A stretch of 31,808 nt of DNA from IMG/VR virus record IMGVR_UViG_3300025873_000023, positions 1 to 31,808 of that record; one strand, given 5' to 3'. Positions 1 to 31,808 of this stretch are shown in pieces; the stretch's first letter is position 1, and each line of letters starts with the position of its first letter. The notes below the pieces were generated by a model. That model worked only from the letters and a program-made list of their open reading frames with translations, searched no databases and was not told where the DNA came from. The position numbers and the translations under genes are program-made. This DNA comes from a virus.

Positions 1-168
1 GCGTTGTGGGCCGCTGACGCAGAGGCAATTGTGACTGATGTTAAGCGTTTGCCGACAATCGGGACAGCGCAGGCAGTAAGTATGCGGATTGACGGTCCAA
101 AATTGACAAACCATACGTGGGAAGTAAACGCTTTAGCGTTTACATACCTCCCACGCCGACTAAGGTAG
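1..168 (+). CDS. C-terminal end of a virion structural protein (partial)
   Basis: The open frame enters from the left edge and stops with TAG at 166-168, giving 55 visible residues ending in FTYLPRRLR. No start is in the window. The fragment has no recognisable domain. A structural role is inferred only from its position directly before the tail-fibre gene, 4 nt away. The last codons lie in a long interrupted hairpin (116-155), described separately. Confidence 0.6.
   Translation, partial: ALWAADAEAIVTDVKRLPTIGTAQAVSMRIDGPKLTNHTWEVNALAFTYLPRRLR
116..155 (+). repeat. Interrupted hairpin spanning the 3' end of the first gene
   Basis: The inner stem 124-132/135-143 is 9 bp with a 2-nt TT loop (CT-TT-AG centre). 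The outer stem 116-122/149-155 is 7 bp, with a small internal loop between them. It lies in the last codons before the stop. The CT-TT-AG apex is the same as in several hairpins of the array near 30.1-30.3 kb. There is no T-run, so it is not an obvious intrinsic terminator. Confidence 0.7.
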
Positions 169-172
169 ATAA

Positions 173-1801
173 ATGGCAGTATTAGGAGTAACAACCGTAT
201 TCTCGTCAGGCACCGCAATCGTTGCCTCGCAGATGAATACCAACTTTGACGACATCGAAGCATTCGTCAACACCACGCCCGGTCTGTTACAACTCACGGG
301 CGGGACGATCACTGGTGCTGTTCAGTTGAACAACACTTTGACGTTGGGGTCGTCGGGTGCTGGACATGATGTCGTCCTGTGGGGTGACACCACGGGTGAC
401 TATTTCTGGTATGACGCTGATACTAACAAGTTGGTTCTTGAGGGTACGAATGGTGCGACGGTGTTGGATGTTACTGATGGCAATGTTGTTATCGGTGATG
501 GCACCCTGACGGTGGGTTCTGATGGTGCGGGTGAGGATGTTACTTTCTATTCTGATACCGCAGGTGACCATTTTGTGTGGGATTCGTCCGCTGAGAAATT
601 GACGATTACTGGTACTGCCGCCGCGACTGCGTTGGATATTGCAGATGGTAACGTCACAATCGCTGACGATCTTGACGTTGACGGCACTACGAACCTTGAC
701 GCTGTATGTATTGACGGGAGTGTCGATCTGGACGGCGAGATGGTCGTGGGGGCGAACACCGACGGCTACGACGTTCAGTTCTTCGGAAACGCCGACGGCT
801 CATATCTGCTCTGGGACGAGTCGGCTGACCAGTTGCACGCCTATGGCTCGCTGATCGTCGCAGGCAACACGACCGACGCTGTGGACATGGGCCTCGTCGG
901 CGGCGTGGCGACCATCCGTGGGATCAACGTCGGGGCGAACGCCTACAACGACCTTGACATTCGTTGCGGTTCGACCACCCAGTTGTACCTAGACACCGCT
1001 GGCACCGTCGGCGTCGGCATTGCCACACCTGACAATCTGCTCCACGTTTGGGAAGCGTCGGCTGGGTCGGTCGCCGCTCACGCCGACGCTCAGGTCACCA
1101 TTGAGAACAGTGGTACCGCTGGACTCCAATTCCTGTCGAACTCGGCAGAGGAGAATCGGATCATCTTCGGTGACGCTGCCGACAACGACATCGGCGGCAT
1201 CACCTACGACCACAACGACAACACGATGAACTTCTACGCGAGTGCGGGGAAGGCCGCCCGCTTCTTGCACAATTCGGGGGGTGGTCGCCTCGTTGTGTAT
1301 GGCGGTGCTTCGAGTGCTGCCGAAGGCGGCGAGATAGAACTTGATGGCGGGACTTCCTATTCGGCAGACTTCTTCTTCGACCGCTACGGCGATGACATTC
1401 GCTGGTTGTGGGGTGGCGTGACAAAGTTCCAGATTGCATCAGACGGTGATCTCACGAACACAAATAACTCCTACGGTGCGATTTCGGATGAACGGGTCAA
1501 GACTGACATTGAACCCGCCCGCGACTACCTCGCTGACCTGCTGAACCTAGAGGTCGTCAACTTCGTCATCGACAAGCAGTTCGTCGCAACGTCAGACACC
1601 GAAGGCACCTTTGAGGCACTTGACGAGCCAAGCATCAAACAACTCGGAATGGTTGCCCAGCAGGTTGAACAGCACATAGCGGGACTCGTCAAAGAGGACA
1701 GGTTCGGCGTCAAATCTATGAAGTCGTCGGTGCTGGTGCCAATGCTTCTTCAGGCCGTCCAGACACTCACTGCTCGCATCGTAGCCCTTGAAGCAGCGTA
1801 A
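173..1801 (+). CDS. Tail fibre/spike with C-terminal S74 intramolecular chaperone
   Basis: 542 residues. It starts at ATG 173 behind AAGGTAG. The N-terminal half holds at least three diverged copies of a beta-rich unit with the pattern GxDVxFxxDxxGDYxxWD followed by KLxxxG (roughly residues 58-85, 113-140 and 193-222). Such units are typical of trimeric phage fibres. The C-terminus from about residue 433 matches the Peptidase_S74 chaperone family: GAISDERVK has the S-D-x-R-x-K signature (S438, K443), followed by the QLGMVAQQVE helix. In this family the Ser/Lys dyad releases the chaperone after trimerisation. The stop overlaps the next start (TAATG at 1799-1803). The receptor is unknown; fibre identity is well supported, exact placement on the particle is not. 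Confidence 0.9.
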   Translation: MAVLGVTTVFSSGTAIVASQMNTNFDDIEAFVNTTPGLLQLTGGTITGAVQLNNTLTLGSSGAGHDVVLWGDTTGDYFWYDADTNKLVLEGTNGATVLDVTDGNVVIGDGTLTVGSDGAGEDVTFYSDTAGDHFVWDSSAEKLTITGTAAATALDIADGNVTIADDLDVDGTTNLDAVCIDGSVDLDGEMVVGANTDGYDVQFFGNADGSYLLWDESADQLHAYGSLIVAGNTTDAVDMGLVGGVATIRGINVGANAYNDLDIRCGSTTQLYLDTAGTVGVGIATPDNLLHVWEASAGSVAAHADAQVTIENSGTAGLQFLSNSAEENRIIFGDAADNDIGGITYDHNDNTMNFYASAGKAARFLHNSGGGRLVVYGGASSAAEGGEIELDGGTSYSADFFFDRYGDDIRWLWGGVTKFQIASDGDLTNTNNSYGAISDERVKTDIEPARDYLADLLNLEVVNFVIDKQFVATSDTEGTFEALDEPSIKQLGMVAQQVEQHIAGLVKEDRFGVKSMKSSVLVPMLLQAVQTLTARIVALEAA

Positions 1802-2028
1802 TGGGTATCGAATGGGTCGGAGCAATCGGCGCAACAGCAACAGCGTCGATCACGGGCCTGTTCGGAGTGTTGATAGCGAGACTACGTAAAGAAAACACGG
1901 AACAACATGCAGCGAACCAAGCGAAACTGGAAGCAATAGGAACTGATGTGATTGAAGTGAAAGGCGATGTACGCGAAGTACGGTCGTCGCAGCAGCGCCA
2001 CTTGGAGTGGCACGCGGAGGTGGCATAA
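1801..2028 (+). CDS. Small membrane protein with C-terminal coiled coil
   Basis: 75 residues. One hydrophobic helix (about 4-26) is followed by ARLRKE and then a charged heptad-like helix to the end. The size, single N-terminal membrane span and cytoplasmic coiled coil resemble class III-type holins and small phage membrane proteins of unknown role, but no diagnostic motif is present. It overlaps the fibre gene by 1 nt and the next gene by 1 nt (TAATG), so translation is probably coupled. A second small membrane gene sits by the endolysin (16850-17002) and is the better holin candidate. Confidence 0.7.
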   Translation: MGIEWVGAIGATATASITGLFGVLIARLRKENTEQHAANQAKLEAIGTDVIEVKGDVREVRSSQQRHLEWHAEVA

Positions 2029-2318
2029 TGCCTACCTACACTCCAACACACCGTTTCGTAGGCGCTAATGCTCGTTCGATTGAGTACGAGTTGCGAAAGA
2101 TTTCGCAAAACATTTCAGGCGATATTACAGGGGTTACGGCAGGCGTTGGCCTGTCAGGTGGTGGAACGTCTGGTACAGTAACGTTAACTCTGGATGTGTC
2201 GGAATTGTCGGCGCTGGGTACAGACGCAGCGTTGACTGATTACGTCATCATTCAGGATGTGACAGATAATTCATCAAAGAAAGTGCTGGTAACAAACTTG
2301 CCAGCCGTTTGGAGTTAA
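2028..2318 (+). CDS. Small virion protein, beta-rich, paralogue of 2762-3010
   Basis: 96 residues. I start it at ATG 2028, which has GGAGGTGG just upstream and overlaps the previous stop. After about 30 residues comes a Gly/Thr-rich stretch (SGDITGVTAGVGLSGGG) and then LDVSELSALG..ALTDYVIIQD....KKVLVTNLP. The same order recurs in the protein at 2762-3010, so the two are duplicates. The GDITGVTAG type of segment is common in phage tail or fibre proteins. I infer a virion role from this and from position; no enzymatic motif is visible. Confidence 0.7.
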   Translation: MPTYTPTHRFVGANARSIEYELRKISQNISGDITGVTAGVGLSGGGTSGTVTLTLDVSELSALGTDAALTDYVIIQDVTDNSSKKVLVTNLPAVWS

Positions 2319-2320
2319 AC

Positions 2321-2482
2321 ATGGAAACACAAATTGGTATCGAAGATGTTCTGCGGAACCTGTCGGAGCGTGGACAGTTGGAATGGGAACTCGCTGTGAA
2401 GCGGGCCGAAAACGCTGTATTACAGGAGCAGTTGGCAGGCATGAACGGTGCATCAGTAGAAGAGGATTTAATTGTCCCTTAG
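2321..2482 (+). CDS. Small hypothetical protein (53 aa)
   Basis: Starts at ATG 2321, 2 nt after the previous stop, with GGAG 7 nt upstream. The product is one acidic, predicted helical protein with LSERGQLEWELAVKRAENAV in the middle, a heptad-like pattern. Similar short ERGxLEWELAxxRAEN proteins occur among phage structural genes, but I know no function. It overlaps the following TTG-started gene by 11 nt. Confidence 0.65.
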   Translation: METQIGIEDVLRNLSERGQLEWELAVKRAENAVLQEQLAGMNGASVEEDLIVP

Positions 2483-2762
2483 AAACCGATCTTCAGATTT
2501 TGGGGTTGCCCAGAGCGACCAGTCGTTGACGGTTTCGTCAACGGCTGTCGCCTTGACGATCCCGTCAGGAACTTATTCTGCCCTGTTGACCAACGGGGCC
2601 GAGGCTGTGCGCCTACGGTGGGGTACACCCACCGCGAGCGTGGGGCACTACATAGCACCATATACGAGCATTGAGTTGTTTACCGACATGAATGATGTGA
2701 AGTTGATTCGGGTCGGTTCGTCCGATTCGGTTGTATTCGCTACCTATTACGGACCTTCATAA
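2472..2762 (+). CDS. Small beta-sandwich-like virion protein
   Basis: 96 residues from a TTG start at 2472 preceded by GAAGAGGA. No ATG or GTG with a better site lies near the start. Alternating Thr/Ser/Val-rich strands (SLTVSSTAVALTIPSGTY, then ALLTNGAEAVRLRWG and IAPYTSIELFTDMNDVKLI) suggest a compact beta fold, as in small phage decoration or fibre-associated proteins. The stop overlaps the next ATG (TAATG at 2760-2764). Function unknown; the structural role is inferred from neighbours. Confidence 0.65.
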   Translation: MSLRNRSSDFGVAQSDQSLTVSSTAVALTIPSGTYSALLTNGAEAVRLRWGTPTASVGHYIAPYTSIELFTDMNDVKLIRVGSSDSVVFATYYGPS

Positions 2763-3010
2763 TGAGAAACCAGCGAACTTCTGAACAGTCAGCAGCGTTC
2801 ACAGGCGACATTGAGGGCATCGTTACGGCTGCTACGAGTGGCTTGAATGGTGGGGCTACAACGGGTACGGCTACTTTGGTGGTGGATGCGAGTCGGTTGA
2901 CTGCGTTGGGTGCGGAGGCTGTGTTGACGGATTACGTAATTTTGTACGATACGGATGCGGCTGCTACGAAGAAGGTTTTGGTTAGCAATATTCCGATTAC
3001 TTGGGGTTAA
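2762..3010 (+). CDS. Small virion protein, paralogue of 2028-2318
   Basis: 82 residues. It shares with the 2028-2318 product the order (S/T)GDI..GV/IVTA..GL.GG.T.GT.TL..D.S.L.ALG..A.LTDYVI..D....KKVLV.N.P, so it is a diverged duplicate with a shorter N-terminus. Its codons favour T-ending forms more than its neighbour's, so the copies have had different histories or one was imported. Role unknown, probably structural. Confidence 0.7.
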   Translation: MRNQRTSEQSAAFTGDIEGIVTAATSGLNGGATTGTATLVVDASRLTALGAEAVLTDYVILYDTDAAATKKVLVSNIPITWG

Positions 3011-3016
3011 TTAGTT

Positions 3017-3430
3017 ATGGCTTATGGTGACTTTACAGCGCGCGCTGGCGGTATCGGCAAGCGTGTAACCAATTACGGTTACGGCTTTGACGATATTTCG
3101 CGTGCCCGTGAAGGGTTGCAGCGTCAGAACGCATTCGGGAAATTCAATGTAAACAAGCAGGCACAAAATGCTGCACGCGCTCTTGGAGGTCAGTTCAATC
3201 GTCGTGGGATGGTTGACTCTGGTTTGCATCGTCGCGGCGCTGAACGTGGTGCAGCGAAGGCAGAGTTGGCGCGGTATGGTGTGGCGGCGCAGTCAGAGGA
3301 AGCAGGACGCCAACTAGACCGTCAGCGTCAGCAAATAGAGGAACAGTTCTATGGTGGCACAATGTCAGATCAGATCGCTAACGCGCTCCGTCGATTCGGT
3401 GTGGTGCAAAGTATGCAAGGGGTGATCTGA
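3017..3430 (+). CDS. Hypothetical basic virion protein
   Basis: 137 residues, rich in Arg, Gln and Gly, mostly helical by eye (REGLQRQNAFGKFNVNKQ, then EEAGRQLDRQRQQIEEQF). There is no signal peptide or membrane span. It sits between the small fibre-associated genes and the disordered 784-residue protein, and its TGA overlaps that gene's ATG. The Q/R-rich helices resemble phage internal or head-tail-associated proteins, but I do not recognise a family. Confidence 0.65.
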   Translation: MAYGDFTARAGGIGKRVTNYGYGFDDISRAREGLQRQNAFGKFNVNKQAQNAARALGGQFNRRGMVDSGLHRRGAERGAAKAELARYGVAAQSEEAGRQLDRQRQQIEEQFYGGTMSDQIANALRRFGVVQSMQGVI

Positions 3431-5784
3431 TGGGTGGCGGCGGCATAGATTTCAGGGCAATTCTAAAAAGCAAGGTTCCGAATCTTGCCCGTTTGGATCA
3501 GCCTTCGTTTGAAAGGATTTATCAGAACTTTTCTGAGAGTGTCGGCAAGTTTGGTCTTGGCGACGTAGAATCGTATTACAAGACTGCGGGTACTTCGGGG
3601 GATCAGCAACTTCAAGCGATGCAGGAACGTGTTGCGCAGCAGGCGGCTGCTGCTCAACCGAATCAACCTCCTCCCAGTGTTTCCCAAGCCGCTACTAGCC
3701 CTGAGGCACAACGTACAGGATTGGGCAGTGGCACAACTGTAAACGTCTTCAGTCCTGAGGCGGCACGCGCTCAGGGAGCGCAGGTACCTGCCTTTAGCCC
3801 TGAGTTGGCTCGCGCTCCTAGTACCCCTGTTGGGATGGACTTGTACACTAACCCTGAAGCGGGACGTACCGATCTGGGTGCTGGTACAACAGGGCCACCG
3901 TCGATTCGACAGAATGTTACTGATACTGCTGACCAAAACATGTTGGCTATGGCCGAACAGGCAGGCGCAGGAACGGTTCCTCCATCAATCCGACAGAATG
4001 TTACTAACACCGCAGATCAAAACATGTTGAATCAGGCTGAACAATTGGGTGGAGGAACGGCTGGATCCCCCATGATTGCTGGGCCACCAGCCCAGCCTCC
4101 CCAAAACACTGTTGACCAAAACGCTGTTGACAATTACTTGAGGTCACTGGCAGAAAAGCAAGCCGCCCAAGCCCAGATGCCTGCCCAACCAAATAGCCCT
4201 GAGTTTGTAGATTCAACGTTTACCCCTCTTGGAACTCCGCCCGCTGGCGGTGTACCTCCTGCTGGCGGTGGAGTACCTCCTGCTGGCGGTGGAGTACCCC
4301 CTGCTGGCGGCGTACCGCCGACCGCAGGATTTAACGCCCCAACTGATCTGACTGGGCAGATCAACACTGCATATGACACGTTGGCGCAAACTACCCAAGA
4401 ACAATTTGGTGGCTTGCAGACGCAGGACTTCTCCGACCAGATTCGGGCATTGGTCGAATCAGGTCGTGTAAGTATAAACGAGTTGAACGCACAGCAGTTG
4501 GCTACGTTACAACAGAGCGAAGCGCGCCGTATGGGTCAGATCGGTGACATTCAGGGTCAACTCCAAGGCGATCTGGGTCAACAGGAGCAGTACCGTCAAG
4601 ACATCCAGCAGCAGGTTGCCGCAGATGCGGCTACCCGTGCTGGTCAGATGACTGCCGATCAGGCAGCCCGTATTGAGGCTGCCCGTGGCGCACTGGGCGG
4701 TCAGGTTACTTCAGAGTTTGAAGAAGTAGCGGCGCTTACAGGTGGTTTGACGGGTTCGCAGGCGCTGTCTACGACTGCGGGTATGGACCGTTTGGCAACG
4801 GTTGCCAATCAGGGTGCGGCGTCGCGTTTGGCGGCGCCTGCCATGTTGGCTGCTGAGGCTCAGATGGCTGTAGGCGACGAGAAGTTCCGTTTGGAGAACC
4901 AGTTGGCGCAGTCGTTGTCTGAGGGTATGGCTGAGTTGAACATACAGGAACAGCAGCAGGTGATGCAGGAGGCAATGCGTCAGGAAGAGTTTGGTATGGC
5001 ACGCGATCAGGCGCTAGCGCAGGCGTTGACCAACATTGCTGGTCAACGGACGGGTGCGACGTTGGGTGAGGCTGGACGTATGGAAGACATTTCGCAGCGT
5101 CAGGGTGAGATTACGCAGGCTCAGGCGTATCAGACGGGTGAAACCATTGCGCAACGTGACTGGTCGGCGGGTGAAGCGGCGAAGGGTCGCGCACATTCGA
5201 CGGAGCAGGCACGGATTCGCGCTGAAGCGGACAATAAGAGGTTCAATGCTTCAATGAAAGAGGAGGTTCGCCAGTTTGATTTGAATTGGCAGCAGGACAA
5301 GGCGAATCGGGCTATAGATACTGCACGCATCGCCCAGCAGCATGGTTGGGATATTGATGAAGCCAACCAGCGTCAAGACAATTGGAAGGCAGAGTTTGAT
5401 CTGGCTGTCGGATCGGCGTCAGGTACTGTGGACCCTGCTGAGATTGATCCCAACAGTTTGTTGGGTCAGATCAACATGTCGTTCCCCGACATTCCTGATA
5501 CTACGAAGGTGCTTGCTATGCAGTTGTCGAATGAACTTGCATATCCTCCGACGAAGGATTGGAGTACAGGGGAGGTTACTTTCGCTGAACGTGAAGACAT
5601 GTTGGCGTCGTGGGGGTCGGAAGGCGCTGATCTTATAGGTGGATCAACGTTGGAGCCAGATGTGATCGCACAAATTACGGCGATCTTGGAGATTTCTGAC
5701 ACGTACAACGAAAATGCACGAACCGCAGGGAGGCAGCGACGCCGTGAGGAGGAGCAGTCGCAGGATTTGTATGCCTATAACTAA
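3430..5784 (+). CDS. Large disordered/coiled-coil virion protein (internal virion or ejection protein candidate)
   Basis: 784 residues, with AAGGGGTG just before ATG 3430. Residues 1-60 look folded. Residues 65-310 are low complexity, rich in Pro, Gln, Gly and Ala. They include two tandem 28-residue copies of PPSIRQNVT(D/N)TADQNML (about 157-212) and four PPAGGG-type repeats near 270-297. Residues 320-660 are Gln/Glu/Ala-rich helices with strong coiled-coil character. The C-terminus is acidic and more globular. Disordered plus coiled-coil proteins beside a giant protein are usual for internal virion or DNA-ejection proteins, so I infer that role. No enzymatic motif is seen. It overlaps the giant gene by 14 nt. 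Confidence 0.7.
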   Translation: MGGGGIDFRAILKSKVPNLARLDQPSFERIYQNFSESVGKFGLGDVESYYKTAGTSGDQQLQAMQERVAQQAAAAQPNQPPPSVSQAATSPEAQRTGLGSGTTVNVFSPEAARAQGAQVPAFSPELARAPSTPVGMDLYTNPEAGRTDLGAGTTGPPSIRQNVTDTADQNMLAMAEQAGAGTVPPSIRQNVTNTADQNMLNQAEQLGGGTAGSPMIAGPPAQPPQNTVDQNAVDNYLRSLAEKQAAQAQMPAQPNSPEFVDSTFTPLGTPPAGGVPPAGGGVPPAGGGVPPAGGVPPTAGFNAPTDLTGQINTAYDTLAQTTQEQFGGLQTQDFSDQIRALVESGRVSINELNAQQLATLQQSEARRMGQIGDIQGQLQGDLGQQEQYRQDIQQQVAADAATRAGQMTADQAARIEAARGALGGQVTSEFEEVAALTGGLTGSQALSTTAGMDRLATVANQGAASRLAAPAMLAAEAQMAVGDEKFRLENQLAQSLSEGMAELNIQEQQQVMQEAMRQEEFGMARDQALAQALTNIAGQRTGATLGEAGRMEDISQRQGEITQAQAYQTGETIAQRDWSAGEAAKGRAHSTEQARIRAEADNKRFNASMKEEVRQFDLNWQQDKANRAIDTARIAQQHGWDIDEANQRQDNWKAEFDLAVGSASGTVDPAEIDPNSLLGQINMSFPDIPDTTKVLAMQLSNELAYPPTKDWSTGEVTFAEREDMLASWGSEGADLIGGSTLEPDVIAQITAILEISDTYNENARTAGRQRRREEEQSQDLYAYN
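3898..4029 (+). repeat. In-gene tandem repeat, two 48-bp copies 84 bp apart
   Basis: 3898-3945 and 3982-4029 encode nearly the same peptide (PSIRQNVT then TADQNML). Third codon positions have diverged while the residues are kept, so selection on the protein rather than a fresh duplication explains the copies. Confidence 0.75.
4231..4320 (+). repeat. Pro-Gly tandem repeat inside the 784-residue protein
   Basis: Four units of 18-24 bp encode PPAGG(G)V. The DNA units are almost identical (CCTGCTGGCGGTGGAGTAC), which suggests slippage or recent expansion. Copy number may vary between relatives. Confidence 0.8.
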
Positions 5785-8700
5785 TCCAGCGCATCCGAAC
5801 TTTCGTAGTCGCGCATCGTCGGCGGTAAATAATATTCAAAGCCAGCGGGTGACCCCGCCGAGTGCAAAACCCATGTCGCATGGGGTTGACCAAACGTGGC
5901 TGTCAAGTGTGTTGGGTTTGCCTGAAGTTGATTATTCGCGCCGTTCGATAACGGGTCGTTACTCGCCTATGGGTTCTGACCCGCTTCACTACAAGCCGTC
6001 GCCTGCTACGCAGCGGTGGCTTCGTGATAACGAGAATAAGAGGGTTCGGGGCAATGAGTCCATATGGCAGAAACTTGCACCCGCTATGGGGCCATTCAAG
6101 TTAGGTTTTAACGCCATACTGAAGGGCAACACTATATCGGCTGTTGCGGGCCGTTGGTTTTTGGATTCCGTAGTAAATAGTCTCTCTAGTCCACTGGGCG
6201 AATTGATCGGTTGGTCAAATAACGGTTTCAAAACGGTGCCAATCGCGGCAGGGGGGGACATCCTGCCGACACCTGAGGTTTCTCCAACATCAGCAGCGGC
6301 AATGTCGGGTCTGTCGGCAGGCCCAAAGCCTATTAATTATATGGAAAAGTTGAGGGGGATGTACACATGGGGGGAGGTACTGGCTGATTACGACATTTGG
6401 CAAAGCAAGGAAGACCTGTGGAAAGCCCAAATAGCGGGCTTTACCTTGGACATAGGACTTGACCCAGTTACATACATGGGGTTGGTCAACAAGGGTGCTG
6501 GGCTGATTGCTAAACTTGTCGCTGGTGGCGGCAAGGGAGCCAAACAGGTTACGCGAATGGCGCTGAAGAAGAGTATACGGACTCAGATGGATGATGCGGC
6601 TCTTAGTGCTTTTGAGTTGTCGGGTAAGAATCCTTTCGATGAAGAAGTGTTGAGCAGTATTGTAGATGACATTGTTCGTTATGCAAAGAAGGCACCGTCA
6701 ACGACGGATGAGATTGCCGAGGCATACAAGCGTGGAGTGTACTTCCAAGCAGATGATTTGGGATTGGACAATTGGTTGGTCGTTGACTTGGCAAAGGCCG
6801 CAGGAGTTACGGGACCAGCCTTTGACGATGCATTCAAATTCATAATTAAGGCTGATCTCGCAGATGATATTGCGACGATCATCGCAGCGAGCGGTAAGGG
6901 CTTCGTTAAGGGTGCCACAAAGATAACGGATGACGAACTACGTATCGCTGCCAAGCATATTGCCGATTCTGGTTTGGATGCCAACTTTCGTGAAGCAGGC
7001 CAACAGGGGTACAAGGGGGCATGGTTCAAGGATTTGAAGGAGGCGGAAGAACTCAGTCTTGCCTTCGGGTTTAAGGTTCCGCTGACGGGACCGACGGGTC
7101 GTATCTTGCGGTTGCATAATTTGGATCAGCCGTTGGGGGTAAAGTTTTGGGCTGAGAATACACGCGCACCGTTTATCGGTACGTGGGTACGGGGTGTTCC
7201 ACAGGGCGCCCGAAAACTTATTTTTGGAAGGTCGGGCATGGGGGGTCCGTTGACCCCGTTGGGGTTCCTGCGTCGTGGGGGCCGCTTGGCTGACGTTCGG
7301 AAAATAATCCGTGCCGCAGAGAAGGCAGGCGATTACGGAACTGTTCAAAGTTATCGGGAGGTTCTGCATTCTGCTGGTCGTGGAAACGCCCAAAAGCGTT
7401 CCACGGAATTGAACCTTGCACGGTATCGCAAAGAGGTAGAAACTACGTTGGGGAAAGACACCCCTGAATGGGCAACGATCAAGGATGACTTGCTTCATGC
7501 AGCGGGCGGTGACGAGCAGGCGATACAACGCATCGGTCCTGAGCGTGCCAAAATTGTTCAGGAGTTTATGGAGTTTGTTCTGAATACGGCGAATGCGAGG
7601 GCTGGCCGAAACTTTATTAAGAGAACTGACTGGTATCGTCCGCGTCAATTGTCGGAAGAAGCCCGCAAGTACATGTTCGACAAGGGAACAGGTTTAGCCC
7701 AAGAACATCACATGCACGACTATGCCCTTGCTGGGTTTGAAAAGCAGCGCAAGTACGTTTCCCATGAACAGTTGCAGGAAATGATTGAGGCTGAAGTCAA
7801 GAAGGGTCTTTCACCTGAGGCTGCTCAAAAGGCCGTACGCAAGCGTGGCGCCCAAGACGAATTTATGGGCGAAAGGCTGATGTCGCCTGAAACCCACCCT
7901 GACGGGTTGTCTGTTGAGAATCAGATCAACGAGATTCTGGATCGTGCAGGCGTTGGCTACGACTTGTTCAGCAACGACTGGGACACGGTGATGGATTCGT
8001 ACATCAAACTTGTATCCCACCGCACAGGCGAAGTGTATGCGGAGACACTGTTAACCAAGTCAGGAATCTTCAAAAGACGGTATGTGAACCTGAAGCATAT
8101 TCCCGATATTGGTATTTCCAATTCGGTCAAGGTTGTACGCGACGCCGAAAAGTCGATGGTGAGGGCTGCTGCCCATGCGGAGGATGTGCTTAATCAAGCC
8201 GTTAAGCGTGTCGGGTCGAAACTTGCCAGTCAGCAACAGAACGTTATTGAACGTGAAGCCATTCTGAAACAGGCAGAGGCAACTTACGAGGCGGCTTTGC
8301 GTCGGCACGACGAATTGGTGAAGCCTGCCTTGGCAGCGGACGCTGAGGTTGGGGCGATTGACGCACGTATCGCAGAGTTGGACGCTGAGATGGCGAAACT
8401 GCAACAGCGCCTAGAGGGTGTAGATATTAGCCAGATGGCCGAACTGGAACAGCGGCGGATTGACATTGTTGCAGAGATGAACAATTTGCTTTCAAAGACT
8501 CCCCGCTTTGAGATGCACCTCAATCGTCTGCGAACCTCAACTGCTGCTGTGCTTGAGATGGAAGACAAGGTTACCAGTATCTATGGTGATGAGGAAACGT
8601 TTGAGTTCTTTGCCAAGATATTTGACGATCATAGAAGTTACGATGAAACGCTGGATGAGTACGTGCAGGTGCGCCTAGATGCACAGAAGGGCTTGGGGGC

Positions 8701-11700
8701 ACCAGAGGGGTCTGGCCCATTCCCCGAATTTGAAGTTGGTCCTGAAGACATCCTGTGGGGACCAGACGATACAGCGATTGCTTCGTCAGGCAAGTGGCAA
8801 ATACGTCATGGCAACAAGGTGTACTCCTCTTTGGAGGTTCATCAGATGATGGAACAAACCGACTTGTACATGCAGTCTCTGGACGCTGGTAACGAGGTGG
8901 CATTGGGTGAATGGTTGGGGATGGAATTGTTCCTTGACGCTGCTGGCCCTGATGATGCAGGCGGAATGTTGCGCTCATTGAAGTACAACATAGATCGCAT
9001 ACATAAAGAAATCGAAGAGTCATCTTTAGTTGTTGACGACTTCGTTGGCCGTTTCGGGAATGAGGCGTTGGGTGGTGGAGAGATTCCTACTCCTGAGGCT
9101 GTTGTGCGGGCGAAGGATACGATGGTTGAGATTATCAACGAGTCGTGGATGTCTGCTCAACAGCGTAGGCATCTGGAAGGGATTGGGGCGACTGACGACA
9201 CGCACATATGGACTGAGTTGTGGGAGAATCCGAAGTTTACTGCTGCTGCGGCCACCTATTACAATTCGGTTGGCGACAAGTATGTGGGTAGTTCTATTAA
9301 AACGCTTGCGGATATGAACACGTTGCTTGATTCGGCACGCGCCCAGTTGGGGAAACAGTGGGTAGATGTTTCGGGGACGTTGCAGAGTTACGGGGCGACG
9401 GTTTCTGCCATAGGTGAGGGTAAGAAGGGTTTGCTGTATGGCGGTTTCGGTATTGATGATTACAATTACTTGTCGTCGTTTAAGGGTACGATAGACAACG
9501 GGCCTACGTCGTTGAATAATCCGTTCCCGATCAAGGGGTTGGACCCCGACGATTTGTTCGATCCAGCCAAGATAGAGATACTTGGGAGTAATACACAGGG
9601 AGGAGGTGCCACTGCTGATTCTCCGCTTGACGTTGTAGGCGGGTCGAACAAAGGGTTCAAGTTTAGTTACACGTTTCCCGATGGTACTAAGGGAATTTAT
9701 TATGCTAAACTTGCCGAAAGCGGCAAGTTTGGGGGTTTGGCAACTACGTCCATGACGGGCGGCGACGCTGCGCTTCACCGTATCAGTGGCGAAGTCCTTG
9801 CTGATCGCTTGTATCGTGACTTGGATGAGATTGCAGGTGGTACGGGGGTTGCGGCTCCAACCAGTTGGTACGGTTATCATTCGGGGGCAAAGGCAACTCC
9901 TCAGATTCCTGAAGGTTGGTGGAAGATTTCAAACTGGAACGACAACTTTGTCCAAGGCTTGAGTCCCTTTAAAGGTGGTGCGAAGATGTCTGACCAGTAT
10001 CGCATCTTCAACCCTGCTACAAAGAAATACGAAATAGTTCTTAAGGGGACAGAAGCCCTGCCTGCCGATGCAGTACCTATGGCGGATCTTGCTTCCGACC
10101 AACTTGCGGCAGACCTGCTCTTGGCGAACACAGATGTTGTCGGCTTTGAAGCCGACAACATCGGAATAGACGCCGTTACGGGCAAAGTGTGGCGCATGGA
10201 TACTGGTGCGTCGTTCCACTACCGCGCCCAAGGATTGCCCAAAGACGGCGGTAGGGGGTTTGAGGAGTACGATTGGCGTAAAGTTTACGAACTCTTTGGT
10301 GAGGGTGACCAGCGCACGGGAACGTTCTTTCCAGAAAACACCAAGTATGACGATAATCCAGCGGGCGCCCAAGTGTTCAATGGTGACATACGTAAGTTCA
10401 TGGACACCAGCGAAGTAGGGTTTACGGGTCAGATGCAACTGCAACTTGAACAGATGCTCAAGTTGCGGGGCATCTATGGTGGGTGGGATGGTTTCGTGTT
10501 GAAGCATCTTCCTGATCTGCCTCAACCTGAAGTAGACATGTTTGTTAAATGGTTTGATACCAGACTTCGGGTTATGTCTGACTATTTCCAACTCCCATAC
10601 CTTGAATCTGAAGACCTGCTGAAGCAAACAGTCGCTAGGAGAGGTGTACCTGCTGAGGTAATCGAAGAGTTGACGCAGAAGACGTATGGGGCTAATCAGA
10701 AAACGTCTGAGTTCATGGGTTATGAATCGTGGCTTAGTCCTGAAGTGAATGGGTTGTCCGAATCGCAGGCGTTGGAAGAGTTTCCCTTTACTAAAGCCTT
10801 TAACGAAGTAACGGGAACCAAATGGCAAAAGAACAAGTTAGCCCGCGAACGCGATAAGGCTGTCGTAAAGTATATGCAATCGTTGGAAGCAACGGGCGAG
10901 TTGAACTACATCATGGAAACCGACGCAGTGTTGAACTCCGTCGGACCAACAATATTCTTCAAGGATGCTTGGCGTAGTGGAGGGTTGTACGACACCGCTG
11001 CGGTTGCCACCCAACAGCGAGTCTACGATGTTCCTGTATTGCAACAAGAAATGGAACACATCTTCGACCTTGGGATTTTTGGCAGAGCCGTCCTTGATGA
11101 AGACCAACCAACCGCTGTTACGTGGATTCCTGATCACGAAGCAGGGGAACCTGCGCATGGTTACTTTCAGATAGTTGGAACAGGGCTTCCTGAAGCAGAC
11201 GTAGCGAATATGGACGATGCAGTAAAGCAACTATATTCTGAGGCATGGGTGCGAGGAAAGGAAGCAGCACTCACGACCATTGGAGAGCCATCTGGCAGGG
11301 TCTTCGTATGGGAGATCGACCTTCGTCAAGCCTCGCAAGTAATTGAAGAAATATCGGGGATACCTACACCCGTGACCCGTGAGACTATGGAAGCGGTGGC
11401 TAAGGCTCAAGCCGACTTCGCGGCTGATCCAGCACAAGTGTTGTCCAAGTTTACAAAGGAGGAACTTACTGAATTTCAAGAGATGGGTACGTCTGCGGAA
11501 GAGTTCCTACGGTATGCTGCCCGCCGCGAATTGGGCCTAAGCCTTGACATACCTCCGTCAACGTCGAAGGAAGCGTGGCAACAGTATTCAGCGTTGAGTC
11601 CCACGCAGCGCGGATGGCCGAAGACGGAAGCACGGGTACTTCAGGTAATGAAAGACATGGTTAGGAACGGTCGCTATGGGCACGACGCTGCGGCACTGTT

Positions 11701-14700
11701 GGACGCGGGAAGTATGCCGATTGAATACGACCAAATAGATGGTCTGTGGAAAGTTACCGTCAGGAATCCGCACACACAGTTCATAGAAGAAGTTGGCCCA
11801 ACATATTCAACTGCGGAGATTTTAGAATTCTTTGCCGAAAGTTACCCCAAAGCCAAGGCTGCCCCTGAGGGTGTCGGCACGTTTGGGGAACAATTCAGTG
11901 CAGCACTCAAGGATGTCGATGTCGGCGGCAAGGGAATCAAGTCCCTTGCGCCAAGTCAGGAATACTCTGCCATTGAAGAAATCATTGAAAGCGCGGCTCC
12001 TCCGTGGGGTACAGATACGGGCAATTACGGAGTAGTTATCGTTGGTGGTACTACCGAAAATCGAACTGTCAGGTTGCGGATGCCTTCTGATGATCCTAAG
12101 ACGGGTGAACCGTTCGGCGGCAACCGTTGGACGTTCTCCAAGGGTGCCGCCGAAACAGGTGAAGACCCAGCGCAGACAGCGATTCGTGAAACGTGGGAGG
12201 AAACGGGGCTGGATGTGGAGATCGTCGGGTACCTTCCTGAAATGCCCGCAGGGTCTACAACGCATACACATTTCTTTATCGGGCGTGTCAAGCAGGGGTA
12301 CGCATCAAAGCCGATAACGGGGAGTGCAGAGTTTGCGGATAACATTTTGAGACTCAACCACTTTAGCGAGTACGAAAATTGGTGGAATCCTGCGTTGGGT
12401 CACGGAGTACCGTCAACAGGATGGGTTGACCAAATTGCTCCCAACGCGGTGGCGATGCCTCAGATTGGGTCTATGGCTCAGGGCCGCAAGTTCGGACATC
12501 GTGTTCAGGTGAATTTGGGGGAATTGGGGGGGGAGGCTACCAAGATTTATGGGATTCCGCCTCATCTTCGTACGGCTCTTGCCGATATAGAGGTTCAACG
12601 CGGTTTGCATGATCCGTTTTCACCATCCGACTTTGGTCCGCCAGCAGGTTCAGGTGGGTTAACTGCGCCACAACCAATGAGGGATTTGGCAAAAGCGGAG
12701 AAAGATTTGTTTGCGGCCTACGACTGGTCGGAGAGTGCGATTACCAGCGCTGGCGAGCGGGACCAGTTGGGTAGACAGGGGATGGGGGGATGGGCGAAGA
12801 ACGATATGAAGTTCGACATGTTGGAAAAGGTACACGATTCTGGTGATCCTGTGTGGGAAGAAATCCTTATCGGTTTGCGGAAGCAGGGCGGCGACACCGC
12901 CGCTGAACGTCAGTATCCTTTGAAACGGAACAATTTGGTTGCTGCCACGTTTGATGCTGTGGCCGCTCTGCGTCGGCGTAACATTCCTACGTTTAACGCT
13001 ATGGGTTGGCGCGATCAGGTCACCTATCTAGGTTTTGTCGGAGGCTCAAACATAAAAGGCAGTCATGGTGTCGGAAGGTACCATTACACTGGGCGTGGAG
13101 AAATGACCGTGCGCCTGAAAGGTATGGGAACGAAAGATGGAAAGGCTCGTCCTCCAGCGGGCAAACTCAGGAGCAGCAATGGCCCTGAGGGTCCAGCATC
13201 CTCGATGGGTCAAAGAATCATATACGATTGGATGGAGGCATTGCATACGTTTGCACTTGCCCCTAAGAAAGACATTGAGCATTCAATAGCAGAGTATTTG
13301 GCGTTTGTCAGCCATCGCAATGGGGAACAGTCAATAACTTATTGGCTGAATCGGATGGCAATTGAACAGGGCACCCTTATGCGCAACGTTGTGGGCAGTA
13401 ATCAACATTCACTGTGGGAAACCTTGGTTCGTAGCGCCTCATCGGACATGGACCTAGGTATGGCTGCGAGTCTCCACGGCACCAGCGGTGGAGCGACTTT
13501 GTTGGGGGCATCTCATAAGTTTGCAAGGGGAGTGTTATCAGACGTTGGCGTCCAGTCTGGCTACGGCATTGGTATGGGGGCAAAATCAGAGTCGTACAAG
13601 TTGGCCCGTTTCTACGAGATTTACAAACGGGCACTTAGCGCCGATGGCCGTGTGGCAGTTGCTTGGCCGAACACGGAGCCACCCGCACTGATAATGATAA
13701 ATAGTCCTCAGTATCGACAGGGTGGCACGGCACCGACGGGGATACCATATGCGGGTACTTCAGTTGGCGGCTACGGCGGCGGCGGTGGTTCGATAAACTG
13801 GATGTTGATAAACCCACGGGCTATTCAACCTGATCCTATTCCCATGATGACTACAACGTCAGGTCCGAACAAATTTGACCTTGGCCCAACTTTGCGACCT
13901 GAGGCAACAGAGTTGGGCCGTTTCCAGCGGGCAGGTATGACAAGGGGAAACGACCCAACAGGGCAGGGACAGAGAGATTTGGCGGGTGTGTCAAACACTG
14001 AGAAATTACTTGCCGAATACGAAGGCTTCGTTGGCAGCATGGCTATCCCTCCCAAAGATGTAGAACGGTCAATGGACCTTTTGGAAGAAATGAACGTTGC
14101 TAAAGTTGCGAATTTAAGCGACCGCTTTGGGGCTGTCCAGACGCAGCAAGTAATGCAGCAACGTGTAGATGATTTCGCTGACGAGTTGGCGGAGAAGGTA
14201 GCGGTGTGGAAGGGCGCGAAAGAGGCATCGACCGATGAGGTAATCGCGTTCAATGATTTGAACCATCGGGTTGCTGCCGCCAAGGAGGGGATAGATGCGT
14301 TTGAACGAATGAAGCAAGCAAACATTACGGAGGCGACAGCGGAAGAGTTGCGGGACACGTTTAGAAGCATCGAAATGTCGCTTGCGATATTGACAGACGC
14401 TGACCTACAGGTTTTGGACAGTGTGGGGCAAGATGCGATAAACAGTGTACGCGGCAAGTATGCGCGTTGGATCGAAGGCGAAGGTGTACCCGTACAACTA
14501 CTGGACCCTGCTACGGGGCAACCCGACATAGGTTCTCTGTATCCAAGCACTGCGGCTCAAAAACTGGTAGATACTGAACCGTTGAACGGAGAAAACTTCT
14601 GGTTCCCATTGAAAGCATTCCAAGACCGTGAAGAAATCCTAGACGAACTCCTGATCTCAGGGTACAAACCGTTCGGCAACATCGCGCAAGCACCTAAGGA

Positions 14701-16093
14701 AATGGTTGAAGCCATGACGGCGATCACCAGATTCCGTACAGCAGGCGGATGGGGCGCATTCTTGAAGCAGTACGACAAACTACACAATCTGCTCAAGGGC
14801 TACATGATAATGAAGCCCGGTTTCCATTCGCGTAACTTCTTTTCTGCGACGTTTATGAACTTTTTGCATGGGGTGCGGTTGAGTAGTTATCGTCGTTTCC
14901 AGAATGCGTATTGGCGTTATCAGTATGATTATGCGATGGAAACGGGCATGAAGTTCAGGGCGGATTCGGTGAAGAAGGCGATGAAGGCGCGTGGTATTTG
15001 GGGGGAGGCGAATTCTAATCATGTAGGGATTGTACGCGAGTTGGATCGTGCTGGTTTGTTGGGTGGTGGGCATGGTCAGGTTGCTGCTGAGTTTCAGGTG
15101 TTTGGTGGGAAGGCGCCTCGGTCTAAGTTGTTGTCGGCTATGAATCCGATGAATCCGCGTAATGCTCCGTTGCAGTTGTCGCGTAATGTTGGTATGGGAA
15201 CGGAGACTTTCGTCAGGGGGACGATGGGGTTTGATGTCTTGTTGCGGGGTGGTAATGCGGATGAAGCCTATGATGCTATTTCAAAGTTTCATTTTGATTA
15301 CGATGATCTGTCTGGTTTTGAGCGTAAAGTTATCAAGCGTGTGGTCCCGTTCTATACGTGGACGAAGAATGCTTTGCCTTTGATGATTGAGCAGTTGGGT
15401 CGTAATCCTGCGAAGATGACTGCGTATTTGAAGGCGAAGCGCAACATTGAGATGGGGCAGGAGAGGCCACAGTTGGTGCCTCCGTATTTTATTCGGCAGG
15501 GTGCGATTCAGTTGCCGTTCAAGTACGAAGGTCAGAACATGTACATTCTGCCTGATCTACCGTTTAAGACTCCGTTGGAGTTGATTGATCCTATGCTGGC
15601 GTTTGATAAGGATTTGTCATTTGCGCAGCGGGTGGATATTGCGTTGGGTTCTTTGGGTACACAGATTACGCCGTTGATTAAGGCGCCGTATGAGTGGAAG
15701 GCAAAGCAGAATTTGTGGAAGGGTTACAACTTTGACGGTCGGTACCAGCAGGTACCGACCGTCTATCGGAAGATTCCGTTGATGATGAACGCCTTGGATG
15801 CAATCGGGGTAGCAGAAAAGCAAAACGATATTTGGTTGATGCGCGATTACAACCTTCATACGATGGCGCAGTTGTTGCCGACGTTCACGGATATGCGACG
15901 GTTGTTCCCGTCGGAGGAGAGGTATCAGCAGCGAACGCTGTCATCGTGGATGAGTTTTGCGTTTGGTATGGGTCTGCGGACCAATACGTTGGACGAACAA
16001 CGCCGTATTTTGAATGCGTTGTGGTGGAAAGAGAAGGAAGAGCAGCAAGATATGCGGCAGTTGATGAGAGAATCGTTCAACCCGAACCCATAG
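5771..16093 (+). CDS. Giant 3440-residue polyvalent virion protein with Nudix box and kinase-like segment
   Basis: I start it at ATG 5771 (AGGA 5 nt upstream), inside the end of the previous gene. No signal peptide. Residues about 796-935 form a long coiled coil. Residues about 1280-1500 resemble a HipA/PI-kinase-like fold: K1313 in YYAKLAE, D1455 and D1462-N1463 in DVVGFEADNI, D1477 in MDTG. Residues 2125-2147 are a Nudix box (G-x5-E-x7-RE-TW-EE-T-G-L), the signature of hydrolases acting on nucleoside diphosphates linked to another group. A Gly-rich stretch lies near 2670-2680. From about 3000 the sequence resembles internal virion proteins (FERKVIKRVVPFYTWTKN). I infer a large protein carried in the virion and perhaps ejected. 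Motif calls are by eye; the kinase call is weaker than the Nudix call. Confidence 0.8.
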   Translation: MPITNPAHPNFRSRASSAVNNIQSQRVTPPSAKPMSHGVDQTWLSSVLGLPEVDYSRRSITGRYSPMGSDPLHYKPSPATQRWLRDNENKRVRGNESIWQKLAPAMGPFKLGFNAILKGNTISAVAGRWFLDSVVNSLSSPLGELIGWSNNGFKTVPIAAGGDILPTPEVSPTSAAAMSGLSAGPKPINYMEKLRGMYTWGEVLADYDIWQSKEDLWKAQIAGFTLDIGLDPVTYMGLVNKGAGLIAKLVAGGGKGAKQVTRMALKKSIRTQMDDAALSAFELSGKNPFDEEVLSSIVDDIVRYAKKAPSTTDEIAEAYKRGVYFQADDLGLDNWLVVDLAKAAGVTGPAFDDAFKFIIKADLADDIATIIAASGKGFVKGATKITDDELRIAAKHIADSGLDANFREAGQQGYKGAWFKDLKEAEELSLAFGFKVPLTGPTGRILRLHNLDQPLGVKFWAENTRAPFIGTWVRGVPQGARKLIFGRSGMGGPLTPLGFLRRGGRLADVRKIIRAAEKAGDYGTVQSYREVLHSAGRGNAQKRSTELNLARYRKEVETTLGKDTPEWATIKDDLLHAAGGDEQAIQRIGPERAKIVQEFMEFVLNTANARAGRNFIKRTDWYRPRQLSEEARKYMFDKGTGLAQEHHMHDYALAGFEKQRKYVSHEQLQEMIEAEVKKGLSPEAAQKAVRKRGAQDEFMGERLMSPETHPDGLSVENQINEILDRAGVGYDLFSNDWDTVMDSYIKLVSHRTGEVYAETLLTKSGIFKRRYVNLKHIPDIGISNSVKVVRDAEKSMVRAAAHAEDVLNQAVKRVGSKLASQQQNVIEREAILKQAEATYEAALRRHDELVKPALAADAEVGAIDARIAELDAEMAKLQQRLEGVDISQMAELEQRRIDIVAEMNNLLSKTPRFEMHLNRLRTSTAAVLEMEDKVTSIYGDEETFEFFAKIFDDHRSYDETLDEYVQVRLDAQKGLGAPEGSGPFPEFEVGPEDILWGPDDTAIASSGKWQIRHGNKVYSSLEVHQMMEQTDLYMQSLDAGNEVALGEWLGMELFLDAAGPDDAGGMLRSLKYNIDRIHKEIEESSLVVDDFVGRFGNEALGGGEIPTPEAVVRAKDTMVEIINESWMSAQQRRHLEGIGATDDTHIWTELWENPKFTAAAATYYNSVGDKYVGSSIKTLADMNTLLDSARAQLGKQWVDVSGTLQSYGATVSAIGEGKKGLLYGGFGIDDYNYLSSFKGTIDNGPTSLNNPFPIKGLDPDDLFDPAKIEILGSNTQGGGATADSPLDVVGGSNKGFKFSYTFPDGTKGIYYAKLAESGKFGGLATTSMTGGDAALHRISGEVLADRLYRDLDEIAGGTGVAAPTSWYGYHSGAKATPQIPEGWWKISNWNDNFVQGLSPFKGGAKMSDQYRIFNPATKKYEIVLKGTEALPADAVPMADLASDQLAADLLLANTDVVGFEADNIGIDAVTGKVWRMDTGASFHYRAQGLPKDGGRGFEEYDWRKVYELFGEGDQRTGTFFPENTKYDDNPAGAQVFNGDIRKFMDTSEVGFTGQMQLQLEQMLKLRGIYGGWDGFVLKHLPDLPQPEVDMFVKWFDTRLRVMSDYFQLPYLESEDLLKQTVARRGVPAEVIEELTQKTYGANQKTSEFMGYESWLSPEVNGLSESQALEEFPFTKAFNEVTGTKWQKNKLARERDKAVVKYMQSLEATGELNYIMETDAVLNSVGPTIFFKDAWRSGGLYDTAAVATQQRVYDVPVLQQEMEHIFDLGIFGRAVLDEDQPTAVTWIPDHEAGEPAHGYFQIVGTGLPEADVANMDDAVKQLYSEAWVRGKEAALTTIGEPSGRVFVWEIDLRQASQVIEEISGIPTPVTRETMEAVAKAQADFAADPAQVLSKFTKEELTEFQEMGTSAEEFLRYAARRELGLSLDIPPSTSKEAWQQYSALSPTQRGWPKTEARVLQVMKDMVRNGRYGHDAAALLDAGSMPIEYDQIDGLWKVTVRNPHTQFIEEVGPTYSTAEILEFFAESYPKAKAAPEGVGTFGEQFSAALKDVDVGGKGIKSLAPSQEYSAIEEIIESAAPPWGTDTGNYGVVIVGGTTENRTVRLRMPSDDPKTGEPFGGNRWTFSKGAAETGEDPAQTAIRETWEETGLDVEIVGYLPEMPAGSTTHTHFFIGRVKQGYASKPITGSAEFADNILRLNHFSEYENWWNPALGHGVPSTGWVDQIAPNAVAMPQIGSMAQGRKFGHRVQVNLGELGGEATKIYGIPPHLRTALADIEVQRGLHDPFSPSDFGPPAGSGGLTAPQPMRDLAKAEKDLFAAYDWSESAITSAGERDQLGRQGMGGWAKNDMKFDMLEKVHDSGDPVWEEILIGLRKQGGDTAAERQYPLKRNNLVAATFDAVAALRRRNIPTFNAMGWRDQVTYLGFVGGSNIKGSHGVGRYHYTGRGEMTVRLKGMGTKDGKARPPAGKLRSSNGPEGPASSMGQRIIYDWMEALHTFALAPKKDIEHSIAEYLAFVSHRNGEQSITYWLNRMAIEQGTLMRNVVGSNQHSLWETLVRSASSDMDLGMAASLHGTSGGATLLGASHKFARGVLSDVGVQSGYGIGMGAKSESYKLARFYEIYKRALSADGRVAVAWPNTEPPALIMINSPQYRQGGTAPTGIPYAGTSVGGYGGGGGSINWMLINPRAIQPDPIPMMTTTSGPNKFDLGPTLRPEATELGRFQRAGMTRGNDPTGQGQRDLAGVSNTEKLLAEYEGFVGSMAIPPKDVERSMDLLEEMNVAKVANLSDRFGAVQTQQVMQQRVDDFADELAEKVAVWKGAKEASTDEVIAFNDLNHRVAAAKEGIDAFERMKQANITEATAEELRDTFRSIEMSLAILTDADLQVLDSVGQDAINSVRGKYARWIEGEGVPVQLLDPATGQPDIGSLYPSTAAQKLVDTEPLNGENFWFPLKAFQDREEILDELLISGYKPFGNIAQAPKEMVEAMTAITRFRTAGGWGAFLKQYDKLHNLLKGYMIMKPGFHSRNFFSATFMNFLHGVRLSSYRRFQNAYWRYQYDYAMETGMKFRADSVKKAMKARGIWGEANSNHVGIVRELDRAGLLGGGHGQVAAEFQVFGGKAPRSKLLSAMNPMNPRNAPLQLSRNVGMGTETFVRGTMGFDVLLRGGNADEAYDAISKFHFDYDDLSGFERKVIKRVVPFYTWTKNALPLMIEQLGRNPAKMTAYLKAKRNIEMGQERPQLVPPYFIRQGAIQLPFKYEGQNMYILPDLPFKTPLELIDPMLAFDKDLSFAQRVDIALGSLGTQITPLIKAPYEWKAKQNLWKGYNFDGRYQQVPTVYRKIPLMMNALDAIGVAEKQNDIWLMRDYNLHTMAQLLPTFTDMRRLFPSEERYQQRTLSSWMSFAFGMGLRTNTLDEQRRILNALWWKEKEEQQDMRQLMRESFNPNP
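9707..9730 (+). repeat. Hairpin in the giant gene over the KLAESGKF codons
   Basis: Perfect 10-bp stem 9707-9716/9721-9730 with AAAG loop. It covers the codons of the Lys proposed as the kinase-like anchor (K1313). Confidence 0.75.
10133..10162 (+). repeat. Hairpin in the giant gene over the DVVGFEADNI codons
   Basis: Perfect 14-bp stem 10133-10146/10149-10162 with a TG loop. It encodes exactly the D...DN stretch of the kinase-like segment. A 14-bp perfect stem in coding sequence is far beyond chance for one site. Confidence 0.8.
15734..15763 (+). repeat. Hairpin near the 3' end of the giant gene
   Basis: Perfect 13-bp stem 15734-15746/15751-15763, loop AGCA, in the codons for DGRYQQVPTV. 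The stem contains two GGTACC sites. Confidence 0.75.
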
Positions 16094-16112
16094 GACACGG
16101 AGGCTAATAGGT

Positions 16113-16862
16113 ATGGAATACGTATCGCGCACCCAATGGGGTGCGCTGGACACAGGGAAGCCCCTCAGAGCCTTCAGGAAGGCTCCTCAGGGCATCGTGG
16201 TGCATCACACGACAGGGGGAGCCTCCAACCCTGCGGAGCGTGTCAGAGGCCACGACAGATACCATGTTCATACGCGGGGGTGGACCACTATCGCGTACAA
16301 TTGGTTGGTGTCGGGCGACACGGGGGAAGTCTTTGAGGGTCGCGGCTGGCATGTAGGCGGTGCTACACGCGGCTGGAATTCAAAGACAGTTGCGATCTCA
16401 TACATCGGGTCGGGAGATGACCTGACGGAGAAGGGGAAGGCTGCTATCCGTACAGTCGTGGACGAGATACAGCGCAAGTATGGGGGGAACCTGTGGATCA
16501 AATGCCACAGGGATTTCAAGAAGACCTACTGTCCCGCAGACGTACTGGCTAAGTGGATCAAGGAGGGTATGCAGGAGGAGTCACAGAACCCTGCGGGTGT
16601 GGATTGGGACGGAATCGTCAAGTATTTGATAGACGTTGGTGCGAAGGCGCTGACGCAACGTCCGTTGCGTAAAGGTTCTCGCGGCAAGTATGTGTCTATG
16701 GTACAGTCGCGCCTGAATGAGCGAAGCGATGCTGGGCTGACTGTGGATGGTTCGTATGGACGCAAGACGAAGCGGGCAGTGTGGAAGTTCCAAACCAAGT
16801 ATTCAATCAAGGCCGACGGGATCGTCGGCCCGACAACATGGAGATACCTATGGGTAGTCTAG
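16113..16862 (+). CDS. Endolysin: N-acetylmuramoyl-L-alanine amidase with peptidoglycan-binding domain
   Basis: 249 residues, with GGAGG 9 nt before ATG 16113. Residues 1-150 are an Amidase_2/PGRP domain: VVHHTTGG (zinc-ligand His at 31 or 32), AYN with Y62, then CHRDFKKTYC giving H132 and C140. This is the spacing of the zinc site in T7-type lysozyme, with Thr where T7 has Lys (position 138). It cuts the amide bond between N-acetylmuramic acid and the stem peptide. Residues about 183-246 match a PG_binding_1 repeat (GSRGKYVSMVQSRLN, VDGSYGRKTKRAVWKFQ, ADGIVGPTTW). No signal peptide, so export needs a holin; the next gene encodes a suitable small membrane protein. Confidence 0.95.
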   Translation: MEYVSRTQWGALDTGKPLRAFRKAPQGIVVHHTTGGASNPAERVRGHDRYHVHTRGWTTIAYNWLVSGDTGEVFEGRGWHVGGATRGWNSKTVAISYIGSGDDLTEKGKAAIRTVVDEIQRKYGGNLWIKCHRDFKKTYCPADVLAKWIKEGMQEESQNPAGVDWDGIVKYLIDVGAKALTQRPLRKGSRGKYVSMVQSRLNERSDAGLTVDGSYGRKTKRAVWKFQTKYSIKADGIVGPTTWRYLWVV

Positions 16863-17002
16863 GACGAAGTGAAATTATGAGTTTGGCTGCGCTTGCAGGT
16901 GTGGTGGTGCTGGCTGTGGTCGGCTCCATCGGTGGCGACGCAGCCGTTGCCTTTATCGGTGGCTTAGTGCTGAAGAATCCTGCGGGCGTATTGAAGCGTT
17001 GA
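16850..17002 (+). CDS. Small membrane protein, holin candidate
   Basis: 50 residues. I choose ATG 16850, 13 nt inside the endolysin gene, because GGAG lies 6 nt upstream; ATG 16877 is an alternative giving a shorter N-terminus. A hydrophobic helix runs from about 10 to 27, a second from about 31 to 41, and the tail is basic (KNPAGVLKR). Overlap with the endolysin gene and the size fit a holin, which would let the leaderless endolysin through the membrane. Holins have no conserved motif, so the call rests on context and topology. Confidence 0.6.
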   Translation: MGSLGRSEIMSLAALAGVVVLAVVGSIGGDAAVAFIGGLVLKNPAGVLKR

Positions 17003-17003
17003 C

Positions 17004-17312
17004 ATGGAGCAGGACGAGGTTGCCTTTGAGCAATGGCGTGCGGAAGAAGGCGACGCTATTGCGGCTGAGATTCAGGAGAGCCTGAAGGCCAGTTCCAGTG
17101 TGTTGAACGTGGACGATGGCAGTCATGCCGTGTGGCATGAGGGCAGTTTGGGTCTGCTATTGGTGCTTCCGTTTGAACACGCGATGGCTTTTTCGGCGGA
17201 GTCTATTACGGGAGACTTTGATAACAGTCCCTTACATAGTTATGTGTTTTCCACGATCAGCGAGTTGATTGTTCGTGCGACTGCGATCATGGACTTTGAC
17301 GGAATAGATTAA
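17004..17312 (+). CDS. Hypothetical acidic protein at the end of the late operon
   Basis: 102 residues, acidic N-terminus (MEQDEVAFEQWRAEEGDAI), no membrane span or known motif. It begins 2 nt after the membrane gene. Its stop overlaps the stop of the opposite-strand gene by 3 nt within a TTAA, so the late and early operons converge with no room for a separate terminator. Possibly a lysis or virion accessory protein; unknown. Confidence 0.6.
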   Translation: MEQDEVAFEQWRAEEGDAIAAEIQESLKASSSVLNVDDGSHAVWHEGSLGLLLVLPFEHAMAFSAESITGDFDNSPLHSYVFSTISELIVRATAIMDFDGID

Positions 17313-17854
17313 CTCATTGACGGGTGGACGTACTGGTCGTTCAACGGCAGTCTCCACAAGTCCATCGCTACCATGCATCCGATGATGCAGTAGCCGATGA
17401 TGTCAGCGTGCGTATCTGCAAGCGATTCATTGTTCGCTTCCGCATCCCGTTCGTACAGGTTCTCTAGGCGTGCGATCTTGTCGTGCAGGCGTACGAGTAG
17501 ACCGTCCAGTCCGAACCTGTCGATGTTGTCGTACCCGTAGTCTTCCATCTTGCTACGCAGTAGCGGCAGCACGGACGCGGCACCTGCGGGTGCCGTTACG
17601 TCCTTGATATACGCTTGATCTAGCGTTATGATTGCTATTGCCTGAAACCAGTTGCAGGCGATGTCTTCGTGTACTTCTGCTCCGTAGTAACGGGCGGCAA
17701 AGTGGTCGTACTCATTGCGCAACATTCCCAGTGATGCGTCAGGGTCAGCGTGGAAAGGGTGGCGTACGCCACGGGCACGTTTCACATCTATGCTGTTAGC
17801 CATCAGCCCTGCGGCTGCGTCCCACGTTTCAGGATTTATCCGTGGAATTGTCAT
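17309..17854 (-). CDS. DUF1599 / nucleotide-modification-associated (Nmad1)-like protein
   Basis: 181 residues. The C-terminal half carries the pattern of DUF1599 (Nmad1) proteins: KMEDYG (102-107), GLLVRLHDKIARLENL (118-133), then SLADTHADIIGYCIIG (144-159). This helical family is found in phages and has been linked by genome context to modified bases, but its reaction is not established. Residues 1-95 have a separate segment (NEYDHFAARYYGAEVHEDI) I do not recognise. No base-modifying partner is visible here. It is the last gene of the early operon and overlaps the upstream regulator gene by 26 nt. Confidence 0.7.
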   Translation of the reverse strand: MTIPRINPETWDAAAGLMANSIDVKRARGVRHPFHADPDASLGMLRNEYDHFAARYYGAEVHEDIACNWFQAIAIITLDQAYIKDVTAPAGAASVLPLLRSKMEDYGYDNIDRFGLDGLLVRLHDKIARLENLYERDAEANNESLADTHADIIGYCIIGCMVAMDLWRLPLNDQYVHPSMS

Positions 17855-18164
17855 ATAAATACTCCTTCACTAGCGGGTGTTTAGATAATTCTTCACCCAG
17901 TTTACGTAATATTTCATCTCGTTTACGCGCCACCGTGGTCTTCGGAATACCCAATACTTCTTGGACAGTCCGTAGACTTAAGCGTTCAAACAGTAGCGCA
18001 TTTATCATCCATATATCCCTTTCATCTAGTTGGCTGTACACATTTAGTACAATGTCCTGCAATTCAACACGTTCTGCGGACGAGAACCTCTCGTCCGTGG
18101 CACCAAGCGACTCCTGCAACCACCCAAGGTGGATGGGGTCAGTCGGTATTTCTTTGCGACTCAT
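17829..18164 (-). CDS. Sigma-70 region 4-like helix-turn-helix regulator
   Basis: 111 residues. An N-terminal acidic region is followed by LDERDIWMINALLFERLSLR and then TVQEVLGIPKTTVARKRDEI (HTH about 62-88). A helix with LDERD before the HTH is the layout of sigma region 4 and of small phage late-transcription activators. Region 2 is absent, so it cannot be a full sigma factor. I infer it redirects host RNA polymerase or regulates phage genes. It overlaps the next gene by 26 nt and the previous one by 26 nt; translational coupling is likely because no good ribosome site precedes its ATG. Confidence 0.65.
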   Translation of the reverse strand: MSRKEIPTDPIHLGWLQESLGATDERFSSAERVELQDIVLNVYSQLDERDIWMINALLFERLSLRTVQEVLGIPKTTVARKRDEILRKLGEELSKHPLVKEYLYDNSTDKS

Positions 18165-18588
18165 CTGCCCATACTAGCGCAGCAGGAATCGCATAGTATT
18201 CTTTTCCTTCAGGGAACGCCTTTACTTCAGCACCTACGCATAATTTTTGTAACTTGCCGAGGGGTATGTTGGCGTGTCGATCATTGGACGAATCGTATAC
18301 AAACAAAACAACACGATGCATTCGGTGCCACGACCGTAGCGCCTGCATCTTCTCCAACTTCAACTTCAACACCTGATCCGACCCCAACCCCTGCACTTCC
18401 ACAAAGGATTCAGAGGTCAAATAGTCAGGCGTGTACCGTACGCTAGGTGGCAACGAACCCATGTGAATCGGCGGACGATTCAGCCCGTAGCGACAGAACT
18501 TACGGTCGCACAATTCCTCAAACTTGCGTTCCGAAATATCTCCCATCGTCTGAAAGCGATGCGAGAATGGCTGATCCGCGAATGACAT
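18139..18588 (-). CDS. PD-(D/E)XK-type nuclease-like protein
   Basis: 149 residues. After an N-terminal helix (SERKFEELCDRKF) comes RYTPDYLTSESFVEVQG, with D55, E64 and Q66 in the D...ExQ order of restriction-endonuclease-fold proteins (Gln replacing the usual Lys), then a helix DQVLKLKLEKMQAL and a strand HRVVLFVYDSS. That fits a small structure- or end-specific nuclease, consistent with a place next to RusA. The catalytic Lys is not certain, so a non-catalytic DNA-binding role is possible. Confidence 0.55.
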   Translation of the reverse strand: MSFADQPFSHRFQTMGDISERKFEELCDRKFCRYGLNRPPIHMGSLPPSVRYTPDYLTSESFVEVQGLGSDQVLKLKLEKMQALRSWHRMHRVVLFVYDSSNDRHANIPLGKLQKLCVGAEVKAFPEGKEYYAIPAALVWADESQRNTD

Positions 18589-18592
18589 AGCG

Positions 18593-18988
18593 TCACACTT
18601 TCGTAGCGTCGATGTGAACGACCTGCTGGTCGTTCACGATAATACCTGCACGTTGGATACCATCCAAAGCCAACTTCACATAGTTGTCCAAGTCTCCACG
18701 CAACGGCGTTGTCCAATCTTCCACTGGCGTGATGGTAACCGCTGTGTGTTCACCTGTAAAGATCAACTCTACCCGAACTGGTCCGTCGAAGACGGGAGCG
18801 TCTTCTCCTACAGCCACAGCATACTCTTCCTCCGCGCGTACAGTCGTAGCAGGAGTGTACACCCGCCCCTTACGGGACATGCGGGGACGCCCCTTAGGCA
18901 GCGGGCGCCCCTCCACCAAGAACGAAAACTCAGTGGACGGTTGCACGTTGCTGTGCGTCGGTAACGAGTCGTTCGACTTGTCGGTCAC
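18593..18988 (-). CDS. rusA: RusA-family Holliday junction resolvase
   Basis: 131 residues from a GTG start at 18988 with AGGAAGG just upstream; the frame extends to a TTG at 19006, but that lacks a site. After a disordered N-terminus comes FLVEGRPLPKGRPRMSRKG (conserved basic strand) and then GDLDNYVKLALDGI..ND (D99, D101, K105, D109, D120), the metal-binding acidic set of RusA. It ends with K129. RusA dimers cut four-way junctions symmetrically, and in phages they resolve recombination or replication intermediates before packaging. It overlaps the primase gene by 59 nt. A 10-bp perfect hairpin (18614-18637) covers the VNDQQVVH codons. Confidence 0.9.
   Translation of the reverse strand: MTDKSNDSLPTHSNVQPSTEFSFLVEGRPLPKGRPRMSRKGRVYTPATTVRAEEEYAVAVGEDAPVFDGPVRVELIFTGEHTAVTITPVEDWTTPLRGDLDNYVKLALDGIQRAGIIVNDQQVVHIDATKV
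18614..18637 (-). repeat. Hairpin inside the rusA 3' end
   Basis: Perfect 10-bp stem 18614-18623/18628-18637 with a 4-nt loop, covering the conserved D120 codon. Confidence 0.75.
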
Positions 18989-19940
18989 AGTCTTGCCTTC
19001 CTGCAAACTTCGGTCCCTCAGACCACCATGTACCTAGACGAGAATCCAAGTCCTTCGTCCATACCAAGATGTCGGTCACTCCGTACCCTGCTTCCCACAT
19101 AGCACGGGCAAACCTGTTGAGGAATCCATGTCGTCCTCTGCCAGCACCATGCGACTGAGTGTAGTACGAATGGGGACCATCGTCGTACATCCTACGTGCC
19201 ACCCCACGTAAACGGGTACCGTCAATCTTCATCAACGGTTCACGCGAGTACACCCGTGAGGGTGGCAGGTCAGGTGCTACCCATAAGGCTGCTGCAATTT
19301 CCAACAGGTCAATCTTTGCACGGGCACCTTCAGCGTCTATCACAAAGTTGTAGTAGTCAATCGGGTACCCGTTATCGTCCACCATTTCCTGACGACCTTC
19401 AGGTCTGGCACCACCATACGGTAGGCGCATATAGTTGCCCGGTGGACCGGGCAACGAGTCCTGCTTGGGGTACACGGCATCGTATTTGATGCCAGCCATC
19501 TGGCACACCGCCTGCAACGCTCGTCGCATCGTAGGCGCTTCAATCCAGTCTTCGGCAAAGACCCATACGTGACAGCCCTTGGAGCGAGACAGTTCCACCC
19601 ATCCCTGCATCGCCAACGCCTGTAGCACAGTGGCTACGTTCTGCGCATAGATGAGCGAGTCGTCGCCTTCGTCAATGTCGATGGCACCCCACATGCACTT
19701 CCACAATTCGGGTTTCATGTCAGGATAAACTTTATGCCCGTCCACCTCTCGCCACCCACCACATCCAGCGGCATGAGTTTCTTCAGGGTCATACACCATT
19801 GGGTACACCCCGATCATTTCCTCACCGCTACGGTGGCGTGAAATCAGGTGTCGGTTTACGTGATCCCATACACACCCGCCAGCGTCGCTGCCGTATGCGT
19901 ATGGGAACCCTTCAAATAGGTTCCAGATTGCTTCAGACAT
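18930..19940 (-). CDS. Archaeo-eukaryotic primase (AEP) family protein
   Basis: 336 residues. The three AEP signatures appear in order: DID at 88-90 within WGAIDIDEGDD (metal-binding acidic pair), SRSKGCHVWVF at 118-128 (motif II, sGxHxW/H type) and NYMRLPYG at 169-176 (motif III), with KQDSLPG before it. AEPs make RNA or DNA primers, and some extend them as primase-polymerases. The C-terminal about 130 residues (DGTRLRGVARRMYDDG, then GAGRGRHGFLNRFARAMWEAG) look helical and may be a helicase- or DNA-contacting domain. The ATG overlaps the helicase stop by 8 nt, so primase and helicase are translated together. Confidence 0.85.
   Translation of the reverse strand: MSEAIWNLFEGFPYAYGSDAGGCVWDHVNRHLISRHRSGEEMIGVYPMVYDPEETHAAGCGGWREVDGHKVYPDMKPELWKCMWGAIDIDEGDDSLIYAQNVATVLQALAMQGWVELSRSKGCHVWVFAEDWIEAPTMRRALQAVCQMAGIKYDAVYPKQDSLPGPPGNYMRLPYGGARPEGRQEMVDDNGYPIDYYNFVIDAEGARAKIDLLEIAAALWVAPDLPPSRVYSREPLMKIDGTRLRGVARRMYDDGPHSYYTQSHGAGRGRHGFLNRFARAMWEAGYGVTDILVWTKDLDSRLGTWWSEGPKFAGRQDCDRQVERLVTDAQQRATVH
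19434..19455 (-). repeat. Hairpin over the primase LPGPPGNY codons
   Basis: Perfect 10-bp stem 19434-19443/19446-19455 with a 2-nt loop, next to primase motif III. Confidence 0.7.
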
Positions 19941-20931
19941 CGAACCCGTCCAAGTTCATCTGCTCCCATGTTACGCCCGGTTCCAGCAGCCTACCGCTCG
20001 GGTGGATGGTGAGGTTTACCTCTGCCTTTTCACCCTCGCCTGCCTTGTTCTTGTGTAGGCCCACACTGATCTCGTCTTCGTAGTAGCGGCGTACGTCTTC
20101 CTCTAGGGTAACGTCGTCCCATCGGCGCCATGTTTCTATGACGAAGTGGCTTTCGCTGGTGGAGGCGTATCGACCTGAGTCGATGCCGCCTGCTCGTCCG
20201 CGATTGCCTGCTCCTCTGCCTGATTGGTGGACTACGACTCCGATTACTCGCCAGTCTGATACCAGTTGCTTGAAGGATTCAATTTTTGCTTGCACGCTGG
20301 CGTGGTCGTTTGGTCCACCTCCACGTATCAATTCTAAATAATCATATACAAGCACCTGTGGACGTTGACCGTCCCACAGTTGCGCCGACGCAATCCGCAT
20401 TGCCTTGTCCAGATCGTCCACAGACATACCCGTGGACTCAAAGTGCAGGTTGGTTTCATTCGCCATGATCTCGCTTGTGCGATCCCATGCCGCTTCGTCA
20501 CCACGGATAAGGCGACCCAGCCAATCCTTCTGGCTGATCTCCAAACGCATAGCCGTGTACCGCCCCCAAAACATTGATTCAGTTTCATCGGGGCTAACCC
20601 ACAGCGTCCTGTGGTTGCGGTTACGTGCAGCCATGTTCATAGCCAGCAACGTCTTACCAGTGTGCGTCTTGCCGATCAGGGTCACCAACTGACCTGCACG
20701 GGCACCACCTAGCGTGGCTTCGTCAAACCCTCGTATTCCAAACTTCCATTCTCCTCCTGCGCTCAGGTCTGTCCGCATTCGTGACATTTGCTCAGTCTTG
20801 GGGGTGTACAACCGCTTCAAGTCAGCAGGTGTAATGCCCTCAATCTCAGCCGCCGCTGGGGCGGGAGCAGCCGCAGCCGCTCCCGCCCCTACCAGCCTCA
20901 TTGCGTCTTCAAGGCTTAGACGCTCAGGCAA
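19933..20931 (-). CDS. DnaB/RecA-fold replicative helicase
   Basis: 332 residues if begun at TTG 20931, which overlaps the previous stop by 8 nt as in the rest of this operon. ATG 20901 is an alternative, and the frame is open to 21051. The N-terminal 30 residues are Ala/Pro-rich. Then GIRGFDEATLGGARAGQLVTL leads to Walker A GKTHTGKT (87-94), an SPDETES acidic motif, Walker B VLVYDYLELI (193-202) and VVVHQSGRG (233-241). This is the ATPase order of DnaB C-terminal domains. The DnaB N-terminal primase-contacting domain is missing, so this is a short helicase, probably hexameric, acting with the AEP primase next door. Confidence 0.85.
   Translation of the reverse strand: MPERLSLEDAMRLVGAGAAAAAPAPAAAEIEGITPADLKRLYTPKTEQMSRMRTDLSAGGEWKFGIRGFDEATLGGARAGQLVTLIGKTHTGKTLLAMNMAARNRNHRTLWVSPDETESMFWGRYTAMRLEISQKDWLGRLIRGDEAAWDRTSEIMANETNLHFESTGMSVDDLDKAMRIASAQLWDGQRPQVLVYDYLELIRGGGPNDHASVQAKIESFKQLVSDWRVIGVVVHQSGRGAGNRGRAGGIDSGRYASTSESHFVIETWRRWDDVTLEEDVRRYYEDEISVGLHKNKAGEGEKAEVNLTIHPSGRLLEPGVTWEQMNLDGFDV
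20858..20889 (-). repeat. Hairpin over the Ala/Pro-rich N-terminus of the helicase
   Basis: Perfect 11-bp GC-rich stem 20858-20868/20879-20889 with a 10-nt loop. On the transcript it lies about 10-40 nt after the start codons and could influence initiation. Confidence 0.65.
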
Positions 20932-21646
20932 TTGCCGCCAACCAGTTCTGCGGGTCAATCGCTTCTGGACGCTCACCCCATGTGAATGGGCTGTGCTTGA
21001 CCAGCCCACCGAAGTAACCGCTCTTGTTGGTAAGCGGGTGATTGCCTTCACCCTGAATCACGGTATGTGTACCGTCTTCGTTCAGGGTAGTGCCACGCTT
21101 AATCTTGAAGTCACCAAGTCCGCACTTGCCGTTCTTGGTGATGGGAATGTCCTTGCCACGCATGGACTCTGCCCAGTAGTCGGCAGGGAACTGACGGCTA
21201 CCTGCGGCGAACAACTTTCGGATCGCCTGATTGTCCATGAACGCTGACTGCTGTGACGCATACTCAATGCCAATGGCACGTTCGTGCATGAGCAGTTTGT
21301 TGACTGCCGCATACTCGCTGTCGTCAATGTACAACGACGGGCGCTGGAGTCCTTGAGTCACAGGCTGTGCCTGCGGGAAGGCTTCCACGACGGTCGCTAT
21401 GGCAGTCGCTGTTGCATCCGTTACGTTGACGGCAGGCTCTATCTCAGCAACTGGCTGTACCAGCAGCGTCCGCTTCACCTCCGACAACCCCTGTGCCAGA
21501 GCGATAGCGTTATCTACTGCCATCGTCACTGCCACACCTTCGTCGCCGTTGTTGATTTCAGCGACGGTCAGTTCGACCGCAACCTTCATCAACACCTGCG
21601 CTTCAATTGATGCCCTCTCAGTAGGGCTTAGTGGCGTAAATGCCAT
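20924..21646 (-). CDS. Hypothetical replication-module protein
   Basis: 240 residues from ATG 21646 (AAAGGAAA upstream), overlapping the nuclease stop by 1 nt. The N-terminal about 95 residues are a helical Ala/Val-rich region. The C-terminal half contains KNGKCGLGDFKIKRG, HTVIQGEGNHPLTNKSGYFG and SPFTWGERPEAIDP. No catalytic or zinc motif is clear. Position between a Cas4-like nuclease and a helicase makes a single-strand-binding or recombination-mediator role possible, but I cannot support it from sequence. Confidence 0.7.
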   Translation of the reverse strand: MAFTPLSPTERASIEAQVLMKVAVELTVAEINNGDEGVAVTMAVDNAIALAQGLSEVKRTLLVQPVAEIEPAVNVTDATATAIATVVEAFPQAQPVTQGLQRPSLYIDDSEYAAVNKLLMHERAIGIEYASQQSAFMDNQAIRKLFAAGSRQFPADYWAESMRGKDIPITKNGKCGLGDFKIKRGTTLNEDGTHTVIQGEGNHPLTNKSGYFGGLVKHSPFTWGERPEAIDPQNWLAAIA

Positions 21647-22446
21647 TATGGTTTCCTTTCGTTGGAACCTTTGCAATGCGCCCAGTTGGCGCACCATTTC
21701 TCAGAACACCACCACCCGTTGTCACCCAATACCCACGGCGGTGTGGGCATGGCTTCAACGTAGCGGCATAGTGCTAAGACCTTCGTACGTAGCCAGTCGA
21801 AGTGCGTCTGGTCACGTACCAAATCCATGCGACCCACCCCGTCGGGATGCATGATCGCATATGAAAAGTTAGGGATGCCCAGTGCGTAACAATACGCAAT
21901 GCTTTGCACATCCCACCTTTCGTACTCCCAAGCAGTCCTAGAATAGTCACGCTTGGGGAACTTCCAATCCCACAAGCGGTCGCTCTCTACTAGGTCAACT
22001 GTCCCTGTGAGATTCACTATGCGCTCATCGTCTTCGATGAGCGGAACCTCAAAGTAATGCTCCACCGCTACGGGCTTGACAGTGGGGTACACCTCCGCAT
22101 ACCACGACGACAATTTGTTCTTCCCAACTGTCGCCGCAATCGACGGCGTATACGATTCCCAACGTTCAATCGTGGGTTCCATCTCCCCCCAATAGTAGTC
22201 AAACGCAGCGTGCAGATCCGATTCTTCCATCGGCCCATACCCGTCTATCACCGCAGACAAGGCATCCTCTGCAACTGTATGGCATACTGTCCCCAGCGAC
22301 GAAGCATCCTTCACGGGTTCCTCGCTGAGTCCGAAAATCGTGTTTCGGAATCTTTCCATACACATGTCCGCAGTCTTGATCGAAGACTGACGAACCCACG
22401 TATGCACCCACCGCCCATCCCCTGCTTTCTCCAAAGCGTGTTTCAT
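21646..22446 (-). CDS. Cas4/RecB-like PD-(D/E)XK exonuclease with iron-sulfur cysteines
   Basis: 266 residues, with AGGAGG 6 nt before ATG 22446. Motifs in order: C29 in ADMCMERF; GTVCH with H56; GTVD with D151; DWK with D160 and K162; QSIAY with Q181 and Y185. This is the complete RecB/Cas4 nuclease set. The C-terminus holds C247, C252 and C258 (WWCSEKWCANWAHCKG), which with C29 form the four-cysteine arrangement that binds a 4Fe-4S cluster in Cas4 and AddB nucleases. It probably resects DNA ends to single strands in phage recombination. A DR-hairpin-DR element lies directly upstream (22460-22525). Confidence 0.88.
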   Translation of the reverse strand: MKHALEKAGDGRWVHTWVRQSSIKTADMCMERFRNTIFGLSEEPVKDASSLGTVCHTVAEDALSAVIDGYGPMEESDLHAAFDYYWGEMEPTIERWESYTPSIAATVGKNKLSSWYAEVYPTVKPVAVEHYFEVPLIEDDERIVNLTGTVDLVESDRLWDWKFPKRDYSRTAWEYERWDVQSIAYCYALGIPNFSYAIMHPDGVGRMDLVRDQTHFDWLRTKVLALCRYVEAMPTPPWVLGDNGWWCSEKWCANWAHCKGSNERKP

Positions 22447-22459
22447 ATTTCCTCCTAAC

Positions 22460-22525
22460 GGTACTGAGTAAACTCCTCCCCTCTCTAAAGAGAGGGGAGG
22501 AGGTACTGAGTACCACTGAGTTTAC
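22460..22525 (-). promoter_or_regulatory. DR-hairpin-DR element before the Cas4-like gene
   Basis: GGTACTGAGTAAAC (22460-22473), a perfect 14-bp C/T-G/A stem (22473-22486/22489-22502, loop AA), then the 13-nt palindrome GGTACTGAGTACC (22502-22514) and ACTGAGTTTAC. On the - strand this reads GGTACTCAGTACC, hairpin, GTTTACTCAGTACC. The same flanking words around a different hairpin occur at 30814-30870. It looks like a paired protein-binding site. Confidence 0.65.
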
Positions 22526-22604
22526 TTGCTCGAATGTGTCCGCGTGGCTCATTTCGGTTAAGATTCTGTGCCAACTCTGTTACGAACGTGTTACGGTCAC
22601 TCAT
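22485..22604 (-). CDS. Small hypothetical protein (39 aa)
   Basis: ATG 22604 overlaps the previous gene's stop by 8 nt. The product begins MSDRNTFVTELAQNLNRNEP and ends SGTQYLLPSL; its last codons run into the 22473-22502 hairpin. There is no good ribosome site of its own (AAGGATG is too close), so coupling would be needed. It may be real or an open frame over a regulatory leader. Confidence 0.4.
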   Translation of the reverse strand: MSDRNTFVTELAQNLNRNEPRGHIRASKLSGTQYLLPSL

Positions 22605-22779
22605 CCTTGGATTCCCATTGCTTCTCATGTGAAGCAACCCACTGCTCCGCCTCCTCACGCAACGCGAACACCTCCAACGGAGTCTTCTCCCCATCAAGGC
22701 GCTGTTGCATCACAAACCAGCGCACAAACCATATACCTGCACCTACAGGCACGGAACGTTTCTCAATCTGTATCGTCAT
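22597..22779 (-). CDS. Small hypothetical protein (60 aa)
   Basis: AAAGGA lies 5 nt before ATG 22779, and the start overlaps the upstream stop (ATGA). The product alternates strand (IEKRSVPVGAGIWFVRWFVM) and helix (LREEAEQWVASHEKQW), a small alpha/beta protein seen in many phage early regions. No known function. Confidence 0.65.
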   Translation of the reverse strand: MTIQIEKRSVPVGAGIWFVRWFVMQQRLDGEKTPLEVFALREEAEQWVASHEKQWESKDE

Positions 22780-23018
22780 CGGTATCCTTTCATTCGTCCA
22801 CGAAAGTCAGGCCGTTGCAACATTTCAACGCACTGCGGTGGTTCCCACCTGCGTCTAGTCACGATGCGGCACATACGAACGAACACTTGAACCCGTTGCA
22901 CATGAACCGACTCGTCGTCGTACAACTCCGCTAACGCAACGTCATATTCCGTGAACGCAGCAATCATTTCGTCGTACTGAACGGGTGTCAACGATAACGT
23001 GATCTCCCGTTTACCCAT
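22776..23018 (-). CDS. Small hypothetical protein (80 aa)
   Basis: I start at ATG 23018 because GGAGG precedes it by 4 nt. The sequence starts MGKREITLSLTPVQYDEMIA, with a helical, acidic middle and a basic C-terminus. The LTPVQYDEMI segment resembles a short helix seen in small phage regulators, but no domain is certain. It is coupled to the next gene by ATGA. Confidence 0.65.
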   Translation of the reverse strand: MGKREITLSLTPVQYDEMIAAFTEYDVALAELYDDESVHVQRVQVFVRMCRIVTRRRWEPPQCVEMLQRPDFRGRMKGYR

Positions 23019-23038
23019 TACGCCTCCAATCACAACCG

Positions 23039-23524
23039 TCAGCGAAGACCGCCTTTATCGGCCATGACCTCATCGGTCGGCCATGCAGTCTTGAAAGCAT
23101 ACCATGTATCTAACAACGCATTAGAACGGTCGCGGGCAATATCGTCACCCAACCGCTCCGACCATTCGTACACTACTCGCGTCTTGAAATTCCGATACTG
23201 GAGATTGCTAGCGCACAAGTTTAGGTACTTCCCAAACAGGTCGCGTGGCATCAGCATCCGATGCTCATAATCCGAACCGACGTTACTCCATACTTTGCCT
23301 GTCCACAATCCCTCCCACGGCCAACCCTCTACGGGTCCGTCCGAAAGCAAACTGTGATCCAACAAACGCCTCTTCAAGCGATCCATCGAATCCGAATCGC
23401 GTGAACGAACAAGCAGGTACTCACTTATATCTAAATCAAACTCTTCAGGTTCTGCTTCAAGCCCCATCGGGAACACATTCCCGTTAACGCATGAAAAGAA
23501 CCCATCTTCAGTAACTATCCACAT
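23039..23524 (-). CDS. Hypothetical phage protein starting MWIVTEDGFFSCV
   Basis: 161 residues from ATG 23524 with AGGAGA 3-4 nt upstream; the frame is open further upstream but lacks a site there. The opening MWIVTEDGFFSCVNG is a recurrent beginning of small phage proteins of unknown function, followed by an acidic region and LLVRSRDSDSMDRLKRR, which may be a helical pair. The C-terminus is rich in Trp and Asp. No enzymatic motif. Confidence 0.65.
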   Translation of the reverse strand: MWIVTEDGFFSCVNGNVFPMGLEAEPEEFDLDISEYLLVRSRDSDSMDRLKRRLLDHSLLSDGPVEGWPWEGLWTGKVWSNVGSDYEHRMLMPRDLFGKYLNLCASNLQYRNFKTRVVYEWSERLGDDIARDRSNALLDTWYAFKTAWPTDEVMADKGGLR

Positions 23525-23542
23525 ATATCTCCTATCTTGCGA

Positions 23543-23580
23543 GCGGGGGCGAGAGGCGGAGGGGGCCACCCCTCGCCCGC
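23543..23580 (-). terminator. GC-rich hairpin downstream of the ParB-like gene
   Basis: GCGGG..CGAG at 23543-23553 pairs with CTCGCCCGC at 23572-23580, about 9 bp with a 2-nt bulge, in the short gap between the ParB-like gene and the next start. There is no T-run, so it may only attenuate. Confidence 0.35.
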
Positions 23581-23590
23581 ACTCTAGTTC

Positions 23591-24484
23591 CTAGATCGGC
23601 TGCGGATACTCTTCCCGCTTCTGACCGTACGGACGGTAAACCAAACGGGTTACCAAACGGCCCGAACGGAAAGCGTTCCACGCCTTGATGAAGTAGGCCA
23701 AACCCAACCGCTGATCGGCACTGAAACTCGGGTTCCGCAAGTTGCGGTCCTTCAGCACCTGTGTCTGCAACACCCAAGCAGGATTCCCTGTCGTGCTTGT
23801 AGGCGCAATCAACTCTTCGATAAACGCCTCGGTGTCTTCCTCGCTCAACTCGTTGAACAAGTACAAACCAGCAGTCGTTGCACTACGCACCAACGGAACA
23901 TGATGCATCACACGGGAAGCCCGTGTACACGCCTGTTCCAACGGCACCTGATTCTGGAAGATGAACTCCAAGATCATGCGCTCACTCATGGTACGAGCAA
24001 CAGCCTGATTGACATTCGGATCGCCAGTGGACTGCATCAACATCACGGACCTAGTAGCAGCAGGTAACGCCTGTAGGTACTTGAACTGACGAGGATCGTC
24101 AGGGTCGGTACCTACGATGCGCAACACATCTGCAACCGTCCGCTTGCGGCCAAAGTCAACAGCAAGCAGCAAAGACGCATAGTCTGCGCCCTTCACAACG
24201 GAGAACCGTTGCACTGTCTCGCTCTCAACGACCGCCTGTAAGCGATGCTGTCCATCAGCAAGGCGCCCCTTCTCATCAAAGATGATCGGGATGCCTATTT
24301 CTGCCCACTCGCCTTCCAGCATTGCAACCGCATACTTCGTGACCAACAGGTCACTCATGCTGCGATTGGGGGCAGCATTCTTCAGGATCAAAGCCGCCTC
24401 TTCGGGGCCAATCACCTGCGCAGACGTTTCATGCCTGCTAATGGGCGGCACGACTCGCCCTTTACGTGCAGTAAAGTTTCCCAT
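23591..24484 (-). CDS. ParB/Srx-fold-like protein
   Basis: 297 residues with GAGGAG before ATG 24484. Residues 64-86 read IPIIFDEKGRLADGQHRLQA, the DGQHR signature of ParB/sulfiredoxin-fold N-terminal domains common in phage early regions. In that family the motif binds nucleotides (ParB uses CTP) or phosphorylated peptides. Residues 90-290 are mostly helical with a long unknown region (RTVADVLRIVGTDPDDPRQF). No ParB HTH or C-terminal dimer domain is evident, so partition is unlikely. A 7-bp hairpin (ACACGGG-AAG-CCCGTGT, 23910-23926) lies in the gene. Confidence 0.7.
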   Translation of the reverse strand: MGNFTARKGRVVPPISRHETSAQVIGPEEAALILKNAAPNRSMSDLLVTKYAVAMLEGEWAEIGIPIIFDEKGRLADGQHRLQAVVESETVQRFSVVKGADYASLLLAVDFGRKRTVADVLRIVGTDPDDPRQFKYLQALPAATRSVMLMQSTGDPNVNQAVARTMSERMILEFIFQNQVPLEQACTRASRVMHHVPLVRSATTAGLYLFNELSEEDTEAFIEELIAPTSTTGNPAWVLQTQVLKDRNLRNPSFSADQRLGLAYFIKAWNAFRSGRLVTRLVYRPYGQKREEYPQPI

Positions 24485-24689
24485 ATCACTCCTCTGTTTG
24501 GGTTTCTTTACGGGTAAACAGGGGCAGGGACACGTACGTCCTCGATAACGGTCGTAACAGTTGATGCCCTCCTATCCTTTCAGATAGTTGGATGTACTGT
24601 TACGTGTGTCCCTACCCCCGAAAGTGGTGCGTGACCACCATGCACCCGAAGGGTCGGGCGGAGGTCATGCACAGCAGCCACGCACCTGA
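24485..24689 (-). promoter_or_regulatory. Intergenic region with nested dyad (24521-24618)
   Basis: This 205-nt gap has no credible gene. 24521-24533 pairs with 24606-24618 (12 of 13 positions). Inside, 24553-24561 pairs perfectly with 24596-24604, and a small hairpin CTATC-loop-GATAG sits within (24572-24587). A 19-nt unpaired segment lies on one side only. As RNA on the - strand it would be a structured leader about 35 nt ahead of the ParB-like gene. No riboswitch class is recognised. Confidence 0.5.
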
Positions 24690-25715
24690 CTAAACGGTGA
24701 CCTCTGCCAGATGCTTCAACGCAGCATCTGCAATCGGTGTCTTACCGTCCAACGCACGGATGTACGAACGCTCTTGTGCAGCGTCCGTAACCTTAAATCC
24801 CGTGCTGATGCGGTGCTGTTCGGCACCTTGGAACGCATTGTAGGCCAACCAACGGTTGCCCACCTGTGTATCCCACTGTTCCTTCTCGGCACGCCACGCT
24901 GTACCAACAGCAGCCACTCGCAGATTGCGAGCCGTCACCGTCTTGTGATGGGCGTCAGGCTCAGGATTCGGAAACACCGTGTTCACCAACTGTGCGAACT
25001 GCAAGTCAGTGAACTCCTGATCCCTCAACACACGGGCCATGACCTGCATGGTCCGTGTCTGCTCCATCGAAGACTCCAACACAGCCGCACGCATGGTGAG
25101 CATGTTGTCGTGGTTCTTCGTGGCCTTCACGCCAATCAACTGACCAGCGTGTCCAAGCATGTTCTCGCAACTGATGCGCTGCTGAATCGGGATAATCTCC
25201 GTCTTCCACACACCATTAAGCGACATGCGTGTATAGATGAACGGCTGGATAGTGTCGCCACCACCCAAGTCGAACGGGTCGTCAAGCACCTGCTCAACTA
25301 CCACACGCTCACCGTTTCCAAACACGCTTACGCTGCTGCATGACTCGGGGAACAACCATTCCAACGTGTCATACACATGCTGATAACCTGCACGCTCGGG
25401 GTACTTCCCTGAGTGTGAACCAAGCACCTGTCCCGTGTCGCCACGAAGCACGTACCTGTCAAGGGGCTGACCCTTGTTCTCCCCGTGCTGGTACACAGGC
25501 ATTTGGAACTGCCCGTCAGCGATGTAACCCGATGGCTCGTACACCACGGGAAACACACCGTTCATGGCAGCAGCCATAGCGGGAACCGACGCACCTATGT
25601 CCGTCGCAACTTCCTGACTGCGGTCGGGATCAGTACCGTCTACACGGTGGTCCTCCAACTTCTTCAGGAAGTTGTGTACGCCCGCTAAGGCGTTGTCAAC
25701 TGTCTCTCTACTCAT
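24690..25715 (-). CDS. DUF932 phage/plasmid-like protein
   Basis: 341 residues from ATG 25715 with AAGGAGA 6-7 nt upstream, overlapping the previous stop (ATGA). It has the DUF932 layout: YVLRGDTGQVLGSHSGKYP, then QHVYDTLEWLFPES, FGNGERVVVEQVL, a central IQQRISCENMLG and a helical C-terminus. The family is widespread in phages, plasmids and ICEs, often near replication or antidefence genes; its biochemical activity is unknown. Length is normal for the family. Confidence 0.75.
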   Translation of the reverse strand: MSRETVDNALAGVHNFLKKLEDHRVDGTDPDRSQEVATDIGASVPAMAAAMNGVFPVVYEPSGYIADGQFQMPVYQHGENKGQPLDRYVLRGDTGQVLGSHSGKYPERAGYQHVYDTLEWLFPESCSSVSVFGNGERVVVEQVLDDPFDLGGGDTIQPFIYTRMSLNGVWKTEIIPIQQRISCENMLGHAGQLIGVKATKNHDNMLTMRAAVLESSMEQTRTMQVMARVLRDQEFTDLQFAQLVNTVFPNPEPDAHHKTVTARNLRVAAVGTAWRAEKEQWDTQVGNRWLAYNAFQGAEQHRISTGFKVTDAAQERSYIRALDGKTPIADAALKHLAEVTV

Positions 25716-25888
25716 GCATTCTTCTCCTTTGCCCAATCGTATGGGCGCTTTCTTGGTATGTCATGCTTCTGACGCAGAGCAGCCACGAAGGCCATACGCT
25801 CCCGTCGTCTGTCTTTCATATGCCTAGATACTATCATCCATACGGACGCACCTAAGCATATGACGATAAATGACCACATGTAATACAT
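25712..25888 (-). CDS. Small single-span membrane protein (58 aa)
   Basis: ATG 25888 is preceded by GAGGAG. Residues about 4-20 (MWSFIVICLGASVWMIVS) form a hydrophobic helix, then a strongly basic tail (RHMKDRRRERM) that predicts an inside C-terminus. Such small early membrane proteins may act in superinfection exclusion, but nothing shows this here. Confidence 0.65.
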   Translation of the reverse strand: MYYMWSFIVICLGASVWMIVSRHMKDRRRERMAFVAALRQKHDIPRKRPYDWAKEKNA

Positions 25889-25901
25889 AAGGAACTCCTC
25901 G

Positions 25902-26183
25902 CTAATCACGCGGTTCATCTTTCCACGGAGGTTCAGGCTTATCCCACGTAGGCGTATCTACCTCGTCCTCCTCCTCGTCTGCAAACACGATGTCCCAGCA
26001 CCTATTGCAGATGTACCAACCGCCCCTATGGGCGATCAGCAACTCTCTATGCGCAGCCGACAGGTCAGGAAACACATTCTGCACCAACCCTTCACGGTTC
26101 ATCCAACGGTCATAGTCACCGTCGTCAACCCGTATAGAGTCCGTCGTCTTGCAATGCCTACACTCAGCGGATACAACTGCCAT
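25902..26183 (-). CDS. Zinc-ribbon protein (93 aa)
   Basis: I start at ATG 26183, where GAGGAGG lies just upstream and the start overlaps the previous stop. The product has an ECRHC pair near residue 8 and a CNRC pair near residue 60, a CxxC...CxxC zinc ribbon, then an acidic tail ending KPEPPWKDEPRD. It could bind nucleic acid or protein; function unknown. Confidence 0.6.
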   Translation of the reverse strand: MAVVSAECRHCKTTDSIRVDDGDYDRWMNREGLVQNVFPDLSAAHRELLIAHRGGWYICNRCWDIVFADEEEDEVDTPTWDKPEPPWKDEPRD

Positions 26184-26398
26184 CAATCCTCCTCGGTACA
26201 TGCGTCTATGAACTTGACCCGATCAAAGTTCGGGTTAAAGCCCGCAAACACAGTCGCTAGTCGTGAAGTCATACGCCACAAAGCAGTCTCGTATCCGTCC
26301 AGAAACGCTACGTCCACATCAGGGGCGTGTGTCTTCGTGTATTCCTTGTTCAGCACCCGTGCCACCTCAGTGAAGTGCATACGTGTCATGCCGCCCAT
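26183..26398 (-). CDS. Small hypothetical protein (71 aa)
   Basis: ATG 26398 overlaps the upstream stop (TAATG), with GGGGAG about 9 nt before. The product is compact and helical: FTEVARVLNKEYTKTHAPD, FLDGYETALWRMTSRLATVF, DACTEED. The pattern of two amphipathic helices and aromatic residues recurs in small phage proteins. No function known. Confidence 0.65.
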   Translation of the reverse strand: MGGMTRMHFTEVARVLNKEYTKTHAPDVDVAFLDGYETALWRMTSRLATVFAGFNPNFDRVKFIDACTEED

Positions 26399-27090
26399 TA
26401 GAACGGCTCCCCGCTGTTTACAGCGTGGCCCCGTGTGTCCTGTACGGCAATCAGGATGTGCTTCAGCGTAGCCTCAGCGTATGCCAACACACTCTCGGGA
26501 GTGTCATGCTTGGCCCTGAAGCCTGCCGTTGTCGCTTGTAGGCGTGACACCATGCCCGTCAGTTCCGCAACTTTGGCTTCCAACTCAACCACACGCCGTG
26601 TCTCGGCCCACAGCGACGCAGCATCAGCCAGTGTCTCAACCTTGGACTCCAACACAGTCACACGCTGCAAGCCCTCATTCGCACCCTCAATCTGGGCCGA
26701 AACGTCTGGCGGGGACAGCAAGCCACCCTCGTCAGCGGACGTATCCAAGTGCCACTGGATGACCTTCGTCACCAACTCAGTCGCACGGGCACCAATGGTA
26801 CAATGGGCACCTACGCTTATGGTGTTGTACTGGCGCAACAGTTCAGACAACGTTTCCTCAACGCCATCGCTGTTGCTACCGTACTCCTCCGCAGCCTCAC
26901 GGGCAGCGTCGTACACGCTGTCAGACACAGCATCCCATGCCTCTTCCCTGATGGCTTCCTCCACCTGCGAAGACACAGCGTCCCACGCTTGGTCGTCAAT
27001 CTTGTCATCCACGCCGCTACCGACGCTCTCCCATATGGCCTCTGCGAACTCATCCGCATCAGCCGTTGTCCTGAACTCAAACTCACTCAT
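26398..27090 (-). CDS. Hypothetical coiled-coil protein
   Basis: 230 residues with GGAGGTG before ATG 27090. The N-terminal 80 residues are an acidic repeat-like run (VSSQVEEAIREEAWDAVSDS), with WDAV occurring twice. The middle has GAHCTIGARATELV. Residues about 140-190 are a heptad coiled coil (VTVLESKVETLADAASLWAE). No catalytic motif. Possibly a scaffold or decoy; unknown. Confidence 0.65.
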   Translation of the reverse strand: MSEFEFRTTADADEFAEAIWESVGSGVDDKIDDQAWDAVSSQVEEAIREEAWDAVSDSVYDAAREAAEEYGSNSDGVEETLSELLRQYNTISVGAHCTIGARATELVTKVIQWHLDTSADEGGLLSPPDVSAQIEGANEGLQRVTVLESKVETLADAASLWAETRRVVELEAKVAELTGMVSRLQATTAGFRAKHDTPESVLAYAEATLKHILIAVQDTRGHAVNSGEPF

Positions 27091-27215
27091 ACCTGCACCT
27101 CCAGTGCGTCAAATATATCATTTACGGCATCCGCAAGCAGGTCATCGTAACCGATACCCGCTTCCAGATCAGCAAACAAGCGCATAAGCACCTGCTCTAT
27201 ACTCTCACGCTTCAT
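27087..27215 (-). CDS. Small acidic hypothetical protein (42 aa)
   Basis: ATG 27215 with GAGG about 8 nt upstream; both ends overlap neighbours by ATGA. The product is one acidic helical chain, MKRESIEQVLMRLFADLEAG then YDDLLADAVNDIFDALEVQV. Coupling on both sides supports translation, though the short length leaves doubt. Confidence 0.55.
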   Translation of the reverse strand: MKRESIEQVLMRLFADLEAGIGYDDLLADAVNDIFDALEVQV

Positions 27216-27517
27216 GCGTCTACCTCTTCCTTATCCCAATGCGTCAACACGCCGAGGTCGTCACCCTCAACCGCAAACCCATACTCAGCAGCAGCAGGAA
27301 CCGTCCACACATACTCACATGAGTAGTAGGTACCGAAGTCATGCGGGTTCGCCTGAATACACAACCGACCACCCTCAGGCTCATTACCGTAATGGCGCCT
27401 AATCTGCTCAATGAACCGCCTCAAATGCGCCTGTGCCTCACGAATGTAGGCATCACTGCCCAACTGCGGACAAGGCTCATCCCACGGCCCATCACCAACA
27501 TACAAACTGTCTCTCAT
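27212..27517 (-). CDS. Hypothetical protein (101 aa)
   Basis: GGAGG lies 6 nt before ATG 27517. The sequence begins MRDSLYVGDGPWDEPCPQLG and holds a helix with AQAHLRRFIEQIRRHYG, then strands (GTYYSCEYVWTVPAAAEYGF). A small alpha/beta protein of unknown function. The 17-bp hairpin at 27557-27596 stands about 40 nt upstream and probably sits in its leader. Confidence 0.65.
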   Translation of the reverse strand: MRDSLYVGDGPWDEPCPQLGSDAYIREAQAHLRRFIEQIRRHYGNEPEGGRLCIQANPHDFGTYYSCEYVWTVPAAAEYGFAVEGDDLGVLTHWDKEEVDA

Positions 27518-27556
27518 AACGTACCTCCGTACATCAAATGGCTACTTCCAACACTT

Positions 27557-27596
27557 CCCATCTTCTCTCTCTCAAGAGAGAGAGAGAGAAGATGGG
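27557..27596 (-). repeat. 17-bp C/T-G/A hairpin, copy A
   Basis: CCCATCTTCTCTCTCTC (27557-27573) pairs perfectly with 27580-27596, loop AAGAGA, followed by GGGGACTCCA. The element at 28960-28999 is a near-identical copy. There is no T-run, so it is not an ordinary terminator. Confidence 0.85.
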
Positions 27597-27617
27597 GACT
27601 CCATCCGCATAGAACAA

Positions 27618-27809
27618 CTACTGCGGATCAAACCCAGCCCCTATCGGCCCTTGCTCATGCACGTTAATCTCACGGTCAAAGTGCGACGGGTCTATACGCG
27701 ACCCATCCAACACATCCTCTACACGGTTACGGGCATCATCCTCGTCATCCGCTTCTATGTGAAACTCCCAATGCGCACTCTCAATAACCTCAACCACGTA
27801 TCGCTTCAT
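27618..27809 (-). CDS. Small hypothetical protein (63 aa)
   Basis: ATG 27809 has GAGGAGG 6 nt upstream and follows the previous stop immediately (TGATATG). The sequence starts MKRYVVEVIESAHWEFHIEA, then DDEDDARNRVEDVLDGSRID, a small ferredoxin-like beta-alpha-beta pattern often seen in phage early proteins. No function known. Confidence 0.65.
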   Translation of the reverse strand: MKRYVVEVIESAHWEFHIEADDEDDARNRVEDVLDGSRIDPSHFDREINVHEQGPIGAGFDPQ

Positions 27810-27810
27810 A

Positions 27811-28134
27811 TCAATCCTCCTCGTAAGGGGTATATGTTTCCTTTGCACGACGGATCATCTCAGCGCACTCAGCCTGAAACTCCTCCAACGTCTGCGCCTT
27901 TGATTCCGTCAACACCACTCGCGGTGCCAACTCGGCAACCTTCGGCACCGCATGGGCCAAAGACACCGCACACTCATGGCACAAAGCCACCTCTACGGGC
28001 GGGTCCGCATAGTTGTCCGAAAACCCACCGTAATAGTCATGCACAATCAGCAGCAACCCACCATCCAACTGCCTAGCGTTGTCACCTATGACCATACTTG
28101 CGCACCTATCGCAAGGGTATTTATCTGTTCTCAT
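27811..28134 (-). CDS. Zinc-ribbon protein (107 aa)
   Basis: AGGAGG precedes ATG 28134. CDRC at 8-11 and CHEC at 52-55 make a CxxC...CxxC zinc ribbon, with a conserved HDYYGGFSDNYADPPVEV between, followed by a helical tail. The layout resembles small phage RNA/DNA-binding zinc ribbons. It is the first gene of this operon after the RNA-rich gap at 28135-28731. Confidence 0.65.
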   Translation of the reverse strand: MRTDKYPCDRCASMVIGDNARQLDGGLLLIVHDYYGGFSDNYADPPVEVALCHECAVSLAHAVPKVAELAPRVVLTESKAQTLEEFQAECAEMIRRAKETYTPYEED

Positions 28135-28186
28135 GCTCTTACCTCCTGTAAGCGCCTATTCATTGCCAAAGCATAATCATGCAGCA

Positions 28187-28222
28187 GGAGGGTGCCACCT
28201 GCTTAGGACAGGCACACCCTCC
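28187..28222 (-). ncRNA. Structured element with GGAGGGTG/CACCCTCC stem (short form)
   Basis: 28187-28194 pairs perfectly with 28215-28222 (8 bp), and the inner CCTG/CAGG pairs at 28198-28201/28209-28212. Same closing stem and same GGTGGCACCCTCC end (- strand) as the element at 28256-28374. Function unknown. Confidence 0.45.
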
Positions 28223-28255
28223 CATTCGCCGCAACCGATTGTGCTACGGGTGGAA

Positions 28256-28374
28256 GGAGGGTGCCACCCAACACGGCTAACCGCTCAATTTCGGCGCTTC
28301 ATCCATATAGGCATACTTCACGCACGGCTAGGCTAAGTTCCCGCTGCAACTACCACGGTGAACGTACACCCTCC
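28256..28374 (-). ncRNA. Structured element with GGAGGGTG/CACCCTCC stem (long form)
   Basis: The 8-bp perfect stem 28256-28263/28367-28374 encloses about 100 nt. On the - strand it begins GGAGGGTGTAC and ends GGTGGCACCCTCC, as does the short form. The interior has CGGCTAACCG- and TAGGCTAAG-type words that could pair, but no T-arm. Function unknown. Confidence 0.4.
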
Positions 28375-28381
28375 CGAAGAA

Positions 28382-28473
28382 GCACGGGGCGGGAATCGAA
28401 CCCGCAAACGCAACACACTGCGCATCCTCAGCCCCATCTAGCGACCCGTGTGTGGGTTAGGGGCTTCCCGTGC
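28382..28473 (-). tRNA. tRNA-like gene with standard acceptor and T arm but atypical core
   Basis: 92 nt. The acceptor stem GCACGGG/CCCGTGC is perfect (7 bp) and the T arm is GCGGG-TTCGATT-CCCGC. The core does not fit a normal anticodon arm: AGCCCC pairs with GGGGCT around an inner ACCC/GGGT hairpin, and CGCA/TGCG forms a second hairpin. No T33-anticodon-purine loop could be found. CCA is not encoded. It starts 1 nt after the CCA of the tmRNA-type domain. It may be a degenerate or non-decoding tRNA. Confidence 0.45.
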
Positions 28474-28474
28474 A

Positions 28475-28557
28475 TGGTGGAGGTGAGGGGAATCGAACCC
28501 CTGTCCGCAAGCGTCCGACATGCGGCTTTCACTTGCGTCGAAACCATAAACACCCCC
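28475..28557 (-). ncRNA. ssrA-like: tmRNA-type tRNA-like domain without mRNA-like region
   Basis: 83 nt on the - strand, beginning GGGGGTGTTTATGG and ending CACCTCCACCA. The acceptor stem GGGGGTG/CACCTCC has a G3-U70 wobble and A73, the alanine identity elements. GGTTTCGACG after the acceptor is the signature of tmRNA 5' ends, and GGACAGGGGTTCGATTCCCC is a tmRNA-type T arm (5-bp AGGGG/CCCCT stem). CGCAAG/CTTGCG forms P2. Only about 20 nt remain where tmRNAs carry pseudoknots and a tag reading frame. CCA is encoded. It is either a minimal or deleted tmRNA, or part of a split one. Confidence 0.6.
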
Positions 28558-28731
28558 GAAGGGACTTACACGGGCTTAAGTTTTCGCAGTTTTATGCGCT
28601 ACACTGCACCCACATAGGATTGTAGTCCCACGCACCTACGTCTACAACCGCAGATAACCCGATGCCACGCACCACACGGGTGCCGCTTGCAGCCTAAAGC
28701 CTATTTACCCTCGCTGCAACGAGCCTACACG
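28558..28731 (-). other. Structured leader upstream of the tmRNA-type domain
   Basis: No gene. On the - strand a stem TTGCAGC/GCTGCAA with an inner TAAA/TTTA hairpin comes first (about 28683-28720), then GCACC/GGTGC, then two competing pairings using the same CTACA(AT) word (GGTTGTAG with CTACAATCC, or GGGACTACA with TGTAAGTCCC), as in a pseudoknot or switch. I found no alanine-rich tag frame. Confidence 0.35.
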
Positions 28732-28950
28732 CTATGACTCCTGAGCCATAGTCTCCAAACGTGTCTCACGCCACTCCTGCACATCCACCAACTCCTCCAA
28801 CAACGACGCAAGCGCCTTTGGCAACACACTCACAGGCAGCAACCAATCCTCAGCACGCACAAGCGCCTGCCCCAACAGTTCGAGACCCTCCTCATCCATG
28901 AACACAGCAAACAAACCCTCACTCGCATCCACACAAGTCACATCAATCAT
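28732..28950 (-). CDS. Small hypothetical protein (72 aa)
   Basis: ATG 28950 has GGGAGG 6 nt upstream; GGG of this site is the base of a 17-bp hairpin (28960-28999), so initiation may depend on the hairpin opening. The product starts MIDVTCVDASEGLFAVFMDE, then an acidic, leucine-rich helix (LLEELVDVQEWRETRLETM). Unknown function. Confidence 0.65.
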   Translation of the reverse strand: MIDVTCVDASEGLFAVFMDEEGLELLGQALVRAEDWLLPVSVLPKALASLLEELVDVQEWRETRLETMAQES

Positions 28951-28959
28951 CGGAAACCT

Positions 28960-28999
28960 CCCATCATCTCTCTCTCAAAAGAGAGAGAGAGATGATGGG
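28960..28999 (-). promoter_or_regulatory. 17-bp hairpin, copy B, at the ribosome site of 28732-28950
   Basis: CCCATCATCTCTCTCTC (28960-28976) pairs perfectly with 28983-28999, loop AAAAGA, followed by GGGACTCCACACGC. On the - strand transcript its 3' arm ends ATGATGGG, directly joined to AGG, so it includes part of the Shine-Dalgarno. Copy A (27557-27596) differs by a few stem bases, with both arms changed together. Confidence 0.75.
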
Positions 29000-29010
29000 G
29001 ACTCCACACG

Positions 29011-29169
29011 CTAGCCACGGGTCAAACCCTCCTCAGGCTTCTCACCGCCACCAACAAACACATACCCACACTTGGAACAAGCCCAATGCGTATTACCCAG
29101 ATTACGCACCAGATCATGCTCACACACCGTCGGAACATCCATCTCAAGCACAATACACCATCCTTCCAT
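29011..29169 (-). CDS. Small zinc-ribbon-like protein (52 aa)
   Basis: Reads MEGWCIVLEMDVPTVCEHDL then WACSKCGYVFVGGGEKP. CSKC with CEH upstream makes a small zinc ribbon. ATG 29169 overlaps the upstream gene by 26 nt; ATG 29142, just after the upstream TGA, is an alternative start giving 43 residues. Neither has a strong ribosome site, so coupling is likely. Function unknown. Confidence 0.5.
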   Translation of the reverse strand: MEGWCIVLEMDVPTVCEHDLVRNLGNTHWACSKCGYVFVGGGEKPEEGLTRG

Positions 29170-29452
29170 GATGACCATAGGTCAACCCAAACGCATCCAA
29201 CAACCGCCACTGCGCCAAGTTGATCGTCTGCGTAGGATACAACTCCTCGCTCCACGCTACAGACGCCCTAGGATTCCTCAACTCATGCAACTCTTTCGCA
29301 TCAGGCCAATCATCCCAATCCAACTCACGCCCCGCATCAACACCCAACATCCGCAACAACTCCACCTCGCCAAGCGTATACCTACTCGGATGCAAAGCCG
29401 ACAACACACGCCCAAGCATGTTAGGGCAATCAAACAACGCTGATCCAAACAC
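29144..29452 (-). CDS. Hypothetical protein (102 aa)
   Basis: I start at GTG 29452 because AGGAGG stands 7 nt upstream; ATG 29419 is an alternative. The product reads MFGSALFDCPNMLGRVLSAL, RYTLGEVELLRMLGVDAGRE, then a helical ELHELRNPRASVAW and an aromatic C-terminus. No family recognised. Confidence 0.6.
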   Translation of the reverse strand: MFGSALFDCPNMLGRVLSALHPSRYTLGEVELLRMLGVDAGRELDWDDWPDAKELHELRNPRASVAWSEELYPTQTINLAQWRLLDAFGLTYGHHGRMVYCA

Positions 29453-29599
29453 TACGCACCTCCTGCGCACTCAACCAACTAACAACAACTCAACACGCAC
29501 CCATGTGGCACTGTACACACACACAGGGCAGCACAGGGCGGGAGTCGAAGACTCCCGCCCCGCACAGCGGGGGAGTCGAAGACTCCCCCGCCGCAGACG

Positions 29600-30076
29600 C
29601 TACGCCGTAGCCAGTCCCAAGGACTGGGCCTTGGCGACGATGCGCTCCACCGTACCTTTCCAAGCAAGGTTCCCTTGCTTGTCAAGGTGCGTCGGAACCA
29701 ACTCCATCGCTTCCCGAAGGGAAGCGAGAACCTGAGTGACATCTCCGATGTCACTCGCCTTCGTGGCATTGGCAAGACGAGCATTAATGCTAGCATTAAT
29801 GCTTTTGTTCTTCGCGGATTTCGCCGCTTTCTCCAACTTCCAAGCCGAAGGCTTGGAAGTCGTGGCAACCGCTGGAGCCGAAGGCTCCAGAACCACGTTT
29901 GAGGGAACCTCAAACGTTGGGATCGACGGTGCCGAAGGCACCGTAACGGCAACCGACGGTGCCGAAGGCACCGTGACCGTGGCTTCGACGGAATCGAAGA
30001 TTCCGCTATCCACGATCTGTTCGGCAAGCCGAACAATAGCCGAAGCCGAGGCTTCGGTGATGGTCAGGGTCTTCAT
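29600..30076 (-). CDS. Low-complexity protein encoded through the hairpin array
   Basis: 158 residues from ATG 30076 with AAGGAGG 9 nt upstream. The N-terminus is MKTLTITEASASAIVRLAEQ; residues 30-75 are Ala/Val/Pro/Ser-rich with repeated VPSAPS and EPSAPA; the C-terminal half is helical (SLREAMELVPTHLDKQGNLA). Thirteen perfect hairpins lie inside the frame. PSA words arise where a stem with a TTC loop is read (CCT-TCG-GC), so DNA structure seems to dictate residues. The ribosome site lies at the foot of the 30087-30147 hairpin. Function unknown. It reads as a real gene by its start site and frame, but its sequence may be shaped by selection on DNA or RNA. Confidence 0.7.
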   Translation of the reverse strand: MKTLTITEASASAIVRLAEQIVDSGIFDSVEATVTVPSAPSVAVTVPSAPSIPTFEVPSNVVLEPSAPAVATTSKPSAWKLEKAAKSAKNKSINASINARLANATKASDIGDVTQVLASLREAMELVPTHLDKQGNLAWKGTVERIVAKAQSLGLATA

Positions 30077-30086
30077 TTGGCATTTC

Positions 30087-30147
30087 CTCCTTGTTGGTAT
30101 CTTCTTATCATCACCCTTTAGGGTGATGAGAAGATACCAACAAGGAG
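30087..30147 (-). promoter_or_regulatory. Longest array hairpin, overlapping the ribosome site of 29600-30076
   Basis: 19-bp outer stem 30087-30105/30129-30147, a 3-nt bulge (30106-30108), 9-bp inner stem 30109-30117/30120-30128, loop TT. On the - strand transcript its 3' arm contains most of the AAGGAGG site, so translation of the next gene could be blocked when folded. Confidence 0.7.
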
Positions 30148-30183
30148 AATACTGGTTCCCCCTTTAGGGGGAACCAGTACAAA

Positions 30184-30221
30184 TTGGTTCTTCTGATCCC
30201 TTAAGGGATCAGAAGAACCAA
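30184..30221. repeat. Perfect 38-nt palindrome without loop
   Basis: TTGGTTCTTCTGATCCCTT is followed directly by its exact complement, so it has full two-fold symmetry as duplex DNA. Unlike its neighbours it has no loop bases. Confidence 0.9.
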
Positions 30222-30813
30222 GACTCGTTCACAACCAATCTACGATTGGTTGTGAACGAGAACCCCAAACCAAGCCGAATCACCGTTGTTCTCATAACCC
30301 TTTAGGGTTATGAGAACAACGAAAAAGCCGCCAACCACTCTCTCCAACCAATCATAGATTGGTTGGAGAGAGTGCCAAACTGGTTGCTTTACTCAACTAC
30401 GTTGAGTAAAGCAACCAACTAAGCCAACCTCCAATCAACCGCTTACAACTACGTTGTAAGCGGTGATTGCCAGAAGCCGAAAGTTACGCGCAGGTACATC
30501 AACCTACGGTTGATGTTGATTCCAGCAGTCCGACCGTAGGTCGGTGACCATCCAGAGTTCTCAACGAAGTTGAGAGTTCGATTCGGCCCGTTTCCCGTGC
30601 TAAACCTTTGGTTTAGCAACTAGTTCAAGCACCGAAGGTGCTTGTCGCCGCCGAAGTCCGTCGGGCACCGTTGCCTTGGCAACGGTGGGGGTGCCGTACC
30701 CCCCCTTGGGGGGTACGGGGCGCGCACGCGTGTATGTATAGATATGGAGGGACAGATCGGGCAAAAAAAGAACTCCCTGTGGGAGTTCGTGCGCCTGTAC
30801 GCGGTATTGGTGA

Positions 30814-30870
30814 TTTACTCAGTACCATTCCCCAACGCTGAAGGCGTTGGGGAATGTTTACTCAGTACCA
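30814..30870 (+). promoter_or_regulatory. DR-hairpin-DR element before the packaging operon
   Basis: TTTACTCAGTACCA at 30814-30827 and again at 30857-30870 flank a 13-bp perfect stem (30826-30838/30844-30856, loop TGAAG). The same flanking word surrounds a different hairpin at 22460-22525 on the other strand. Likely a protein-binding site serving two operons. Confidence 0.65.
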
Positions 30871-30887
30871 AGCAATTATAGGCTGGA

Positions 30888-30936
30888 GTGTCCCATTATT
30901 GTACTAGTGGGTTGGTACAATGCCCGTTTGGGACAC
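30888..30936 (+). promoter_or_regulatory. Nested dyad and possible promoter before 30967
   Basis: GTGTCCCA (30888-30895) pairs with TGGGACAC (30929-30936) and ATTGTAC (30898-30904) with GTACAAT (30915-30921). TACAAT at 30916-30921 is a plausible -10 box; no convincing -35 lies 17 nt upstream. A regulator bound to the dyad would cover it. Confidence 0.45.
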
Positions 30937-30966
30937 CTGCGCTTACAATCAGGAAAGGGGTTTAAT

Positions 30967-31140
30967 ATGCCGAGAAGTAGAACAAGTGGTCGTGGTGCGA
31001 AGCGGGGTGGCCCCCGTGGTCGTAAGACACCTAATACGGTAGCGCGTGGGAGGGGCAGCGGTAGCGTTCGTGCACGCCCGACTGTCGCTGGACCGCGGCC
31101 AGCACGACCAGCACGACCACGACGCAGAATTGGCCGCTAA
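30967..31140 (+). CDS. Small Arg/Gly-rich basic protein (57 aa)
   Basis: I start at ATG 30967, with AGGAAAGGGG 6 nt upstream. The product MPRSRTSGRGAKRGGPRGRK...PARPARPRRRIGR is almost entirely Arg, Gly, Pro and Ala, and probably disordered and nucleic-acid binding. As first gene of the packaging operon it may help package or condense DNA; no family is recognised. Confidence 0.7.
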   Translation: MPRSRTSGRGAKRGGPRGRKTPNTVARGRGSGSVRARPTVAGPRPARPARPRRRIGR

Positions 31141-31141
31141 C

Positions 31142-31594
31142 ATGGCACAAAACGGAGGCGGCAAAGGCTGGCAAACAGACATAGACACAGGCAGCAAAGT
31201 TATGCCCGCAGCATGGGGCAACCTACTAGACTGGCTGCTACAGGGGCCAGAACGTGCCCCGTCTACACAACGCGACTGGGCTACAGAAAACGATCTCCAT
31301 GAGGATTCGATTCGACGTATCAAGCGTGACCCACGCTTTATACGTGAATGGGATCGGCGCGCTGCCGAACTAAACATTAACCCTGAAAGGGTTCAGAGCG
31401 TCGTAGATGCTCTTTGGCAGCGTGCGTCTGCGGGGGATACGAAGGCTGCGTCTTTGTATTTGCAGTATGTGGAGAAGTTTACGCCGAAGCGTCGGGTTGT
31501 GGTTGATGATGAGCGTGCGGTGGCTGGGATGTCTGATTCTGAGTTGGCTGATGCTTTGGAGTCTGAGGTTGTTGGTCTTAGGGCAGTGTCTTAA
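31142..31594 (+). CDS. Terminase small subunit-like protein
   Basis: 150 residues from ATG 31142; the frame extends to a GTG at 31046 that would overlap the Arg-rich gene, so I reject it. Residues 41-62 (STQRDWATENDLHEDSIRRI) are an HTH of the kind used by small terminase subunits, followed by DPRFIREWDRRAAELNINP and a helix ERVQSVVDALWQRASAGDTK, with a C-terminal charged tail. Small terminases recognise the packaging start and feed DNA to the large ATPase. The large subunit gene is not seen; it may be the one that begins at 31707. Confidence 0.65.
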   Translation: MAQNGGGKGWQTDIDTGSKVMPAAWGNLLDWLLQGPERAPSTQRDWATENDLHEDSIRRIKRDPRFIREWDRRAAELNINPERVQSVVDALWQRASAGDTKAASLYLQYVEKFTPKRRVVVDDERAVAGMSDSELADALESEVVGLRAVS

Positions 31595-31707
31595 TGCCTA
31601 AGGTTGGTGGTAAGCACTTTGCGTATTCTGCAAAGGGGCGTAAGGCTGCTTCGTCGTATGCGAAGAAGTCTGGTAAGAAGGTTTCTAATCGAAAAGGAAA
31701 GAAGTAA
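31594..31707 (+). CDS. Small Lys-rich basic protein (37 aa)
   Basis: ATG 31594 overlaps the previous stop (TAATG). The product MPKVGGKHFAYSAKGRKAAS..YAKKSGKKVSNRKGKK belongs to a recurrent type of tiny phage protein starting MPKVG with KxFxYTxxG. It is strongly basic and probably binds nucleic acid. It overlaps the next ATG by 1 nt. Confidence 0.7.
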   Translation: MPKVGGKHFAYSAKGRKAASSYAKKSGKKVSNRKGKK

Positions 31708-31808
31708 TGGCAAGTCCTAAGAAGTGGTGGAGTGCTAGTAAAGATGATTTTACTCTTCCGAGTAAGAGTTCGACGGGATCTTCCCGAACTGCGTGGGGTC
31801 CACATGCT
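31707..31808 (+). CDS. N-terminus of the next packaging-operon gene (partial)
   Basis: Starts at ATG 31707 overlapping the previous stop and runs off the right edge after 34 residues, beginning MASPKKWWSASKDDFTLPSK. Position suggests the large terminase subunit, but no ATPase motif is reached. Confidence 0.5.
   Translation, partial: MASPKKWWSASKDDFTLPSKSSTGSSRTAWGPHA

Follow-up and report, generated by a model that had tools for sequence, protein, structure and literature searches.

A tract of about 30 perfect hairpins with mostly unrelated stems in the control region of an uncultured, apparently marine phage family, probably reshaped by template switching

The DNA analyzed in this study, referred to as the window, comprises 31,808 nucleotides and corresponds to positions 1–31,808 of the IMG/VR virus record IMGVR_UViG_3300025873_000023. 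An array of hairpins occupies positions 29536–30856. Leftward genes of the replication type (AEP primase, DnaB-like helicase, and RusA-like resolvase) lie to the left of the array, and rightward genes for terminase-like and portal-like proteins, a 3440-aa virion-type protein, and an amidase lie to its right and at the start of the record. The direction of the genes turns at the array, the minimum of the cumulative GC skew falls there, and a TerS-like gene follows downstream. This gene is read as a putative terminase small subunit, since it has a weak HTH match and, in the related locus L020, precedes terminase-like ORFs. The array itself may represent a DNA-level hairpin tract in the control region of an uncultured, seemingly marine phage family.

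Two further genes of the window deserve mention. The 3440-aa protein (5771–16093, +) contains a NUDIX domain at residues 2113–2170 and otherwise no recognized domain. A tmRNA gene was predicted by ARAGORN at 28475–28798 (−) with the tag AWDYNPMWVQCSA (Rfam tmRNA, 81 bits); the same program revealed no tmRNA in the available parts of the relatives G001, G002, G004, and G005. Within the predicted tmRNA interval, a match to the Pistol ribozyme was located at 28663–28724 (−) with 51.9 bits (gathering score 34.5). The tmRNA may be processed by a ribozyme; otherwise, the upstream half of the ARAGORN call is wrong.

When only perfect, non-overlapping stems of 7 bp or more (loops of 0–6 nt) are counted, positions 29536–30856 contain 31 of them, spanning 757 of the 1321 bases (57%). 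This agrees with an earlier note on this DNA, which had counted about 32 inverted repeats over about 60% of 1.3 kb. The shuffle control suggested there was carried out: 200 dinucleotide shuffles of the interval contained 0.53 stems on average and 3 at most, and the window outside the array holds 1.57 stems of this length per 1321 nt. Seventeen stems reach at least 10 bp (shuffle mean 0.01), and the longest one, at 30184–30221, has 19 perfect base pairs, in line with the maximum stem length given previously. Most of the hairpins have loops of 0–3 nt. Most of the stems had been described as unrelated, which is true, with the refinement that several inner cores recur with differing outer arms: CCCTTTAGGG three times, ACGGTGCC-GAA-GGCACCGT twice, and both CAAC-TAC-GTTG and CCAATC-NNN-GATTGG more than once.

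The leftward ORF 29600–30076, which is conserved in relatives, and the DNA immediately downstream of it account for approximately half of the array. Single long hairpins of a like kind are found upstream of other leftward genes (22473, 27557, and 28960). Folding as single-stranded DNA gave −12.4 to −19.5 kcal/mol for each of the long intergenic hairpins and −27 kcal/mol for the one that covers the start of the 158-aa gene (30087–30147). In the leftward sense, the 3' arm of the latter ends in AAGGAG, likely the ribosome-binding site of the 158-aa gene. The putative −10 region of a leftward promoter, TATCTATACAT, lies to the right of the array. The control hairpin at 30826–30856 keeps its position in relatives with a covarying stem and a TGNNG-like loop. 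The same control module is present at two sites, namely ahead of the PD-(D/E)XK nuclease gene and ahead of the terminase genes. The features of the array and its surroundings are summarized in Table 1.

Table 1. Features of the hairpin array and neighboring elements in the window
Feature	Position	Strand	Remarks
Two GC-rich perfect hairpins, 11 bp, loop GAA	29536–29591		Left end of array, immediately 3' of the 158-aa gene (leftward); L012 and L020 have them conserved
158-aa gene	29600–30076	−	Family found beside the same locus in relatives; coding DNA holds 13 perfect array hairpins
Coding hairpin GAGTGACATC-TCC-GATGTCACTC	29734–29756		Polarized template-switch footprint
Long hairpin, 27 pairs plus 3-nt bulge, arms 24 nt	30087–30147		Bulge also in L012 and L020
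Seven long intergenic hairpins, stems 14, 19, 17, 18, 18, 17, and 12 bp	30150–30464		
Shorter intergenic hairpins	30496–30718		Last one is C/G-rich CCGTACCCCCC-CTT-GGGGGGTACGG (30694–30718), position kept in relatives
TATCTATACAT	30734–30744	−	Same or close variants in most relatives examined
Intrinsic-terminator-like hairpin followed by 7 T, leftward	30764–30788	−	
Control module: TTACTCAGTACC direct repeats (30815–30826 and 30858–30869) around hairpin 30826–30856	30815–30869	+	
Inverted repeat GTGTCCCA ... TGGGACAC	30888–30936		Upstream of rightward genes
TerS-like gene	31142–31594	+	Anchor for finding relatives
Second control module, TACTCAGTACC - hairpin - TTACTCAGTACC	22460–22514	−	Upstream of PD-(D/E)XK nuclease gene 21646–22446
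17-bp hairpin	27557–27596		Upstream of leftward ORF 27212–27517
17-bp hairpin	28960–28999		Directly before GGGAGG of leftward ORF 28732–28950

For the 158-aa protein, no match was obtained in Pfam or PHROG. Its predicted structure consists of an N-terminal helix, a linker of low confidence, and a C-terminal three-helix domain. Ribosomal protein bS20 ranked first in Foldseek without reaching significance (E 0.15); its VIA Z of 8.1 falls among those of unrelated helical bundles, and no bS20 match was obtained with sequence profiles. Low whole-sequence E-values against designed TPR repeats are the sum of weak repeated matches. Paralogs of the 158-aa family occur in L017, L048, L054, L080, and L088.

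Searches of IMG/VR retrieved two close relatives with the 158-aa protein as query, and the best 80 of 208 loci (L011–L090) were taken with the TerS-like protein as query. Neither the array, by distant blastn, nor the TerS-like protein, by tblastn, gave a match among 50,697 phage records, and the DnaB-like protein as query gave one distant match only. The same locus was found in related IMG/VR phages, with largely different stems. A TerS relative (66%) was also detected on L107 (PAYF01000019.1), a contig binned as a marine Euryarchaeota MAG. As the amidase and the tmRNA of the window phage suggest a bacterial host, this may be a mis-binned viral contig.

Among the matches listed, 43 of the 79 anchor contigs end at most 1.5 kb upstream of the TerS-like gene and only 6 end at most 1.5 kb downstream of it, which indicates that the region is hard to assemble and could speak for an assembly or amplification artefact. 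However, the array of the window is identical in contig L011 over 963 nt, L015, L018, and L019 from three metagenome sets carry nearly the same array, as do L025 and L029 from two, and relatives keep the ORF within the array open. The artefact reading is thus refuted in substance, and we assign it next to no probability. A cos or pac end is not favored as the cause of the contig breaks, which are spread over 46–1403 nt and share no common site.

In a background scan of 1.49 Mb around the DnaB-like and portal-like genes of the lineage, stems of at least 8 bp occurred at 0.78 per 1.3 kb, and every scan window with at least eight stems was either the same locus or lay beside a gene of the 158-aa family. 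Long stems are scattered over the TerS tree; L022, for instance, has 12 hairpins and its sister L017 none. With stems of at least 6 bp, 24 of the 25 loci tested (window included) nevertheless exceeded shuffles (z 4.6–22), also the loci L023, L080, L085, and L086, which have no long stems, and L017 was the lone marginal case (z 2.1). The richness in hairpins is therefore older than any particular hairpin. The distribution of stem lengths has a secondary peak at 16–20 bp, and the long intergenic stems have linkers between them. The longest palindrome seen, perfect with 32-bp arms and no loop, is located in L024, 709 nt upstream of the TerS-like gene.

Mapping of the perfect stems of L020 on the window revealed 28 pairs that had changed on both sides and stayed paired, and a single one-sided change. 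The reverse mapping (window stems on L020) gave 28 paired versus 7 one-sided changes. In unpaired columns, 15% of the positions differ between the two. For the intergenic part, 24 paired Watson–Crick changes were found versus 0–4 one-sided ones, which answers the question about compensatory changes raised in the earlier note. A symmetric change in stem length was observed as well (CTCGTTCACAACCAATC in the window, CTCGTCGTACAAATC in L020). The intergenic comparison of L012 with the window was less clean (10 one-sided versus 9 paired changes), because one L012 hairpin was replaced by a copy of another L012 hairpin and misaligns, which explains part of the one-sided changes. In arrays running through genes (L025/L050/L058 and L043/L055), more stem changes are one-sided than paired; hairpins in these arrays come and go rather than being strictly kept, and their turnover looks neutral.

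Substitution patterns were explored at the level of single hairpins. Over 547 nt, the only difference between L012 and L013 is the exact inversion of a 3-nt loop (TAC/GTA) inside a 7-bp stem. Further loop inversions between orthologous hairpins concerned TAC/GTA, TC/GA, AA/TT, and TTC/GAA. In the hairpin at 29734, L012 and L020 carry TGTC and the window carries GAGT, a change polarized by outgroups. GAGT pairs with the other arm, so that the stem is lengthened to 10 bp, and Asp-Lys is replaced by Thr-Gln in the protein. Polarized footprints of this type are few. When free stem extension was allowed, a nearby inverted copy of at least 9 nt was found for 15 of 228 substitution clusters upstream versus 2 of 402 downstream, an excess that is partly due to the presence of the hairpins there; clusters with direct copies numbered 9 upstream and 4 downstream.

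Template switching is known to homogenize arms with inversion of the spacer (PMC8604942), and to make and repair stems in one step, by which RNA hairpins are maintained (PMC8794818). Paired multi-base changes, spacer inversion, and an arm-templated cluster were all observed in the present data. A template-switch mutation process very probably acts at the array. Cutting and resolving of cruciforms could also flip loops, a RusA-like resolvase being encoded. The paired stem changes, the loop inversions, and a locus that is rich in hairpins even where its sequence cannot be aligned bear out the previous view that symmetry, and not sequence, is conserved. Relatives lacking both symmetry and covariation, which had been named as evidence to the contrary, did not emerge, but L017, L023, and L080 are without long stems.

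The locus might merely be prone to template switching, for example by exposure of single-stranded DNA at a replication or transcription start, with perfect hairpins piling up without use. The occurrence of footprints even at the cost of amino acid changes would fit such a neutral hotspot, as would the loop inversion as the sole difference between the L012 and L013 contigs, the gain and loss of long stems between sister lineages, and the one-sided changes in gene-spanning arrays. On the other hand, the hairpin excess stays at one locus across relatives that are unalignable there, and the long intergenic stems cluster at 16–20 bp with linkers instead of growing without limit. Long palindromes are usually costly to a genome, and their persistence without use is unexpected. 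We consider a purely neutral origin unlikely. Selection for hairpin capacity is favored by this persistence, by the peak at 16–20 bp, and by the paired intergenic changes. Selection for hairpins and template switching had been put forward as options before; the latter is now well supported and the former likely, and the choice between them has been made only in part.

To characterize the nature of the hairpins, mismatches and loops were compiled. The 3157 stem pairs of 248 distinct hairpins contain 91 mismatches (GT 18, AC 15, other 58). The shares of G-T and A-C are each near the 1/6 expected of random mismatches, with no wobble enrichment on either strand, whereas tolerance of G-U on one strand would be expected of an RNA-selected structure. 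Among the non-redundant triloops, 64 of 116 have the form GNA or the complement TNC, compared to 14.5 expected (1 in 8; P about 6e-28, which is indicative only, as the hairpins are non-redundant but related and hence not independent). They are split into 29 GNA and 35 TNC. Loop-closing pairs are predominantly C..G (178) and not G..C (19). Within the window, 19 of the 20 hairpins with GNA/TNC triloops are located inside the array. These triloops correspond, on one strand or the other, to d(cGNAg), a stable DNA motif. Ultra-stable DNA minihairpins arise from GNA triloops with a C-G closing pair, the GAA triloop being ultra-stable in DNA (PMC11101458). The same geometry allows the promoter hairpins of phage N4, whose loop holds a sheared G:A pair, to extrude in vivo when the DNA is supercoiled (PMC4496689). 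The loop preferences could instead stem from fold-back priming, or from what nucleates template switching, rather than from selection.

The array might also be the 5' leader and first cistron of a leftward early transcript, with hairpins acting in RNA (translation control, RNase processing, message protection, or antitermination) and template switching only supplying the paired changes. The conserved promoter-like TATCTATACAT, facing leftward just right of the array, is consistent with this, and the array follows the leftward transcription unit and continues into its first gene. Four leftward genes have hairpins at or near the ribosome-binding site, which suggests some RNA role for those units, and RNA hairpins maintained by template switching are known (PMC8794818). 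Both the leftward promoter and the transcript are putative, however, and RNA selection seldom demands 17–19 perfect pairs. The lack of strand preference in the triloops, the lack of G·U enrichment, and the free inversion of loops favor a DNA element, or a mutation process on DNA, over an RNA element. A leader acting in RNA appears rather improbable, although the hairpins at ribosome-binding sites keep it in consideration.

As a further alternative, the hairpin arms may be dyad sites for a phage regulator or the terminase (operator or pac-like). The inner motif TACTTAGTA, which also flanks the conserved control hairpin, is common to four or five hairpins in L022, L024, and L031, and the array adjoins the terminase gene. 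In the window, however, the motif is restricted to the two control modules, the array stems share no site, and half of the array is coding. A protein-binding array is thus highly improbable. The statement that an ordinary operator array does not fit holds for the stems of the window, but is weakened by the operator-like TACTTAGTA arms in L022, L024, and L031.

Our preferred explanation combines template switching with selection for DNA hairpins. The array would be located in a control region where leftward early genes and rightward terminase genes diverge. Upon mutation of a stem, one arm would be recopied from the other by polymerase template switching, so that several bases of both arms change at once and stay paired, stems grow from short cores, and loops invert. 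The capacity for compact hairpins at the locus would plausibly be kept by selection while the sequence drifts, given that nearly all relatives are rich in hairpins there and that the loops obey the d(cGNAg) rule of stable DNA on one of the two strands. Close to the point where transcription and GC skew diverge, hairpins would extrude when the DNA is negatively supercoiled, or would fold when it is single-stranded, and might conceivably serve the initiation of replication or transcription, or absorb torsion, via shape and not sequence. As a whole, this statement has somewhat less than an even chance of being correct, and the origin or torsion role by itself is doubtful. One-sided changes in gene-spanning arrays, hairpins over ribosome-binding sites, and sister contigs without long stems (L017 beside L022) count against it. 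Only tentatively do we propose a locus selected for DNA shape alone, in which some 30 hairpins of free sequence, with perfect pairing, stable DNA loops, and upkeep by continual arm-to-arm template switching, would act by their structure as a start site or a site for torsion, at the point from which early and late transcription diverge.

Several known classes of elements were compared to the array and rejected. A CRISPR array had rightly been excluded: identical direct repeats with unique spacers are absent, the copies differ, and the symmetry lies within each unit. An array of intrinsic terminators is not compatible with the presence of a T run after a hairpin only at 30770–30788 (a clear 7-T run). 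No Rfam family exceeded its gathering score at the array; elsewhere in the window, only tmRNA and Pistol did, and weak microRNA matches below the gathering scores reflect the hairpins only. As compared to integron attC sites, the hairpins are perfect, without extrahelical bases, and no cassettes are present. In accordance with the earlier note, no described element with this layout was found in the open-access literature, the scope of our search. The judgment that the layout is new rests on this absence, and the mutation mechanism is already known.

REP, BIME, and REPIN elements of bacterial chromosomes are likewise short palindromes that cluster in intergenic DNA. All REP elements, however, are copies that belong to a single sequence family, whereas the stems of the array are mostly unrelated to each other. 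In the ESAS of Cluster K mycobacteriophages (PMC3203893), inverted repeats of about 17 bp around a short variable spacer precede the start codons of non-structural genes. These repeats are imperfect, follow a common consensus, and occur scattered, one at each gene, while the stems of the array are perfect, clustered, and without such a consensus, with only short recurring cores.

The virion-RNA-polymerase promoters of phage N4 (PMC4496689) resemble the array in their short DNA hairpins with a 3-nt loop and a sheared G:A pair, extrudable under negative supercoiling (here predicted), in a phage control region. N4 has three early promoters of conserved sequence with small stems, which are read by the virion RNA polymerase; here, about 30 sequence-unrelated hairpins have stems of up to 19 bp, and stems and flanks differ, without a conserved promoter sequence around them. 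In the 3440-aa protein, no Pfam, PHROG, or PDB-sequence match to an N4-type virion RNA polymerase and no motif-B-like pattern were found, the record being an incomplete genome. Provided that selection acts on hairpin capacity, pairing and loop geometry instead of sequence would define the locus as a genetic element. Homology searches would miss such an element, and it would offer a test of whether DNA hairpins act in vivo.

The closest correspondence exists with template-switch (quasipalindrome) mutation (PMC8604942, PMC8794818), which has in common with the array arm homogenization, simultaneous multi-base compensatory change, spacer inversion, and stem extension. As a caution, compensatory changes alone do not prove RNA structure. 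Known cases are scattered single events or single hotspots, whereas here a phage lineage has retained about 30 neighboring inverted repeats at one locus. Most observations of template switching concern rare, isolated events; this small locus holds dozens of hairpins, together with paired changes and with loops that flip between near-identical genomes, so that direct measurements of the rate, polarity, and strand bias of the process could be made here.
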